Source: Prevotella sp. (GTDB lineage Bacteria; Bacteroidota; Bacteroidia; Bacteroidales; Bacteroidaceae). Taken from it: a stretch of DNA of 64,000 nucleotides. The stretch lies in assembly GCA_017524385.1 (NCBI GenBank), contig JAFWSS010000258.1, positions 40,627 through 104,626 on the forward strand, in the 5' to 3' direction. A program made the position numbers and the translations under genes. Below the pieces are notes generated by a model. The model ran no database searches, was not told where the DNA came from, and was given only the letters and a program-made list of their open reading frames with translations. Of the stretch, positions 1 through 64,000 are shown piece after piece (position 1 is the stretch's first letter; each line of letters opens with the position of its first letter).

Positions 1-2
1 AT

Positions 3-584
3 GACCTCTTCAAAGGTGACAACCATAGATACTTAGGTCTCTTGCGAAGGTTTTATGATGACGATGAGGATATCCAGACGCTCTTCCATGACGTGGATAG
101 CACGGAAAGATGCAAAATGCTCAGCCATATGTATCGCTACAATTCCACATTCGCGGAGTTGACAGCCGATTATGTCTATCCATACACCGAAACCACGTCC
201 GACGGTTTCATTCCGATAGACAGGACCATCAAGCCTAAGAAAGTGTATGACAAACCAAGGTTTTCCCGTGCCTTGACTTTTGATTCTCTGAAGTTGCGTT
301 ATTTTGAAAAATTCATCCAAGAGAAGGGTTCCACAAGATTGGTGTTTGCGGCTTCACCCATCTTCGACGGTATGAACACGGAATCATTCAAGCCAGTCAT
401 AGACATCTGCAAAAAATATGACATTCCTTTCTATGACTTCAGCAATGACCCAAGATTTGTGGGCGTCCCCAAGTATTTCAGGGATACCAACCACCTGAAC
501 ACCCTTGGTGCAGCCACGTACACACGTTTGTTGATGGAAAAACTCATCGAAGAGGGGTGTCTGAAGGAAGACGGCGCCCCCTGA
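3..584 (+). CDS. SGNH-hydrolase-like protein, 5' truncated by window edge
   Basis: The reading frame is open from the first bases of the window, so the true start lies upstream; a TTG at 42 is only an internal codon. The visible C-terminal part has the pattern of an SGNH/GDSL-type or AlgX/DltD-like hydrolase: an alternating strand/helix segment (RLVFAASPIFDG) followed by DTNHLNTLGAATY, which fits the family's C-terminal Asp-x-x-His catalytic block (D and H about 30 residues before the stop). The N-terminal block with the nucleophilic Ser is not in the window. Such proteins often add or remove acyl groups on surface polysaccharides, which suits the locus. The family call is an inference from one motif and fold pattern. 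Confidence 0.55.
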   Translation, partial: DLFKGDNHRYLGLLRRFYDDDEDIQTLFHDVDSTERCKMLSHMYRYNSTFAELTADYVYPYTETTSDGFIPIDRTIKPKKVYDKPRFSRALTFDSLKLRYFEKFIQEKGSTRLVFAASPIFDGMNTESFKPVIDICKKYDIPFYDFSNDPRFVGVPKYFRDTNHLNTLGAATYTRLLMEKLIEEGCLKEDGAP

Positions 585-632
585 CCCCTCCTTCATTACC
601 ACATCGTGTGGTTGCTCTATTCAAGGACTACA

Positions 633-664
633 TTTGGAGGAAATGAATAAAGTTTGTACTTTTG
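633..664 (+). promoter_or_regulatory. Bacteroidetes-type promoter for the phosphoethanolamine transferase gene
   Basis: TTTG at 633-636 is followed after 20 bp by TACTTTTG at 657-664, matching the Bacteroidetes -33 (TTTG) and -7 (TAnnTTTG) boxes. Transcription would start near 671, just before the ATG at 683. This argues against the in-frame TTG at 662, which lies inside the -7 box. Confidence 0.75.
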
Positions 665-682
665 CACGCTAAATCAAGGTAT

Positions 683-2251
683 ATGAGAAAAATGTTAGAC
701 CGTTTAGCCGTATTCTTTCGTGAGAATTGGAGGCAGATGCTTGTCATCGCCATAGCCGTGGCACTTCCTTCAAGCCTCGCATTATCTGGCTCCAACAGGA
801 AATACGGCTATTTGATAACAGACACCATTTTTGTAATGGGTGCCTTTTTCTTTCTTGCCTCTCAAATAAGCAAATGGGGCAAGATACTGATGCACATGTT
901 CTTTGCGTTCACGCTATTTGACTTCGGTCTGAGTTTCGGCAGTTACCTTGCCAACTGTCAATTTGTGACCATCGACACGTTCTATCTGATACTTGGCACC
1001 AACAAGGAAGAAGCGTCTGAGTTTTTCGAGTTCTATTTCCCCTTATGGAAAGTGTTGCTATGGACAGGCGCATTGTTGCTGGTTTGCATTCTTTACCTAT
1101 GCAAGCGGCCCAAGCTTCAGCCACCTATGGGTGTGTCGCGCGTGTGCTCCATCGTGTTCTTGGTGGTGGCCATCTTCTGTTTCCCATCGTTGAAACGTGA
1201 GATGCGCGAATGGTGCGCACGCATCGTACCGCTGAAATATGTCGTCATCGCGAGGATGTATGAACCGTTCGGCAAGGTGGCCGAGAATCGCCACGACCTT
1301 CCCTTGACGGAGACGACAAGCGAGCATCCCAAGCACATCGTCATCATCATCGGCGAGTCCTTCTCCAAGTCACACTCCTCCATCTACGGCTACAAGCGGC
1401 CCACCAACCCCAAGCTTGCAGAACTCGCCTCGACAGGCCAACTGCTTGTTTTCTCCAATGCCACTGCTCCCGCCCCCTTCACTCATATAGCCTTCAAGAC
1501 CATCTTCTCTTTTGGTGATGGCAACGATACCGACTGGTACAACCACGACACGTTTTTCGACGTGTTCTGCCAGAAATACCACACCCGTTGGATATCCAAC
1601 CAGAAAGACCATGGCATCCACGAGAACGCACAGGCCACATACGCCGACCTCTGCGACACGGTATGGTTTGCCTGCCAGCACAAGGATGTGGCTAAGACCA
1701 ACCAAGATAGTGAGTTACTCCCCACCATCCGCACTTTCGCCTCCAACGATTCCACCCCGTCGATCACGATTATCAACTTGATGGGGCAACATGAGTCGTT
1801 CAGATGGCGTTATCCCGCATCATGGGAATATTTCAAGCCAGAAGACTACACCGACTATCAGCCCCACCAACGCTTGTTCATGGCTCAATATGACAATGCC
1901 ACTCGTTTCAACGACCATGTGGTGGCTTCCATCTTCGACATCTACAAGGACAAGGAGGCGCTGCTGTTCTATTTCCCCGACCACGGTCTTGACTTGTATG
2001 AGACCGACCCGAACTATTGCGGGCACGTGAGGGAGCCTGTTCAGGAGTCATGGGATGTCTGCTGCAAGATACCCTTTTTCATCTATATACCAGAGCGTTA
2101 CAGGACTGCATACCCAGAGCAGGTGGAGAAGTTGGAACGCTCCATCGACCGTCCTTTCAACACGGGCGAACTGATTTACACTCTCATGCAAATCACCGGT
2201 TGGAAAGCGACAGGCAAGGAGGCCGACGAGCACGCCCTGTTGTTGGAATGA
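683..2251 (+). CDS. Membrane phosphoethanolamine transferase (EptA/sulfatase superfamily)
   Basis: About 522 residues. The N-terminal third is hydrophobic with roughly four to five membrane segments. The rest is a periplasmic alkaline-phosphatase-like domain. Its start, HIVIIIGESFSKSHSSIYGY, is the classic GES block of lipid A or core phosphoethanolamine transferases, where the Ser/Thr nucleophile and metal-binding Glu sit, and FYFPDHGLD near the C-terminus supplies the metal-binding Asp-His. The reaction would be transfer of phosphoethanolamine from phosphatidylethanolamine to lipid A or a surface glycan. The ATG at 683 was chosen because the upstream TTG lies in the promoter. The family is clear; whether the acceptor is lipid A or a capsule sugar is not. 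Confidence 0.82.
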   Translation: MRKMLDRLAVFFRENWRQMLVIAIAVALPSSLALSGSNRKYGYLITDTIFVMGAFFFLASQISKWGKILMHMFFAFTLFDFGLSFGSYLANCQFVTIDTFYLILGTNKEEASEFFEFYFPLWKVLLWTGALLLVCILYLCKRPKLQPPMGVSRVCSIVFLVVAIFCFPSLKREMREWCARIVPLKYVVIARMYEPFGKVAENRHDLPLTETTSEHPKHIVIIIGESFSKSHSSIYGYKRPTNPKLAELASTGQLLVFSNATAPAPFTHIAFKTIFSFGDGNDTDWYNHDTFFDVFCQKYHTRWISNQKDHGIHENAQATYADLCDTVWFACQHKDVAKTNQDSELLPTIRTFASNDSTPSITIINLMGQHESFRWRYPASWEYFKPEDYTDYQPHQRLFMAQYDNATRFNDHVVASIFDIYKDKEALLFYFPDHGLDLYETDPNYCGHVREPVQESWDVCCKIPFFIYIPERYRTAYPEQVEKLERSIDRPFNTGELIYTLMQITGWKATGKEADEHALLLE

Positions 2252-2271
2252 ACCATAAGCATTGCATTTCC

Positions 2272-2294
2272 AAATGAAAGCCTTTCATTTTTTG
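2272..2294 (+). terminator. Intrinsic terminator after the phosphoethanolamine transferase gene
   Basis: AAATGAAA (2272-2279) pairs with TTTCATTT (2283-2290) across a GCC loop and runs into a T tract. It lies 20 bp after the stop codon and just before a new promoter. The stem is AT-rich, so strength is uncertain. Confidence 0.6.
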
Positions 2295-2324
2295 TATCAG
2301 TGCGGTTGAATTTTCACGAAAAAA

Positions 2325-2356
2325 CTTGTTTTGTAATCAAAAAAACATTAATTTTG
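2325..2356 (+). promoter_or_regulatory. Probable Bacteroidetes-type promoter for the GT2/GT4/GT4 operon
   Basis: TAATTTTG at 2349-2356 matches TAnnTTTG. CTTG at 2325-2328 lies 20 bp upstream as a weak -33 box. It sits after the terminator at 2272-2294, and would start a transcript near 2363. Confidence 0.6.
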
Positions 2357-2362
2357 CACATC

Positions 2363-2639
2363 AATAGCAAGTATGTAGTAATACGACACCCCACGCCCTC
2401 ACTCTTCTTCTTGACAACTTGCAAGCAGGAGAGGAGTTGCGGTTATTTATACAGACTGGAAATGCATTTTATCTTTCATAATATAAAAACAAAGCACATG
2501 ATGAATACGCTACAACATGATGATGCCATCTTTCATCAGCTGAAGTTGCCATGGGATGCCCCCATGGAGGCATTAGAAGCCATCCATTGCAACTGACCTT
2601 CATGTGATTATTGTTTTTAACTGAAACCAACGAAAACAT
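2363..2639 (+). promoter_or_regulatory. Long untranslated leader with GC-rich hairpin
   Basis: About 275 nt separate the predicted transcription start from the first convincing gene. The region holds a perfect 7-bp hairpin, CCATGGG (2549-2555) with CCCATGG (2561-2567) around ATGCC. A 32-codon reading frame starting at about 2500 (MMNTLQHDDAIFHQ...) overlaps the hairpin, but has no recognisable homology. Long leaders in Bacteroides capsule operons are targets of NusG-like UpxY antiterminators; applying that here is inference. Confidence 0.4.
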
Positions 2640-3665
2640 ATGCAAGCCATATCAGACGCCCATTTCGTATCGGTTGTGATACCGGTGCTCAATGAAGCCA
2701 AACATATAGAAAACTGCCTCAGGTCTTTAACCAAACAAGACTACCCCTCCGACAAGATGGAGATTTTCGTGGTTGACGGCATGAGCACCGATGGCACCCC
2801 TGACATCATCAGGCGCATGTGCGAAGAGGACCAGCGCATCAAATTGTTGGAAAACCACAAGAAGAACGTGCCATGCGCGCTCAACCTGGGCATCAAGGCT
2901 GCCAAGGGCGACATCATCGTGAGGACCGACAGCCACTGCATCTATCCCCCGCACTATGTTTCCACACTGGTGGGCAAGCTGTTGGAGTTGGATGCTTGGA
3001 ACGTTGGTGGGGTTTGGATCACCACTCCTGCCAACGACTCCACGCAGTGCCTTGCCATAGCCATCTGCTCCAGCCATCCATTCGGGACAGGCCCGTCACT
3101 GCACAAGATTGGTTGTGAAAGCATCACCGAGACAGACACGGTCCCCTTCGGCTGTTTCAAGAGAGAGGTATTCGACAAGGTGGGGCTTTTCGACGAGGAC
3201 ATGCTTCGCAACGAGGACGAGGAACTGAACGGTCGTATCACCCGCCAAGGCGGCAAGATATACCTGATACCCGAAGTGGAAATGCGCTACATGGCACGCG
3301 ACCGCCTGGACCGGATGATCAAGATGTTCTACCAATATGGTCTATGGAAGCCTCTTGTCAACAAGAAGGTAGGCAATGCCGTGTCATACAGGCAGTTCGC
3401 CCCTCCATCTTTTGTCGCATTCGTCATATTGGGATTGTTGTTGAGCATCTTCGTCCCTGTAGTCCGCTATGTGGTGTTCCCCATCCTGTTGTTGTATCTT
3501 GCCATCATCTTCATCATTGGCATCATAGAGACGTTCAAGCACAAGAGGGCAGGCTTGCTCCTTCTGGTGCCACTGACATTCATCTGCATCCATTTCGCCT
3601 ACGGGACAGGTTATCTCAAGGGCCTTCTGGGCAGGAAGTCTCTTTCTTACACCCTTGACAGGTGA
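2640..3665 (+). CDS. Family 2 glycosyltransferase, ExoA-like
   Basis: 341 residues. The N-terminal GT-A domain starts with VSVVIPVLNEAKHIENCL and continues to VVDGMSTDGT. IIVRTDSHC supplies the DxD-like metal site, and NEDEELNGRI is the ED catalytic-base motif near residue 200. Two or three hydrophobic segments at the C-terminus place it on the inner membrane. The architecture resembles succinoglycan ExoA, which adds a sugar to a lipid-linked repeat unit at the cytoplasmic face. It heads a unit with the next two GT4 genes, after the long leader. Family is certain; donor and linkage cannot be read from sequence. Confidence 0.85.
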   Translation: MQAISDAHFVSVVIPVLNEAKHIENCLRSLTKQDYPSDKMEIFVVDGMSTDGTPDIIRRMCEEDQRIKLLENHKKNVPCALNLGIKAAKGDIIVRTDSHCIYPPHYVSTLVGKLLELDAWNVGGVWITTPANDSTQCLAIAICSSHPFGTGPSLHKIGCESITETDTVPFGCFKREVFDKVGLFDEDMLRNEDEELNGRITRQGGKIYLIPEVEMRYMARDRLDRMIKMFYQYGLWKPLVNKKVGNAVSYRQFAPPSFVAFVILGLLLSIFVPVVRYVVFPILLLYLAIIFIIGIIETFKHKRAGLLLLVPLTFICIHFAYGTGYLKGLLGRKSLSYTLDR

Positions 3666-3724
3666 CATCCATTCATCCAGATAGCATCATAGACCAACAA
3701 AGGGAAATCATTAAAGGATACCAT

Positions 3725-4804
3725 ATGGCGACGGGCAAGACCATACTTTGCTTCATCGAGAGTCTTGAGGCGGGAGGCGCACAAAGGCAACTCATCGCCT
3801 TGGCTTCCTTGCTGAAAGCAAGAGGTCATGATCCCGTTTTCGTCACTTATCATCCCGACGACTTTTATGCAGAATGCCTGAACTCTCTTGGCATAGAGCA
3901 TGTGTTTCTCGAATCGGCCCAAGGCAAGTTGGCCAGGATAGCAGCATTTTGGGAAACCATCAAATCGCATTCCCCATATTGCGTGGTTTCGTTCTCAGAG
4001 TCGGCATCGATGATATTGTGCACCCTTCGCATACTTCATCGTTTCTTGCTGATTGTCTCTGAGAGGAATGCCACCCACAAGATACGTTTTCGTGAATGGT
4101 TGCGGTTCCAATTGTATCGTGCAGCCGACCATGTGGTGTGCAATTCCACGTCGAAATACAATTTTGTAATCAAGCGTGTACCTCATTTGGCAAAGAAGAC
4201 TCACGTCATACACAACTATTTGGACACCAACCAATTCAAGCCAATCCGCCACGATAAATCCTCCACTGAGAAACGCTTGTTGGTGGTGGCAAGGGTTGCT
4301 CCCCAGAAAAACATGCTGCGGTTTATCGAAGCCTTGCGCAAGGTGAGGGACGACGGTTTCCTACTCAAAGTCGATTGGTATGGCCAGCCTACAGAGCCCT
4401 ACCTTTCACGTTGCAAGCGGCAGATGGAGTCGCTTGGCGTTTGCGACATCCTCCACATCTACAACCCCATCTCCCATGTGGAAGAATTATACAACCAATA
4501 CGACGGTTTCTGCCTTCCTTCCACCTACGAGGGTTTCCCCAACGTGATAGGAGAAGCGATGAGTTGCGGCATCCCCGTGCTTTGCGGCAACGTATGCGAC
4601 AACAATTACATCGTGGGTGAAGATGCCGGCAACCTGGTATTCGACCCTTTCAGTGTGGAAGACATGAAAGAGAAGATTGAGATGTTCTGCAACCTCGATG
4701 ACAAGCAATTGGAAGCCATTGGCTCCGGCAACCGCAAGAGGGCTCTCGAATTGTTTTCTTCCGACAAGTTCGTCAATGCTTACCTTCAACTGATGGCCCC
4801 ATGA
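3725..4804 (+). CDS. Family 4 glycosyltransferase
   Basis: About 359 residues. The start MATGKTILCFIESLEAGGAQ carries the usual GT4 acceptor-side loop (GGAQRQL). The Rossmann-like C-terminal half has VVARVAPQKNM and STYEGFPNVIGEAMSCG, the EGFPNxxxEA nucleotide-sugar-binding E-x7-E region. The frame stays open upstream to a GTG at 3662, but the ATG at 3725 has an AAAGGA-like sequence 8 bp ahead and begins the first beta strand, so it was chosen. It overlaps the next gene by 4 bp (ATGA), indicating translational coupling. It should add one sugar from a nucleotide-activated donor to a membrane-bound acceptor. Confidence 0.85.
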   Translation: MATGKTILCFIESLEAGGAQRQLIALASLLKARGHDPVFVTYHPDDFYAECLNSLGIEHVFLESAQGKLARIAAFWETIKSHSPYCVVSFSESASMILCTLRILHRFLLIVSERNATHKIRFREWLRFQLYRAADHVVCNSTSKYNFVIKRVPHLAKKTHVIHNYLDTNQFKPIRHDKSSTEKRLLVVARVAPQKNMLRFIEALRKVRDDGFLLKVDWYGQPTEPYLSRCKRQMESLGVCDILHIYNPISHVEELYNQYDGFCLPSTYEGFPNVIGEAMSCGIPVLCGNVCDNNYIVGEDAGNLVFDPFSVEDMKEKIEMFCNLDDKQLEAIGSGNRKRALELFSSDKFVNAYLQLMAP

Positions 4805-5841
4805 GCAAGCATGTATATTTCATAGGTCCTTTGGGCAAGGAAGGCGGCATGATAGGTGGCGACAGCCTGAAGAACCTTCATCTCACCCACCATCTTCAAA
4901 AGTTGTCGGTTCCCCTTCGAGTCATTGACACGAACGCCTGCAGGCAGTCGCTATGGAAAACGCTGTCTGCCATCTTGCAGATGATACTTCACCGTAAGAG
5001 CAAGTTCATCATCTCTGCGAGTTCTGCGGGAGCCTACAAGCTGCTCAAGGCCATGCGGTTTCTTGGCGTATCCGACATCATCTACTGGGTTGTGGGAGGC
5101 GACTTCCCCAACTTGTTGATAAGCAATGTGTTAAGCATCAAGCCCTATGCCAATGCGAAACACATCATCGTTGAAGGCAAGCGCATGGAAGAAACGCTTC
5201 GCATATGTGGTCTTGGCAACGTGATGACACTCCCCAATTTCAAGCCCATCGATTACATCCCTCCCAAGAGTCGCACCCAAGCCTCCCTTCCCGTCAAGTT
5301 TGTCTTCTTGTCACGCATAGCCGAGGACAAGGGCTGCAGCTACATCAACAAGGCCGCCACCATATTGAACGAGAAGGGCTATGCATCGTCCTACACCATC
5401 GACTATTACGGTTCGATAGCCGATGTCTATAAAGAACGTTTCATGCAAGAGACGGAGGCACTCCCCAATGTGGAATACAAAGGTTTCCTCCAATTGCTCG
5501 ACAAGTCAAATTATGAGGTGTTGGCAAGTTACGATGCCATGCTGTTCCCCACATTCTTCTATGGCGAAGGATTTGCCGGCATATTCATCGACGCCTTCAT
5601 CGCCGGCCTTCCCGTGATAGCCACCGACTGGAGTCTGAACAGCGAGATAGTGAGAGATGGCGAGACAGGCATCATTGTGGAAAACAGGAATGCTTCAAAA
5701 TTGGCCTCAGCGATGGAAAGCCTCATCCTCAACCCGGAGAAAGCCCTGGAGATGGGCAGGACCTGCCAGTCGGAATGCATGCGTTACGACACCAACCACG
5801 TAGTGACCCCCGACCTGTTGAAACGCCTTGATTTGACATAG
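4801..5841 (+). CDS. Family 4 glycosyltransferase
   Basis: 346 residues, with a 4-bp overlap with the upstream GT4 gene. It begins HVYFIGPLGKEGGMIGGDS, a glycine-rich first loop typical of GT-B enzymes. VFLSRIAEDKGC marks the start of the donor domain, and FFYGEGFAGIFIDAFIAGLP is the E-x7-E-like catalytic region near residue 250. No signal peptide or membrane segment is evident, so it should act at the cytoplasmic membrane face. It is the last gene before a switch of strand. Donor and acceptor are unknown. Confidence 0.83.
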   Translation: MSKHVYFIGPLGKEGGMIGGDSLKNLHLTHHLQKLSVPLRVIDTNACRQSLWKTLSAILQMILHRKSKFIISASSAGAYKLLKAMRFLGVSDIIYWVVGGDFPNLLISNVLSIKPYANAKHIIVEGKRMEETLRICGLGNVMTLPNFKPIDYIPPKSRTQASLPVKFVFLSRIAEDKGCSYINKAATILNEKGYASSYTIDYYGSIADVYKERFMQETEALPNVEYKGFLQLLDKSNYEVLASYDAMLFPTFFYGEGFAGIFIDAFIAGLPVIATDWSLNSEIVRDGETGIIVENRNASKLASAMESLILNPEKALEMGRTCQSECMRYDTNHVVTPDLLKRLDLT

Positions 5842-5908
5842 GCATGGTAGGGACGGGACTCTTACCGTATCCCATAAAGTCCACCCTTTTCGGTGAAAGA
5901 CACTCCTC

Positions 5909-7048
5909 TTATTGTTTTTTCAGTCTGTTCCTGATAAAGTGAGTCAACTTTTCCCTATGCGACTCGCACTCTATCAAATTGAGCAACTTCGGCCATTTCG
6001 CCTTGGGGAAGAGTGTGGGGAGCAGCCTCTTCTCACATAAAGCCTCCATCCATCTTCCAGCATAGGGAGTGAAGAGAGCGTGATAAAGCTCATCCACCCT
6101 CTCCAAGTATTTCAAATACGCTTCCTCCAACGCCTGAGGTGAAGCAATCACCTGATTGATTTGCTTGAGGCTCTCTTCAAACAATCCCAACTTCTCCCCT
6201 TCCATGAAACGGATGTCGGGTGTTTCCTTGCATTCCACATAAGGAAAAATCTTGAAATCAACCTTCCCTGCATCAAAAGAAAGCCCCACGGCATATCCTT
6301 CCTCCCATTTCTTGATCCTGCTATTGGGCATTTCCATACATAAGTTTCCCAGCCCATAAAAGATTGGTTTTCCTTTGTATGTTTCATAGCCGCTGTAGCA
6401 ATGTTGATGATGATTGACCACGGCGTCAGCCCCGAGGTCAACGAAAAAGCGATAGGTTTCAACCATTCTTGGAGTAGGCATTCCATATCCTTCCACGCCT
6501 CCGTGGACAATCACCAAGACATGGTCGGCTTTCTCTCTTGCTTCCTTGATGGCATGATACTGTGCAATGGGGTTGAGGGGATTGGCTCCTCCCGACATGT
6601 TGGTTGCAATGCTGAACTCATGCTCCGTGCAATTGATGACAGCCAATGTCTCACCTTTCACCTTCTTGAACAGGGTTGACGAGGCCTCCTTCAAGTTGGC
6701 TCCCCCCCCCACATGGTCCAAATGGTATTTGCCAAGCACATCCAAGCTGGAACTTACCCCGTCATCGCCATAATCATAAAAATGGTTGTTGGCCAGGCAT
6801 GCACAATGGAACCCAGCATAAGCCAGCATTTCCACTCCATTGGCATGACAAGCCATGTGTGGCCCGTTCTTGACTATGGGGCAAGGTGTTTGAGGCCAGA
6901 CGGCGCATTCGAAATTGGCAAGGTTGTAATCATACCTTTCACACAATTTCCGCACCTCTCCAAACACCTGTTCATACTGCCTCTCTTCGACCAGTTTCCC
7001 CACTCTTCCCGTAGGCGCATAGTCGCCTGCCACAATTATCTTTATCAT
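5909..7048 (-). CDS. CapA-family protein (PGA_cap metallophosphatase fold)
   Basis: About 379 residues. The start IKIIVAGDYAPTGR and the later NFECAVW, LANNHFYDYGDDGV, VIVHGGVEGYGMP and VNHHQHCYSGYE are the ordered metal-binding blocks of the CapA/poly-gamma-glutamate capsule family (calcineurin-like fold). The chosen ATG at 7048 begins the first strand; the frame is open upstream to a GTG at 7168 overlapping the neighbour, but that 40-residue extension looks unlike the family. It faces away from the surrounding glycosyltransferases and lies 116 bp after a sugar-transfer ATP-grasp gene, likely in one operon. In capsule loci CapA relatives take part in polymer processing or attachment; the substrate here is unknown. 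Confidence 0.8.
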   Translation of the reverse strand: MIKIIVAGDYAPTGRVGKLVEERQYEQVFGEVRKLCERYDYNLANFECAVWPQTPCPIVKNGPHMACHANGVEMLAYAGFHCACLANNHFYDYGDDGVSSSLDVLGKYHLDHVGGGANLKEASSTLFKKVKGETLAVINCTEHEFSIATNMSGGANPLNPIAQYHAIKEAREKADHVLVIVHGGVEGYGMPTPRMVETYRFFVDLGADAVVNHHQHCYSGYETYKGKPIFYGLGNLCMEMPNSRIKKWEEGYAVGLSFDAGKVDFKIFPYVECKETPDIRFMEGEKLGLFEESLKQINQVIASPQALEEAYLKYLERVDELYHALFTPYAGRWMEALCEKRLLPTLFPKAKWPKLLNLIECESHREKLTHFIRNRLKKQ

Positions 7049-7164
7049 TGGTTTTATTGATTTGTAACTTGAAACACCATCTCTCACCAAAGGTGCAAAC
7101 AAGTGAGAGGAAAACGAAAGGATGAAGGACAAAAGAAAGGAGCCTATTATATCATTGAAGCATA

Positions 7165-8295
7165 TCACCCCAAATAGGATATAAATTCATAGCGAATACC
7201 TCTTAATTCTGCCATTTGTCCAACCATCTGCCCCCAATTGCCCTCAATAAGCACCCAACCTTTCTCCGTAAGTGCAAAATCAAAACCCACATATCGGTGA
7301 CAGGAAGGCAAAGAATGATGAATTTTGGCGACCAATTCCTTTAGGTCATCCCACTGTGGCACTTGCCAACCTTTAAAAGTGACACCAGAGTCGGGATGTT
7401 GCGGGAAACGGCCTCCATGCTCATCCACACCGTCCGAAATGATGACACCGGTGTCCTGGTCGAAAACGGCAAAGATACCTCCAAGACCCGCATTATCGAC
7501 CACCGACCCCTTTCGACCCGTTCGGAAAAAAGGTTGTAAAATACGCACACCATCTGTTGTAAGGAAAGACGGTACACGAACGGTATTTACACTAGATGGA
7601 TTCCAAACCGCAGTCGCAGGATGTTGGATGATGAGTTCTTCCGCCATCCAACTTCCTCGAGAAAGAAGTTGTTCTAATAGTTTGCTCACTTCTTCATTCG
7701 TAGTGGCAGAGGATATAAACGTATGGCGGCCATATGCCCCCTTGAGAGGTTTTAGGATATAGCGTTTCTGACGTTGGGCAAAGGCGAGGAAATCGTCGAA
7801 ATGCATCTGTTCGTTTACAACAAGCACTTCGCGATGAAAGTATTCCTTGGTCAATTCATAAAAGGTATCCTTGTTTATCAAATCATGAAAAACAGACCTT
7901 CCTATTTTCTTGTTCAGCAGAATAACCATGCTTCTGTCGGAAAGCCATTGCCGACGTTCTGTATAATTCTTGTCACGGAAACCATAGAGGAAATATTCCT
8001 CTGGATTCATACGGTCAAGGAAATGAGCCTTGAGAATGTCTTTCGACAACTTATCGCATAATTCCGGGTTTCGGCGTTCTTCTTCAGGCAAATACCTGTC
8101 CAAGGCCTTTTCCAATTCTTCCTTGAAACCAGGAACCAACCTATAGTTGCCCGCACGATACAACATTGTCTCCAAGGGCAAAAACACATTTTTATAAAAG
8201 GGGAAAAAAAATCTGTATTTTTCTGAAAAATCACGTACAGCCTCGTTGAAGCCATAAAATTTGCTCCTTACGAAAATATAACAACTCTCTTTCAT
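7165..8295 (-). CDS. Sugar-transfer-associated ATP-grasp enzyme
   Basis: About 376 residues. The central part has KRYILKPLKGAYGRHTFI, the ATP-grasp lysine and glycine-rich loop, then WMAEELIIQHPA and the C-terminal GFDFALTEKGWVLIEGNWG, giving the acidic metal-binding residues and E-x-N. This pattern matches the ATPgrasp_ST family found beside polysaccharide genes, thought to ligate a carboxylate to an amine or hydroxyl on a sugar chain. The ATG at 8295 is set by the -7 box directly upstream; an ATG at 8337 lies before that promoter. By eye the gene is more AT-rich than its flanks, hinting at separate acquisition together with the CapA gene. Confidence 0.75.
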   Translation of the reverse strand: MKESCYIFVRSKFYGFNEAVRDFSEKYRFFFPFYKNVFLPLETMLYRAGNYRLVPGFKEELEKALDRYLPEEERRNPELCDKLSKDILKAHFLDRMNPEEYFLYGFRDKNYTERRQWLSDRSMVILLNKKIGRSVFHDLINKDTFYELTKEYFHREVLVVNEQMHFDDFLAFAQRQKRYILKPLKGAYGRHTFISSATTNEEVSKLLEQLLSRGSWMAEELIIQHPATAVWNPSSVNTVRVPSFLTTDGVRILQPFFRTGRKGSVVDNAGLGGIFAVFDQDTGVIISDGVDEHGGRFPQHPDSGVTFKGWQVPQWDDLKELVAKIHHSLPSCHRYVGFDFALTEKGWVLIEGNWGQMVGQMAELRGIRYEFISYLG

Positions 8296-8309
8296 TTCCT
8301 GTTTTTTTG

Positions 8310-8317
8310 CAAAGGTA
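8310..8317 (-). promoter_or_regulatory. Promoter -7 box for ATP-grasp/CapA module
   Basis: On the minus strand TACCTTTG (8317 to 8310) matches TAnnTTTG, 14 bp ahead of the ATG at 8295. The -33 region is weak. It is divergent from the promoter at 8422-8429. Confidence 0.6.
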
Positions 8318-8421
8318 ATACAAATCCCGTGAAACACATACGATAGTCTGAGAAAAGAGCAAAAAAAAAACTGTTATAGAACAAAAAACACAATTTTCTT
8401 CGACTTTTCATGTTTTTTCTA

Positions 8422-8429
8422 TACCTTTG
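8422..8429 (+). promoter_or_regulatory. Promoter -7 box for the main polysaccharide operon
   Basis: TACCTTTG at 8422-8429 is a full match to TAnnTTTG; no clear TTTG lies 20 bp upstream. It would start a transcript near 8436, about 260 nt before the first gene, and is the last convincing promoter box seen on the plus strand before 32 kb. Confidence 0.6.
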
Positions 8430-8435
8430 CACCCA

Positions 8436-8694
8436 TATTGTATAATAGGAGTCGATTGCAGATACTGCGAGAGTTGGAAATGAGTGAACCAAGATACCTT
8501 GTTGGATAGCCTTGTTCTTTATGGCAGCCAAAGGATTGGCAGTTTAATGAGCATCCTCTCTCCGAGGCGGTTTTGGCAATAGACATGATTTACCGGTATG
8601 TTCTTCGCCTATGTATCATAGGCGAGGTGGGTAGATTGTGCTATCAACCAAAGCCACAATGTCAAATTGATTCCAAGCATCAACCAAGCATTTT
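8436..8694 (+). promoter_or_regulatory. Structured 5' leader of the polysaccharide operon
   Basis: About 260 nt without a supportable coding region. It holds a strong hairpin: TCGCCTATG (8605-8613) pairs perfectly with CATAGGCGA (8617-8625) over a TAT loop, extended by T-G and C-G pairs to 8603 and 8627. A weaker ATTGTG/CACAAT pairing follows. There is no T run, so it is not a simple terminator. No known riboswitch class was recognised. Capsule operons of Bacteroides have long leaders acted on by UpxY antiterminators; similar control is possible but not shown. Confidence 0.45.
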
Positions 8695-9897
8695 ATGCTC
8701 AACCAATATAGTTTTAAAGAAAAGGCGACCATCATAGCCACCTTTTGCTTGTATGTGAACTTGTTCTTATTTGAGAACACTCCAGCAGGAGCTCCCATCG
8801 CATTAGGTTTGGCCATTTTCGTCATTGGCATCAACAACCTGAAGTTCACCTTCGCCCCTTATCACCTGTTCTTTCTCATATTCATACTATACTGCTATGC
8901 CACCACCTTCTGGGCTCTCAATGGTTATTACACGCTTACCGTAGCCAATGGTCTAGTTCAAAGCCTCATGGTGATGAGCGCGTTCTATGCGGCATTCTCC
9001 CCGATGAAAGACAATGTGAACACGTTGATAAAGACTATGTTGTGTGGAGGTTATGTTGTTATTGTCTATAGTTTTTTCTTCTATGGTGTCGGCCGCATCC
9101 TCTCCATGTCGGAAGACTCGATGCGCATAAGCAACTCTTTCATCAATGTGAACGTGTTGGGAATGATGGCCGCGTTGGTGATGATGTTTCATATTTACCT
9201 GCATCTTTTTGAGAAACACCGGAAGGATATCGTATTCATCATCCTCGCCATCATCATCATTGGCGCGACCCAGAGCCGAAAGGCCATTTTCATGGCCATC
9301 ATGGGTCCAATGCTGCTCTTCTGGTTCAAATCCCGCACCGGTCCCCGCCACAACTTGCTGCCTTTCGTACGCTTTATCTTCATAGCCTTCGGCATTTTGA
9401 TCTTGTTGGACTTGCTTTCCAGCACAGGCATGTTCCACGGAGCCTACGAGCGAATGATGGGTTTTGTGAATTCCCTCACGGGAGAAGGCGAAGTGGACAG
9501 TTCCACCTCTCTTCGTGCCTATTACAGGCAAGTGGGTTGGGAACAATTCCTCAAGACTCCCTTGCTGGGTGTCGGCATCAACAACGCCCCACTTATTCTT
9601 TCCAATGCAGGTAGTGCACACAGGACTTATCTTCACTGCAACTACGCGGAGTTGGCGGCCTGCGGTGGTTTGTTTGCTCTCATTTCCTATTACAGCATAC
9701 ACGTTTACCTTTTGACCAATGAGCTCAAATATGTGAAGAAAGACCCATCAGTCATCCTTTTTCTCGTATGGATGTTCCTTATTTTGACCACAGACTGGGG
9801 GGCTGTCTCCTATTACACCAAGCGAACCTTTTTCAATTTCATTGTGTTTTTCCTCCATATACAGCAGATGAAACAGCGATATCCTGAAATAAAATGA
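8695..9897 (+). CDS. O-antigen polymerase/ligase family membrane protein (Wzy-type)
   Basis: 400 residues with about ten to twelve hydrophobic segments. The region around residues 180-200 (IIGATQSRKAIFMAIMG) and the later large loop with GVGINNAPLILS and LHCNYAELAACGG match the Wzy_C/O-antigen ligase pattern, where Arg and His residues in periplasmic loops are essential. In a Wzx/Wzy pathway it would join lipid-linked repeat units at the periplasmic face. It is the first gene after the long leader and overlaps the next GT4 by 4 bp. A role as ligase rather than polymerase cannot be excluded, but a flippase gene in the same operon favours polymerase. Confidence 0.82.
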   Translation: MLNQYSFKEKATIIATFCLYVNLFLFENTPAGAPIALGLAIFVIGINNLKFTFAPYHLFFLIFILYCYATTFWALNGYYTLTVANGLVQSLMVMSAFYAAFSPMKDNVNTLIKTMLCGGYVVIVYSFFFYGVGRILSMSEDSMRISNSFINVNVLGMMAALVMMFHIYLHLFEKHRKDIVFIILAIIIIGATQSRKAIFMAIMGPMLLFWFKSRTGPRHNLLPFVRFIFIAFGILILLDLLSSTGMFHGAYERMMGFVNSLTGEGEVDSSTSLRAYYRQVGWEQFLKTPLLGVGINNAPLILSNAGSAHRTYLHCNYAELAACGGLFALISYYSIHVYLLTNELKYVKKDPSVILFLVWMFLILTTDWGAVSYYTKRTFFNFIVFFLHIQQMKQRYPEIK

Positions 9898-10949
9898 CCT
9901 GCTATTTCATTCTGCCCGACCTTTGTGCCGGTGGTGCCGAGCGTGTCGCCATCACCCTGGCCCGCATCCTCAAGGAAGAGGGGTACGCTGTCAAATTCGT
10001 ATGCTTGGGCGGCGAGCAAGGAGAGATGCGCACGTGGCTGATACCCGAATTCGAAGTAGAATTCCTACATTGCCGCAGGGTTCTCTTCGCCATTCCCAAG
10101 CTGAAGCGCCTTTTTTCCGACAGGAGCGACGCCATACTTTTCTCCAGCACTGAGCACACCTCCATCGCCACACTGCTGACAGGCAAACGCCTGGGGCTTC
10201 CTGTCATCGTGAGGATGCCCACCATGCCCAAGAACAAGCTTTACAGCGGATTCATCTGGCAGAAATGGAGAGTCATCCACGTTGTCAGCCGCTGGCTTCT
10301 CCCATACGCGAAGAAGGTGATAGCCCAAACCGACACGATGCGCAGCCAAATCCTCCAATATTACCATTTGCCCGAGGAGAAGGTGCTGACCATCAACAAC
10401 CCCATCGACAAGGCATACATCCTCTCATCTGCGGAAGGCCAACCCAGTCCTTTTGAAGGCGCCGGCCCCCATTACCTCACCGTAGGCAACATCTCCTACG
10501 CCAAGAGCATAGAGACCTTGGTTGCAGCATTCAAGAAGGTCAAGGCACAAACCCCTTCCGCTCGTCTCACCATCGTGGGTCGGAACGACAACGACTACGC
10601 CCGCAACCTGCTCTCCCATCTGGACATCGACGAGAGCATCAACATTGTAGGATTCAAGGAGAATCCCTATCCTTATATGAAATACTGCGACGTCTTCGTC
10701 CTGTCTTCCCGCATGGAGGGCTTCCCCAACGTGCTTCTGGAAGCGATGTGTTTCAACAAACCCATCGCTTGCACCACCTGCGTCCCCATCATCAAGAAGT
10801 TGGTGAACCCTGGCGTCAACGGCTATTACTGCGCAACGGAAGCACCCGACGAATTGGCTCAATGCATGCTGGATGCCGCACGCCTTACAGACATCCACAA
10901 CAACTACGACCTTTTCGACAAGAACAGTTTCACCAAACTATTCCAATAA
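9894..10949 (+). CDS. Family 4 glycosyltransferase
   Basis: 351 residues, starting in an ATGA overlap with the polymerase gene. The N-terminus CYFILPDLCAGGAERVAI has the GGAERV acceptor loop of GT4 enzymes. LTVGNISYAKSIETLV starts the donor domain, and SSRMEGFPNVLLEAMCFNKP is the EGFPN...E nucleotide-sugar site. The short distance (9 bp) to the fucosyltransferase gene suggests both act on the same repeat unit. It is cytosolic or membrane-associated, with no signal peptide. The donor could be GDP-mannose, supplied by manC in the same operon, but that is only contextual. Confidence 0.85.
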   Translation: MTCYFILPDLCAGGAERVAITLARILKEEGYAVKFVCLGGEQGEMRTWLIPEFEVEFLHCRRVLFAIPKLKRLFSDRSDAILFSSTEHTSIATLLTGKRLGLPVIVRMPTMPKNKLYSGFIWQKWRVIHVVSRWLLPYAKKVIAQTDTMRSQILQYYHLPEEKVLTINNPIDKAYILSSAEGQPSPFEGAGPHYLTVGNISYAKSIETLVAAFKKVKAQTPSARLTIVGRNDNDYARNLLSHLDIDESINIVGFKENPYPYMKYCDVFVLSSRMEGFPNVLLEAMCFNKPIACTTCVPIIKKLVNPGVNGYYCATEAPDELAQCMLDAARLTDIHNNYDLFDKNSFTKLFQ

Positions 10950-10958
10950 GCCGAGGAT

Positions 10959-11870
10959 ATGCCCCAAAATGTGAAGATCGTGAACATGGCAGGCGGCCTG
11001 GGCAACCAAATGTTCCAGTATGCCTTTGCGACGATGCTTCAGCAGCATTTTCCCAATGACACGGTGATGGTAGACACCCACCACTACAACACACTGTTTT
11101 TCAAGGAATTCGGCTCCGTCAACCTTCACAACGGATATGAGATCAACCATATCTTTTCCAACGCGACTCTCCCTGTGGCCGGCAAGCCTGACCTTCGCAG
11201 AGTGACGAGATACATCCCCAACTACGTGCTCTCCCGAGTGGCACGCCGCTTCCTCCCACGCCTGTCCACGGAATATGTGGAGCCATTGAGCGAGAACTTC
11301 ACCCGTAACGACGCCGTGCTGCGCACCGGCGACTGCTACTATGAGGGCTATTGGCAGAGCCATTCCTATTACAAGGGTATGAAGCCACTGCTGCACCAAC
11401 TATTCACCCCGCCTCGCCCAAACGAATACAACTCCAAGATGACAGCCCTCATCGAGCGATGCGACAGCATAGGACTGCATGTGAGACGTGGCGATTACAA
11501 AAACGCCCCGGAATTCAACGGCATATGCACACCTGCATACTATAGGAAAGCCATTGACAAGGCGACTAACGACGGGCGCACACACACACTGTTCGTGTTC
11601 TCCAACGACATCGCATGGTGCCGCGAGAACATCCCAGCAATGTGCAAGGACCAAGAGGTCGTCTTTGTGGATGGGAACAAAGGCTCAGACAGTTGCTGGG
11701 ACATGTTTCTCATGACGCATTGCCGCCAATTGGTGATAGCCAACAGCACCTTCAGCTGGTGGGGAGCCTTTCTCAACCGGCGCGCAGAGCACATCTACGC
11801 ACCAACCACGTGGCTTTGGCGAAACTGCGACATCGACATCCTCGACCCTGAATGGGTAAGGGTGGAATGA
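10959..11870 (+). CDS. Alpha-1,2-fucosyltransferase (GT11)
   Basis: 303 residues. It has NMAGGLGNQMFQYAFATML at the start, the GT11 motif HVRRGDYKN near residue 170, which binds GDP-fucose, and NSTFSWWGAFLN near residue 265. All three blocks and the length are typical of bacterial GT11 enzymes. It would transfer L-fucose in alpha-1,2 linkage, usually to galactose. The GDP-fucose donor is made by manC, gmd and fcl 4-7 kb downstream in the same unit, which supports a fucosylated product. Such fucosylated surface glycans can resemble host blood-group structures; that property is inference here. Confidence 0.92.
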   Translation: MPQNVKIVNMAGGLGNQMFQYAFATMLQQHFPNDTVMVDTHHYNTLFFKEFGSVNLHNGYEINHIFSNATLPVAGKPDLRRVTRYIPNYVLSRVARRFLPRLSTEYVEPLSENFTRNDAVLRTGDCYYEGYWQSHSYYKGMKPLLHQLFTPPRPNEYNSKMTALIERCDSIGLHVRRGDYKNAPEFNGICTPAYYRKAIDKATNDGRTHTLFVFSNDIAWCRENIPAMCKDQEVVFVDGNKGSDSCWDMFLMTHCRQLVIANSTFSWWGAFLNRRAEHIYAPTTWLWRNCDIDILDPEWVRVE

Positions 11871-11946
11871 GCCATACCTCAACGGCCCCCTTTCATGGAG
11901 GAAACCATATTGTATAAGAAAACAAACCATAAGCAACCATAACAGA

Positions 11947-13170
11947 ATGAAGATACCCTTCTCTCCCCCATACGTCGACGACAGTGTTGTCAACGAAGTG
12001 GTTGATTCACTCCGCTCTGGATGGATCACCACCGGTCCCAAGGTAAAAGCACTCGAAGCCGAAGTCATGAAACTAACGGGCACCAAGGCCGCACTTGGCG
12101 TCAACTCCTGGACGTCAGGAACCATCATGATGCTGAGGTGGTTGGGACTGAAAGCCGACGACGAAGTCATCATACCAGCATACACCTACTGCGCCACTGC
12201 CATGGCTGTGATGTGGGCGGGCGGAAAGGTGGTGATGGTTGACTCTGGCGAAGACTTCAACATCTCCGTAGATGCCATCCGCAAAGCCATCACGCCTAAG
12301 ACAAAAGCCATCATCCCCGTCGATATCGGTGGATATCCATGCGACTACCCAGCCATCATGTCGCTGGTGAAAGAGCCTTCCATATGCCAGATGTACACAC
12401 CCGAAAATGATGTCCAATCACGGTTGGGACGCATACTGGTGCTCAGCGACTCCGCCCATTCACTGGGAGCATGGATCAACGGACACCACACAGGCAGTGA
12501 GAGCGACATCAACGTTTTCTCCCTTCACGCGGTGAAGAACATCACCACCGCAGAGGGAGGAATGATTTGCTTCAACCTGCCTGAGCCTTTCGACAACGAG
12601 CAACTTTACAAGCAAATGAGGCTGATGTCACTCAACTGCCAGACCAAGGACGCCTTCACCAAGAGCCAGGCAGGCGGTTGGCGCTATGACATCGTGGGAA
12701 AAGGGATGAAAGTCAACATGGCCGACATCAACGCCGCCATTGGCCTGGCTCAAATCAGGCAATACGACAAACTCCTTGCCGAGCGCAAACGCATCTTCAA
12801 GCGTTATGATGAAGCCTTTGCCGCTTGCGACTGGGCCATACTCCCCCCGTCGAAAAGCAGCACTTTCGAGTGTTCATACCACATATACCCATTACGCGTG
12901 AAAGGAGCCACCGAAGCACAACGGGATGCCATCATCAGCGAAGTGGCACGCAACGAAGTGGCAGTGAACGTGCATTTCGTCCCACTTCCACTGCTCACCT
13001 ATTACAAGGAACTGGGTTACAACATCGCCGACTACCCAAAAGCATACCAGCATTTCGAGCACGAAATCTCACTTCCTGTATATCCGCAACTCGACAACGA
13101 GAAAGTGGACATCGTCATCAAGGCGGTGAAGGAAGCCTATGAGAAGACGTTTGCCCGCCCGACCCGATGA
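11947..13170 (+). CDS. DegT/DnrJ/EryC1/StrS-family sugar aminotransferase
   Basis: 407 residues. MKIPFSPPYVDDSVVNEV and SGWITTGPKVKALE open the PLP fold. SDSAHSLGA holds the Asp that pairs with the PLP ring nitrogen, and FSLHAVKNITTAEGGMI contains the Schiff-base Lys in the usual HAxKNxTTxEGG context. It should aminate a keto nucleotide sugar using glutamate. It overlaps by 4 bp with a PglC-type phosphoglycosyl transferase gene, a pairing known from bacillosamine-like first sugars. No NDP-sugar dehydratase other than gmd is in the window, so the keto substrate must come from elsewhere or from an earlier part of the locus. Confidence 0.88.
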   Translation: MKIPFSPPYVDDSVVNEVVDSLRSGWITTGPKVKALEAEVMKLTGTKAALGVNSWTSGTIMMLRWLGLKADDEVIIPAYTYCATAMAVMWAGGKVVMVDSGEDFNISVDAIRKAITPKTKAIIPVDIGGYPCDYPAIMSLVKEPSICQMYTPENDVQSRLGRILVLSDSAHSLGAWINGHHTGSESDINVFSLHAVKNITTAEGGMICFNLPEPFDNEQLYKQMRLMSLNCQTKDAFTKSQAGGWRYDIVGKGMKVNMADINAAIGLAQIRQYDKLLAERKRIFKRYDEAFAACDWAILPPSKSSTFECSYHIYPLRVKGATEAQRDAIISEVARNEVAVNVHFVPLPLLTYYKELGYNIADYPKAYQHFEHEISLPVYPQLDNEKVDIVIKAVKEAYEKTFARPTR

Positions 13171-13757
13171 AACGATTCTTCGACATCCTGCTCTCCAGCC
13201 TGGGACTGACTGTCTTCTCCCCGCTGTTCCTTTTCATCTACGTCGTCATCAGATGCGGCAGCAAGGGACCGGGATTCTATTCCCAGAAACGCATAGGCAA
13301 GGATGGCAGGGCATTCAATCTTTACAAGTTCCGCACCATGCGGACAGGCTCCGACCGCGACACTCTCATCACCGTAGGCGGCCACGACACAAGGATTACG
13401 AAGGAAGGTTATTATCTGAGGAAATACAAGTTAGACGAACTCCCTCAGTTGTGGAATGTGATCATCGGCGACATGAGCCTTGTGGGTCCACGTCCCGAAG
13501 TGGAGAAATATGTGAGGCTTTACACACCGGAGCAACGGGTGGTGCTGAGTGTTCGTCCAGGCATCACCGACTATGCCTCGATAGAATTCTCCGACGAGAA
13601 CGAGATTCTGGGACAGTCGAGCGACCCCGAACGAATGTACATCGAGGTTATCATGCCCAAGAAGATTGAGTTCAACCTGAAATACATCAACAACCCCACC
13701 CTCACCGAGTATTTCAAAATCATCCTGCTGACCTTCAAAAAAATCATCAATCATTAA
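13167..13757 (+). CDS. Monotopic phosphoglycosyl transferase (initiating sugar transferase)
   Basis: 196 residues, about the size of PglC. A single N-terminal hydrophobic hairpin (DILLSSLGLTVFSPLFLFIY) is followed by QKRIGKDGRAFNLYKFRTM, KYKLDELPQLWNVI with the Asp-Glu catalytic dyad, and GDMSLVGPRPEVEKY. These are the Bac_transf family blocks. The enzyme would move a sugar 1-phosphate from a UDP-sugar to undecaprenyl phosphate, starting repeat-unit assembly. Its ATGA overlap with the aminotransferase suggests the first residue is an amino sugar. It lacks the multi-TM N-terminal region of WbaP/WcaJ-type enzymes. Confidence 0.9.
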   Translation: MKRFFDILLSSLGLTVFSPLFLFIYVVIRCGSKGPGFYSQKRIGKDGRAFNLYKFRTMRTGSDRDTLITVGGHDTRITKEGYYLRKYKLDELPQLWNVIIGDMSLVGPRPEVEKYVRLYTPEQRVVLSVRPGITDYASIEFSDENEILGQSSDPERMYIEVIMPKKIEFNLKYINNPTLTEYFKIILLTFKKIINH

Positions 13758-13853
13758 CATTATTATATTGCTTTAATGCCGAGAGGTGGTGAACGTCAAC
13801 ACTTTGCAGACAACCCATTTTACCATATTATTGATATTGACCAACTACCATAA

Positions 13854-14972
13854 ATGGAAGAGAAAAAATACATAGAGTTTCTGAAATTCTGCCTTAGCGG
13901 AAAAGACATGCCGGAATGTGTCAAAGACATCAAATGGAGCGAACTACTCGTATTCGCCAAGAAACAAACGATACAAGGCGTATATGCGAGGACCGTTCTT
14001 GCCCAAGACGGGAAAGTGCGCCCCGAGGACTTTCTTGGCAACAAACCCTCCGACGACGATGTCATGGAATGGGTGTTTGAATCACATATATTGAGAAAAC
14101 TCAACGAGACGGTTTTCAGTCGTGCCGACAAAGCATCAGAATGGTTTCTTGAGAATGGTTTTCCCAACTGCATCCTCAAAGGGCAGGGCAATGCGCTGAT
14201 GTATCCCGACCCTTACCTGCGGGCGCCTGGAGACATCGACATATGGCTTGACGGTGGCAGGGAAAAGATATTGGAGTTCACCACCAAATATTATAACAGG
14301 GAGCCGACCAACCTCCATGTCGACTTCCCCATGTTCAAGGAAGTAACCGTGGAGGTCCATTTCCGACCGTCTTACATGCTCAACCCATTCGTCGACAAGA
14401 AGTTGAGGAAATATTTCGACGAGGTGAAGGATTCACAATTCGGCAATTTGGCGAGAACCCATGACGGGAAATACAAGTTTTTCGTGCCTACCAATGAGTT
14501 CAACGCCTTCTACCAACTCCTGCACATGTATCGCCACGTCCAAAACAGCGGCATCGGCCTTAGGCAGATCATCGACTATTACTACCTGCTGAAAAAATGC
14601 AAGGAAGAGGGTATGAGTGAAAAGGACAAGAAGGAATTTGCCACACGTATCAAGAAATTCAAGATGGTGAATTTCACCAGCGCCATCATGTACATCGTGC
14701 ACAACGTCCTGGGGTTGGAAGAGGACTGCCTGCTGTTTGAACCCAACGAGAAGGAAGGCGAGTTCCTGCTCAGCGAGGTGTTGCTTATGGGCAATTTTGG
14801 AAAAGCAGAAACCCGCAAGGCCGCACTAGACACCACGAAAGGCCACTTCAAAAGGTTTCTCATCTATGAGAAATACAACCTCAGGGTGCTGAGCCATTAT
14901 CCCAGCGAAATCATCTGGCGCCCTTTGCGCGACCTGAAACTCAGTTGGAAAACCCATCATAAGGACGACTAG
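13854..14972 (+). CDS. Nucleotidyltransferase-fold protein (NTP_transf_5 family)
   Basis: 372 residues. FPNCILKGQGNALMYPDPYL and RAPGDIDIWLDG contain the GxG...DxD signature of the minimal nucleotidyltransferase fold (near residues 105-130), and VTVEVHFRPSYML supplies the third acidic position. This pattern matches the NTP_transf_5 family (PF14907-like) often found in capsule and lipopolysaccharide loci of Bacteroidetes. No soluble donor is known to me for this family; a role in transferring a phospho-substituent or nucleotidyl group to a sugar is inference. It follows a 96-bp gap after the phosphoglycosyl transferase and precedes manC. Confidence 0.72.
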   Translation: MEEKKYIEFLKFCLSGKDMPECVKDIKWSELLVFAKKQTIQGVYARTVLAQDGKVRPEDFLGNKPSDDDVMEWVFESHILRKLNETVFSRADKASEWFLENGFPNCILKGQGNALMYPDPYLRAPGDIDIWLDGGREKILEFTTKYYNREPTNLHVDFPMFKEVTVEVHFRPSYMLNPFVDKKLRKYFDEVKDSQFGNLARTHDGKYKFFVPTNEFNAFYQLLHMYRHVQNSGIGLRQIIDYYYLLKKCKEEGMSEKDKKEFATRIKKFKMVNFTSAIMYIVHNVLGLEEDCLLFEPNEKEGEFLLSEVLLMGNFGKAETRKAALDTTKGHFKRFLIYEKYNLRVLSHYPSEIIWRPLRDLKLSWKTHHKDD

Positions 14973-15028
14973 CCACAACAGAGTGAGCATGGCGTCCAGT
15001 CTTATCATCCCATCAAAAATCGAAAACC

Positions 15029-16096
15029 ATGGCATCATCAAGAAACCACCTCGTCATCATGGCAGGCGGCGTCGGCAGCCGCTTCTGGCCCATGAGCACT
15101 GAAGAAAGGCCCAAGCAGTTCATCGACGTGCTTGGTGTGGGGCGCACGCTGCTCCAACTCACCTACGACCGCTTCGAGGGAGTCTGCGACTCATCTAACG
15201 TATGGATTGTCACCAACGTGAGATACGCCGACATCGTGCATGAGCAACTGCCAGAAGTTCCCATCAACCACATCTTGCTGGAGCCATGCCGCCGCAACAC
15301 GGCTCCGTGCATCGCATATGTCAGTTGGCGCATCAAGAAAGAAGACCCTAAGGCAAACGTTGTGGTGACGCCAAGCGACCACGTGGTGACCAATGGCAGC
15401 GAATTCCGAAGGGTTGTCACAGCATGCATGAAATTCACCGGCGAGACCGACTCCATCATCACACTTGGAATGAAGCCCACACGGCCAGAGACCGGCTATG
15501 GATACATACAAGCCGACCTCACAACCAGTTCGGCACGCAACAAGGAAATATTCCGGGTAGACTCCTTCCGCGAGAAGCCTGATGCCGCCACAGCAGAGAA
15601 ATACATCCGCAACAAGAGTTATTTCTGGAATGCAGGCATTTTCATCTGGAGCGTGAACACCATCGTCAATGCATTCCGGGTATACAAGCCAGCGATGGCC
15701 AAACTCTTCGAGAACATGCTTCCGATATACGGGACAGAAGAAGAGCAACCGATGATAGACAAGCACTATCCTGAATGCGAAAGCATCTCCGTCGATTATG
15801 CCATCATGGAGAAAGCCTCTGAGATTTTCGTCTGCCCGGCCGACTTCGGTTGGAGCGACTTGGGCACATGGGGTTCCTTGATGGCCCAGACGGGCAAGGA
15901 CATCTATGGCAACTGCAAGATAGGAAACGACATTTCGCTTTTCGACACACACAATTGCATCATCCACACCACGGAAGAGCGCAAAGTAGTGGTGCAAGGT
16001 CTTGACGGATATATCATAGCCGAGAAAGACAACACCTTGCTCATTTGCAAACTCAGCGAAGAGCAAAAAATCAAACAATTCACCGAACAATTATGA
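15029..16096 (+). CDS. manC: Mannose-1-phosphate guanylyltransferase
   Basis: 355 residues. [20 protein letters not shown] followed by KQF is the pyrophosphorylase GTP-binding signature. [10 protein letters not shown] and [13 protein letters not shown] continue the family pattern, and [10 protein letters not shown] and VDYAIMEKA match the mannose-1-phosphate site. The protein stops near the end of the guanylyltransferase domain and lacks the phosphomannose isomerase cupin of the longer bifunctional ManC. It makes GDP-mannose from GTP and mannose 1-phosphate. The stop overlaps the gmd start by 4 bp, and manC-gmd-fcl form the GDP-L-fucose path. Phosphomannomutase and mannose isomerase are not in the window. 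Confidence 0.93.
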
Positions 16097-17172
16097 CAAA
16101 CTTATCAAGAAAGACAGCACTCATCACAGGCATCACCGGGCAAGACGGTTCCTACCTGGCGGAATTCCTCATTGAGAAAGGTTACGAAGTGCATGGCCTG
16201 CTTCGCCGTTCATCATCGTTCAACACAGGAAGGATAGAGCATCTCTATCTCGACGAATGGGTGAGAGACATGAAGAAACAACGTCTGGTGGAACTGCACT
16301 GGGCCGACATGACCGACTCCTCCTCTCTCATCCGCATCATCGGAGAGGTGAAGCCCACAGAAATATACAACCTCGCAGCCCAGAGCCATGTAAAAGTGTC
16401 TTTCGACGTACCGGAATACACCGCCGACACCGACGCCGTCGGAGTGTTGCGCCTCCTTGAGGCCGTGCGCATCTGCGGACTGGAGAAGGAATGCCGCATC
16501 TACCAGGCTTCCACATCTGAATTGTATGGCAAGGTGCAGGAAGTGCCCCAAAAGGAGACAACGCCTTTCTACCCACGTTCGCCCTATGCCGTTGCGAAAC
16601 TCTATGGCTACTGGATCATGAAGAACTACCGCGAGAGTTACGGCATGTACTGTTGCAACGGCATCCTCTTCAACCATGAGAGCGAGCGCAGGGGCGAAAA
16701 CTTCGTCACACGAAAAATCACGCTGGCAGCAGCACGCATCGTACAAGGACACCAGGACAAACTATACCTGGGCAACCTCAACTCCCTTCGCGACTGGGGG
16801 TACGCCCGTGATTACGTGGAGTGCATGTGGCTCATCCTGCAGCAACCCGAACCCGATGATTTCGTCATCGCCACAGGCGAATACCACACCGTAAGGGAGT
16901 TTGCCACACTTGCCTTCGAGGCGGTGGGCATCCAACTGTCTTGGGAAGGCGAGGGAGTAAATGAAAAAGGCATCGACACCGCAACCGGGCGTGTCATCGT
17001 GGAGGTTGACCCCAAATACTTCCGCCCGGCAGAGGTGGACCAATTGCTGGGCGACCCCTCAAAAGCCCGCCAGCAACTTGGATGGAACCCCTGCAAGACA
17101 CCATTCCGTGAATTGGTGAAAATCATGGTCGACCACGATATGAAATTCGTGAACAAACTGTATAAGAAATAA
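16093..17172 (+). CDS. gmd: GDP-mannose 4,6-dehydratase
   Basis: About 359 residues. [19 protein letters not shown] is the NADP-binding GxxGxx[18 protein letters not shown] is the Gmd-specific substrate/NADP loop, [11 protein letters not shown] holds the Thr/Ser and Glu catalytic residues, and [15 protein letters not shown] gives YxxxK. It converts GDP-D-mannose to GDP-4-keto-6-deoxymannose. The ATG at 16093 overlaps the manC stop; the frame is open further upstream into manC but that part has no family similarity. Next to fcl, it feeds the GT11 fucosyltransferase of this locus. Confidence 0.96.
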
Positions 17173-17187
17173 GGAAAACCCATCAAT

Positions 17188-18276
17188 ATGGCACTTGACA
17201 AGAAATCCAAGATCTATGTAGCAGGGCACCGGGGCCTCGTGGGCTCCGCCATCTGGTCCAATCTCCTCTCCCGCGGCTACACCAACTTGATTGGCAGAAC
17301 ACACAAAGAACTCGACTTGCTCGATGCAACGGCGGTGAAGCAATTCTTCGATGCAGAGCGCCCCGACGCCGTCGTACTTGCTGCCGCCCATGTGGGTGGC
17401 ATCATGGCCAACTTGAAATACCGAGCCGACTTCATCTACCAAAACCTTCAGATACAGCAAAACGTCATTGGAGAGAGTTTCCGTCATGATGTCGGCAAAT
17501 TGCTCTTCCTTGGCTCCACTTGCATCTATCCACGAATGGCTCCTCAACCCATTCATGAAGAGGCATTGCTCACTTCCGAGTTGGAATACACCAACGAGCC
17601 ATATGCCATAGCCAAGATAGCCGGATTGAAGATGTGCGAGAGTTTCGCCATCCAATACGGTTGCAACTACGTTGCTGTCATGCCCACCAACCTATATGGC
17701 CCCAATGACAATTTCCATCTGGAGAGAAGCCATGTGCTGCCTGCCATGATCCGCAAGGTGCACCTTGCCAAATGCCTCAACGAAGGCGACTGGGCCGCAG
17801 TGAGGCGGGACCTTGACCAACGCCCCGTTGAAGGTGTGGACGGCAGCAGCACAGAGAAAGAGGTGCTTGCCGTCCTGGGCAAATACGGCATCACAGCCGA
17901 AGCCGTCACCCTGTGGGGAACAGGTTCTCCGCTTCGCGAATTCCTATGGAGCGAGGATATGGCAGACGCCAGTGCATACGTGCTGCTGAATGTCAATTTT
18001 TCCGACACTTACGACCCTCAATCGGCAGAGATTCGCAACTGCCACATCAACATCGGTTCAGGCAAGGAACTGACCATTCGTGAGTTGGCAACCAAAGTGG
18101 TGGAAGCCACAGGGTTCAAGGGAGAGTTGCGTTGGGATGCGACAAAGCCCGACGGCACTCCACGCAAACTAACTGATGTCAGCAAGATACATCGCCTTGG
18201 ATGGCATCACAAGGTTGAAATCGACGAAGGGGTTCGCCGCTTGCGCCAATGGTACGTCAACGACCAAAACCACTGA
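17188..18276 (+). CDS. fcl: GDP-L-fucose synthase
   Basis: 362 residues. KIYVAGHRGLVGSAIW is the Rossmann NADPH-binding motif, FLGSTCIYP holds the catalytic Ser, and YAIAKIAGLKMCES the Tyr-x3-Lys pair. PTNLYGPNDNFHLERSHVLP is a strong GDP-fucose synthase block. The enzyme epimerises at C3 and C5 and reduces the 4-keto group to give GDP-L-fucose. A stretch of about 40 residues after residue 195 (rich in D, E and R) is an insertion relative to E. coli WcaG and is usual in Bacteroidetes homologues. The gene follows gmd by 15 bp. Confidence 0.96.
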   Translation: MALDKKSKIYVAGHRGLVGSAIWSNLLSRGYTNLIGRTHKELDLLDATAVKQFFDAERPDAVVLAAAHVGGIMANLKYRADFIYQNLQIQQNVIGESFRHDVGKLLFLGSTCIYPRMAPQPIHEEALLTSELEYTNEPYAIAKIAGLKMCESFAIQYGCNYVAVMPTNLYGPNDNFHLERSHVLPAMIRKVHLAKCLNEGDWAAVRRDLDQRPVEGVDGSSTEKEVLAVLGKYGITAEAVTLWGTGSPLREFLWSEDMADASAYVLLNVNFSDTYDPQSAEIRNCHINIGSGKELTIRELATKVVEATGFKGELRWDATKPDGTPRKLTDVSKIHRLGWHHKVEIDEGVRRLRQWYVNDQNH

Positions 18277-18448
18277 CCTCATGACACTTATCATGGGGAA
18301 GATGTCGCATGGAGGCATCACGGTGTGAACTCATCTACGCGGGAGGCAGTTGCCATGCGGCATTTGTCCCCGTTTTTTCTTTTTATCACCCCTTGGAAAA
18401 GTCACAAAGGAAGATTGGGAAAATAGAAGGAACACCTCTCATTTCATC

Positions 18449-20050
18449 ATGCAAGTAGCAGAATATTCCAGGACAAAGAATTCCTTGCTCAACATGGCGA
18501 CGGGCTTGTTCGGACAAGTCACCCTCACCTTGTTGCGCTTTGCCTCCCGCACGGTGTTCATCTATGTGCTGGGAGCCGAATACCTGGGTATTGGCGGCTT
18601 GTTCAGCAACATACTCACCCTGCTCTCCCTTTCCGAATTGGGCGTAGGCTCTGCCATCATCTTCAAGCTATACAAGCCGATGGCGTTGAAAGACGAGCGG
18701 CGTGTCAAGATGTTGGTGAAATTTTTCAGACGAGCCTACACAGCCATCGGGTTCATTTTCCTTTTGCTTGGCATCTTGATGATACCACTACTTCCCGTGC
18801 TCATCAAGAACTACCACAAATTGGACGAATTGGGCATCAACGCTCCCTTGGTATTCTTCCTCTACCTGATGCAGAGCGTGAGCACTTACCTGTTCTCCGC
18901 CTATCGCACCGTCGTCGTCAAGACGGCCATGAAAAGATACATCCTCCACATGGTGGGGTTCATCTTCAACGTCATCACCGTGGGGACTCAAATAGCCATC
19001 TTGCTTTGTCCGTTAGGCTTCATTTCAGGCAAACCGGAAAAATTCATGCTTTATGTCGGCGTGGTCATCATCCTGGGAATCTTCCAGAACTGGACATGCG
19101 CCATCATCGCCACCAAGATGTATCCTTGGGCCTTCAAGAAAGAGAAGGAAAGCCTGCCACGAGAGGAGCAATGGGGAATTGTGAAAGACTGCGCCGCGCT
19201 GATGGTTTACAAGGTGAACGGCGTGGTGCTCAAGGCCACCGACAACCTGGTGATAAGTTATTTCCTTGGCCTTCGATGGGTGGGCCTCTATTCCAACTAC
19301 TTTCTCATCTACTTGACCATCAACCAATTTGTCAAGCATTTCCATAGTGGTGTGAAAGAGAGCATGGGCAACGCTTATGCCAAGGAAAGCATCGAGAAGA
19401 ACTATTTGATCTTTGAGACGATGAACTTTCTCACCATCTTGCTCAAAGGCACGGCCTGCATAGGTATCGCCATTTGTTCCAACGAATTGATCGACCTATG
19501 GGTGGGAAAGGAATACATCATCCCACAGCCGCTGCCACTCTTGATGGGAATAGAGAGCCTCTTCTTTGGACTTAAGGTCAACCTTGGACAAGCGAGAAAC
19601 ATCTCCGGAGCCTTCAGGCAAGCGTGGTATCGACCTCTCATGGGCATCTTCATCAACATTTTCACCTCTATCATCCTTTGTTACCATATCGGCATCTGTG
19701 GCGTCATCATAGGCACCATAACAGCCGACATACTGACAAACTTCCTCATCGACCCCTTCATCATCCACAAATACAGTTACAAAGGATTCAAGCCTGCATC
19801 CTATTATTACAAGAAGAACCTCACCTACATGCTCATATTGGCCGTGGTGGGAATCGCCGACTACCTGCTCTGCAGGGTGATGGTCACGGGGCTGCCCGTC
19901 GTCGACCTGGTGCTGCATGCCTTGATCTGCCTCGTCAGCGTGCCTGTCACCCTCTTGCTCATCTACAAGAAAACCGATGTGTGCCAATACCTTTTTGAAA
20001 GAGCGAAGTCTTCGAAATGGATACAGCGTCATAAACATAAACGATCATGA
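18449..20050 (+). CDS. Polysaccharide flippase (Wzx/MATE-like)
   Basis: About 533 residues with twelve or more hydrophobic segments. The start MQVAEYSRTKNSLLNMATG leads into GLFGQVTLTLLRFASRTVFI and YLGIGGLFSNILTLLSLSEL, the first-helix pattern of polysaccharide-transport (PST) flippases. The enzyme would move undecaprenyl-PP-linked repeat units to the periplasm. The ATG at 18449 was chosen because the 33 extra upstream residues (from 18350) are not membrane-like and lie in an intergenic stretch. A 172-bp gap separates it from fcl, with no promoter box seen. It ends in an ATGA overlap with the first ATP-grasp gene. Confidence 0.88.
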   Translation: MQVAEYSRTKNSLLNMATGLFGQVTLTLLRFASRTVFIYVLGAEYLGIGGLFSNILTLLSLSELGVGSAIIFKLYKPMALKDERRVKMLVKFFRRAYTAIGFIFLLLGILMIPLLPVLIKNYHKLDELGINAPLVFFLYLMQSVSTYLFSAYRTVVVKTAMKRYILHMVGFIFNVITVGTQIAILLCPLGFISGKPEKFMLYVGVVIILGIFQNWTCAIIATKMYPWAFKKEKESLPREEQWGIVKDCAALMVYKVNGVVLKATDNLVISYFLGLRWVGLYSNYFLIYLTINQFVKHFHSGVKESMGNAYAKESIEKNYLIFETMNFLTILLKGTACIGIAICSNELIDLWVGKEYIIPQPLPLLMGIESLFFGLKVNLGQARNISGAFRQAWYRPLMGIFINIFTSIILCYHIGICGVIIGTITADILTNFLIDPFIIHKYSYKGFKPASYYYKKNLTYMLILAVVGIADYLLCRVMVTGLPVVDLVLHALICLVSVPVTLLLIYKKTDVCQYLFERAKSSKWIQRHKHKRS

Positions 20051-21237
20051 GACAGAAAGTCATCATTGTTGGTTGGGGATACACCTCACGCCTCTTTCTC
20101 ATACGCTCGTTGGGAGAGGCAGGATGCGAGGTTGTCGTCATCGTTTTAGAAAACATCAAGACACCCATTTTCGACATCTACAGCAAATATGTCAGCGAGG
20201 TTGTCAGATGCTCCAACAAGAACGACCTGGTGAACATATTGCTGGAACAATGCAAGTCCTCGGAGGGAAAGCCTATCATCATCCCAAACAACGACATGTC
20301 GGTTTCCATCATAGACATGCACCACGACGAACTCGTCGAGCATTTCCACATCCCACACATACACCACGAGCAAGGTGCCATCACCGCCTGGATGAACAAA
20401 GATAGACAAAAGGCGCTTGCCCAAAAGCTGGGATTGAACATCGCCCACTCGCTGGGCATCATACACATGCAGGAGCGACGATACGACATCCCCCCCGGAC
20501 TGACTTACCCATGCTTCACCAAGACACGCGAATACATCCCAGGCTATAAGCACACGCTCCATCACTGCGAAAACGAGGATGAACTGCGACAAGGCCTCAA
20601 CCATCTCACCACCATCGTCTCCAACGCCACCATCCTGGTGGAGGAATACAAGGAAATAGAGAGGGAATATGCCGTTGTCGGGGTCTCCGACGGCGAACAC
20701 GTCATCATCCCGGGCATCATCGAAATCCTGCAAATGTCGGAAGGAAGCGGAAAGGGTGTGGCCATACAAGGCAAGGTGACTCCCGTCGACGGCTATGAGG
20801 ACTTGATTGAGCGCTTCTCACAATTCGTGCGTGAAGTGGGCCTGGTGGGACTTTTCGACATCGACTTTTACATCAGCGGAGGGAAGGTGTATTTCGGCGA
20901 ACTCAACCTGCGCATAGGAGGTTCAGCCTCAGCCGTGTGGAAACTCGGCGTCAACCTGCCCCTCATCATGCTGAAGCATTTCAGAGGCGAAAGCATCGAG
21001 GGAATGCAGACAAGCATCACGAAAACCGCCACTTTCGTCAACGAGCGCACAGGCATCGACAACTGGTACGTCGGCTACTACGACACGAAAAAATACAGGC
21101 AACTACTGGCTTCCGACATCAGTTTCATCAAAGACGACAAAGACCCCATGCCGTGGAAAAGATTCAAGCGCTTTGAAAGATTCATGCACTTGAAACGAAC
21201 CATCAAAAAACTCATGCCATGGAAGAAATCAGAATAA
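20047..21237 (+). CDS. ATP-grasp ligase of a polysaccharide locus (copy 1)
   Basis: 396 residues. An N-terminal Rossmann-like pre-ATP-grasp domain (KVIIVGWGYTSRLFLIRSL) is followed by the ATP-grasp core: YPCFTKTREYI with the first ATP-binding Lys, ILVEEYKEIEREYAVVGV with the adenine-contact Glu, and the C-terminal GLFDIDFYISGGKVYFGELN with the metal-binding E-x-N. The substrate is not evident; relatives form amide or peptide bonds with an acyl-phosphate intermediate. It is a clear paralogue of the protein at 21818-23047, and the two flank a GNAT gene. It overlaps both neighbours, so all three are probably translated together. Confidence 0.8.
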   Translation: MRQKVIIVGWGYTSRLFLIRSLGEAGCEVVVIVLENIKTPIFDIYSKYVSEVVRCSNKNDLVNILLEQCKSSEGKPIIIPNNDMSVSIIDMHHDELVEHFHIPHIHHEQGAITAWMNKDRQKALAQKLGLNIAHSLGIIHMQERRYDIPPGLTYPCFTKTREYIPGYKHTLHHCENEDELRQGLNHLTTIVSNATILVEEYKEIEREYAVVGVSDGEHVIIPGIIEILQMSEGSGKGVAIQGKVTPVDGYEDLIERFSQFVREVGLVGLFDIDFYISGGKVYFGELNLRIGGSASAVWKLGVNLPLIMLKHFRGESIEGMQTSITKTATFVNERTGIDNWYVGYYDTKKYRQLLASDISFIKDDKDPMPWKRFKRFERFMHLKRTIKKLMPWKKSE

Positions 21238-21815
21238 TGGAAAAGCCCGACTGGGTGTCGTGGGACGAGATACACGACGTGTTGTGGGCGGCACACAAGA
21301 GAAACAGGGAAGCCGGGATGGATATGAAATATCCCAGCCTTCCTGGTGACCAATTGAAAGAACTCTTGAAAGACGGGGGACAATGCTTCGTGGCACTCGA
21401 AGGACGTAAAGTGGTGGCTACCGGCTCCTACAGGATATTCAAACGCAGGAGGTGGTATAATCCCAAGCGCGAAAAGATGATTTCGCTGCTGTTAGATGGC
21501 ATTCTCCCCGAATACGAAGGAAAAGGCATCTACTCGAAACTCTACCATTATCGCGAGGAGCACCTGAAGAGTCTCGGTTTCAACCTGATAGACATGGATA
21601 CCGCCGAAAACAACGCAAATATCCAGAAAGTGTTTCTCAAACAAGGTTTCAGGTTTGTGGACTTCGAATCCTACCAAACCCCGCATTATTCCATCATGAT
21701 GGCGAAATGGCTCAACGGCTGCCCTTACAGCAAATGGGAATGCTGGTGGAGATTCCATTGGCGGAAACTCAGGACAAAAGCCATCTGGAAACCCGGACAG
21801 GTAAGAAGATTTTGA
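21219..21815 (+). CDS. GNAT-family N-acetyltransferase
   Basis: 198 residues. The middle has QCFVALEGRKVVATGSYRI (beta 2-3), LLLDGILPEYEGKGIYSKLY with the Q/R-x-x-G-x-G/A type acetyl-CoA loop (YEGKGIYS), and ENNANIQKVFLKQGFRFVD, the usual N...GF end of the GNAT fold. It should transfer an acyl group from acyl-CoA to an amine. The ATG at 21219 overlaps the upstream ATP-grasp gene by 19 bp; an ATG at 21237 inside TAATG is an alternative. The stop lies 2 bp before the second ATP-grasp gene. Placed between two ligases, it may acylate an amino sugar or an amino-acid substituent. Confidence 0.78.
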   Translation: MEEIRIMEKPDWVSWDEIHDVLWAAHKRNREAGMDMKYPSLPGDQLKELLKDGGQCFVALEGRKVVATGSYRIFKRRRWYNPKREKMISLLLDGILPEYEGKGIYSKLYHYREEHLKSLGFNLIDMDTAENNANIQKVFLKQGFRFVDFESYQTPHYSIMMAKWLNGCPYSKWECWWRFHWRKLRTKAIWKPGQVRRF

Positions 21816-21817
21816 AA

Positions 21818-23047
21818 ATGTCACCGGCAACACCCGACAACACCCCACAGCGGCCCTTGGCCATCGTGACGGGCAAGAACTACGCCTCCCGTCTTGGCAT
21901 GGTGCGTGCGGCAGGCATGGCCGGGTGCGACGTGGTGGTGGTGCAGACACAGTTGAAATGGATGACCGACACCCCCATCGACACCTACAGCAAATATGTC
22001 GTGGAAACCAAGGTGGCTCACCAACCCGATGCCCAACTCATCATGGAAACCATCATGGGCTACCGGGGCTGCAGGGAAAACATCATCCTCCTGCCCACCG
22101 ACGACTGGACGGCATCGCTGATTGACACACATCTCGACATTCTCAGCCCGCATTTCATCACACCCCATGTCAACCACCAGCAAGGCGCCATACTCCACAT
22201 CATGGACAAGATGCACCAGAAAAAACTGGCACGTGCCGCCGGTGCCAACGTGGCAGAAGGATGGCTCTGCCGTTACGCAGAGGGAGGGCACCACATACCC
22301 GAAGGCATAACCTACCCTTGCTTCACCAAACCCGTGGAATGCTACACGGGAGCCCTGAAGCCCTTCCTCAAACGCTGCGACAACAGGGAACAGTTGGAAG
22401 AGACGCTGAGAGCCATAGCCAAATACAAGAAAGACATCCTTGTGGAAGAGTACCACGCCATCGCCAACGAGTATGCCGTGCTGGGAGTCGCCTTCGGCAA
22501 CACCTGCATCATGCCAGCATTCATACAATTGGACAGCGACAGGGAGGGAGTGGCTGCCACGGGGAGGGTGCGCCCCATCAGCCAACTCCCCGGCATGGCC
22601 GAGGTGCTGGGGCGCTTCATGGAAAAGACCCAATTCACAGGACTCTTCGACATCGACCTCTATGAAAGCGAGGGGAAGGTGTACTTCAACGAACTCAACG
22701 CCCGTTTTGGCGCCAGCGGTTATGCCGTGACAAAAGGCGTCGTCAACCTGCCGGGAGTGTTCATCAGTTATTTCCTTAAAGACCTTAAGGACCCTAAAGA
22801 CCTTAAAGACCTTGACGTCTCTGACGACTTCCCTGTGCAAACCTTCGCCAACGAGAAGACCTGCTTTGACATGCTCTACGCAGGCATGATCAACTATTGG
22901 CAATACAAACGCTCGCTCAACAAAGCCGACATCCGTTTCATCAAGGACGGCGACGACCCAGGTCCGTCGCGCATGGCCTCCAAAGACGAACGGCTGCTCT
23001 TCCTCAGGTCCATCGTGTGGAGCATCAGGAACAGGTCAAGGAAATAG
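21818..23047 (+). CDS. ATP-grasp ligase of a polysaccharide locus (copy 2)
   Basis: About 409 residues. The domain order equals that of the protein at 20047-21237, with shared blocks IDTYSKYVVET, YPCFTKPVECY, ILVEEYHAIANEYAVLGVA and GLFDIDLYESEGKVYFNELN. The ATG at 21818 lies 2 bp after the GNAT stop; the frame is open upstream inside the GNAT gene but that part is not family-like. Near residue 320 a low-complexity stretch of Leu/Pro-Lys-Asp triplets is inserted where copy 1 has an ordinary loop, encoded by a 9-bp tandem repeat. The ligation substrate is unknown. The duplication suggests two successive or alternative ligation steps. Confidence 0.8.
   Translation: MSPATPDNTPQRPLAIVTGKNYASRLGMVRAAGMAGCDVVVVQTQLKWMTDTPIDTYSKYVVETKVAHQPDAQLIMETIMGYRGCRENIILLPTDDWTASLIDTHLDILSPHFITPHVNHQQGAILHIMDKMHQKKLARAAGANVAEGWLCRYAEGGHHIPEGITYPCFTKPVECYTGALKPFLKRCDNREQLEETLRAIAKYKKDILVEEYHAIANEYAVLGVAFGNTCIMPAFIQLDSDREGVAATGRVRPISQLPGMAEVLGRFMEKTQFTGLFDIDLYESEGKVYFNELNARFGASGYAVTKGVVNLPGVFISYFLKDLKDPKDLKDLDVSDDFPVQTFANEKTCFDMLYAGMINYWQYKRSLNKADIRFIKDGDDPGPSRMASKDERLLFLRSIVWSIRNRSRK
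22774..22815 (+). repeat. In-frame 9-bp tandem repeat
   Basis: Four and a half units of CCTTAAAGA-like sequence lie inside the second ATP-grasp gene and encode repeated L/P-K-D triplets. Since the unit is a multiple of three, gain or loss of units would change loop length without a frameshift. Confidence 0.85.
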
Positions 23048-23053
23048 TTTCTC

Positions 23054-23266
23054 TCTAACTCCCCTTTAACTCCCCTTTAACTCCGGAAAGAAGTGAACAC
23101 ATGTCCCTTTAACTCCTTTTTAACTCCCCTTTAACTCCCCTTTAACTCCTATAAGAGACTCCTATAAGATACTCCTCATAATTTCAAAAACAATCATATG
23201 TCCCTTTAACTCCCCTTTAACTCCCCTTTAACTCCTCTTTAACTCCTAAAAGATACTCCCCTTTAA
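23054..23266. repeat. CTTTAACTCC tandem-repeat spacer
   Basis: The 233-bp gap between the ATP-grasp and glf genes consists mostly of a pyrimidine-rich unit (CTTTAACTCC plus one or two extra C/T), in two or three blocks, separated by TATAAGA-type segments. About a dozen copies are present. There is no open frame or promoter box. It is not a CRISPR array, since units abut with no unique spacers. It resembles short dispersed direct repeats of Bacteroidetes intergenic DNA. Confidence 0.8.
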
Positions 23267-23280
23267 TCAACAAGCAACCT

Positions 23281-24408
23281 ATGAAAAAATTCGACTACCT
23301 CATCGTGGGTTCCGGCCTCTTCGGGGCCACCTTCGCCCACCTCGCCCACAAGAAAGGCAAGCGATGCCTGGTAATAGACAAGCGTCCACACCTTGGCGGC
23401 AACGTGTATTGCGAAAAAGTGGAGGGAATCAACGTGCACGTTTATGGCGCACACATCTTCCACACCTCCAACAAGGATGTGTGGGACTTCGTCAACGCCA
23501 TCACACCTTTCAACCGATATACCAACTCACCCGTGGCCAACTACAACGGTCACCTCTACAACCTGCCCTTCAACATGAACACCTTCTACCAGATGTGGGG
23601 TGTCACCACCCCTGAGGCCGCCAAGGCCAAGATAGAGGAGCAGCGCCAAGAGACCTTGGAGGCCATGAAAGCGGCAGGCATCACAGAGCCACGCAACCTG
23701 GAGGAGCAGGCACTCACCCTCATCGGCCGCGACATCTACGAACGGCTCATCAAAGGCTACACCGAGAAGCAATGGGGGCGGAAATGCACCGACCTGCCCG
23801 CCTTCATCATCAGGCGGCTTCCTGTCCGACTTGTCTTCGACAACAACTATTTCAACGACTCCTACCAAGGCATTCCCATCGGTGGCTACAACCTGCTCAT
23901 CAATGGACTGCTCGACGGCGTGGACTGCTTCGTGGGCACAGACTTCTTCGATGACCGGCAGCATTTCGAGGCATTGGCGGAAAAAGTGGTTTACACAGGC
24001 AAGATTGACGAATATTTCAACTATGAACTGGGACAACTCAACTACCGCACGGTGAGATTTGAACAAGAGACCCTCGACACGCCCAACTACCAAGGCAACG
24101 CCGTGGTGAACTACACCGACGCCGTCACGCCCTACACCCGCATCATCGAGCACAAGCATTTCGAGATGTTCGGCCAACAGGTGTACGACTGCCCCAAGAC
24201 CGTCGTCTCACGCGAATACTCCACAGAGTGGCAAGCAGGGATGGAACCCTACTATCCCGTGAACGACGAGCGAAACAACACATTGGCCGACCAATACAGG
24301 GCAATGGCCGCCGCACGTCAAGACGTCATCTTCGGTGGTCGCCTGGCAGAATACAAATATTACGACATGGCTCCCATCATCGAAAAGGTGATGAGCCTCG
24401 ACATCTAA
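23281..24408 (+). CDS. glf: UDP-galactopyranose mutase
   Basis: 375 residues. YLIVGSGLFGATFAHLAHK is the FAD dinucleotide-binding motif, followed by VIDKRPHLGGNVY and VHVYGAHIFHTSN, the mutase-specific His loop. YTEKQWGRKCTDLPAFIIRR carries substrate-binding residues (Trp, Arg), and YYPVNDERN near the end is also typical. It interconverts UDP-galactopyranose and UDP-galactofuranose. It is the only nucleotide-sugar enzyme for galactofuranose seen, so the polymer probably contains Galf. A galactofuranosyltransferase is not assignable by sequence among the GT2/GT4 genes. Confidence 0.95.
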   Translation: MKKFDYLIVGSGLFGATFAHLAHKKGKRCLVIDKRPHLGGNVYCEKVEGINVHVYGAHIFHTSNKDVWDFVNAITPFNRYTNSPVANYNGHLYNLPFNMNTFYQMWGVTTPEAAKAKIEEQRQETLEAMKAAGITEPRNLEEQALTLIGRDIYERLIKGYTEKQWGRKCTDLPAFIIRRLPVRLVFDNNYFNDSYQGIPIGGYNLLINGLLDGVDCFVGTDFFDDRQHFEALAEKVVYTGKIDEYFNYELGQLNYRTVRFEQETLDTPNYQGNAVVNYTDAVTPYTRIIEHKHFEMFGQQVYDCPKTVVSREYSTEWQAGMEPYYPVNDERNNTLADQYRAMAAARQDVIFGGRLAEYKYYDMAPIIEKVMSLDI

Positions 24409-24418
24409 ACACCATCCC

Positions 24419-24847
24419 ATGGAATTGCTCAAGAGATTGTATGCCAAGTTCCGACACCTGATACTTTACGGCATCATCGGAAGTTTCACCGCCTCACTCG
24501 ACTTCCTCGTATTCACCTTGCTAACCCGGTCGCTGGGTGTCAACTACTTGGTTGCCAACTGCATCTCCGTATTAGTGGGCATCACCACCAGTTTCTACCT
24601 CAACCGCACCTATAATTTCAAGGTAAGCGACAAGACGGCGCAGCGATTCAGCATCTTTCTTGCTGTGGGACTCACCGGTCTGCTGATGAGCAATCTCATA
24701 CTATGGGTGGGCATCGACAAGATGCATCTCAACGAATCCATCACCAAACTGGCAAGCATTGTCCTGGTGGTGTTCTTCCAGTTCCTCTTCAACAAGTTCA
24801 TCACCTTCAGGGTGAAAGACAACGACACCAAACCTGATAATCACTAA
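24419..24847 (+). CDS. GtrA-family membrane protein
   Basis: 142 residues with four hydrophobic segments. The start FRHLILYGIIGSFTASLDFL and the end VVFFQFLFNKFITFR, with FYLNRTYNFK in the middle, are the characteristic GtrA ends. GtrA proteins are thought to flip or present polyprenyl-phosphate-linked sugars for use at the periplasmic face. The next two genes fit that chain: a dolichyl-phosphate-mannose-synthase-like GT2 to charge the lipid, and a multi-pass GT-C transferase to use it. Together they look like a three-gene periplasmic glycosylation set. Confidence 0.88.
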   Translation: MELLKRLYAKFRHLILYGIIGSFTASLDFLVFTLLTRSLGVNYLVANCISVLVGITTSFYLNRTYNFKVSDKTAQRFSIFLAVGLTGLLMSNLILWVGIDKMHLNESITKLASIVLVVFFQFLFNKFITFRVKDNDTKPDNH

Positions 24848-24865
24848 CCCCCAAACATCTATCCT

Positions 24866-25612
24866 ATGGAAAAGTTTTATTTTGTCATGCCAGCATACAA
24901 CGAGTCGGCCAACATCGAGACCACCATCAAACAATGGTATCCCGTTGTGGAGCGCATCAACGGCATGGAAGACTGCGAGGCCGTACTGGCCATCGCCAAC
25001 GACGGCAGCAAAGACAACACCTACGAGGTGATGACCGCTTTGAAGGCCAAAGGCGGCTTCGACCATTTCGAGCCCCTTACGAAGAAGAATGGCGGCCATG
25101 GGCAGACCGTGCTCCACCTCTACCGCCACGCCATCGCCAATGGCGCCGACTATGTGTTCCAGACCGACTCCGACGGCCAGACCGACCCGGAAGAGTTCTG
25201 GCAGATGTTCGAGCACCGTCACGACTATGATTTCCAAATCGGCTACCGCAAAGGGCGCCAGGATGGTTCCAGCCGCGTTTTCGTGACAAAGACGCTGCGC
25301 CTGGTGGTGTGGCTGATGTTCCACGAATGGGTGACCGATGCCAACACCCCGTTCCGTCTGATGCAGCGCGACAAGTTGCAGGCCATCATGGATGTCATAC
25401 CTGAAGACTACGACCTGTGCAACGTGGCTATTGCCGCCATCGCCGTGAAATGGAAATATGCCATCAAGTTTTATGAAATCACCTTCAAGCCCCGTCAGGG
25501 TGGTGTCAACTCCATCAATATGAAGCGCATCTTCAAGATTGGTTGGAAAGCCTTGGGCGACTTCCGCAAAATCAACGCCAACCTGAAGAACAAATCCCCC
25601 AAGCACGACTGA
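24866..25612 (+). CDS. Family 2 glycosyltransferase, polyprenyl-phosphate sugar synthase-like
   Basis: 248 residues. YFVMPAYNESANIETTI and LAIANDGSKDNTYEV open the GT-A fold; YVFQTDSDGQTDPEEFW gives the DxDxQ metal and base region typical of dolichyl-phosphate-mannose-synthase-like GT2 enzymes, and NTPFRLMQRDKL follows. No C-terminal membrane helices are present. It would load a single sugar from a nucleotide donor onto undecaprenyl phosphate. Its position between GtrA and a GT-C membrane protein, separated from the latter by 1 bp, supports this. The sugar is unknown. Confidence 0.85.
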   Translation: MEKFYFVMPAYNESANIETTIKQWYPVVERINGMEDCEAVLAIANDGSKDNTYEVMTALKAKGGFDHFEPLTKKNGGHGQTVLHLYRHAIANGADYVFQTDSDGQTDPEEFWQMFEHRHDYDFQIGYRKGRQDGSSRVFVTKTLRLVVWLMFHEWVTDANTPFRLMQRDKLQAIMDVIPEDYDLCNVAIAAIAVKWKYAIKFYEITFKPRQGGVNSINMKRIFKIGWKALGDFRKINANLKNKSPKHD

Positions 25613-25613
25613 C

Positions 25614-27248
25614 ATGGAAAGCAGGAAGCCTATCACGCTCACCCCCACCACAGCGTCATACTATTGGTTGCTGGGAGTGTTTCTCTTATGGACGCTCGTT
25701 GGACTGTTCCCCTTCGAACTCACCTTTGAAGGCGATTCCTTGCGCATCATCGCAGGCTGTTCCGTCATGTACAACCAAGGATGGGCGGTACCACCCGAAG
25801 TATCCTATCAATACGGGATGCAACCCGCCATCATCTACCTCATCGTGGGCGTGAAGCACCTGTTGCCATTCCTCAGTTGCAACACCATCTACAGCCTGAT
25901 ATCGGCATTGGCGGCATTGGCTGCCATTCCCCTTGCAGTGGCTTTCGTGCACAGGGTGACAGGGATGAGCAAGACACTCATCCTTTTCGCACTCATCCTG
26001 CTACCCGAGACCTACGCGCTGAGCACCTATCCCAATTCCTCATCGTTCTCCTACGCCCTCGCACTATGGGCGTTTCTTCTCATCATGAGGGAGGCTCCTT
26101 TCTGGCAACCACTTGCCATCATGTGCATCGCCACCATCTTCCGCATCGACATCATCATCATCTATCCTGTCATCTTCCTTCTCTTTCTCCATCGGGGGAC
26201 GAGTCTCAAGAAAAGCATTGTATTGTCGGTGGTGGCAGCCTTTGCCGTCGTCGTATTCATGCTGGTGGCATACACCCTGCTCCAAGCCAACCCGTTCAAG
26301 ACCCTTCAGGCAGCAAAGACCATGAACGACAATGGCAAGTTGCTACAGATGGGGCTGATAGCCATCTTCTCCTACTACACCATTGTCAATTTCATCCTCG
26401 TACCCATCGGCATCGTCTGCGTGTCACGCAAGAAGCAATTCATCATGCTGCTCATCGCGTTGCTGCCCATGGTACTCATCCATTATTTCTACCGTCTCAA
26501 CGGTGGAGCGGCAAAGCATTACCTCTACCTGCTACCCTTCATCGCCATCCTCACCAGCCATGCCATTCACTACCTGATGGCATTGGGCAAGCGACACAAG
26601 GCGTTGGGCTATGCGATGGTTGTTGCCTTGGCGGCCTACTACGTCGTCTCACTAAGGTTTGACTTCCCCGACAAGCCCTGGCGCAACACCGAGGACTGCG
26701 TGTCCAAGTTAGGCCCCAACCTCAGCCTATACAAGGATGCCAACAGTCCCCGACATTGGCAGTTGGGCATAGGCACCAGCCTGGGATTCTTCACCGAAGA
26801 CGAGTTGATGGTCTATTCCGGGCATTTGTTCTATCCTTTCTACATCCACAAGGTGAAGAGCCGCCAAAAGGACCACATCCACGAGGTGAAAGCCTATCTC
26901 GACAAGAACGCCCCGAATCAATACGCCGTCGTGGCTCTCACATGGACCGACCTCTCGCTATATCCCTCCGTGCTGTTTGAAGAAGGCTACAAATATGAAG
27001 ATCTCCCCAACCGGTCGTTTAAGATGAACAACGGCAACCACGACGTGGTATTGCTGGCAACCGAGATGGAGAACGACGAGAAAAACATCAACAAGGTGCT
27101 CAGCAACATCAGGAGCAACCCCAAACTGGATGGCATGCCCGTGTATGTCATCACCCAGATGGAATCCTTCCATCATCCCCTCGACAGGCTGTGTGAAAAG
27201 CAAAGATGCCGCAAACTGATGCAAGGAGTCTACGAAGTGACACCTTAG
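25614..27248 (+). CDS. Multi-pass GT-C-type glycosyltransferase
   Basis: 544 residues with about ten to twelve hydrophobic segments in the first 350, then a soluble C-terminal domain of roughly 180. The first periplasmic loop has FELTFEGDSLRIIAG, where an acidic pair is expected as catalytic base in GT-C enzymes (ArnT/PMT type). QYGMQPAIIYLIVG matches the following helix. It should use a polyprenyl-phosphate sugar and transfer it at the periplasmic face. The upstream GT2 and GtrA genes provide the logical partners. Remote similarity only; the exact GT family number is not assigned. Confidence 0.7.
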   Translation: MESRKPITLTPTTASYYWLLGVFLLWTLVGLFPFELTFEGDSLRIIAGCSVMYNQGWAVPPEVSYQYGMQPAIIYLIVGVKHLLPFLSCNTIYSLISALAALAAIPLAVAFVHRVTGMSKTLILFALILLPETYALSTYPNSSSFSYALALWAFLLIMREAPFWQPLAIMCIATIFRIDIIIIYPVIFLLFLHRGTSLKKSIVLSVVAAFAVVVFMLVAYTLLQANPFKTLQAAKTMNDNGKLLQMGLIAIFSYYTIVNFILVPIGIVCVSRKKQFIMLLIALLPMVLIHYFYRLNGGAAKHYLYLLPFIAILTSHAIHYLMALGKRHKALGYAMVVALAAYYVVSLRFDFPDKPWRNTEDCVSKLGPNLSLYKDANSPRHWQLGIGTSLGFFTEDELMVYSGHLFYPFYIHKVKSRQKDHIHEVKAYLDKNAPNQYAVVALTWTDLSLYPSVLFEEGYKYEDLPNRSFKMNNGNHDVVLLATEMENDEKNINKVLSNIRSNPKLDGMPVYVITQMESFHHPLDRLCEKQRCRKLMQGVYEVTP

Positions 27249-27303
27249 ACAACAGGCCACAAGACCCATAACGCCCCACAAGACCCTAAAAAACCTAAAA
27301 ACC

Positions 27304-29442
27304 ATGACCCGCCACATCCTCCTTTTCCTATTGTCATGCGTCATACTGCATGCATGGGCGCAACCCATCGACCGCGAGGCGGTGGTCAGGCGCAACAATC
27401 CCCATGTCACCACACTCGACACCCTGGCATCGCTCACCGTGGGCAACGGCGGCTTCGCCTTCACCGTGGATGCCACCGGCTTGCAATCATTCCCCCTCAC
27501 CTACTCCAACGGCGTGCCATTGGGCACGATGAGCGACTGGGGATGGCACAGTTTCCCCAATCCCGAGCAATACCGTCCAGAAGAGGCGCTGAAAGCCTAC
27601 GACTTCGGACGAGGACACACCGAATACTATTCCACCCAGTTCAAGGAAGGCCGTCCCCATGGCGCATCAGAATGGTACAGGCAAAACCCCCATCGTCTCC
27701 ACCTGGGCGCCATCGGTCTGAATCTTGAACCAAATGAGGTGCGCGACATCGACCAGACGCTCGACCTGTGGACAGGCGTCATCGACAGCCGTTTCACCTA
27801 TCGTGGCCACCACTACCACGTGACCACCGTCTGTCACCCGGAACGCGACTTGGTGGCCACCCGCATAGAAAGCGACGACCCCGACAAGCAAGTCACGTTC
27901 AAGTTCCCCTATCCCACGGGGAAGCATAGCGACGATGCCTGCGATTGGGACGAGTGGGAGCGCAACATCACCAGTTTCGAAGGCATAGGCAAGACATGCA
28001 CCGACACGCTCAAGCGCATCCTCGACGGCAAGTCAAGGTTTGACAAGGCCGCCTACTATGTCACCATCCATTGGAACCAAGGCCGTCATAACTATGTCAA
28101 ACGTGAAGGCGACCATCCTTTATGGAACGAGCAGTATTTCAGTTGCCCCGACCAAGTGACATCGCTCACCTGCGAGTTCTATGAACAGAAAGACCCCGAC
28201 AGGCGCTTGCTCACCTTCGACGAGGTGATGGAGGCTTCAAGCCAATACTGGCAGCGTTATTGGAAGGAGGGCGGCATCGTGGACTTCTCAGCCTGCACCG
28301 ACGAGAGGGCTCGCGAACTGGAACGCCGCGTGGTGCTGAGCCAATACATACTTGCCGTCAACGACGGTGGCGACACACCACCCCAGGAAACCGGACTCAC
28401 CTACAACTCTTGGTTCGGCAAATTCCACTTGGAAATGATATGGTGGCATCAAGCTCAGTTTGCACTATGGGGACACCCAGAGATACTCGAGCGTTCGCTC
28501 GACTGGTATTTCACCGTCATTCCCATGGCAAGGGAGATAGCCAAACGCCAAGGGTTCAAGGGGGCAAGGTGGATGAAGATGACCGACCCGTCGGGGACGG
28601 AGGCTCCATCCAAGGTGGGCAGTTTCCTCATCTGGCAGCAGCCCCATCCCATCTATCTGGCCGAACTGCTCTTCCGTGCTTCCGACGGCGCTGGCAAGGA
28701 CCGCATACTCGCCAAATACAAGGACATCGTGGCAGAAACGGCCGACTTCATGGCCTCGTATGCCACCTATGACAAGAAGGGCAACCGCTATGTGCTCAAG
28801 GGATGCATCCCGGCACAAGAAACCCTGCGCGCCGACGAGACGGTGAACCCACCCTTTGAACTATCCTACTGGCACTTCGCACTCGACCTGGCCCAGCAGT
28901 GGCGCGAGCGTACCGGTCTGTCTCGCTCAGAGGAATGGGACAGCATCATCAGCCTCCTCTCGCCACTCGCTGCGAAAGACAGCCTTTACCTCGCTGCAGA
29001 AACCGCACCTCAAACCTATGAGGACGTGCGGTTCACCAGCGACCACATGGCTGTCCTAGGAGCCGTCGGCATCCTCCCCGCCACACCGCAAGCCCAAGGC
29101 GACATCATGCGCAATACCCTGCACTGGGTGCTCAACAACTGGAACTGGGACAAGACCTGGGGTTGGGACTTCCCCATGACGGCCATGAACGCAGCACGGC
29201 TGGGAGAGCCTGAAAACGCCATCAACGCGCTCCTCACCCCGCAGCGCACCAACACCTACCTCCCCAATGGCCATAACTTCCAGGACAATCGTCTCAGGTG
29301 CTACCTCCCCGGCAACGGAGGACTGCTCACCGCCGTGGCGATGATGTGCGCCGGATGGGATGGTGAGACACGCCATAATCCCGGTTTCCCCGATGACGGC
29401 ACCTGGGATGTGAAATGGGAGGGATTGCTGCCCCTGCCCTAA
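27304..29442 (+). CDS. Secreted GH65-like (six-hairpin) glycoside hydrolase
   Basis: 712 residues with a clear signal peptide (HILLFLLSCVILHAWAQ). The first ~270 residues form a beta-rich domain, as in GH65-type enzymes. The rest looks like an (alpha/alpha)6 barrel: SWFGKFHLEMIWWHQAQFAL, ARWMKMTDPSGTEAP, GCIPAQETLRADETVNPPFE and GWDFPMTAMNAARLGEPENA. NTYLPNGHNFQDNRLRCYLP near the end is a conserved block of this Bacteroidetes group. Glu residues in the PAQE and HLEM blocks are candidates for the catalytic acid. The substrate is unknown. Its place inside a biosynthetic operon suggests trimming or turnover of the polymer. Confidence 0.65.
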   Translation: MTRHILLFLLSCVILHAWAQPIDREAVVRRNNPHVTTLDTLASLTVGNGGFAFTVDATGLQSFPLTYSNGVPLGTMSDWGWHSFPNPEQYRPEEALKAYDFGRGHTEYYSTQFKEGRPHGASEWYRQNPHRLHLGAIGLNLEPNEVRDIDQTLDLWTGVIDSRFTYRGHHYHVTTVCHPERDLVATRIESDDPDKQVTFKFPYPTGKHSDDACDWDEWERNITSFEGIGKTCTDTLKRILDGKSRFDKAAYYVTIHWNQGRHNYVKREGDHPLWNEQYFSCPDQVTSLTCEFYEQKDPDRRLLTFDEVMEASSQYWQRYWKEGGIVDFSACTDERARELERRVVLSQYILAVNDGGDTPPQETGLTYNSWFGKFHLEMIWWHQAQFALWGHPEILERSLDWYFTVIPMAREIAKRQGFKGARWMKMTDPSGTEAPSKVGSFLIWQQPHPIYLAELLFRASDGAGKDRILAKYKDIVAETADFMASYATYDKKGNRYVLKGCIPAQETLRADETVNPPFELSYWHFALDLAQQWRERTGLSRSEEWDSIISLLSPLAAKDSLYLAAETAPQTYEDVRFTSDHMAVLGAVGILPATPQAQGDIMRNTLHWVLNNWNWDKTWGWDFPMTAMNAARLGEPENAINALLTPQRTNTYLPNGHNFQDNRLRCYLPGNGGLLTAVAMMCAGWDGETRHNPGFPDDGTWDVKWEGLLPLP

Positions 29443-29496
29443 GCCCCATAGGAACACCTGAATCCCCTGGAATACTAGAAACACCTGAAAAAACAA

Positions 29497-30243
29497 ATGG
29501 ACAAACTCATCAAAAAGGCCAAGGAGGTGCTGGCCAACCAGCCTTTTCTCTACCGACTGGCGGGCATCGTCTTCGGTCCCATCACCCGTCACCGTGAACG
29601 AGTGGAAAAAGCACAAAAGGCCAAATACTTCCACGCACACGCCTTGGAAGCCCTCAAAGCCTTCGTCGATTGCATGGAAGCAGGAGGTTTCAAATACACG
29701 CTCGCTTTCGGTTCCATACTGGGAGCCATCCGCGAACACGGCTTCATCAAGCACGACATCGACATCGACACCTCCATGTGGATTGACGACTTCAGCCCGG
29801 AATTGGTGACGGCACTCGAAAAGGCAGGGTTCACCTGGCTCTTCAGCAACATGGTGGACGAAGGGCGCCTTGGCCGCGAGGACACCTTCGAATACAATGG
29901 CGTGAAAATAGACATCTTCTATTTCTACCCCGCCATCGACACCCTTCCCTATTGCTGCGACTTCTTACACATGAAGGAAAACCAATTCATGGCAAGAAGG
30001 ATAGAGGTGCCCTACACCCGCGGAAGGAAGAAGACACGTTTCGAAGACATCGAGGTCTATATCCCCGAAAACGCCGAAGAGATTTGCACATTCAGATACG
30101 GTCCCAACTACATGACGCCCGACCCAAATTGGAACTGGGTCAGCGAACGCAAGCACCTCGTGGAGTGGAAGGAGAAACTGGATGTCACCACACACAAGAA
30201 ATATCCCCACGGTCGGCCTGCCACACCACCGCAAAAGGAATGA
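29497..30243 (+). CDS. LicD-family protein
   Basis: 248 residues. YTLAFGSILGAIREHGFI, then KHDIDIDTSMW, is the LicD signature: GSxLGAxRxxGFIxxDxDxD, carrying the metal-binding Asp residues of a nucleotidyltransferase fold. VKIDIFYFYPAI gives the third acidic residue. LicD proteins attach phosphocholine or similar phospho-substituents, or are involved in phosphoryl transfer to glycans. No choline kinase or cytidylyltransferase is visible, so the donor is open. The stop overlaps the helicase start by 4 bp, an unusual coupling between polymer modification and nucleic-acid metabolism. Confidence 0.88.
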   Translation: MDKLIKKAKEVLANQPFLYRLAGIVFGPITRHRERVEKAQKAKYFHAHALEALKAFVDCMEAGGFKYTLAFGSILGAIREHGFIKHDIDIDTSMWIDDFSPELVTALEKAGFTWLFSNMVDEGRLGREDTFEYNGVKIDIFYFYPAIDTLPYCCDFLHMKENQFMARRIEVPYTRGRKKTRFEDIEVYIPENAEEICTFRYGPNYMTPDPNWNWVSERKHLVEWKEKLDVTTHKKYPHGRPATPPQKE

Positions 30244-32111
30244 ACACGCTCTTGTTGCTGCAACAGCAGCGGCTGTTGCTTGAGATAGAGTACCACACGG
30301 AGCGCGAGGCATACCGCCGGCAAACCGAATCGATGGGTTTGATGCGCAAGGTGAAACGCGGCGATGCTTGGTATCCCATCCGTGGCGGCCGCTCCTATTA
30401 CAACTCGCTCAACCAACTCGTGGTGGAAGTCCACCGCACACAGGACGACGATATCGAACACAATTTCGAATATGGTCGTCCTGTGTGTTTTTTCCGTGTC
30501 GCCAGTGATGGAAAAGGCGGGGAGAAAATCACCTATTTCAAGCAAACCTGCACTGTGAACTACGCCGATGGCGACCGCATGGTGGTCATCGTGCCCGACA
30601 GCGGCACCGTGGCAGAGGTGCAAAACGGCGACAACCTTGGCGTACAACTGTTTTTCGACGAGACCACCTACCGGCTGATGTTCGAGGCGCTCGACAGGGT
30701 GTCCAGGGCGAAAGGCAACCGCCTGGCCTACCTGCGCGACCTGTTCTACTCACACCAACCCGCCGCACGCTACAACTTCTCACCCATGCGTTTCCCATGG
30801 CTCAACCCCACCCAGGAGAAAGCCGTCAACGAAGTGCTGTGCGCCAAGGACGTGATGGTGGTGCACGGACCTCCCGGCACGGGGAAGACCACCACGCTTG
30901 TGGAGGCCATCAGCGAGACGCTTCGACGCGAGAGCCAGGTGCTGGTGTGTGCGCAAAGCAACATGGCCGTAGACTGGATATCAGAACAACTCACCGACCG
31001 CGGCATCAACGTGCTGCGCATCGGCAACCCCACCCGTGTGAACGACAAGATGCTGTCGTTCACCTACGAGCGGCGCTTCGAGGCCCATCCCGACTACCCC
31101 CAATTATGGAGCATCCGCAAGGCTCTACGCGAACTGCGACAAGACCATCGGCGGAGCAACCAATACCACCAGAAACGCGACCGTCTGCAATCCCGTGCCA
31201 CAGAACTGGAGTTGCGCATCCAAAACGAACTCTTCGGCGAAGCCCGGGTCATCGCGTCGACCTTGGCGGGGTCGGCCAACCGCCTTCTTGACGGACAGAA
31301 ATACGGGACGCTGTTCATCGACGAGGCGGCACAAGCCCTTGAAGCGGCCTGCTGGATTCCCATCCGAAAGGCTTCAAGGGTGGTGTTCGCCGGCGACCAT
31401 TGCCAGTTGCCACCAACGGTGAAAAGTCTCGCAGCACTGAAAGGAGGCCTTGACAAGACTCTGATGCAACGCATCGTGGAAAACAAACCGGAGGTTGTGA
31501 CGCTGCTGCGTGTGCAATACCGCATGAACGAAGCCATCATGCGATTCTCATCCGACTATTTCTATGGAGGAATGGTGGAGACCGCGCCGATGGTCAAGCA
31601 GCGCGGCATCCTCGACTACGACCATCCTATGATGTGGGTGGACACCGCCGGTCTCGACTGCCGAGAGGAGTTCGTGGGAGAGACTTTCGGCCGCATCAAC
31701 AAGGCAGAGGCGTCACTCACGCTGGAAACCCTCGAAAACTATTTCAAGAAAATCGGCAAGGAACGCATACTGGAAGAGCGCATCGACGTGGGCGTCATCT
31801 CACCCTATCGTGCACAGGTGCAACACCTCAGACGGTTGGTGAGCAAAAAGGCTTTTTTCAAACCCTTCCGGCATCTCATCTCCATCAACACCGTCGATGG
31901 TTTCCAAGGCCAGGAGCGCGACATCATACTCATCTCGCTTGTTCGCGCAAACGACGAGGGCCAGATTGGATTCCTGCGCGACCTTCGGCGCATGAATGTC
32001 GCCATTACACGGGCACGCATGAAACTCATCATACTTGGCGACAGCGCTACATTGACAAGGCATCCTTTTTACAAGAAACTATACCACCACATACAAAGTC
32101 ATTCGCAATGA
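30240..32111 (+). CDS. Superfamily 1B helicase, UPF1/IGHMBP2-like
   Basis: 623 residues from the ATG at 30240 that overlaps the licD stop; the open frame extends upstream across licD but without similarity. The N-terminus (residues 1-190) is a beta-rich region. Then come all helicase motifs: GPPGTGKTTTLVEAI (Walker A), AQSNMAVDWI (Ia), LFIDEAAQALEAACW (II, DEAA), FAGDHCQLPPTV (III), LRVQYRMNEAIM (IV), NTVDGFQGQERDIILISLVR (V) and VAITRARMKL (VI). Such enzymes unwind DNA or RNA 5' to 3'. It is probably a housekeeping gene that has become the distal cistron of the polysaccharide operon. The perfect terminator 16 bp later marks the end of the unit. Confidence 0.92.
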   Translation: MNTLLLLQQQRLLLEIEYHTEREAYRRQTESMGLMRKVKRGDAWYPIRGGRSYYNSLNQLVVEVHRTQDDDIEHNFEYGRPVCFFRVASDGKGGEKITYFKQTCTVNYADGDRMVVIVPDSGTVAEVQNGDNLGVQLFFDETTYRLMFEALDRVSRAKGNRLAYLRDLFYSHQPAARYNFSPMRFPWLNPTQEKAVNEVLCAKDVMVVHGPPGTGKTTTLVEAISETLRRESQVLVCAQSNMAVDWISEQLTDRGINVLRIGNPTRVNDKMLSFTYERRFEAHPDYPQLWSIRKALRELRQDHRRSNQYHQKRDRLQSRATELELRIQNELFGEARVIASTLAGSANRLLDGQKYGTLFIDEAAQALEAACWIPIRKASRVVFAGDHCQLPPTVKSLAALKGGLDKTLMQRIVENKPEVVTLLRVQYRMNEAIMRFSSDYFYGGMVETAPMVKQRGILDYDHPMMWVDTAGLDCREEFVGETFGRINKAEASLTLETLENYFKKIGKERILEERIDVGVISPYRAQVQHLRRLVSKKAFFKPFRHLISINTVDGFQGQERDIILISLVRANDEGQIGFLRDLRRMNVAITRARMKLIILGDSATLTRHPFYKKLYHHIQSHSQ

Positions 32112-32127
32112 AAAGGCGAGCAAGACT

Positions 32128-32175
32128 GACAAGAGGGTGTGCCTGTTTTGGCACACCCTCTTGTCTTATTTGTTT
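32128..32175 (+). terminator. Strong intrinsic terminator ending the polysaccharide/helicase operon
   Basis: A perfect 16-bp stem (32128-32143 with 32150-32165) closes over a TGTTTT loop and is followed by TTATTTGTTT. It lies 16 bp after the helicase stop and could serve both directions, since the AraC-like gene converges from the other side. Confidence 0.93.
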
Positions 32176-32311
32176 ACTCTGCCTGACATGCCGGGGACGC
32201 CCGCGCTCCCAGTTCCAGTAGCAGACATCCAAAACTGGAAACATAAACTTCATCCCCTCGGCCTGAAAGGGAGATTTGTACCTTTTTGAGTTTTGGCTGA
32301 CAGCGATGGTT

Positions 32312-32878
32312 CTATACAGACAAGTCTTTGGTGAGCATCAGGCGATATTCCACGGGCGACATGCCGACAACCTCTTGAATGCGGCGCTGCAGGGTGCGTA
32401 TGTTTGAGAATCCCGTATCCGCTGCGATGGCAGCAATCGTATAGTTGGGCTTGTTGCGCAGCAATTTCAGTGCAGCCAGCGTACGCAGGTTCTCGATATA
32501 TGCATCTGGTGAGCGATGCATCGTCTGGTTGCGGAAGAGGCGTGTCAACCGGTTCATGCTCACGCCCAGCATGTCGGCCAGGTCTTTGGCAGAGAAATCG
32601 GGATTGAAGTGTGGGCGCTCTTTCTCAACACGCATCTCTATGAGTGCCATCAGTTCGCCATCGTCCTGAAGGTCGGCATTGTGCAAACGCTCGGCGTGGG
32701 CTTCGATCAGTTCACGGGCCACTTCTGTGCGACGGCGCAGTTCGACATCGTACTCCAGGCGTTCCGTCAACTCGATGTTGCGGCCTACAAGGTGTATCAC
32801 CTGATTTTTCAGCCGCTCCACCTCATTCTTCAGGAAGTCGATTTCTTCCTGCATCTGTTTTACATCCTCTGTTGCCAT
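32312..32878 (-). CDS. AraC-type transcription regulator with N-terminal coiled coil
   Basis: 188 residues. Residues about 5-55 form a heptad-like coiled coil (EEIDFLKNEVERLKNQVIHL). Residues about 90-188 are a double helix-turn-helix of the AraC family: SAKDLADMLGVSMNRLTRLF and YTIAAIAADTGFSNIRTLQR, ending in VVGMSPVEYR. It has no sugar-binding or receiver domain. It starts 12 bp after the STAS gene and probably shares a transcript with it and with the upstream phosphatase/kinase gene. This makes it a candidate output of the partner switch in place of a sigma factor, by inference. The coiled coil could be the docking site for the kinase or the STAS protein. Confidence 0.85.
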   Translation of the reverse strand: MATEDVKQMQEEIDFLKNEVERLKNQVIHLVGRNIELTERLEYDVELRRRTEVARELIEAHAERLHNADLQDDGELMALIEMRVEKERPHFNPDFSAKDLADMLGVSMNRLTRLFRNQTMHRSPDAYIENLRTLAALKLLRNKPNYTIAAIAADTGFSNIRTLQRRIQEVVGMSPVEYRLMLTKDLSV

Positions 32879-32890
32879 ACGTGTCGGGGG

Positions 32891-33196
32891 TTATTTCTCA
32901 ACAACAAACAAATCCAACAATCCGCTCATGTCAATGGCTTCTTCCACTTCATCCATCATTCCTTTCAGAATGGCTGTATGACCGTTTCCATGGGCTTGCT
33001 TGAAAATAGTCAGCAGGATGCGGAGCCCGCTGCTGGAGATATATTCCAGTTGGGTACAGTCTATCAGAATGTCGCAATCAACACATTCATAGACTGGTGC
33101 AAGATTGCGCTGGGCCTTGGCGCTGGCAGCGTTGTCGAAATCGCCAATGAAAGCAACGACCATACGCCCATCAAGTTTGTTAATCGTAATATCCAT
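32891..33196 (-). CDS. STAS-domain anti-sigma factor antagonist-like protein
   Basis: 101 residues, one STAS domain. VVAFIGDFDNAASAKAQRNL and DILIDCTQLEYISSSGLRIL match SpoIIAA/RsbV: the strand ending in D, then the helix with the conserved Ser (SSSGL) that is phosphorylated by RsbW-type kinases. The kinase and phosphatase domains are both in the protein encoded just upstream (33316-35643). It lies 119 bp after that gene and 12 bp before the AraC-type gene. A partner-switch role is strongly suggested by this order. The binding partner is not shown. Confidence 0.88.
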   Translation of the reverse strand: MDITINKLDGRMVVAFIGDFDNAASAKAQRNLAPVYECVDCDILIDCTQLEYISSSGLRILLTIFKQAHGNGHTAILKGMMDEVEEAIDMSGLLDLFVVEK

Positions 33197-33315
33197 ATCT
33201 ATACCTTGTTAAAACTTTATTTTCACATTCGCTATACTTTCAGGAGTTAAAAGAGGACCTTCTTCATACCTCTATTATTGCTTACTTGCGAGAATTGGGT
33301 TGTCAAAATTCTTTT

Positions 33316-35643
33316 TCAAATGTTTTTTTTGAGAGTCAGGATGTTGTGTCCGTCGGTGCGCTGATAACTCAGTCCGTCGGTCATCCGTTGGAGCATGAGG
33401 ATGCCCATCCCGCCAGGTGGACGCTGGTTTGCAGGTATGGAGAGGTCGGTGGCGGAGCCTTGTGTGGGGTCGAATGGCAGGCCGTCATCGTCGATGGTGA
33501 TGATGAGTTGCCCGTCGTCCTTTCTCGCCTGCAGTGTGATGGTGGTGGCTTGGCCGTAGTGGATGACATTGGCCACAGCCTCTTCTACGGCCCCCCTGAT
33601 ACGCTTGGTCTCCTTGGGATCGACACCCGCCTGAGAGGCAACGCCCAAGACAAAGGGTTTCAGACGGTCAATCTCGTCCATGACGGCACGCATGCACAAT
33701 CGTGAAAAGCCTTCCCACTTGATTGCCAGCAGGGTGATGTCGTCGCTTTGTTCCGTTCCGGCAGCATAACCATGCACCTCCTTTGCCATCAGTTCCACCA
33801 GTTGCCGTGTCGTATCACAGTGCTGTTGAGCGACAAGTTGTGCCACATAGGCTCTGCCCAGCCGCTTTTTGTTCTGGCTCCTGGCCTCACTGAGGCCATC
33901 GGTGTATAAGAACAGCATGTCGCCAGGCTGCAGTTGTGTCTCCTGTCCCTCAAAGTTCCAATCGGCCAGTGCTCCAACGGGCTTGTTGCGCTTGATGGGC
34001 AGCGGACGGCCAGACAAGAGCGGAGCCTCATGACCAGCATTGCAATAGTCCAGATGTCCTGTTTCGAGGTCGAGGGCACCAATGAACATCGTCACGAACA
34101 TATTGTTTTTGTTGCCTTCGCAAATAGACCTGTTGATACGCCACATGATACGGCTGGGTTGCCACTCCTCCATGGAGATAGAGTGGAAGAGGCTGCGTGT
34201 GACGGCCATCAACAGTGCTGCGGGCATCCCCTTGCCACTCACGTCGCCAATGCAGAAGAACAGATGATTGTCGTGAATCAGGAAGTCGAAGAGGTCGCCG
34301 CCTACGCTCTTGGCAGGCTCCATCATGCCATAGATGTCGATGTCGTTGCGTTCAGGAAAGGGAGGGAATTGGTTTGGCACCATGGTCATTTGGATGTCGC
34401 GTGCATTGCTTAATTCGTTCTCGAATGCAGCCTTCTCAGCCGTGGTGCTCCTGACTTTATCCACATAAAGGGAGAGCGATGTCTGCATGATTTCAAAGGA
34501 GTCGCGCAGCATCATCACCTCGTCTAAACTCTTGACATCAGGCAGTTGTGAGGAGAAATTTCCCAAGGCCACCTCCTCGGCAGAAAGGGCTATGGAACGA
34601 AGGGGCTTAGTGGTATTCTTGATCATCTGGCTGCATATGAAATAGATGGCGACAAGTCCTATGAGCATCGCAAGCAGGATGATGGCATTGAGCACGCTGC
34701 CATTGTGGAAGAGATTCTCTTTAGGCACGACGATGACCATCGTCCAATTCACATATTTGACGGTACGGTAGTAAATCCATAAAGGCACTCCGTCGACATC
34801 CGTCATTGCCTCTCCGTCGCCTCCCTGTACGATTTTGGCCACCACGTTTTCATCAATGCTGCCGGGCGTCTCTTTCGTCTGTTCCAAGATGCTGGAGTTC
34901 TCTGTTCGTTTCTTGTCGGGATGTATGATGTAATTACCAAAATGATCTACGAGAAAGAAGTATGAATGACGGCGTAATCCTTCCTCAAACTTCTCGTTGA
35001 TCAACTTGATTTCCTTCTTCAAGTCGCGACTCACAGGTTCAATCGACAATTGGACGCAAAGCAGGCCCACAGACGTTCCCTTACGGTCGTGAACCGGTGT
35101 GGCGTATGTGGTCAGCAACGTTCGTCGTTTGGCATCCGGGAAGCTTTTGTTGTCATATTTTGCACCCACCCACATACCTGAGTCGCCCGCCATGCAATCC
35201 TTGTACCACTTCGCTTGGTAATAGCCGTAGATGCTGTCGGTGTTGGCGGTGTATATCACACCGGTGGTATCACGCCTGATCATTGGTATGAAAGCATACC
35301 CTTTCTCAGGGTAGTATCCTGGCTCAAACAGGACGGCGCAGCTTTTCAGGCCCTTGTTATTTCTGACAATACGCTCCATGTGGCCGTACATTGCGTCAGG
35401 ATGCTCGATGTCGCGCTCGATGTCGTACACATTGTTTTCCGCAGCCACATAGACGTCCGAAAGCCTCCGCCTGAATTCCTCGTAGTGCTTCATAAGGATG
35501 CCTGAGTAGCGTAGCTGGGCTTCCTTCAGCATATAGACCGTGACATAGTAATACACGAATCCTGTGATGGCGACCATCATCACCATCACCACCGCCATGA
35601 TGCGGTAGGTGAGACTCTTGGAAAGCGGACGGAACTTTTTCAC
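33316..35643 (-). CDS. Sensor with Cache-like, HAMP, PP2C (SpoIIE/RsbU) and RsbW-like kinase domains
   Basis: 775 residues. A TM helix (residues 14-36) precedes a large periplasmic Cache-like domain to about 310, then a second TM and a HAMP region (TTKPLRSIALSAEEVALGNF). The SpoIIE/PP2C domain at about 400-620 has KSVGGDLFDFLIHDN, GDVSGKGMPAALLM, YCNAGHEAPLL, LFLYTDGLSEARS and SDDITLLAIKW, the metal-binding Asp/Gly blocks. The last 130 residues are an HATPase of RsbW type: EEAVANVIHY (N box), DDDGLPFDP (G1) and GGMGILM (G2). Phosphatase and kinase in one chain would set the phosphorylation state of the STAS protein encoded next. The start is GTG at 35643, only a few bases after a -7 box. Confidence 0.92.
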   Translation of the reverse strand: MKKFRPLSKSLTYRIMAVVMVMMVAITGFVYYYVTVYMLKEAQLRYSGILMKHYEEFRRRLSDVYVAAENNVYDIERDIEHPDAMYGHMERIVRNNKGLKSCAVLFEPGYYPEKGYAFIPMIRRDTTGVIYTANTDSIYGYYQAKWYKDCMAGDSGMWVGAKYDNKSFPDAKRRTLLTTYATPVHDRKGTSVGLLCVQLSIEPVSRDLKKEIKLINEKFEEGLRRHSYFFLVDHFGNYIIHPDKKRTENSSILEQTKETPGSIDENVVAKIVQGGDGEAMTDVDGVPLWIYYRTVKYVNWTMVIVVPKENLFHNGSVLNAIILLAMLIGLVAIYFICSQMIKNTTKPLRSIALSAEEVALGNFSSQLPDVKSLDEVMMLRDSFEIMQTSLSLYVDKVRSTTAEKAAFENELSNARDIQMTMVPNQFPPFPERNDIDIYGMMEPAKSVGGDLFDFLIHDNHLFFCIGDVSGKGMPAALLMAVTRSLFHSISMEEWQPSRIMWRINRSICEGNKNNMFVTMFIGALDLETGHLDYCNAGHEAPLLSGRPLPIKRNKPVGALADWNFEGQETQLQPGDMLFLYTDGLSEARSQNKKRLGRAYVAQLVAQQHCDTTRQLVELMAKEVHGYAAGTEQSDDITLLAIKWEGFSRLCMRAVMDEIDRLKPFVLGVASQAGVDPKETKRIRGAVEEAVANVIHYGQATTITLQARKDDGQLIITIDDDGLPFDPTQGSATDLSIPANQRPPGGMGILMLQRMTDGLSYQRTDGHNILTLKKNI

Positions 35644-35647
35644 AGCG

Positions 35648-35655
35648 CAAATATA
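35648..35655 (-). promoter_or_regulatory. Promoter -7 box of the partner-switch operon
   Basis: On the minus strand TATATTTG (35655 to 35648) fits TAnnTTTG; the -33 box is weak. It ends 4 bp before the GTG start, so the transcript would be nearly leaderless. Confidence 0.55.
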
Positions 35656-35758
35656 GTAAATTAATCCGATTCTTTAAGCCTGTTGGATAAAGAATTTTAC
35701 TATTCTTGAGCGGAAAATGACATTTTTCTGAATAGACATAAGACAGGAAAGGAAAGTG

Positions 35759-35785
35759 AAATGCCACCAGTATTTGGTGGCATTT
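35759..35785. terminator. Hairpin between acyltransferase and sensor genes
   Basis: AAATGCCACCA (35759-35769) pairs with TGGTGGCATTT (35775-35785) over GTATT, an 11-bp perfect stem. T-rich sequence follows on the plus side and a CT-rich one on the minus side. It probably terminates the acyltransferase transcript on the minus strand. Confidence 0.65.
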
Positions 35786-35922
35786 GTTTATTGTTTCTTG
35801 CTGTCGAACACGGGTTTTAGCATGAGGCAAAGCCACGCATGAGGTTGCATTCTGCGCGACTGAGTAACGATGCGGGCAGGCCTCCCTTCGCCATGGATGT
35901 GATGCTTGTTTGAAAGAATTCC

Positions 35923-36984
35923 TTATTTCAGCGAGGAGCGCAAGCCCGTCATCCAAGCCACCCATTTGTTCTTTGGCAAAACATACAGGCATAGCGCAAG
36001 TGTGAGTGCGATGTTGATGGTGGTCATGAAGAAGAGGATGACGATGGGGTGCGTGATATGGAGCACGTTGATGAGCAAAGTGCGGATGAGCACCATCCAG
36101 AAGGCGTCGAAAAGATAAATCTGCAAAGAATACTTGCTGCAAACGGATAGCAGGTTTTGAGTCTTTTGAGAAAAGGCACTCCCCCTCTCTGCCCACGTCT
36201 TCAGATAACAAGCGAAGAGGAACACCACCACCGTCATGGACATCATGCGTATCAAACAAAGAGAAGCCAATGGCTGCTTATAATTGTATAAATAGTTGGT
36301 CACCCACCACAACAGTGCCATACCCAATATGGTGACAAGGGATCTCATTTTGCTGGTAGGCCTGAAATCATCTATGCTCCTCATCGCATATTTGCCGATA
36401 ATGAACATTGGAAGGTATTTGGCCACATAACAACAAAGGAAATAATTTCTTGGGTGCAAATCATTAATGGTCAACAACACCAGCACCAATACGGCCTCTT
36501 TCCAAGGTTTGTTGAAAAATTTCTCCAACCAAGGATAAATCAGGAATATCATGAAAATGGTATAAAGGAACCAATAATCCCCTCCCCTGAGCAAAAGATT
36601 GACTGCCGAACGATGCAAATCGGCATGCACATGGACAAACATACCACCAAAAGCCCGAAAAAGCACCGATGTCACATCAAAGACGATGTAGGGTACCAAT
36701 ATGCGGTGAATTTTCTTGCTTATGTATGACTTGTAATCCTTGCAACTATACACCGCACCAGCCACCAGGAACAACAAGCCCATATGGAAGGTGTAGAACC
36801 ATCGGTGGAATTCATAATAGCCTGGTTGATGGAAAAAGTCTATGGGATAGATGAGGAATGAGTGCCCCAGCACCATCAGTATGATGGCGATTCCTCTCAT
36901 GGTGTCAACCTCGACAACTCGCTTTTTACCACTCTGGGGTGTGCTCTGCACCGTGGCAGCGTCAATGGGTGATGAAGTACTCAT
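35923..36984 (-). CDS. Membrane acyltransferase (acyltransferase 3 family)
   Basis: About 353 residues. VVEVDTMRGIAIILMVLGHS is the start of the acyltransferase-3 fold (the Arg and His positions used in catalysis), followed by about ten hydrophobic segments, including FYTFHMGLLFLVAGAVYS, YWFLYTIFMIFLIYPWLEKF and IYLFDAFWMVLIRTLLINVL. This family (OatA, WecH, NodX) O-acetylates sugars at the membrane. The ATG at 36984 was chosen because the promoter boxes at 37014-37045 overlap the longer reading frame. It stands alone, divergent from argS. The acceptor could be the locus polysaccharide or peptidoglycan. Confidence 0.85.
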   Translation of the reverse strand: MSTSSPIDAATVQSTPQSGKKRVVEVDTMRGIAIILMVLGHSFLIYPIDFFHQPGYYEFHRWFYTFHMGLLFLVAGAVYSCKDYKSYISKKIHRILVPYIVFDVTSVLFRAFGGMFVHVHADLHRSAVNLLLRGGDYWFLYTIFMIFLIYPWLEKFFNKPWKEAVLVLVLLTINDLHPRNYFLCCYVAKYLPMFIIGKYAMRSIDDFRPTSKMRSLVTILGMALLWWVTNYLYNYKQPLASLCLIRMMSMTVVVFLFACYLKTWAERGSAFSQKTQNLLSVCSKYSLQIYLFDAFWMVLIRTLLINVLHITHPIVILFFMTTINIALTLALCLYVLPKNKWVAWMTGLRSSLK

Positions 36985-37013
36985 TTCTTGAAAATCAATT
37001 TTGAAAATCTCGA

Positions 37014-37045
37014 CAAAGGTAATGGTTTTTTCAGACTTACGCAAA
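37014..37045 (-). promoter_or_regulatory. Bacteroidetes-type promoter for the acyltransferase gene
   Basis: On the minus strand TTTG (37045-37042), a 20-bp spacer and TACCTTTG (37021-37014) form a full match. The ATG at 36984 follows after 29 bp. Confidence 0.85.
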
Positions 37046-37172
37046 ACTCTTTCCTTTTTTCTTCCTTTTGGCCAAACATCAGGGATTCAAAAATGATTTT
37101 GATTATAAAACGAGAAAAACCATGTTGATTGGATAAATTTCTCACGTTGGAAGAAAGAAACAAGCACCTTTC

Positions 37173-37204
37173 TTTCTCGCTTAATCGAAAAATTCGTACC
37201 TTTG
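37173..37204 (+). promoter_or_regulatory. Promoter of argS
   Basis: TTTC (37173-37176), 20 bp, then TACCTTTG (37197-37204). The ATG at 37231 follows after 26 bp. This promoter is divergent from the acyltransferase one. Confidence 0.75.
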
Positions 37205-37230
37205 CAACCCTAACAAGTGAAAAGACAGAA

Positions 37231-39051
37231 ATGAGTATAGAGACAAGCATCAGCATGGCTGTGAAAGCCGCCATCCAGCAACTTTACGGGCAAGACGTGC
37301 CCGACAAGATGGTGCAACTGCAAAAGACAAGAAGCGAGTTTGAGGGCAACCTCACCCTCGTGGTGTTCCCCTTCGTCAAGATGTCGAGGAAGAAACCCGA
37401 AGACACCGCCCGTGAGATAGGCGACTACCTTGTAGCCCACACCGACAGCGTGGAGGGTTTCAACGTGGTGAAAGGTTTCCTCAACCTCGTCATCGCCTCC
37501 TCTGCATGGGTGAGGCTGCTCAACAGCATCCACGCCGCCCCACATTACGGCGAGCGTGCTGCTACCGAGTCCTCACCACTGGTGATGATTGAATACTCTT
37601 CGCCCAACACCAACAAACCGCTCCACCTGGGACATGTGCGCAACAACCTCCTGGGGTGGTCGCTGGCACAAATCATGGCAGCCAACGGCAACAAGGTGGT
37701 GAAAACCAACATCGTCAACGATCGTGGCATACACATCTGCAAGTCGATGCTCGCTTGGCAGAAATGGGGCAACGGCGAAACCCCGGAAACCAGCGGAAAG
37801 AAAGGCGACCACCTCATCGGCGACTACTACGTGGCTTTCGACAAGCACTACCGCGAGCAGGTGAAGGTGCTGACCGACCAACTGGTGGCCGAGGGTCTCT
37901 CCTTGGAGGAAGCAGAGAAACGCGCCAAGGAGGAGGCTCCACTCATCAAGGAAGCCCACGAGATGCTGGTGAAATGGGAGCAAGGCGACCCCGAAGTGCG
38001 CGCCTTGTGGGAGAAGATGAACAACTGGGTGTATGCCGGTTTCGACGAGACCTACCGCGCCCTCGGCGTCTCTTTCGACAAAATCTACTATGAGTCGGAA
38101 ACCTACCTTGAAGGCAAGGCGAAGGTGGAGGAAGGATTGGAGAAAGGCCTCTTCTTCCGCAAGGAAGACAACAGCGTCTGGGCCGACCTCACCGACGACG
38201 GACTCGACCAGAAACTGCTCCTCCGCTCCGATGGCACGTCGGTGTATATGACCCAGGACATCGGCACCGCCGACATGCGCTTCCGCGACTACCCCATCGA
38301 CAAGATGATCTACGTGGTGGGCAACGAGCAGAACTACCATTTCCAAGTTCTCTCCATCCTCCTCGACCGCCTGGGATTCAAGTGGGGGAAGGAACTGGTG
38401 CATTTCTCCTATGGCATGGTGGAACTGCCCAATGGCAAGATGAAGAGCCGTGAGGGCACCGTTGTGGACGCCGACGACCTGGTTGCCACGATGATTTCCG
38501 ATGCCGCCCGCCTAAGCGAAGACAAGGTGAACAAGTTGAAAGATGTCAGCGAGGAAGAAAAAGCCGAAATCGCCCGCATCGTAGGCATGGGAGCATTGAA
38601 ATATTTCATCCTGAAGGTTGATGCCCGCAAGAACATGCTCTTCAACCCGGAGGAGAGCATCGACTTCAACGGCAACACAGGGCCTTTCATCCAATACACC
38701 CACGCTCGCATCAGAAGCATCTTGCGCAAGGCCGAAGAGAAAGGCATCATATTGCCCGACACCCTGTCAGAAAACCTTCCGGTGAATGCGAAGGAGACCG
38801 ACCTCATCCAACTGCTCAGCGAATACGCCGCCGCCGTGGAACAAGCCGGGAAGGACTACTCCCCCAGCGGCATCGCCAACTACTGCTATGAACTGACAAA
38901 ACAATTCAACCAGTTCTATCACGACTTCAGCATTCTCGGTGCCGACAGTGAAGAAGAGCGCCTGGTGCGCTTGGTGCTTGCCGCCAACGTGGCTAAAATC
39001 ATCAAGAATGGCATGAACCTCCTGGGCATTGACGTGCCTGAAAGAATGTAA
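37231..39051 (+). CDS. argS: Arginyl-tRNA synthetase
   Basis: 606 residues. The N-terminal tRNA D-loop-binding domain is followed by EYSSPNTNKPLHLGHVRNNL, holding the class I HIGH motif (HLGH), then VKTNIVNDRGIHICKSMLAW and YVVGNEQNYHFQVLSILLDR, which are ArgS-specific. ELPNGKMKSREGTVVDADDL takes the place of KMSKS. The C-terminal DALR anticodon domain ends with NLLGIDVPERM. It attaches Arg to tRNA-Arg. The ATG at 37231 was chosen over an upstream frame opening because it follows the promoter. It ends next to a large inverted-repeat element that may serve as its terminator. Confidence 0.97.
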   Translation: MSIETSISMAVKAAIQQLYGQDVPDKMVQLQKTRSEFEGNLTLVVFPFVKMSRKKPEDTAREIGDYLVAHTDSVEGFNVVKGFLNLVIASSAWVRLLNSIHAAPHYGERAATESSPLVMIEYSSPNTNKPLHLGHVRNNLLGWSLAQIMAANGNKVVKTNIVNDRGIHICKSMLAWQKWGNGETPETSGKKGDHLIGDYYVAFDKHYREQVKVLTDQLVAEGLSLEEAEKRAKEEAPLIKEAHEMLVKWEQGDPEVRALWEKMNNWVYAGFDETYRALGVSFDKIYYESETYLEGKAKVEEGLEKGLFFRKEDNSVWADLTDDGLDQKLLLRSDGTSVYMTQDIGTADMRFRDYPIDKMIYVVGNEQNYHFQVLSILLDRLGFKWGKELVHFSYGMVELPNGKMKSREGTVVDADDLVATMISDAARLSEDKVNKLKDVSEEEKAEIARIVGMGALKYFILKVDARKNMLFNPEESIDFNGNTGPFIQYTHARIRSILRKAEEKGIILPDTLSENLPVNAKETDLIQLLSEYAAAVEQAGKDYSPSGIANYCYELTKQFNQFYHDFSILGADSEEERLVRLVLAANVAKIIKNGMNLLGIDVPERM

Positions 39052-39053
39052 TA

Positions 39054-39231
39054 AGATTGAAAATTGAAGATTGAAAATTGAAAATTCGTGCGCTCAATTT
39101 TCAATCTTCATTTTTCGAGTTGCGATTAAGCGAGGGCAGACCAAGCTTGCTTGAAATCTGCCGAGCGTGAGCGACTTCGGCCGCAAGCCAATCTTCAATC
39201 TTCAATCTTTAATCTTTAATCTTCAATTTTT
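39054..39231. repeat. Compound intergenic repeat element, copy A
   Basis: A 33-bp array of ATTGAAAATTGAAG-type units begins 2 bp after the argS stop. GAAGATTGAAAATTG (39066-39080) and its exact complement (39095-39109) form a 15-bp inverted repeat. A GC-richer core with a hairpin at 39136-39161 (GCAGA...TCTGC around AAGCTTGCTT) follows. The element closes with a complementary CAATCTTCAATCTT array that ends directly at the next gene's ATG. Copy B lies at 39695-39832. Confidence 0.85.
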
Positions 39232-39693
39232 ATGTTAGAAAATCCTCCCGACTACCGCAACGACACCGTCCTGCCACTTCCTCCCGAGGTGTCGGCCGAT
39301 GCGTGGGCTGTGGATGCCGCCTGTTCGGGCAATCCCGGTCGGATGGAATATCAGTGCATCGACCTTGCCACCGGTGCCGTAGTGTTTCATTTCGGCCCCG
39401 TCTTTGGGACGAACAACATAGGAGAATTTCTCGCTATCGTCCATGCGCTGGCCTTGATGCAAAAGCAAGGCATCCGAAAGACCATCTATTCAGATAGTTA
39501 CAACGCCATCCTATGGGTGTCGAAGAAAAAGTGCAAGACCACATTGGAGCGTACGCAGCGCACACAGCAATTATACAACATCATCACCCGGGCTGAGACA
39601 TGGCTGCACACGCACAACATCCAGACACCCATCATCAAATGGGACACCGCACGATGGGGAGAAATTCCCGCCGACTTCGGCAGGAAAAAGTGA
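39232..39693 (+). CDS. Ribonuclease H (RNase HI-like)
   Basis: 153 residues. The RNase H fold shows its four acidic catalytic positions in order: AVDAACSGNPG (first Asp), NNIGEFLAIVHAL (Glu), TIYSDSYNAILW (second Asp), and PADFGRKK (last Asp). It lacks the basic protrusion of E. coli RNase HI and has an N-terminal extension of about 25 residues. It would cleave the RNA strand of RNA-DNA hybrids. The gene lies exactly between two copies of the compound repeat, its ATG at the end of copy A and its stop 1 bp before copy B. It may share the argS transcript. Confidence 0.85.
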   Translation: MLENPPDYRNDTVLPLPPEVSADAWAVDAACSGNPGRMEYQCIDLATGAVVFHFGPVFGTNNIGEFLAIVHALALMQKQGIRKTIYSDSYNAILWVSKKKCKTTLERTQRTQQLYNIITRAETWLHTHNIQTPIIKWDTARWGEIPADFGRKK

Positions 39694-39694
39694 G

Positions 39695-39832
39695 GAAGAT
39701 TGAAGATTGAAGATTGAAAATTGAAAATTGAAGATTGAAGATTGAATTTTTGGAGCAGCGAGAGCAGAGTCAAGCTTGCTTGAACTCTGCCGAGTCGCGA
39801 CAAAAATCAGCGAAGCTAAAATTGAAGATTGA
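39695..39832. repeat. Compound intergenic repeat element, copy B
   Basis: It starts 1 bp after the ribonuclease H stop with about 50 bp of ATTGAAGATTGAA units. A core then shares AAGCTTGCTTGAA and CTGCCGAG with copy A and forms a hairpin at 39764-39790 (GCAGAGT with ACTCTGC). A short ATTGAAGATTGAA piece closes it. Confidence 0.83.
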
Positions 39833-39878
39833 ATAATATTATCGCTTTTGGAATAATCGGCATTCACACTTATCAACA

Positions 39879-41852
39879 ATGAAACAAAACGCATTCAAAC
39901 TATTTGTTTTGCTGTTATGGCCCTTCATGACAGTGACAGCGCAGAACGATGTGAACATGAAGTTCGGCAAACCCACCAAGGAAGAAATGGAGATGACGGT
40001 ATATGAGGCGCAGCCAGACGCTGAAGCCGTGGTGCTATGCCGGCTGACCGATGTGGAATACACCATTCAGTCCACCAGTTATCTGGCAGACTACCACGAG
40101 AAGTGCCGCATCAAGGTGTTGAAACCCGGTGGCGCCCGTTTTGCCAAGGTTGTCGTGCCATACAAGAAGAACATGTCGGTAGGCAACAATATCGGAGGTT
40201 TGAAAGTCACAGGCTTTGCCCTTCCCATGCCGGGCGGCAGTTCCAATTCTTATTTCGAGGATGAGGCAGGTTCGATGACAGAGGGTGTTTTTGGCACAGA
40301 CAATGACGAGAGTGTGGAGGACATCAAGGCCACCGCCTTCAATATGGAAGGCGGCAAGGTGGTGAAGACCACCTTGAAGAAAAGCGACATCGTGAACAAG
40401 AAGATAGACGACCAGAACCACCTTGTGGAGTTCACCGTCCCCAACGTGAAGGAGGGTACCGTGATAGAATACGAGTACAACATCCACAGCCAAGTCTTCT
40501 GGGAGTTGCGCGACTGGTATGCGCAGTGCGAGATTCCCGTGGTCTATGCCAAGTTGGATATGAACATCCCCAGCTACATGATATTCAACATCGAGGACCA
40601 TGGCATCCAGCGCCTGACCTACACTTGTACCGCCGGTTCAATGAAATTCAAGTTGGTAAGCGACCCTCTGGCCAATCCCATGACGGTCACCACCAACCAC
40701 TATGTCTATCTGGGTCAAAACCTGATGGGCATGCCAAAGGATGAATTTGTGTGGAACGCCCAGGACTACTGGGCTGGCATCACTGCCGAACTGAAATATT
40801 ACCGCCTGCCTGGCATGTCGCAGATGGACTATGCCAAAACGTGGGAGCAGATTGATGAAATGATTCTCACCTCCGACGATCTGGGCGCGCACCTGAGCGA
40901 CAACAGCCCGCTGGCCGACGAATTGAAACAAGCCAAGGTGACAGAGATTGCCAACCTGCGCGAGCGTGTGGCTGCCGTCTATAAGTTGGTGATGAGCAAG
41001 GTCAAATGGAATGGGAAGTATGAACTGAGCCCTGCCCCCACCCTGGAGACGCTCAACAAGGGTGGTGGTTCGAATGCCGACATCAACCTCTTGCTCATCC
41101 AGTCGCTCCACGATGCAGGTCTCACTGCGGCTCCCGTGATGCTCAGGACACGCGACCTGGGACAGTTGCCCTACAACTTCCCCTCTATCCGCAAACTCTC
41201 GACCTTCATCGTGGGGGTCATCGTGCCGACGGGCGGGAACATGTATCTCGACGCTTCCAACAAAAACGGCTGGCTGAACATGCTGCCCGACGTGATGCTT
41301 GTGGAGAGGGCCCGCCTGATGCAGAAGGGCAAAAGCCAGTGGGTGAACCTGCAGAAGGTGTCGAAAGCAGAGAAAATCACCACCATCGAAGCCCAACTCT
41401 CCGCCGACGGCACACTCTCTGGCAAGCAGACCATCCGCAACGAGGGTGGCGAAACCAAGGAAACAGATTACACCAAGAAGGGACAAGCGACCGACGGGCA
41501 AATCAGCATCTGTCCTTTCCCCGACCATATGATTGTGAATCCCTTCACCGCCGAAACCCGCAAGATGCCAGTAGAGTTCCCGTCTCTCCGCAGTGAACGC
41601 ATCATCATCAACATCACTCTGCCTGAAGGATACGTGGTGGACGGTGCCCCTAGGAACACCACCGTCACCACTGCCGACAAGGGTATCGAGGGTCGCATCC
41701 TTACGACAGCCAGCGAGAACCGTGTGCAGATGTCGTGCCAGTTCAGCATCAACAATCTATCTTACTCAGAGAAGGACTATGCCGACTTGCGCCAGCTTTA
41801 TGACATGCTCTCAGCTTACACGAGCGAGCAACTGATAGTCAAAAAGAAATGA
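39879..41852 (+). CDS. DUF3857/transglutaminase-like exported protein
   Basis: 657 residues with a signal peptide (KLFVLLLWPFMTVTAQ). The N-terminal half has the beta-sandwich DUF3857 pattern: YEAQPDAEAVVLCRLTDVEY, EFTVPNVKEGTVIEYEYNI and WELRDWYAQCEIPVVYAKLD. The middle (about residues 370-480) is transglutaminase-like (LRERVAAVYKLVMSKVKWNG), but where the catalytic Cys is expected the sequence reads GGGSNADINLLLIQ, so the triad is lost. The C-terminus is another beta domain. It is probably a periplasmic or outer-membrane-associated binding protein. Its stop overlaps the next gene's ATG, so both are likely expressed together. Confidence 0.82.
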   Translation: MKQNAFKLFVLLLWPFMTVTAQNDVNMKFGKPTKEEMEMTVYEAQPDAEAVVLCRLTDVEYTIQSTSYLADYHEKCRIKVLKPGGARFAKVVVPYKKNMSVGNNIGGLKVTGFALPMPGGSSNSYFEDEAGSMTEGVFGTDNDESVEDIKATAFNMEGGKVVKTTLKKSDIVNKKIDDQNHLVEFTVPNVKEGTVIEYEYNIHSQVFWELRDWYAQCEIPVVYAKLDMNIPSYMIFNIEDHGIQRLTYTCTAGSMKFKLVSDPLANPMTVTTNHYVYLGQNLMGMPKDEFVWNAQDYWAGITAELKYYRLPGMSQMDYAKTWEQIDEMILTSDDLGAHLSDNSPLADELKQAKVTEIANLRERVAAVYKLVMSKVKWNGKYELSPAPTLETLNKGGGSNADINLLLIQSLHDAGLTAAPVMLRTRDLGQLPYNFPSIRKLSTFIVGVIVPTGGNMYLDASNKNGWLNMLPDVMLVERARLMQKGKSQWVNLQKVSKAEKITTIEAQLSADGTLSGKQTIRNEGGETKETDYTKKGQATDGQISICPFPDHMIVNPFTAETRKMPVEFPSLRSERIIINITLPEGYVVDGAPRNTTVTTADKGIEGRILTTASENRVQMSCQFSINNLSYSEKDYADLRQLYDMLSAYTSEQLIVKKK

Positions 41853-43543
41853 AGTTTGGAGAAACGTCGTTGGCCGCTTCCTCTCCTGTCATGAGAAGAT
41901 TTTTGATAATAGTTTTATCTACAATAGCATTGCTCTCCCATGCTTCCTCGGCAAAGGGAGACGATGCCCCTTACCCTTATCACAATTGGCTCAAGATGCC
42001 ATCCGACACTCTCGTCAAAATCGGGAGCAAGTATGCCGAGATTGCCAACAAGCCCGATAGCGCCTTGATGTGTTTCAACATCATCATCGGACGATACAAA
42101 TCCAATTTGAATGATGAAGAAAAACATTTCCTGCTGAAAGCCTATACTGGAAGATGGTTTGTCTTTTTCTTCCACTATTTCGACTACTCTCAGGCATACG
42201 ACAACCTGTCGCACGCCCAAGAACTGGCTGAGGACATCGGCAAGGGGATTGGCAGGGTGCTTCTCAATTTCGGCTGCATGTACCAGACTGTTTCCGAACA
42301 GAGTGGCGACCTCAAGCCAGACAGCCTTGCACTCGATTATTACAAGCGATCCTATTGGCAATCACATAAAGAGAAGGATACTGTCACATGGAGGATGGCC
42401 ATCTCCAACATGATCACCGTGGCATACACGCTCAAGCTACTAGGACAGATAGAAAAGGAATTGACCAATTACAGGGCATTGCCCAAACAATATGGAACCG
42501 ACTTATACAACCAGTTGCTTTATGAAGGGCTCCATGCGCTGGAAAACGGACGATATGACGAGGCCATCGAGGCTTTTCAAAAACAACATGCACTCGTTGA
42601 TGGCGACATAGGGAACATCAGATACACTTACGTCATCCATACCAACCTCTCGCGCGTCTATGTGGCAAAAAAGGAGTATCAGCGGGCCATAGACATGCTC
42701 ATGACAGCCGACAGCATTGCCAATGTCCTCGATATGAAAGACGCCAAACTCGAAGTCTACGACCTCATGGCCTCTTGTTACGAGAAACTCGGTATGCGGC
42801 AAGAGACAGAAAACTATCACAACAAGTATTTCAGGCTCAAGGATTCCTTGCTCAACTACCATCAAGTGGCCAGTGTAGATGAAATGCGCTTCCTTGGGGA
42901 GATGAAAAAGGCCGACAAGCAGATACAAGAGATGGAGCAGCACGGAAAAGTCCTCCGGCTTGTCATCGGAGCCGTCATCCTCATTTCGTTGGTCATATTA
43001 CTTGCCATGTACATCATCTGGCGTAAGAACCGCCAACTCCGGCAGCGCAACGAGGCACTATACCTTAAGAACGTGGAGATGCTAAGAAAAGAGGAGGAGG
43101 AAAGGAAACGCAGAAGGGAATTGGAGAAACTCGTGAAGCAACAGGGTGGCACCAAGCCCAAATACAGGACCAACTCGCTTGATGATGACGCAAAGGACAA
43201 ACTATATGAGGAAATAGTCTGTGTGATGGAAAATTCCGATGAGATATTCTCTTCCGAATTCTCTGCACAGCGGTTGGCGGCACTTGTCGGTGAGAAATAC
43301 AATTATGTGTCACAGGTCATCAATGAGAGGTATGGGGCCAACTTCAACACCTTGCTCAACGAATATAGGATACAAGAAGCCTGCAAACGTATCAACGACC
43401 CAAAGAAGTATGGCAACTACACGATGGAGGCGATAGCCAACAGTGTCGGGTTTAGGTCCAGGACCTCGTTCACCCAGGCTTTCAAGAAATACACAGGACT
43501 GACACCCTCTGAATATCAGCGGATAGCAAACGAGAAAAAATAG
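41849..43543 (+). CDS. TPR membrane regulator with C-terminal AraC-type HTH
   Basis: 564 residues by the ATGA-overlapping start; an ATG at 41891 would give a cleaner signal peptide (MRRFLIIVLSTIALLSHASS). Residues about 60-350 form periplasmic tetratricopeptide-like helix pairs (PDSALMCFNIIIGRYKS, YDEAIEAFQKQHALVDGD, YQRAIDMLMTADSIANVLDM). A TM helix (VIGAVILISLVILLAMYIIW) and a charged coiled coil follow. The last 110 residues are an AraC HTH (RLAALVGEKYNYVSQVINE, IANSVGFRSRTSFTQAFKKY, TGLTPSEYQRI). This membrane-to-DNA layout is common in Prevotella and Bacteroides. Its trigger and targets are unknown; the adjacent secreted-protein gene is one candidate. Confidence 0.85.
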   Translation: MKFGETSLAASSPVMRRFLIIVLSTIALLSHASSAKGDDAPYPYHNWLKMPSDTLVKIGSKYAEIANKPDSALMCFNIIIGRYKSNLNDEEKHFLLKAYTGRWFVFFFHYFDYSQAYDNLSHAQELAEDIGKGIGRVLLNFGCMYQTVSEQSGDLKPDSLALDYYKRSYWQSHKEKDTVTWRMAISNMITVAYTLKLLGQIEKELTNYRALPKQYGTDLYNQLLYEGLHALENGRYDEAIEAFQKQHALVDGDIGNIRYTYVIHTNLSRVYVAKKEYQRAIDMLMTADSIANVLDMKDAKLEVYDLMASCYEKLGMRQETENYHNKYFRLKDSLLNYHQVASVDEMRFLGEMKKADKQIQEMEQHGKVLRLVIGAVILISLVILLAMYIIWRKNRQLRQRNEALYLKNVEMLRKEEEERKRRRELEKLVKQQGGTKPKYRTNSLDDDAKDKLYEEIVCVMENSDEIFSSEFSAQRLAALVGEKYNYVSQVINERYGANFNTLLNEYRIQEACKRINDPKKYGNYTMEAIANSVGFRSRTSFTQAFKKYTGLTPSEYQRIANEKK

Positions 43544-43550
43544 GTTTTCT

Positions 43551-43574
43551 TGTCCAAATTTATAATCTTGGACA
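43551..43574. other. Inverted repeat upstream of the secreted-protein gene
   Basis: TGTCCAA (43551-43557) and TTGGACA (43568-43574) form a perfect 7-bp inverted repeat with a 10-bp AT-rich centre, ending 15 bp before the -33 box of the next promoter. It could be an operator for the adjacent AraC-type protein or a weak terminator; the T run after it is interrupted. Confidence 0.4.
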
Positions 43575-43589
43575 GCACCACGCTTGTTT

Positions 43590-43623
43590 TTTGGGGCATT
43601 TATGGGATTTATGGATATCTTTG
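43590..43623 (+). promoter_or_regulatory. Promoter of the large secreted-protein gene
   Basis: TTTG (43590-43593), a 22-bp spacer, then TATCTTTG (43616-43623). The ATG at 43654 follows after 30 bp. Confidence 0.7.
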
Positions 43624-43653
43624 CGGTTGAAATAACCTATAAAGACTTGTTGT

Positions 43654-45999
43654 ATGAAAAAATTGTTTACCTTGATTGTCCTGTTTACCGTGGGGCAAAT
43701 GTGCAGTGCACAAGTTAATGGCAAACTACAGGCAAAGGCTCTGAAAAATGCAGAAGTTCATCAAACGATGAACATCCGCCATATGAATCAGGCGGAAGGA
43801 AGTGCACAGTATTGGGTGAAGGCGATGGCGCATTTCGACCAATATGGATGGTTTGACGCCGCCTCGCTAACCCCGACCAACAATATTGCGAATGTCACGT
43901 TCAATGGAGATGAGGTTACATTCGAGGGACTGGTCGATGTCGGGAATTTTGAACTGTTGCAGGCGAATCCCATCAAAGGCCATTATGACCAAGAGGCCAA
44001 GACCATCACCATTTCCACACCGGAATATAGTCCCGACAAAGGACAAAGCGACTATTGTGTCTTCGGCACGATAAACTATCTTGGTGAAGCAGTCTATTTG
44101 GCATTCCTGGCGGGACAGTTCTCCGAAACTCCCGATATCCAAGGACAGTATGGGTTGAATACTGTCGACAAACTCGTCTTCGATGTGAGCGACGACCTTG
44201 CGACACTCACCCCAAGAACAGGATATGGATGCTATGGCTTCTCTGTCAATGGCAATCAACAAAAAGGATTCCTTAATTTTTACAAGTCGGCAACGTTCAC
44301 GAAACGGCCTGACGAGGCAAGACTTCTTGTCGGCTCGGAGCAAGTCCATCTCAGTGGCTCGGGCGTGACCGTCGGGGCTACTTTGAAGACCACCGTCAAA
44401 CTCAGCAACATCGGACTGACGGAGACCAGGTTCAAATGCAGTTACGACAGCAAGGAGACAATGGTGCTTTATGGTTCTGAGTATCTGAAACCGGGAGAAA
44501 CGGCAGACATCCTCGTGGAAATGTATCCCACTGAGGCGGGACTATTCCAAAACCAACTTGTTTTCACTGCCGACAATGGCTCTACTGCGTTGGTGGACAT
44601 CACAGCCGAGGTGGGCGAAGCACCTCCCTTCTCGTCTATTGTGAAAGGCGGTGACATCACTTTCTCTTTCAACGACGACCTGCCTTTTGTGCTGACAAAC
44701 GACATCACGGGATTCCCTGTGGCTGTCTCCACCAACGAGATGGAGAGTTCGGGCAAATCATCCATCTTGGCAAACGTGCGTGTGCCGGAGGGCAAAATTG
44801 GCGTGCTCTCGTGGAGAGGAATGTCTGAGAGCCTGCATCCCAACGGGGGAAGTCAAATCAAATTGGACGGGGCGGTCTATTTCGATAATGTGTATGATTT
44901 TTATGGTGAAGGGTTTAAACAAGTTCCTATTGATGGGGTGATGGTATTGAATGCCGGCACACACGAGATTCAGTTCACAAACACTATCAATATGAATTCA
45001 TACCTCTACGGATGGTCGGAAAAGCCATTCAGGACTTATATCTACGACCTGGATTTTGAAATCACCGACATGGCAGAACATGGTGCGATTGCTCTCGACA
45101 AGTCTGTTGACTTCGGAAAGCATTATGTGGATAAACTATCTACAATTAACACTGCTACAGTCTCTTTGCTCAACGTGGGCAGCGAACCGCTTCGCGTTAC
45201 AGCCATTGGCACTGACGGGCCATTCTCTGGCATTATGACCGACATTGCTTCACCTCACGCTGAAAAATGCGACGTAGTACTCACTTTCGAGACCGACCAG
45301 CCAGGCAATTATACTGGTCAGGTGGTGATATCAACCACGGCAGGTGATTTCACGATTGACTGTGCGGCTAACACGGAGAAACTTCCGTATGACTATACTC
45401 CGATTGTCACAGGTGGAGAGTTCTCGTTCGACACAGACATCACTTATCCATTCATTATGGCAGACGGTTATGCCTATAACTCCACCTCGAAAATGCAGAT
45501 TACTGATGGGAAAATGGTGTCATGGCTACAGGCTGATTTCATCGTGCCGGAGGAAAAAGTCGGTGTGCTCTCTTGGACAGGTGTCAACAGTTCTGCCAAC
45601 TGGCTGAATTTCTTGGGCGACTTGACTTTCAACGATGGTACTCGTATTAAGATTGACGACTCAATCGTACGGGAGTTCTGTGGCGAAGACCCTGCCAGTT
45701 CCACTGCATTTGAAAGCCAGGAATTGGTGTTCACCCCAGGGCGCCATAAGATTCGTTTCGAGTACGAGAAGATTCTCACACCACCAGAGCGTGACGACAT
45801 GTTCCGACTCTCCAATCTGAAACTCATCCTTGACACCTCGAAGATAGATGCTGTCGGTGCCGACGACACTTCCGTGGTCGCCACCAGCATTTTCTCCACA
45901 TCAGGCGAGCAACTCGGTTCTTTGAGGAAGGGAGTCAACATCATCAAGAAGACATACCAAGACGGCCACGTCTCTGTGAGCAAGGTCATCGTCAAATAA
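43654..45999 (+). CDS. Secreted multi-domain beta-sandwich protein with C-terminal sorting-like tail
   Basis: 781 residues with a signal peptide (LFTLIVLFTVGQMCSAQ). Two stretches look like ASH/Hydin-type immunoglobulin-like domains: TLKTTVKLSNIGLTETRFKC...GETADILVEMYPTEAG, and TINTATVSLLNVGSEPLRV...GNYTGQVVISTTAG. Between and after them are two similar modules with VRVPEGKIGVLSWRG and FIVPEEKVGVLSWTG, pointing to internal duplication. The C-terminus (IFSTSGEQLGSLRKGVNII...VSKVIVK) resembles the type IX secretion sorting tails of Prevotella. No catalytic motif was recognised. It would be a cell-surface or released protein, perhaps binding. Confidence 0.68.
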   Translation: MKKLFTLIVLFTVGQMCSAQVNGKLQAKALKNAEVHQTMNIRHMNQAEGSAQYWVKAMAHFDQYGWFDAASLTPTNNIANVTFNGDEVTFEGLVDVGNFELLQANPIKGHYDQEAKTITISTPEYSPDKGQSDYCVFGTINYLGEAVYLAFLAGQFSETPDIQGQYGLNTVDKLVFDVSDDLATLTPRTGYGCYGFSVNGNQQKGFLNFYKSATFTKRPDEARLLVGSEQVHLSGSGVTVGATLKTTVKLSNIGLTETRFKCSYDSKETMVLYGSEYLKPGETADILVEMYPTEAGLFQNQLVFTADNGSTALVDITAEVGEAPPFSSIVKGGDITFSFNDDLPFVLTNDITGFPVAVSTNEMESSGKSSILANVRVPEGKIGVLSWRGMSESLHPNGGSQIKLDGAVYFDNVYDFYGEGFKQVPIDGVMVLNAGTHEIQFTNTINMNSYLYGWSEKPFRTYIYDLDFEITDMAEHGAIALDKSVDFGKHYVDKLSTINTATVSLLNVGSEPLRVTAIGTDGPFSGIMTDIASPHAEKCDVVLTFETDQPGNYTGQVVISTTAGDFTIDCAANTEKLPYDYTPIVTGGEFSFDTDITYPFIMADGYAYNSTSKMQITDGKMVSWLQADFIVPEEKVGVLSWTGVNSSANWLNFLGDLTFNDGTRIKIDDSIVREFCGEDPASSTAFESQELVFTPGRHKIRFEYEKILTPPERDDMFRLSNLKLILDTSKIDAVGADDTSVVATSIFSTSGEQLGSLRKGVNIIKKTYQDGHVSVSKVIVK

Positions 46000-46206
46000 A
46001 GCCCACACGCATCCCAGCCCCTCATGAGGCCTGTCTTCATACATCTCTCTCAACACTTGGTTCACACGGAGTTATTGATTGCAGAAATGTAAAGAGTAGG
46101 AATCTTCTGTATGTCTTTCTGGAATGCCACCATCGATGCATACGAGCGTGGAAACAATACAATTTACAAAACTAATCAATGGCAAGGACACAGGTATTTG
46201 GAATAA

Positions 46207-47100
46207 ATGAAAGACGTATCCATTATAATAGTCAACTACAACACTCTGCATGTCTTGAAACCTTGCATAGACAGCATCGTCGCCCACACAACTGGCGTGG
46301 ACTACGAAATAATTGTCGTTGACAACGGATCAACCGACGGTTCAGCGGATGCCATGTCTTCCGACTCGCGCATCATCTGGGTTCCTACTGGTGAAAATTT
46401 GGGATTCGGCAAGGCCAACAACGTGGGGTTGGAGCATGCACGTGGGGAATATGTGTTCTTTCTCAATTCAGACACACTATTGCGAAACAACGCAATCTCG
46501 ATGATGCTCGATTTCTCGCGGAATTACAAAGGCAAGCTGGGTGCTCTTGGCTGCATATTGGAAAACAAACAGGGCCAAACCATCCATTCCTATGGCAACT
46601 TTCCAAGAATGCGTGACGATTTCCAAAAACTTGTTTGGATTCCTGTGAAGAAAGCTCTGCATCTATACAGTGAGATACTTCCGGCATTGCCTGAGGAATA
46701 TATGGCTGTTGACTATGTGACAGGGGCGGATTTGATGGTGAAACGTGAGGTGCTAAACATCTGTGGGGCTTTCCATCCGGCTTTCTTCATGTACTGCGAG
46801 GAGACGGAGATGGAATACCGTTTCAAAAAGAAAGGATATGAGAACATCCTCCTGCGCGGACCAAGAATAGTGCATCTTGAGGGGGAGGGTGGGAAAGATG
46901 GCAAATCGTCAAAATTCTTGCGTGACTGCCTCCGACAGCAAAAAAGTGAATATATTTACTTCAAACTGACACGCTCCAGATGGAAGTATTTCCTTTACCG
47001 CTTGGTGCATCCGGTGCTGAGACTAACATTGTGGCTCAACCCAAATGTCACCGCTGCAGACAAGTGGAAAGTGTGCAAACAACTGTTTGTGAAAGTATGA
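46207..47100 (+). CDS. Family 2 glycosyltransferase, rhamnosyltransferase-like
   Basis: 297 residues. VSIIIVNYNTLHVLKPCIDS and IIVVDNGSTDGSADAM open the GT-A domain; EYVFFLNSDTLLRNNAISMM has the DxD-equivalent, and FFMYCEETEMEYRFKKKGYE the ED base. This arrangement is that of WbbL-like rhamnosyltransferases. A C-terminal tail of about 70 residues is amphipathic and may touch the membrane. It starts a plus-strand cluster with a GT4 24 bp downstream and the GDP-heptose genes. No dTDP-rhamnose genes are present, so the donor may be another sugar such as GDP-heptose. Confidence 0.85.
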   Translation: MKDVSIIIVNYNTLHVLKPCIDSIVAHTTGVDYEIIVVDNGSTDGSADAMSSDSRIIWVPTGENLGFGKANNVGLEHARGEYVFFLNSDTLLRNNAISMMLDFSRNYKGKLGALGCILENKQGQTIHSYGNFPRMRDDFQKLVWIPVKKALHLYSEILPALPEEYMAVDYVTGADLMVKREVLNICGAFHPAFFMYCEETEMEYRFKKKGYENILLRGPRIVHLEGEGGKDGKSSKFLRDCLRQQKSEYIYFKLTRSRWKYFLYRLVHPVLRLTLWLNPNVTAADKWKVCKQLFVKV

Positions 47101-47124
47101 TGATGCAAAAAAGATAGTGCAACT

Positions 47125-48255
47125 ATGAATATACTAATAGACGGAAGGGGTTTCTCAAGAAATGCATCAGGGGTGACAAATTACTTGGTGTGTGCACTAC
47201 GTGAGTGGGCTAAAAACAAGAGTGACTACAGTTTTTACGTCATACTGCCGAAAGGGCTTGACAAGAATGTGGAGTTGAAAGATTTTCCCTCAAACATACA
47301 AATGTTGGACTACAAGGGTCGTTTCCCACAGTCCCTTCCAAATATTGTCATATTGCAACTGCTTGTGCCGAAACTTTGCCGGAAACTTGGGATAGACATC
47401 TATTTCTCTCCTGTGCCACATTTGCCTTTCTTTATCCCTGAAAGGACAAAAAAAATGGTTACGGTACACGATGTGGTGAATATTGAAATGAAGGAGACAA
47501 GGGCTTGGACCAACCGCTTGGCAACCAGTGTGTTCTTTGGAAGTGCTTTGAAAAAGGCTGACTGTATATGGGCAAACTCATATTACACCAGAGACAAGGT
47601 GGACCACTATTTCCCTAAACGCAAGTGTAAAGAGATCTTTGTTGGAGATTCTGCAGATCACACTTTGTTCTGTACTATGAATCTGAATGACGAACAAAAG
47701 AAGGAGGTGAAGGAAAAATATGGAGTGAAAGGGGATATGCTGCTTTTTGTGGGGACGCTGGAGCCACGGAAAAACCTTTCTTTCTTGTTGCGTATGATGC
47801 CCGATCTGTATCGTGAATATGGCATACAACTGGTGGTGGTCGGAGGAAAAGGATGGAAAAATTCTGACTTGCGAACCATTGTTAAGGCTCCAGAATATCC
47901 GCAAGAGGCGGTGGTTTTCTGCGGATATGTCACCAACGGCGATTTGGTCACTCTATACAATACCGCCGACTGTTTTGTGTCGGCTGCCCTGATGGAAGGT
48001 TTTGGGATGCCGCAACTGGAGGCGATGCTTTGTGGATGTCCCATTGTTACTGCCCACAACACTGCGATGATAGAGGTGGCCAAGGGCAAGGACGGTGCTA
48101 CAACAGTGGAGGGCTATGACCCTGAAGAGTGGAAAAGAGTGATTTTGCATACTCTGAAAACACGTCCCAAAATAAATCAAGACCAGTTGTCGGAATATGA
48201 CTGGGCTTATATCATCAGACGTTTTGAAAACTACCTTTCTGCACACTTGAAATAA
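47125..48255 (+). CDS. Family 4 glycosyltransferase
   Basis: 376 residues. ILIDGRGFSRNASGVTNYLV is a typical GT4 N-terminus with a G-x-x-N/Y loop. KKADCIWANSYYTRDKVDHY precedes the donor domain, LLFVGTLEPRKNLSFLL starts it, and ALMEGFGMPQLEAMLCGCPI is the EGFGxxxxEA site. By eye its base composition is more AT-rich than PutA or ArgS. The stop is in a TAATG overlap with the start of a decayed GT4 gene, indicating that a second GT4 once followed directly. It may transfer heptose or mannose; the donor is not readable. Confidence 0.85.
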   Translation: MNILIDGRGFSRNASGVTNYLVCALREWAKNKSDYSFYVILPKGLDKNVELKDFPSNIQMLDYKGRFPQSLPNIVILQLLVPKLCRKLGIDIYFSPVPHLPFFIPERTKKMVTVHDVVNIEMKETRAWTNRLATSVFFGSALKKADCIWANSYYTRDKVDHYFPKRKCKEIFVGDSADHTLFCTMNLNDEQKKEVKEKYGVKGDMLLFVGTLEPRKNLSFLLRMMPDLYREYGIQLVVVGGKGWKNSDLRTIVKAPEYPQEAVVFCGYVTNGDLVTLYNTADCFVSAALMEGFGMPQLEAMLCGCPIVTAHNTAMIEVAKGKDGATTVEGYDPEEWKRVILHTLKTRPKINQDQLSEYDWAYIIRRFENYLSAHLK

Positions 48256-48560
48256 TGCATACGGAACAAAGATTATACCTAAATGGGCGATTTCTGACAA
48301 GATGGACGGTAGGTGTGGAGCGTATTGCACCTCACGCCATTTACTTACTGTTAGCCAATTCTCCAAGATTGAGACACTCCGCTTCTACCCGTATCTTGAT
48401 GAAGACAGGGTATGTGTGGTTTATCCCTCTGTAGATAAAGGAATGTTTTATGTGGATTCCAGTTGTGAAAAGGAAGAGGAACCTTTTGTTCTGACGGTAT
48501 CTTCGTTCGACCCGCGTAAAAACTTCGTCAAGTGTGGATTGAAGATGAAGACAGAAACCA
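48255..48560 (+). pseudogene. Remnant of a GT4 glycosyltransferase gene
   Basis: The ATG at 48255 overlaps the previous stop and begins a GT4-like N-terminus (RLYLNGRFLTRWTVGVERI), which then loses similarity and stops at about 48432. In another frame, from near 48340, comes a piece normally found about 150 residues further into such enzymes: LLTVSQFSKIETLRFYPYL, VVYPSVDKGMF and FVLTVSSFDPRKNF. After this the similarity ends. So an internal deletion with frameshift and a 3' truncation have removed most of the gene. The remnant sits between a live GT4 and the heptose kinase gene. Confidence 0.72.
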
Positions 48561-48593
48561 ACCAAAAACATGTTAACAATAACCTTTTTTTTA

Positions 48594-49643
48594 ATGATAA
48601 TAAGAAGCAAAGCCCCCCTTCGTCTTGGCCTGGCTGGTGGGGGTACCGATGTGTCACCTTATAGTGACATGTATGGCGGACTGGTGCTTAATGCCACCAT
48701 CAACCTTTATGCATACTGCACGATAGAGGAGAAGGATGATGGATATATAACCATTCATTCGTATGACAACGGCACAGTGGAACGTCATCCGTCTTCCAAA
48801 CAGCTGGAGATTGATGGCAAGGCCGATTTGATAAAAGGTGTGTACAACCGCATGGTGAAAGATTTTGGGTTGCCGGCGTTGTCGTTTAAAATCACCACGT
48901 ACAATGATGCCCCTGTGGGCTCTGGGTTAGGCACGTCTTCTACCATGGTGGTGTGCATCCTGAAGGCTTTTATAGAATGGCAAGGGCTGCCGCTGGGGGA
49001 CTATGAGGTGGCCAAACTGGCTTATGAGATTGAACGAAAGGATTTGGGGCTTAGTGGTGGTAAGCAGGACCAGTTTGCTGCTTCTTTTGGTGGGTTCAAC
49101 TATATGGAGTTCCTGCCTGACGGTGTGACTATCGTGAACCCCTTGAAGATAAAACGATGGATTATCGATGAACTGGAAGCCTCCATGCTGCTTTTCTTTA
49201 CAGGGCGTTCACGCGCTTCTGCTGCCATAATAGATGAGCAGAAAAAGAATGCCAAACAAGGCAACAGCCAGGCCATAGAGGCCATGCACCGCATAAAACA
49301 GAGTGCCATAGATACCAAAATGGCTCTGCTGAAAGGTGATATCGGACGGTTCGCAGAAATTCTGAAGGCCTCGTGGGAGGACAAGCGGAAAATGGCCAAA
49401 CAAATCTCCAACCCAATGATTCAGCAGGCAATGGATGTCGCCATGCGTTCGGGTGCATTGGCTGGCAAGGTGTCGGGCGCTGGTGGCGGCGGGTTTATCA
49501 TGTTTATCGTTGACCCTATACGTAAAAAGAATGTTGAGGCTGCATTAAGTAAGACTGATGGATTTGTCATGCCTTTCTGTTTCAGCGACGGTGGGGCTCA
49601 CGGATGGAAGATATACCCAACTGACAAGGTGACACGCATGTAA
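48594..49643 (+). CDS. hddA: D-glycero-D-manno-heptose 7-phosphate kinase
   Basis: About 349 residues from the ATG at 48594. [20 protein letters not shown] is the HddA-type start of GHMP kinases, [20 protein letters not shown] the ATP-binding glycine-rich loop, [17 protein letters not shown] the substrate region, and [16 protein letters not shown] the third GHMP motif. It phosphorylates D-glycero-D-manno-heptose 7-phosphate at C1. The next two genes give the isomerase, and the phosphatase and guanylyltransferase, so this is the GDP-D,D-heptose path rather than the ADP-heptose one. An 8-codon longer start (48570) is less like the family. Confidence 0.93.
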
Positions 49644-49659
49644 TCATTTGAGACAAGCT

Positions 49660-50265
49660 ATGATGACAACAAAAGAGATAACACAAAAACATATACAACA
49701 GTCGCTTAAGGTGAAGAGCGACTTGCTTCATGACCAGAAGACTGTTGATACAATAGCGAAAATAGCTGAGATTTGTACCGAGGCTTACCGCCGTGGCAAC
49801 AAGGTGATATGGGCAGGAAATGGCGGCAGCGCCGCAGATGCCCAGCATATGGCGGGCGAGATGGTCAGTAAATTCTATTTCGACCGGCCGGCAATACCGT
49901 CGATAGCGCTTACCACCGACACGTCGATAATAACTGCCATAGGTAATGATTATGGCTACCACATGGTATTCTCAAGGCAGTTGCAGGCCAACGCTGTAAA
50001 AGGTGATGTGTTTATAGGAATATCCACATCAGGAAATTCACAAAACCTTGTGGAGTCATTGCCCATGTGTCGTGAGATTGGTGTCACTGCTGTGGCTTTG
50101 GTGGGAAGTGCTCCATGTGCCATGGATGATTGGGACATCGTGGTGAAAATTCCAAGTAACGTAACTCCGCGTATTCAGGAATGCCAGACGCTAATCGGAC
50201 ATATCGTCTGCTGCATTGTGGAGGAAAACCTCTTCGCATGTGAGTATAAAAAGGATGAACAATGA
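49660..50265 (+). CDS. gmhA: Sedoheptulose 7-phosphate isomerase
   Basis: 201 residues from the ATG at 49660. The SIS domain shows VIWAGNGGSAADAQHMAGEM, the GmhA substrate/metal loop, SIALTTDTSIITAIGNDYGY, and VFIGISTSGNSQNLVESLPM, the phosphosugar-binding Ser/Thr loop. QECQTLIGHIVCCIVEENLF supplies the C-terminal metal-binding His and Glu. It converts sedoheptulose 7-phosphate to D-glycero-D-manno-heptose 7-phosphate, the first step of heptose nucleotide synthesis. It starts 16 bp after hddA and ends in a 4-bp overlap with the guanylyltransferase/phosphatase fusion. Confidence 0.95.
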   Translation: MMTTKEITQKHIQQSLKVKSDLLHDQKTVDTIAKIAEICTEAYRRGNKVIWAGNGGSAADAQHMAGEMVSKFYFDRPAIPSIALTTDTSIITAIGNDYGYHMVFSRQLQANAVKGDVFIGISTSGNSQNLVESLPMCREIGVTAVALVGSAPCAMDDWDIVVKIPSNVTPRIQECQTLIGHIVCCIVEENLFACEYKKDEQ

Positions 50266-51518
50266 AAGTAGTCATCATTGCAGGAGGGCAAGGCACACGT
50301 ATCGCTTCTGTCAACAGTGAGATACCCAAGGCCATGATACCTGTCTGTGGCAAGCCTATACTTGAGTATGAGGTGGAGTTGGCCAAACGCTACGGACACA
50401 CGAGTTTCATCTTTATCATAGGACATTTGGGACAAGTCATCAAGGACTATTTTGGTGATGGGACAAAATGGGGTGTTGATATCGAATATTACCATGAACA
50501 ACAGCCGCTGGGAACTGCCGGGGCATTAGGCTATCTGCGAGACAAACTGGCTGACGACTTCTTTGTGATGTATGGTGATACGATTGTAGATATCGACATG
50601 GATGCCATGCTGCAGTTCCACCGTGAGAGAAAAGCGGACGCCACGCTCTTTGTCCACCCCAATGACCATCCGCACGACTCTGATGTGGTGGATATTGCAC
50701 ATGACGGTCGGGTGAGGAATTTCTACATCAAACCGCACCCTGAGGGGCTGGTGTGCCGCAATATGGTCAACGCCTCCTTGTTCATCTTCACACCGAAAGT
50801 GCTCGAGATGATAGAGATAGGGATAAAAAGCCATATAGAGAAGGATGTGTTGCCACGGTGCCTTGAAAATGGCATGAGGCTGTATGGATATGTGTCGTTT
50901 GAATACATAAAGGATATGGGCACGCCGGAGCGTTACAATACAGTGTGTGATGATGTGGCGCGAGGCACAGTGGCACGCCGCAACCGCCGTAACCCACGTC
51001 CGGCTATTTTCCTCGACCGCGATGGCACTATCACACGGGAGGTGAACTTGCTGCATGATGCGGGGCAGCTGCAACTGATAGAGGGTGCGGCAGATGCCAT
51101 ACGTAAAATCAATGCCAGTGACTATCTTGCAGTGGTGGTGACCAACCAACCGGTAATAGCCCGCAACCTGTGTTCCATAGAGGATTTGGAGTTTATTCAT
51201 GCCACTATGGAGACAATGCTGGGACGTGAACACGCTTATCTCAATGCCATATACTATTGTCCGCATCATCCTGACAGCGGATACCCTGAGGAGCGACGTG
51301 AATACAAGATAAGATGCAACTGCCGCAAACCCGAGCCGGGAATGCTGCTCAAGGCTGCCAAAGACTGGAATATCGACCTGGCACGTTCTTATATGATTGG
51401 TGACAGCACATGGGATGAGGAGGCTGGACGACGTGCAGGGTGCAAGGCTTCCATACGCATTGCAACGAATGAGCCTGATGCATTGCTGAAAGCCGTGGAA
51501 AAATTGCTACATCAGTAA
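50262..51518 (+). CDS. Fusion: heptose 1-phosphate guanylyltransferase (HddC) and heptose bisphosphate phosphatase (GmhB)
   Basis: 418 residues with two domains. Residues 1-235 are a nucleotidyltransferase: VVIIAGGQGTRIASVNSEIP and PKAMIPVCGKPILEY are the signature, and VMYGDTIVDIDM the metal site, as in HddC. Residues about 245-418 are a GmhB-type HAD phosphatase: AIFLDRDGTITREVNLL (motif I, DxDGT), VVVTNQPVIAR (motif II), the zinc-binding CPHHP...CNCRKPEPGML, and YMIGDSTWDEEAGRRAGC (motif III/IV). One protein would thus do steps 3 and 4 of GDP-D-glycero-D-manno-heptose synthesis. The separate genes are usual elsewhere, so the fusion is worth noting. The stop is followed by a repeat-like AT-rich spacer. 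Confidence 0.93.
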   Translation: MKVVIIAGGQGTRIASVNSEIPKAMIPVCGKPILEYEVELAKRYGHTSFIFIIGHLGQVIKDYFGDGTKWGVDIEYYHEQQPLGTAGALGYLRDKLADDFFVMYGDTIVDIDMDAMLQFHRERKADATLFVHPNDHPHDSDVVDIAHDGRVRNFYIKPHPEGLVCRNMVNASLFIFTPKVLEMIEIGIKSHIEKDVLPRCLENGMRLYGYVSFEYIKDMGTPERYNTVCDDVARGTVARRNRRNPRPAIFLDRDGTITREVNLLHDAGQLQLIEGAADAIRKINASDYLAVVVTNQPVIARNLCSIEDLEFIHATMETMLGREHAYLNAIYYCPHHPDSGYPEERREYKIRCNCRKPEPGMLLKAAKDWNIDLARSYMIGDSTWDEEAGRRAGCKASIRIATNEPDALLKAVEKLLHQ

Positions 51519-51522
51519 TTAG

Positions 51523-51563
51523 TCGAAGTACTCTGATTACTCCGATTACTCCAATTATTCCGA
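51523..51563. repeat. GATTACTCC-type short tandem repeat
   Basis: Just after the heptose fusion gene there are three to four degenerate units of CTGATTACTC, imperfect in the last (AATTATTCCG). It resembles the CTTTAACTCC spacer repeat in style. No coding capacity is seen. Confidence 0.6.
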
Positions 51564-51689
51564 CGTCACAATTTTTCATAGCTTGTCCAATTTTGTGTTC
51601 GTTTTCAAATGGCTTGCTGCAGGAATAGGCTTTCATCAACAATTTTTCAATTTTTATTCAAAAAATATACAGCCTATTGATTTTTTTAC

Positions 51690-51697
51690 TAACTTTG
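51690..51697 (+). promoter_or_regulatory. Promoter -7 box of the putA gene
   Basis: TAACTTTG at 51690-51697 matches TAnnTTTG, 54 bp ahead of the ATG at 51752. No clear -33 TTTG is seen in the AT-rich upstream stretch. Confidence 0.55.
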
Positions 51698-51751
51698 CGA
51701 AGCAAACCCACTTTGAAGACACATCATTCATATTGTTAATCGGATTTAATC

Positions 51752-54700
51752 ATGGAAGAACAGAAATTACCGACCATCGAGGAGGTTTTCTCTTGGATGA
51801 GGAAACTATACGATGAGAGTTACTCAGGTTTGACCAAACTTGAGAAGGAAGAACAGCACATGTATGGAACGATGGTCACCACGCCCAACGACAAGAAATT
51901 CATCGTGCGCATGCTCGACGAGACGAGTCAGGTGAGAGACACGCAGAAACTCGCCGTGAGGGTGAAAGACCTGATCGACCAGTATGGCATCCCCCGCTTT
52001 CTCGGTCCCACCGACCACTGCCTCTTCTGGATGTATCAGAAATTCGCCTACACGCCTCTCTTCAACTGGGCCGCCGTGCCCATCATCAAATGGAGGTTGC
52101 GCCGCGACACCAGCCGTGTGATCATCAATGCCGCACGACCCAATCTCACCCGGCACCTTGCCACACGCTTCGACCAGAACATCGGTCAGAACGTGAACCT
52201 CCTCGGGGAGGTGGTCCTCGGCGACGGAGAGGCCGACAAGAGATACCAGTCGTATCTCGAGGCCCTCAAGGAACCCGACATCAACTACATCTCGGTGAAG
52301 ATTTCCGGCATCTACGCCCAGACCCATGCACTGAACTACAAGGAGAGCATGCCCGAACTCATCCGGCGCATGTCGGAACTCTACCAAGCCGCCATCGACA
52401 ATCCCTACACCGATGCCGACGGAGTGAAGCGATACAAGTTCATCAACCTCGACATGGAGGAGTACAAGGATGCACACCTCACCATGAAACTCTTCAAGGA
52501 CGTACTCTCGCTGCCGCAATTCAAGAACTACGAGGCAGGCATCGTCGTCCAGGCCTACCTCCCCGACGCATGGGACTTCCAAACCGAACTGCTGGAGTTT
52601 GCCCGGAAGCGTGTGGCAGAGGGCGGCGCACCCATCAAGATGCGTATCGTCAAGGGATGCAACCTCGACATGGAGAACATCGTCAGCGACTTGCGCGGAT
52701 GGCCCAACCCCGTGCGCTCCAACAAGACCGAGGTCGATGCCAACTACCTCCATATCATAGAGCGAGGACTGAAGCCGGAGAATGCCAAGGTGCTCCACAT
52801 CGGAATGGCATCGCACAACCTCTTCACCATCTCATACGCCTACCTCCTCACTGAGCGCTACCACACCCCGAAAGACTGCTTCTGCTTCGAGATGCTCGAG
52901 GGTATGGCCAACCACGTGTGGCGGGCACAGAAGAAATTCGGCAACCACGTCATCCTTTACACTCCCGTGGTGAAAAAGGAGCATTTCCTCAACGCCATCT
53001 CCTACCTCGTGCGACGCATGGACGAGAACACCGCCCCCGACAACTTCCTCACCCATTCCTTCTCGCTGAGGCCCGACACCAAGGAATGGAAGGAACTCGA
53101 GCAGCAGTTCATCGACGCCTACAACATGAAGGACAGCATCTCCCATATACCCACCCGCACCCAGGACCGCAACAAGCCCTATGAGGGACAGGAGCCACGC
53201 GACGAGATGCTCAACGAGCCAGACACCGACTTCGACCGTTTCTGCAACCAGGAATGGGTGGAGAAAATCTTTGCGAAATGGAAGTCTGCCGGCAAGTCCG
53301 TCTCTCCCAAGGAGGAGTGGGGCGAGTGGCAGCCCGGCAACCTGCTGCCCACGCAGGTCGGTGCCACCCTTGTGTTCAACGACGACCACGTCGGCTATTA
53401 CGACCGTTCCCAAGAGGGCGACGTGCTGGTGTGCGAGATGTCGCGTGCCAACAAGGAACAAGCCCGACAAATCATCGACATCGCAGCAAAGGACCCGGCA
53501 GGATGGAGGAAGACCTCCATCGAGGAGCGCCATCGCATCATGTACAAGGCCGCCAACATCCTAGGACAGATGCGTGGCGACCTCAACGGCGCGATGTGCG
53601 CCATCACCGGCAAGACGGTGGAGGAGGGCGACGTGGAGGTGTCGGAGGGCATCGACTACTGCCGTTTCTACACCACCACGATGAAGAAATATGCCGCCCT
53701 CGGAGACATCGAGATGAAGAGCAAGGGCGTCGTGCTCGTGCTGTCGCCCTGGAACTTCCCCTGCGCCATCCCCTGCGGAGGCGTAGTGGCGGCACTCGCA
53801 TCGGGCAACACCTGCATCCTGAAACCCGCCACCGTCGCCGCCCCCGTGGCATGGCTCTTCGCCAAGGCCTTCTGGGACGCCGGTGTGCCGAAAGAGGCAC
53901 TCCAGGTGGTCATCACCGACAGGGAAGCCACTCCGTTGCTCACCTCGGCACCAGAGGTCAGCCACATCATCCTCACGGGTGGAACGGAGACCGCACAAAC
54001 CATCGCCCGCAACAACCCACGCAAGCCCCTCTCGGCAGAGACCGGTGGCAAGAACGTGATGATTCTCTCGGCAAAGGGCGACCGCGACCACGCCATCATG
54101 AATGCCTGCCGCTCCGCCTTCGGCAATGCCGGACAAAAATGCTCCGCCTGCTCCATCTTCCTCGTGGAACGCTCCGTATACGAGTCGGAGGAGTTCATGG
54201 AGAAGTTGAAGGACTGCGCCTCGTCGCTCAAGGTCGGCGGGGTGTGGAATGCCGGCAACATCGTAGGGCCGATGATCACCAATGAGAATGAGAAACTGAA
54301 AAAAGCCTTCGAACTCGCCCCCGGTGAGGAATGGCTCGTTCCGCCCGTCTTTGTCGACGACAAGCACTACATCCTCAAACCCACCGTGAAAATCGGCGTG
54401 AAACCCGGTTCGTTCACTTTCCGCACCGAACTCTTCGCACCGCTGCTGGCCGTGACACCTTTTGACAGCCTCGAGGAAGCAGTCAGACTCGTCAACGGCT
54501 TGGACTACGGACTCACCTCCGGTCTCCAGTCGCTCGACGAGCAGGAGCAGAAATACTGGAAGGCAAACATCATGGCAGGCAACCTCTACATCAACCGCGG
54601 CATCACGGGAGCCATTGTCAACCGTCAGCCGTTCGGCGGCATGAAACTGTCGGCCTTCGGACCAGGATTGAAGGCGGGTGGTCCCAACTACTGCCTGCAG

Positions 54701-55234
54701 TTCATGAGCGTGAAAGACAAGGCCGGTGCAACCACCGACTACAAGAAATCATACGCCGAATGGTATGAGAAGGAGTTCCGCCATGCACGCAACATCCAAC
54801 CTCACATCCGTGGAGAGCAGAACGTCTTCCGCTATCTGCCATTGAAGGGTGGGATGGTGCTTCGGCTCTTCGGCGGCGAGACCAAGGAACAAGTCGACAT
54901 GGTGATGCTCGCAGCCAAGACCGTAGGCACGCCCCTCACCATCTCCGCCGACGCAACCCATCCATTGGCCAATCAATTGCCCGCTGTCAAGAAAGAGAGT
55001 TTGGAGCAGTTCTGCAAGACGATGAACAACTATGAGCGTGTGCGCACGATAGCCTCCAAGGTGCCGGATGCCGTGTTCGTCGCAGCCGCTGAATGCGACA
55101 AATACATCGCGCAGTCGGCTCCTGTGAGAAACGGCCGCATCGAACTCGCCCTCTACATCAAGGAGCAGTCGATATCCAACGAATACCACCGCTACGGGTC
55201 GCAGATAGAAGTGCCGAAAATTGAGGAAGATTGA
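51752..55234 (+). CDS. putA: Bifunctional proline dehydrogenase / L-glutamate gamma-semialdehyde dehydrogenase
   Basis: 1160 residues. The proline dehydrogenase barrel spans about 60-480 with YISVKISGIYAQ, FINLDMEEYKDAHLTMKLF, KMRIVKGCNLDMEN and HIGMASHNLFTISYAY. The aldehyde dehydrogenase domain spans about 570-1020: VLVLSPWNFPCAIPCGGVVA, HIILTGGTETAQTIA, LSAETGGKNVMILSAKGD (with the general-base Glu) and FGNAGQKCSACSIF (with the catalytic Cys). A ~130-residue C-terminal domain follows. It oxidises proline to glutamate via P5C. There is no DNA-binding domain at the N-terminus, unlike E. coli PutA. The last codons (KIEED) run into an ATTGAAGATTG repeat array. Confidence 0.95.
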   Translation: MEEQKLPTIEEVFSWMRKLYDESYSGLTKLEKEEQHMYGTMVTTPNDKKFIVRMLDETSQVRDTQKLAVRVKDLIDQYGIPRFLGPTDHCLFWMYQKFAYTPLFNWAAVPIIKWRLRRDTSRVIINAARPNLTRHLATRFDQNIGQNVNLLGEVVLGDGEADKRYQSYLEALKEPDINYISVKISGIYAQTHALNYKESMPELIRRMSELYQAAIDNPYTDADGVKRYKFINLDMEEYKDAHLTMKLFKDVLSLPQFKNYEAGIVVQAYLPDAWDFQTELLEFARKRVAEGGAPIKMRIVKGCNLDMENIVSDLRGWPNPVRSNKTEVDANYLHIIERGLKPENAKVLHIGMASHNLFTISYAYLLTERYHTPKDCFCFEMLEGMANHVWRAQKKFGNHVILYTPVVKKEHFLNAISYLVRRMDENTAPDNFLTHSFSLRPDTKEWKELEQQFIDAYNMKDSISHIPTRTQDRNKPYEGQEPRDEMLNEPDTDFDRFCNQEWVEKIFAKWKSAGKSVSPKEEWGEWQPGNLLPTQVGATLVFNDDHVGYYDRSQEGDVLVCEMSRANKEQARQIIDIAAKDPAGWRKTSIEERHRIMYKAANILGQMRGDLNGAMCAITGKTVEEGDVEVSEGIDYCRFYTTTMKKYAALGDIEMKSKGVVLVLSPWNFPCAIPCGGVVAALASGNTCILKPATVAAPVAWLFAKAFWDAGVPKEALQVVITDREATPLLTSAPEVSHIILTGGTETAQTIARNNPRKPLSAETGGKNVMILSAKGDRDHAIMNACRSAFGNAGQKCSACSIFLVERSVYESEEFMEKLKDCASSLKVGGVWNAGNIVGPMITNENEKLKKAFELAPGEEWLVPPVFVDDKHYILKPTVKIGVKPGSFTFRTELFAPLLAVTPFDSLEEAVRLVNGLDYGLTSGLQSLDEQEQKYWKANIMAGNLYINRGITGAIVNRQPFGGMKLSAFGPGLKAGGPNYCLQFMSVKDKAGATTDYKKSYAEWYEKEFRHARNIQPHIRGEQNVFRYLPLKGGMVLRLFGGETKEQVDMVMLAAKTVGTPLTISADATHPLANQLPAVKKESLEQFCKTMNNYERVRTIASKVPDAVFVAAAECDKYIAQSAPVRNGRIELALYIKEQSISNEYHRYGSQIEVPKIEED

Positions 55235-55262
55235 AGATTGAAGATTGAAAATTGAAGATTGA
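55226..55262. repeat. ATTGAAGATTG-type array at the putA stop codon
   Basis: About 37 bp of GAAGATTGAA/GAAAATTGAA units. The putA stop codon TGA (55232-55234) lies within the first unit. It ends about 17 bp before the end of the convergent HrpB gene. Same family as the arrays at 39.05, 39.70, 63.74 and 63.95 kb. Confidence 0.8.
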
Positions 55263-55278
55263 GGCGCTACCAGCACCA

Positions 55279-57768
55279 TCATTTCCTCTTCACTCCCCTT
55301 ACGGGTTCAGCCTCCAATGGATGGTCGGGCCATGAATGCTTCGGGTAACGTCGGCGCAATTCTTTGCGCACCTCGAAATAGGTGGATTGCCAAAAACTGT
55401 GCAGGTCGGTGGTGAGTTGTACGGGCTTGAATCCGGGAGACAACAACTCCATCAACACGGGTGAGCCGTCGACCCGCGGGGTATCCAGCAGGCCGAAACA
55501 TTCTTGCAATCGTACCCGTAAGACTGGCACTTCGGCTCCTATACGGTAGTCGAGCCGGATACGGCTCCCTGTGGGAACAACGATATGAGTAGGAGCCAAC
55601 TGCTCCACCATTTTCTGTTGCTCATAGGTGAGTCGGCTCCATACGACCTCGCAAAGGTCTGTCTTCTTCAGTTCATTCGTTGTGGATGCTTTACCGATGA
55701 AAAAAGATCCCCACTCTACTGCGCTATTGCAGATGGTCTCCACATCCACCGGCGGAAGAGACAACTCTGGATGACGTGATGCAACAAAAGCAATCCTCCG
55801 CTGCATATCGTGCACTTTATCTGAAAAATCCAGCATCGACGGGCCGTCTTTGGCAATCGCCTCAAAGACGACCCGTTGTATCTTCTCGCGAGTACAATTC
55901 GCCAATGGTTTCGAAGCCAGCAGGATGGTGCCGATGCGGGTCTCTCTTCTGGCAACCACGGCCCCAGCCTTGCCATCCCAAAAGATGTTGTCGCGCTCAA
56001 AAGCATGTTTTTTCAAATCGGCCGGGTCGACAACACTGGCCAGAAAGACTTTCCCCACACCACCTGCTTTCAAATGCATCGAAGCGATGGAAAGCCATTC
56101 TTCACCGGCCATGGCATCCGATGCCTCCACCGCTACCAGTTCACCACCCGGCAACTGGAAGACGCCAAGCCTCTCTTTCCACGCCTTGCCGATACGCTCA
56201 GGATATGCTGATGCAATCAGGGCACCCACCTCGTAGGGGTTGACGGCTGCATTGTCCACCTTGGAATGTATCATGTCGGCATATTGACGAGCGATTTTCG
56301 CCACACGTCCCCATTGGCCATACTTTCCACTTCTTCGCTCACGGCGTAGTGCATCCAACCGACGGTCAATGGCGATGTCGCCCTCTCCAGCCAAAGGGTC
56401 TTTCTCCTCTATCAGCGCGGCGATGTCGGCAGCAAGGGCTCGCCGCTCCTTCGTGTCAGCCATCAGCAGCATGCAAGCGATACGTGGATGGCAAGGCAGT
56501 TTTGATATTCTGCGCCCCTGCTCCGTCACCCTTCCCTCTTCGTCTATCGCACCAAGCGATGTCAGCAGTCGGCGGGCATGGGCTACCGCCGGCTTCTCGG
56601 GAGGGGTCAGCCACGGCAGTCTCTCCACGTCGTGCTCGCCCCAGATGGAGGCATCGAGCACCAGTGAACCAAGGTCGGCCTCCAGGATTTCCGGCATTCG
56701 TACAGCTGGCATGCGCGACTCTGTGGCGACAGTCCACAACCTATAACACACGCCAGGAGCCACACGCCCAGCACGTCCCGTGCGCTGCGTCGCCATATCC
56801 AATGATATCCGCACCGTTTCCAAGTGGTTCAGTCCACTGCGTGCGTCAAACACCATCTTCCGGCAGAGGCCGCTGTCGACAACGACACGCACACCCTCGA
56901 CAGTCAAAGAGGTCTCTGCGATAGGCGTCGCCAGCACCACTTTCCGTTCGCCCGCCCGAGTCGGTACAATGGCCTTCGCCTGCTCGTCATTGGAAAGCAG
57001 ACCGTATAGGGTGAAAACCTTCGTTTCGCCAAGTCCGCCCGACGAGAGCAGTTCCTGAACACGCCGTATCTCTCCTTCGCCAGGCAAGAATGCCAGAATG
57101 TCGCCCTCGTGCGAACGATGGGCCTGCAAGATGGTCTTTGCCACCATCTGCGACACGTTAAACAAATCGGCATTTTCATTACTGTGGATGACCTCTACAG
57201 GAAACATCCTCCCCTCGCTCGTCAGTACACTACAGTGCAATGCATCCGACAAGGCATTCGTGTCTATCGTTGCCGACATCACCACCAACCGCAGGTCGTC
57301 TCTCAGTACATCCTGGCACTGCCTGACCAGCGCAAACGCCTCGTCGGTGTTCAAGCTCCGCTCATGAAACTCGTCGAAGACAACCACAGCCACCTCTTCC
57401 AATGCCGCATCATCCAAAAGCATCCGCGTGAGCACCCCTTCTGTCACCACCTCAATACGCGTCTTCGGCGACACCTTGCTTTCAAACCGGATGCGGTAAC
57501 CCACGGTCTCGCCAACCGACTCACCAAGAAGCCATGCCATACGTGAGGCGATTTGCCGCGCCGCCACACGTCTTGGTTCCAACACTACAATCTTGCCGGT
57601 GCATTCCCGCAGTCCTTCCAGAATGGTCAATGGCAGTACGGTTGACTTTCCGGCACCAGGTGCTGCCGTCACTATCACCGCCGTCTCCCTCCCCAGGGTC
57701 TCATTCAGCGGTTTCACCAACGCTGCCACAGGCAGGGTCTCCAACTCTCTTTGCAATCGTTCTGTCAT
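55279..57768 (-). CDS. hrpB: ATP-dependent helicase HrpB
   Basis: About 829 residues. Helicase motifs are complete: AVIVTAAPGAGKSTVLPLTI (Walker A), VFDEFHERSLNTDEAF (DEFH), LVVMSATID (III), VVLATPIAETSLTVEGVRVV (V) and ISLDMATQRTGRAGRVAPGV (VI, QRxGRAGR). The C-terminal HrpB-specific region ends with a conserved LLSPGFKPVQLTTDLHSFW and WPDHP. It belongs to the DEAH/RHA class; its cellular role in Bacteroidetes is not known. The ATG at 57768 was chosen over a GTG at 57798 that would overlap the MBL gene. It is the second gene of an operon with the MBL-fold gene 10 bp upstream. Confidence 0.94.
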   Translation of the reverse strand: MTERLQRELETLPVAALVKPLNETLGRETAVIVTAAPGAGKSTVLPLTILEGLRECTGKIVVLEPRRVAARQIASRMAWLLGESVGETVGYRIRFESKVSPKTRIEVVTEGVLTRMLLDDAALEEVAVVVFDEFHERSLNTDEAFALVRQCQDVLRDDLRLVVMSATIDTNALSDALHCSVLTSEGRMFPVEVIHSNENADLFNVSQMVAKTILQAHRSHEGDILAFLPGEGEIRRVQELLSSGGLGETKVFTLYGLLSNDEQAKAIVPTRAGERKVVLATPIAETSLTVEGVRVVVDSGLCRKMVFDARSGLNHLETVRISLDMATQRTGRAGRVAPGVCYRLWTVATESRMPAVRMPEILEADLGSLVLDASIWGEHDVERLPWLTPPEKPAVAHARRLLTSLGAIDEEGRVTEQGRRISKLPCHPRIACMLLMADTKERRALAADIAALIEEKDPLAGEGDIAIDRRLDALRRERRSGKYGQWGRVAKIARQYADMIHSKVDNAAVNPYEVGALIASAYPERIGKAWKERLGVFQLPGGELVAVEASDAMAGEEWLSIASMHLKAGGVGKVFLASVVDPADLKKHAFERDNIFWDGKAGAVVARRETRIGTILLASKPLANCTREKIQRVVFEAIAKDGPSMLDFSDKVHDMQRRIAFVASRHPELSLPPVDVETICNSAVEWGSFFIGKASTTNELKKTDLCEVVWSRLTYEQQKMVEQLAPTHIVVPTGSRIRLDYRIGAEVPVLRVRLQECFGLLDTPRVDGSPVLMELLSPGFKPVQLTTDLHSFWQSTYFEVRKELRRRYPKHSWPDHPLEAEPVRGVKRK

Positions 57769-57778
57769 GCCATCATCA

Positions 57779-58609
57779 CTATTCAACAAGGGTCGCACCC
57801 TTCGCTTCTCCTATCTCACAAACACTACCACATCTGAAAGCGTGCAACTGGTCGGCCATGGCCTTTTTCATGATGGCGTAGGCAATATCACCCGTGCAAT
57901 GGCTGGTGTGGAATACCGTCTGAGGATAGTTGTCCGTCAACCTCTGTGCGAGGCCGGCCAGTTCGTTTCTCGACTCATTGGCATCCAACAAATGGAATCC
58001 ACCCACAACGGTGGCGACAGGCCAAGGGCAAGCCGACAGGATGTTCTCCAAACCACTATGTGCGCAGCCCGTGAAAAGCAGTCCGTCGGTATAAAGAGCC
58101 TGTTCGTGTCGGAAATCATCGGGAATGTAATTCCCCTCCTCATCCTTGACGAACAGATGCCGGTTGCCCTTGGGCGTGGGGTGATTCTTTGGAATATGCG
58201 CCATGGCATGGATGCCATCGGCAACCTCACAGGTATGGTCCACGAAGATGAACCTCTCCCCTATTCCCTCCGGCCAAACCGTGGTGATGCCATGCGGGGC
58301 ATTCCTCATAGAATAAAACTTCCCGTTGACGGCGTTTGGAGATACGATGACTTTCGCCCTCTTGTTGACTTCCATGAAATAGCGCAGTCCTCCAGCATGG
58401 TCGCTGTGGCCATGGGATATGAATACGTAATCCACCGTGCCGAGGTCAACGCCCATCCGCTTCGCGTTGCGGATGAACACATCACTGGCTCCCGTATCGA
58501 GCAAGATGCGGTGCCGCTCCGTCTCCAACAGGATTGACAGGCCGTGCTCCGTCTCAAATGTCGGGTCCTTTGCACGGTTGTCTGACAATACAGTCCATTT
58601 CATATGCAT
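57779..58609 (-). CDS. MBL-fold metallo-hydrolase
   Basis: 276 residues. HRILLDTGASDVFIRNAKRM and VDYVFISHGHSDHAGGLRYF contain the HxHxDH metal motif, LLFTGCAHSGLENIL the third His, and GGFHLLDANES the last His of the metallo-beta-lactamase fold. The GFHL ending and the overall layout resemble the group annotated as beta-ribofuranosylaminobenzene 5'-phosphate synthase-like hydrolases, which includes enzymes acting on cyclic phosphates or pterin-type compounds. The substrate is not identified. A full promoter lies upstream at 58742-58773, giving a leader of about 125 nt. An ATG two codons further in is an equally possible start. Confidence 0.85.
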   Translation of the reverse strand: MHMKWTVLSDNRAKDPTFETEHGLSILLETERHRILLDTGASDVFIRNAKRMGVDLGTVDYVFISHGHSDHAGGLRYFMEVNKRAKVIVSPNAVNGKFYSMRNAPHGITTVWPEGIGERFIFVDHTCEVADGIHAMAHIPKNHPTPKGNRHLFVKDEEGNYIPDDFRHEQALYTDGLLFTGCAHSGLENILSACPWPVATVVGGFHLLDANESRNELAGLAQRLTDNYPQTVFHTSHCTGDIAYAIMKKAMADQLHAFRCGSVCEIGEAKGATLVE

Positions 58610-58741
58610 GAATCTTGCAATTTTTCCTATTTCCCTTTATCGTTCTTCTCGCCCAAACTGTCCTTTGGCTCCATATCTGCCGTATAAAGCACGGTGGTAG
58701 ACTTGAGATGCCCTGCCTGACAACGCCAAGGCTTCCAAATG

Positions 58742-58773
58742 CAAAGATAATGCAACACTAGAGAAAATCCAAA
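58742..58773 (-). promoter_or_regulatory. Promoter of the MBL hydrolase-hrpB operon
   Basis: On the minus strand TTTG (58773-58770), 20 bp, then TATCTTTG (58749-58742): a full Bacteroidetes match. It lies just after the terminator at 58833-58866. Confidence 0.8.
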
Positions 58774-58832
58774 TTTAGGAACAGCAAAAGCAAAGACATG
58801 AAATGTTCTGCCGGTTCGCAAAAAAAGAGTCC

Positions 58833-58866
58833 AAAAAGGCCGAGTTCCAAGCGAGGGACTCGGCCT
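58833..58866 (-). terminator. Intrinsic terminator on the minus strand
   Basis: Read on the minus strand, AGGCCGAGTCCC pairs with GGAACTCGGCCT (one G-U pair) over a TCGCTT loop and is followed by five T. It would stop transcripts arriving from the dockerin gene. Confidence 0.8.
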
Positions 58867-59153
58867 ATTTGCATATCGATAAAAGATCATATCGGACACC
58901 AATAATAAAGAATCAACTCATAACCTAACTGAAATTAATCCGTTTTTCTATGTTGTGTGTCGCTTGATGACTGCCAATGTTTGCTACTCAGTGTCCCACA
59001 GGTTTTTGTTGAGGGCATTGCTTTCCTCCTCGTCACCGCCCAAGTCAATATCTCTTTCACTGAATTCATTCACTCTTACGCTTGCTGCATCCACATAAGC
59101 CCCCCCGACAGATGCATTCCCTTGCTAACTCATCGAAGTACGTATTCAAGAAT

Positions 59154-59185
59154 CAGGAGGCAAACACCTGGGTGTTTGCCTCCTG
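59154..59185. terminator. Hairpin after the dockerin gene
   Basis: CAGGAGGCAAACA (59154-59166) pairs perfectly with TGTTTGCCTCCTG (59173-59185), a 13-bp stem, about 50 bp past the dockerin gene's stop. The following T run is poor on both strands. Confidence 0.6.
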
Positions 59186-59235
59186 TTTGGTAGTGGAAGA
59201 AGGCTTGAGATGACTCAAGCCATCATTCATTAAGG

Positions 59236-62200
59236 TCAGTTTTGGTTGAGGATCATGTTGACGATAGTCGAGACGTCGGTGATGTTCACATCTCCGTCGC
59301 CATTCATATCGGCATTGGTCATTATGATGTATTCAGTTGAGCCATTGAGCAAGTAATCCACAATGATCGCGACGTCGGTGATGTTCACTTTTCCGTCTCC
59401 ATTGGCATCGCCCAAGATAACATCTGATTTGCCAAGGTAGAAGAGCTGCCAGTTGTCCCAGATGGTCCAGTCGTTCTCGATTTGCACATCCTTCTTCAAA
59501 CCGATGGTGAGTTTGCCGTCACTACCAACGACAGCCTCGACAGTGTTGCCAGCGTAAAGCCTTTCGGTGCCTTCGGCTTTGTAGGTATTGAAGGCCGTGC
59601 CGGCAGCAACCATCGAGTTGGGCACTGCCAGAAGGTTTGCTTCGCTTGCCCATACCCAGCCTTCGGAGAGGCTTTCCACAGTCTGTGCTTCGGAGGCCAG
59701 ACGCTTCAGGCTTGAACTTGTGGTTTTCTCGCCAACGGTGGCATAGAGCACTGCGTTGTTGTTTTCAGCGGGAGCCTCGATGAAAGTGTTGTAATCGTTG
59801 TCGGCAAGGCCTGCACGATAGAAGCCTTGCACCACGACGCGATAGGTGCCTGCGGGCAGTCCGGAGAGCTCCTGGTAGTAGTTGAAGGTGGTGTTGAACT
59901 TCTCTGCATTCAATGAAGTGCCATTGACGGCAGCATTGCCCGTCCATCCATTGTCATTACCATTGTCGTAAGCCGGGTTGATGATGATGGTGGTGCACTC
60001 CACGGGGTTGGCGGCTGTAGCATCATCCATGTTCTGCGGTATGCCCAGACGATGGATCATCGTGTAGATGTCCTGGATGAGTCCTTCCACGTCGCTGTTG
60101 GCATAGGAGTGGTTGGCAATGCCGTTGGTGATGGTGCTGTTCAGCGTGTTGGCCTCGGAGACGATGTCGGAGGAAGCCACGGCGCCGGGGATGGCTGCAG
60201 CAAGTTCCTCGTTGGCTGCCGTCAAGGTGGCGAAGAGAGTCTTCGACTCGTTCACGGCGTCCTTCAGGTCATAGAGAGCTGTCAATGCTTGGAACATGGC
60301 TTCTCCGTTGGTGCCGTTCACCACGGCCTTGCCTTGGTTGATGGCAGCCTGGAGGTTGGCAACGACATCGCTGCCGATGGGGCTGTTCAGTGAAGCTTCA
60401 GCTTCTGCGATGGCTTGCTCGAGCACGGGCTTCACCACGTCGGCCTTGAAACCGCAGTAGGTGATCTTGAAGTTGTCCCAGATAGCCCAGCTGTCACCCA
60501 GTTGGTTGGTGCAGCCTTTCACGCCGATGCGCATGGGGTCGCCGTCATTGGCCACGAGGCCGTAGGCAGACTGGGTGTACATGCCGTTGGTGAAGGCCAC
60601 GGCGGCGTTGTCCATGGTGTTGGGGAAGTAGAGCACGGTGCCGTCGCCAAGTGTCTGTTTCTCGTATCCTGAGCCATAGAAGCTGGCGTCTGTGATTTGG
60701 ACGGGGTCGCCATAGACGTTGGTGAACGGAGTGGCATTGCTGTTGAGATATACAAACACGGGGCATCCCTCCTTGGTGGTGTAGCTTTCACCATTCAGGT
60801 AGGCATTGTAATTGTTTCGTCCATAGCGGTAGAAGCCCTGTACGGAGATTTCATACACACCCTTCGGAGCGTTGTTGATGATTTGGTAGATGTCGAATTT
60901 GGAGTTGTTCCAAGCCTCGAAGCAGTGGTTGGCAGCGTTGCCGCCAAGAGCGACGTTGCCACCATTGGCAGCATCTCTCGTCCATCCGTTGGTTCCATCC
61001 TCAAATCCTGGGTTCACCATGAGGTTGGTCATGTCCACTTCATCTGCACCCGGATGGTGATAGACGTCATCAATCAAGGCCTGCACCTTGGCGATTTCAG
61101 CCTCAAGTTGCTCATTGGTGAGGGCGCGTGCGTTGACCAATGAGGGATAGTCGGTGTTGGCCCATGTCTTGCACTTGTTGCGGTAGGATGCCTGGTAGTC
61201 GGTAGCGTTGGCTGCTTCCAGAGCCTGGTCGCGGAGTTCGGCGAGTTGCTTCCAGAGGTCGATATTCGTCTCCAGGTTGGCTTTGGCAGTCTTGATGGCT
61301 TCCATGGCGGAGTAGATTTTCGCTACGGTGTTGGCCGATCTCAGAGAACTGACACCTGTGCTGTAGGCGGTGAGATATGACTTGGTATAGACGACATCGG
61401 TCAAGTCAAGCGCCTCAAGGTTGTCGAGGTAAGCTGTTCTGAGGAGGGTGATGGCATCGCTGCCCTTTCCGTAATAGGTGAGTGAGAAGTCATCGAAGAT
61501 GCTCCAGTCGCCTTCTATGGTGGTGCCCTTGCGTGCGCCGACCTTCAGGTTGCCATCGCTCACGTAGATATAGACATCGTTGTCATTGCAGTGACCGGCT
61601 TTGAAGAACTCGTCGGCAGCCACCATGTTGTTCGGGATCCAGAAGGTCATGTTGGCCTCTGCGTCTGTGGCAGAAGACCAGGTGCCGGTGGACATCTGCG
61701 AAACCAGGCTTGCCGAGAAGGGAGACAGGATGCTCGACTCAGCGTCGCCATCGGTAGAGGTGGCATACAGTTTGGCGTATTTCGACTCTTTGTTCTCTGC
61801 CTTGTAGTTATCGTAGGCGGGTTGTGCGTTACCGGCACGGTAGAATGCGTTGGCACTGAACTTGTAAACTCCTTCACGCAGGCCTTCAAGGTTCTGGTAG
61901 GTGTCATAGGTCATATTGTAGCGCTCGGCATTCTCCTTGGGATTATATCCACCAAATCCGGAACCAGCCCATCCGTCGTAATTGTTGTTGAGGAAGGTGG
62001 GGTTTTGGATGAAGAGGCTCGTCACATCCACCGGGTTGGATGCTGTGGCGTTGGCGTAGTTCTCTTGGGCGATTTCTTGCTTGCGTGCCTCGATGGCTTC
62101 CTTGGTGGCCGCGATGGCGGCGTTGATTTCTTCAAGGGTGCTGCTTGTGTTGTTATATACAGCTATCTGGTCTGCCACATTGGCGTTGATGGCCTCAGCC

Positions 62201-62823
62201 TCGTTGAGCAGGTCTTTCAGTTGCATGGCGGCGTCATACACCTTGCAGTAGTCAAAGTAGGCATCTCCGGCAGCCTCCGGCACCAGTTTCCAGTTGATGA
62301 TGGCTCCCCCGTCGGCGGTGTTGTTGGCCGTCAGCACGGTGTTGTCGGGATTCTCAGTACGGTTGAGACCCACAAACATTGTGTTGTTGTTGGCGTTGGG
62401 GTTCTCAGCTGAGGGTGAGAAGCGGTAGGTCTTGTTGCCCATGGAAGTGATTTCCCACAAGTAGTCGGCCTGGCCGTCGTAGTCAACATACATGTCGATA
62501 CCATTGTCTACAAACCACCACATGAGCCATTTGTTCTTGCTCGTACAGTAATCAGTCAGGGTGTAGACTCCGGTTTTGCCCTCAACGGGGTCGATTCTCA
62601 CTTTCAAACCAGTCGGGCCAGCACTGGCTTGAGTGCCCCAGGCATTGCCTTGGGTGAAAAAGAGCTCACAATCGGGGAGATAGAAGTAGTAGATGGCTCC
62701 TTCCTCCATGTTTGCGAATTCCGAGACAGACGGTGCAGCCCACACGTTGCTGTTCACGGCTCTTGCAGCAGTGCTACCCAATAGCAACACCGCAATTAAA
62801 ACAAGTAGTTTTGCAATTTTCAT
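59236..62823 (-). CDS. Large secreted protein with three repeated modules and C-terminal dockerin
   Basis: 1195 residues with a signal peptide (IAKLLVLIAVLLLGSTAARA). Three related modules lie at about 264-452, 595-792 and 938-1133. Each begins with a VxxTxLxxNPxF/Y...GW segment, passes through GVYxxxxxxFYRxG, and ends with WSIFDDFSLTYYG, WAIWDNFKITYCG or WTIWDNWQLFYLG. This looks like a galactose-binding-like (carbohydrate-binding) beta-sandwich. Helical linkers (EEINAAIAATKEAIEARKQE and similar) separate them. The last 60 residues are a type I dockerin with two calcium loops: DANGDGKVNITDVAIIVDYL and ADMNGDGDVNITDVSTIVNM. No catalytic domain is apparent. It is probably surface-bound and glycan-binding. 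Confidence 0.82.
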   Translation of the reverse strand: MKIAKLLVLIAVLLLGSTAARAVNSNVWAAPSVSEFANMEEGAIYYFYLPDCELFFTQGNAWGTQASAGPTGLKVRIDPVEGKTGVYTLTDYCTSKNKWLMWWFVDNGIDMYVDYDGQADYLWEITSMGNKTYRFSPSAENPNANNNTMFVGLNRTENPDNTVLTANNTADGGAIINWKLVPEAAGDAYFDYCKVYDAAMQLKDLLNEAEAINANVADQIAVYNNTSSTLEEINAAIAATKEAIEARKQEIAQENYANATASNPVDVTSLFIQNPTFLNNNYDGWAGSGFGGYNPKENAERYNMTYDTYQNLEGLREGVYKFSANAFYRAGNAQPAYDNYKAENKESKYAKLYATSTDGDAESSILSPFSASLVSQMSTGTWSSATDAEANMTFWIPNNMVAADEFFKAGHCNDNDVYIYVSDGNLKVGARKGTTIEGDWSIFDDFSLTYYGKGSDAITLLRTAYLDNLEALDLTDVVYTKSYLTAYSTGVSSLRSANTVAKIYSAMEAIKTAKANLETNIDLWKQLAELRDQALEAANATDYQASYRNKCKTWANTDYPSLVNARALTNEQLEAEIAKVQALIDDVYHHPGADEVDMTNLMVNPGFEDGTNGWTRDAANGGNVALGGNAANHCFEAWNNSKFDIYQIINNAPKGVYEISVQGFYRYGRNNYNAYLNGESYTTKEGCPVFVYLNSNATPFTNVYGDPVQITDASFYGSGYEKQTLGDGTVLYFPNTMDNAAVAFTNGMYTQSAYGLVANDGDPMRIGVKGCTNQLGDSWAIWDNFKITYCGFKADVVKPVLEQAIAEAEASLNSPIGSDVVANLQAAINQGKAVVNGTNGEAMFQALTALYDLKDAVNESKTLFATLTAANEELAAAIPGAVASSDIVSEANTLNSTITNGIANHSYANSDVEGLIQDIYTMIHRLGIPQNMDDATAANPVECTTIIINPAYDNGNDNGWTGNAAVNGTSLNAEKFNTTFNYYQELSGLPAGTYRVVVQGFYRAGLADNDYNTFIEAPAENNNAVLYATVGEKTTSSSLKRLASEAQTVESLSEGWVWASEANLLAVPNSMVAAGTAFNTYKAEGTERLYAGNTVEAVVGSDGKLTIGLKKDVQIENDWTIWDNWQLFYLGKSDVILGDANGDGKVNITDVAIIVDYLLNGSTEYIIMTNADMNGDGDVNITDVSTIVNMILNQN

Positions 62824-62902
62824 AAAGGTAAAATATAAAGTTAATAAATGTCCTGCAACCCTGTTGACAGGTGCGAAATAATAGGCTTAGGCTAATTTCC
62901 GA

Positions 62903-62910
62903 CAAATTTA
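62903..62910 (-). promoter_or_regulatory. Possible promoter -7 box of the dockerin gene
   Basis: On the minus strand TAAATTTG (62910 to 62903) fits TAnnTTTG; the -33 box is not clear. It is 80 bp ahead of the ATG. Confidence 0.45.
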
Positions 62911-63045
62911 CGAAAAATTTTCATATTGCAATGCTAAAAACAAAAAAAAATCAAAAACAGGGGTGCTTTTTCTTTATTTTGTGCTAAAAGTATTACACAT
63001 TGCCATGTTTTCCATAAATGTTTTTTTTCGCACGCACCTTTTATC

Positions 63046-63435
63046 CTATAACCATCTGTATTTGATAATAACCTGCTTGAAAATGGGGATGTCGGAAACG
63101 GATGCGAACAACTTCATGCATGCACGGAACTTGATGACGTCAGAACCGAAAAGGCCATAGACATCATGGTTCATTGTCGCTTCGGTTGCTTCGACCAACC
63201 TCTCTCTGAGGACGGGATGTTCAATATAGGCATAGGCTTCTTCCCTGCCATTGATTCCATAGAATTCTGAGAGATAAGAGTGCCCCAATCCCTTCAATTG
63301 GGGAAAGACATACCACATCCAATGAGTGCGCTTATGACCATTGCGAATTTCTTGAAGGGCTGTCTCATAGGTACTCATATCGTCATAAATCCCCCCTGAG
63401 TTTTGTGCGTTAAGGTAGCGTTGTAGATAAAACAT
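63046..63435 (-). CDS. DUF1810 family protein, shortened at the C-terminus
   Basis: 129 residues. FYLQRYLNAQNSGGIYDDM, then YETALQEIRNGHKRTHWMWY, VFPQLKGLGHSYLSEFYGIN and AYAYIEHPVLRERLVEATEA are the DUF1810 blocks. The family usually runs about 10-15 residues further, with an F...G/D..TL end; here the chain ends at FKQVIIKYRWL, so a small 3' truncation or frameshift is likely. The biochemical function of DUF1810 proteins is not settled. The gene stands alone between the dockerin gene and a repeat-rich stretch. Confidence 0.8.
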   Translation of the reverse strand: MFYLQRYLNAQNSGGIYDDMSTYETALQEIRNGHKRTHWMWYVFPQLKGLGHSYLSEFYGINGREEAYAYIEHPVLRERLVEATEATMNHDVYGLFGSDVIKFRACMKLFASVSDIPIFKQVIIKYRWL

Positions 63436-63535
63436 CTCTTAAAAGAATTTTATTTGTTTGTTCGTTTCTAAGACGTTTGATGATTGGGAATTATATCAAT
63501 AACAACATCGAATTAAGATATTTTAACCGGATCAG

Positions 63536-63605
63536 GGGGACGGTTCTCGTGATCCATTTTTCGCAGAATGGATTATGGGGACGGTTCTCGTGATCCATTT
63601 TTCGC
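63536..63605. repeat. REP-like direct repeat with hairpin
   Basis: A 29-bp sequence beginning GGGGACGGTTCTCGTGATCC occurs at 63536-63564 and again at 63577-63605, period 41 bp. The first copy continues into ATCCATT...AATGGAT, a 7-bp hairpin. The layout resembles REP sequences mobilised by Y1 (RAYT) transposases; no transposase gene is in the window. Confidence 0.7.
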
Positions 63606-63708
63606 CGAATATTTGTGCTTTTCTGAGAGATGTTTTAATTTTACATCCAGTCAGCCAATTTTTTGCTATTCCATGGACAACTACCACATCCTTGATGTCG
63701 ACAGCCGG

Positions 63709-63770
63709 GAGTATAAATCGGACAAACCTCAAAGATTGAAAATTGAAAATTGGCCTTTTGGCGTTCGGGT
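63709..63770 (+). repeat. Long direct repeat, copy 1
   Basis: GAGTATAAATCGGACAAAC, an ATTGAAAATTG array, then GGCCTTTTGGCGTTCGGGTG. Copy 2 at 63924-64000 differs by few bases, apart from two more array units. Confidence 0.85.
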
Positions 63771-63818
63771 GGGCACAGGACCCGCCCCATAGGGAGATTT
63801 CAACCACGCCAAAAGGCC
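63752..63818. repeat. 12-bp inverted repeat
   Basis: GGCCTTTTGGCG (63752-63763) and its exact complement CGCCAAAAGGCC (63807-63818) bound 43 bp. They may mark the two ends of a small non-coding element. Confidence 0.7.
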
Positions 63819-63923
63819 TGTTGCGACTGTAGGGACTTGCTTTATGCATGTCCGTACCAAAAGCCAAGAATTAGTCTAAAATTTTGAACTAATTCTTAGG
63901 CAAACCAAGCTGTAAACGGATGA

Positions 63924-64000
63924 GAGTATAAATCGGATAAACTTCAAAGATTGAAGATTGAAAATTGAAGATTGAAAATTGGCCTTTTGGCGTTCGGGTG
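63924..64000 (+). repeat. Long direct repeat, copy 2 (cut by window end)
   Basis: It matches 63709-63770 at both ends, with a longer ATTGAAGATTG array between (four units rather than two). It continues beyond the window. Confidence 0.85.

Follow-up and report, generated by a model that had tools for sequence, protein, structure and literature searches.

Two ATP-grasp ligases and a GNAT acyltransferase as a probable accessory decoration cassette in a Prevotella polysaccharide operon

The three genes and their operon

We analyzed a stretch of 64,000 nucleotides of Prevotella sp. DNA (the window), in which two genes for ATP-grasp ligases flank a gene for a GNAT acyltransferase, all three on the forward strand. 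The first ligase, ATP-grasp 1 (20047..21237, +, 396 aa), is a probable carboxylate-amine ligase, as judged from its sequence, fold and residue alignment. It is followed by the putative GNAT acyltransferase (21219..21815, +, 198 aa), assigned from sequence, family score and fold, and by ATP-grasp 2 (21818..23047, +, 409 aa), which is likely to start at 21818, with a longer frame opening at 21707. The paralogy of the ligases and the tight coupling of the genes, both pointed out in a first-pass annotation of this DNA, are borne out by the 38% identity between the two ligases and by these coordinates. Among the ligase matches listed, the longest open frames (528 and 496 aa) are those of ATP-grasp 2 here and in its nearest relative, genome G200, and they reflect open sequence upstream; no ligase fused to a GNAT or a transferase was seen among the matches listed in the genus, phylum and order searches. 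A scan for promoters and terminators gave fewer sites than shuffled sequence did. When referring to all of the results, it should be noted that the source assembly has a contamination estimate of 6.56% and that the genomes compared are mostly draft assemblies.

As the same annotation had proposed, the trio lies inside a polysaccharide operon, with backbone, flippase-like, glf and glycosyltransferase genes around it. The genes of this operon, all on the forward strand (+), begin with a Wzy-type polymerase, a GT4 and a GT11 (fucosyltransferase family) gene (8695..11870), followed by a DegT-family aminotransferase of the AATGal-synthase type, assigned by its match to 6ewj (11947..13170), an initiating phosphoglycosyltransferase (Bac_transf, 13167..13757) and an NTP_transf_5 family protein (13854..14972). 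Three further genes were named from sequence: a manC-type mannose-1-phosphate guanylyltransferase (15029..16096), a gmd-type GDP-mannose 4,6-dehydratase (16093..17172) and an fcl-type GDP-L-fucose synthase (17188..18276). The trio is found downstream of fcl, preceded by a flippase (Wzx)-like membrane protein without a Pfam match, named from sequence and place (18350..20050), and followed by glf, a UDP-galactopyranose mutase (23281..24408; 382.8 bits against a cut-off of 303.75). Further downstream are a GtrA-like gene, a GT2 glycosyltransferase and a membrane protein without a Pfam match, recurrent in the operon (24419..27248), and a LicD-like protein matched only at profile positions 4-41 (29497..30243). 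The DegT protein matched the AATGal aminotransferase Spr1654 (6ewj) with an E-value of 2.8e-106 and 359 bits, the next distinct sequence reaching 179 bits. Spr1654 is described as the aminotransferase assigned to AATGal synthesis for pneumococcal teichoic acid (PMC5936713), and as it is the closest sequence by a wide margin, the repeat probably starts with AATGal. From its gene content, the operon would thus probably make a Wzx/Wzy-type polysaccharide starting with AATGal and also containing fucose and galactofuranose.

Both trio ligases present a complete ATP-grasp fold. Eight residues (K118, K159, E199, E207, D271, E285, N287 and R289) are identical in all 14 aligned ligase rows, so that the catalytic-type residues are kept, without loss, among these relatives; we take the lysines to be ATP-binding and E-x-N to be the metal site. 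Neither ligase matched the TupA-like Pfam family (Cj1438 type) at E<=0.001 or ATPgrasp_ST (PF14397). For ATPgrasp_Ter (PF15632), ATP-grasp 1 scored 23.9 bits against the curated cut-off of 29.1 and ATP-grasp 2 was not listed, while the NCBIfam carbamoyl-phosphate-synthase-like group (PRK12767) gave at best 40 bits against a curated cut-off of 271. On these profile scores, all four were rejected as the family of the trio ligases. Elsewhere in the window, positions 7165-8337 do match ATPgrasp_ST, unlike the trio ligases.

The product of the middle gene belongs to the GNAT superfamily by both fold and family score. Its best PDB sequence-profile matches are the N-alpha-acetyltransferases Naa30 and Naa50, and its Z list is headed by RimI and Ard1. 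The coenzyme A loop of GNAT proteins has the consensus Q/R-x-x-G-x-G/A; in the trio type, the first position is Q or R in 6/9 sequences and the fourth is G in 8/9, while the last is atypical, being Tyr or Leu in all nine.

Occurrence, linkage and history

Our genus sample comprised 299 genomes, the source genome included. Relatives of ATP-grasp 1 (E<=1e-20) were found in 26 of these and relatives of the GNAT (E<=1e-10) in 13, with a ligase and a GNAT at most 4.5 kb apart in 10 genomes (Fisher p 9.6e-10, or ~6e-6 once near-identical loci were collapsed). The exact order ligase-GNAT-ligase is present in 3/299 genomes, namely the source genome, G200 and G062, in one and the same operon. The trio is thus conserved outside the source strain, its arrangement holding for these three genomes and giving way to other gene orders elsewhere. 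Close relatives of the ligases (E<=1e-60) occur in eight genomes, and every one of these has a GNAT of the same type no more than 4.5 kb away. Five gene orders are represented: besides that of the trio, these are GNAT, PGA_cap, DUF4886, ligase, ligase (G019 and G182), GNAT, ligase, PGA_cap, ligase (G168), GNAT, ligase (G109), and a GNAT ~4.5 kb ahead of the ligase (G228).

Four further genomes share the backbone genes, aminotransferase through fcl, but have no trio after fcl. There, fcl is followed by two MBOAT acyltransferase genes (G036), by a 603-aa protein without a Pfam match (G085) or by a PGA_cap gene (G176), the sequence of these three genomes covering 1.5 to 4.9 kb past fcl. In the fourth (G238), which also has no flippase match, the next gene after fcl is already the one for the membrane protein of the downstream block, and this block is rearranged. 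The genus searches gave no match to ATP-grasp 1 (E<=1e-20) or to the GNAT (E<=1e-10) in any of the four. As the backbone operon occurs without it in related genomes, the trio is an accessory, optional cassette.

In the genomes sampled, systems of the trio type are rare outside one Prevotellaceae genus. At E<=1e-25, matches were found in 1/395 genomes of a phylum sample and in 2/344 genomes of an order sample, the source genome being counted in each; the genus is sparsely represented in both samples, and scoring was limited to five candidates per genome. The sole relative found in a search of named genomes lies on contig CADADN010000006.1 of RUG13201, an uncultured Prevotellaceae bacterium. A literature search by title and start of abstract, with subscription papers mostly beyond its scope, revealed no paper on a ligase-GNAT-ligase trio. 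The 2009 amidoligase survey of Iyer and colleagues may predict related systems.

In a tree of 29 ligase sequences, 14 close relatives form one clade (support 100/100), inside which ATP-grasp 1 and ATP-grasp 2 each have a clade of their own (100/98 and 100/99). In each of these two clades, sequences of the trio operon type occur together with sequences from the operon shared by G019 and G182, which is of another type. The duplication therefore predates the split of the operon types, and the two copies have been retained. Judged from the tree, the ligase pair is old and has been kept as a pair.

Comparison with G062 gives a different picture for the first two genes. ATP-grasp 1 has reached synonymous saturation (pS 0.76) and the GNAT has a dS of 1.94, whereas 12 of the 13 other operon genes compared have a dS of 0.48-0.67, ATP-grasp 2 among them with 0.63; the flippase reaches 0.90. 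Identity to G062 falls from ~81% to 59% at the start of ATP-grasp 1 and is back at ~86% at the start of ATP-grasp 2, the low-identity stretch running from the start of ATP-grasp 1 to the end of the GNAT gene. Against G200, where dN/dS is 0.14-0.17 for all three trio genes, the signal is weaker: synonymous divergence is 0.54 for ATP-grasp 1 and 0.84 for the GNAT, compared with 0.23 and 0.26 in the genes immediately beside them, but three genes further upstream have 0.52-0.74. As synonymous divergence is not raised by faster protein evolution alone, this is most simply read as the replacement of both genes by a distant allele, and from this divergence ATP-grasp 1 and the GNAT seem to have been swapped together between related species. 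The idea that the trio moves as one evolutionary unit was rejected, since ATP-grasp 2 diverges from G062 as the flanking genes do and tracks the rest of the operon. The most interesting new point, in our opinion, is that the operon is conserved while two of its genes, those of ATP-grasp 1 and the GNAT, are apparently exchanged as a module.

Proposed function

The best supported reading, to which we assign a probability of about 0.62, is that the trio is an accessory decoration cassette that places amide-linked, N-acylated substituents on a surface polysaccharide. The analysis above establishes the genes themselves, their folds and conserved residues, their linkage and the fact that they are optional; which reactions the enzymes catalyze, on which acceptor, with which donor and in which sequence, is inferred. 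Each ATP-grasp enzyme would convert a small carboxylic acid to an acyl phosphate and then to an amide with an amine, and the GNAT would transfer an acyl group to an amine; the simplest candidate is the alpha-amine of an amino acid just attached by a ligase. The lipid-linked repeat would in this way receive one or two substituents, amide-linked and N-acylated, prior to export. The variable part of this structure would be determined by ATP-grasp 1 and the GNAT, because they were apparently exchanged together. An amide-linked substituent that is then N-acylated, as suggested in the first-pass annotation, is supported only by analogy as what the trio makes. The sugar coat would probably gain a variable amide-linked group through the trio.

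The 4-amine of AATGal is free. The weakest step of the decoration reading is to take this sugar as the acceptor, and we regard it as doubtful. It was rejected for the whole ligase family, since a search for the AATGal-type aminotransferase at E<=1e-60 gave no match in 5/8 close-ligase genomes, and is possible in the three trio operons. An extended form of the proposal, which we consider unlikely, is that specificity resides in a two-gene module, ATP-grasp 1 plus the GNAT, swapped between species while the partner ligase and the backbone stay constant, with the free amine of AATGal masked by differing N-acylated amino-acid groups and antigens varied by exchange of an amide ligase. A zwitterionic polymer could, if this is true, switch to another charge state; AATGal is described as the source of the positive charge in such polymers, and polysaccharides that bear it have been studied for their immune effects (PMC10167101).

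The addition of a variable amide group would offer a simple route to altered charge and antigenicity with the backbone unchanged. The surface polysaccharides of gut Bacteroidales shape immune recognition and phage sensitivity. The decoration reading, if true, would also give a glycan function to an ATP-grasp family left unnamed by the curated models that we tried, and the linkage of the ligase pair to one GNAT type makes the chemistry directly testable with few purified proteins.

Rival readings and known systems

The ligases might instead work in the opposite sense, activating a carboxylate of the sugar chain and joining a small amine to it, while the GNAT acylates another amine. This has been demonstrated for the capsule of Campylobacter jejuni, in which the C-terminal ATP-grasp domain of Cj1438 is described as amidating glucuronic acid (PMC11800379), and it would suit the five close-ligase genomes in which an AATGal-type aminotransferase was not found. 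Cj1438 resembles the proposal for the trio in that an ATP-grasp enzyme forms an amide on a capsule sugar. Its fold family, nonetheless, is the TupA-like one, to which the trio ligases have no Pfam match, and no uronic acid pathway gene was recognized among the operon genes scanned; we thus hold this sense to be improbable.

Also improbable, and slightly more so, is the synthesis of a small soluble product (an N-acylated dipeptide, for example), with the location in the operon being incidental or the product being attached later by another enzyme. The ATP-grasp 1/2 fold is indeed common to the soluble-metabolite enzymes PurK, PylC and L-amino acid ligase, but the neighbours in all eight close-ligase genomes are of surface-polymer types (glycosyltransferase, PGA_cap, LicD or glycerophosphotransferase families) and MBOAT genes take the corresponding place in G036. 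That the three genes have no joint function and were merely brought together by recombination is very unlikely, for although the operon region is variable and 3 of the 13 GNAT-positive genomes carry a GNAT of the trio type without ligases, GNAT and ligase stay within 4.5 kb in all eight close-ligase genomes, through five gene orders, and ATP-grasp 1 and the GNAT diverge together.

The decoration reading has a further parallel in Neisseria PglB2, described as the ATP-grasp/phosphoglycosyltransferase responsible for a glyceramido sugar (PMC11130364). By that description, an ATP-grasp enzyme is tied to a glyceramido amino sugar that starts a lipid-linked glycan, and the trio operon likewise has genes for an aminotransferase and for a small phosphoglycosyltransferase; PglB2, however, is one fused protein, whereas the trio has two separate ligases and a GNAT. 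The trio, which had been put forward as an undescribed system, is therefore new in its detail but not in kind, as ATP-grasp amide formation on bacterial glycans is on record for PglB2 and Cj1438 (PMC11130364, PMC11800379). The sfmABCDE cluster of Shewanella oneidensis, needed for normal flagellin glycan modification, also includes an ATP-grasp gene (PMC3765264); it differs in that its target is flagellin and not a polysaccharide, its ATP-grasp gene is of the ATP-grasp_4 type, and its description gives no flanking ligase pair. For the backbone, the closest comparison is capsular polysaccharide A of Bacteroides fragilis, in which WcfR makes AATGal, WcfS moves it to lipid and galactofuranose is part of the repeat (PMC13063421); an E. 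coli system for producing AATGal on lipid is published as well (PMC13063421). The trio operon is predicted, from its genes, to be alike in AATGal, lipid transfer and galactofuranose, but the description of polysaccharide A in that source mentions neither an ATP-grasp enzyme nor a GNAT.

In two loci, a GNAT of the trio type adjoins a gene of a FabH-like group, and therefore the acyl donor of the GNAT may differ between loci.

Gene neighbours of the ligase relatives

At five loci of the compared genomes (L021:7769-12248, L022:7385-11851, L023:7025-11482, L026:6862-10123 and L031:5482-8731), distant relatives of the two ATP-grasp ligases lie next to two other genes, one belonging to the BCCT (betaine/choline/carnitine) transporter cluster and one encoding a 217-aa protein whose start is signal-like. 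It should be considered that the BCCT identity comes from a Pfam match for L021 and, for the other four loci, from membership of the same cluster. In L021 and L022, the pair is flanked by one ligase on each side. This neighbourhood suggests that these relatives ligate an imported quaternary-amine acid or serve a choline-related decoration.

Inside the polysaccharide region of the window (5909-8337, minus strand), a PGA_cap gene overlaps an ATPgrasp_ST gene by 4 bp, both lying on the opposite strand, and PGA_cap genes also adjoin the GNAT or the ligases in L014, L016 and L018.

Polysaccharide-locus genes

The fusion of a cytidylyltransferase domain with a GFO_IDH_MocA oxidoreductase domain was assigned by Pfam in L014 (6434-7801) and by cluster membership in six other polysaccharide loci of the genus (L015, L021, L026, L029, L030 and L031). 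In the window, an AATGal-type aminotransferase, which has relatives in 42 of the 299 genus genomes, accompanies the initiating transferase (11947-13757), both being hosted by a Prevotellaceae genus. The operon is possibly a zwitterionic-polysaccharide operon.

Surroundings of the trio

The position after fcl, held in the window by the ATP-grasp/GNAT/ATP-grasp trio, is occupied in L035 (843-4769) by two MBOAT acyltransferase genes, between which sits the gene for a 353-aa protein without a Pfam match. Downstream of the trio, arrays of the 11-bp unit CCCTTTAACTC fill the stretch that separates ATP-grasp 2 from glf (23056-23246), and the length of this gap differs in the two relatives compared.
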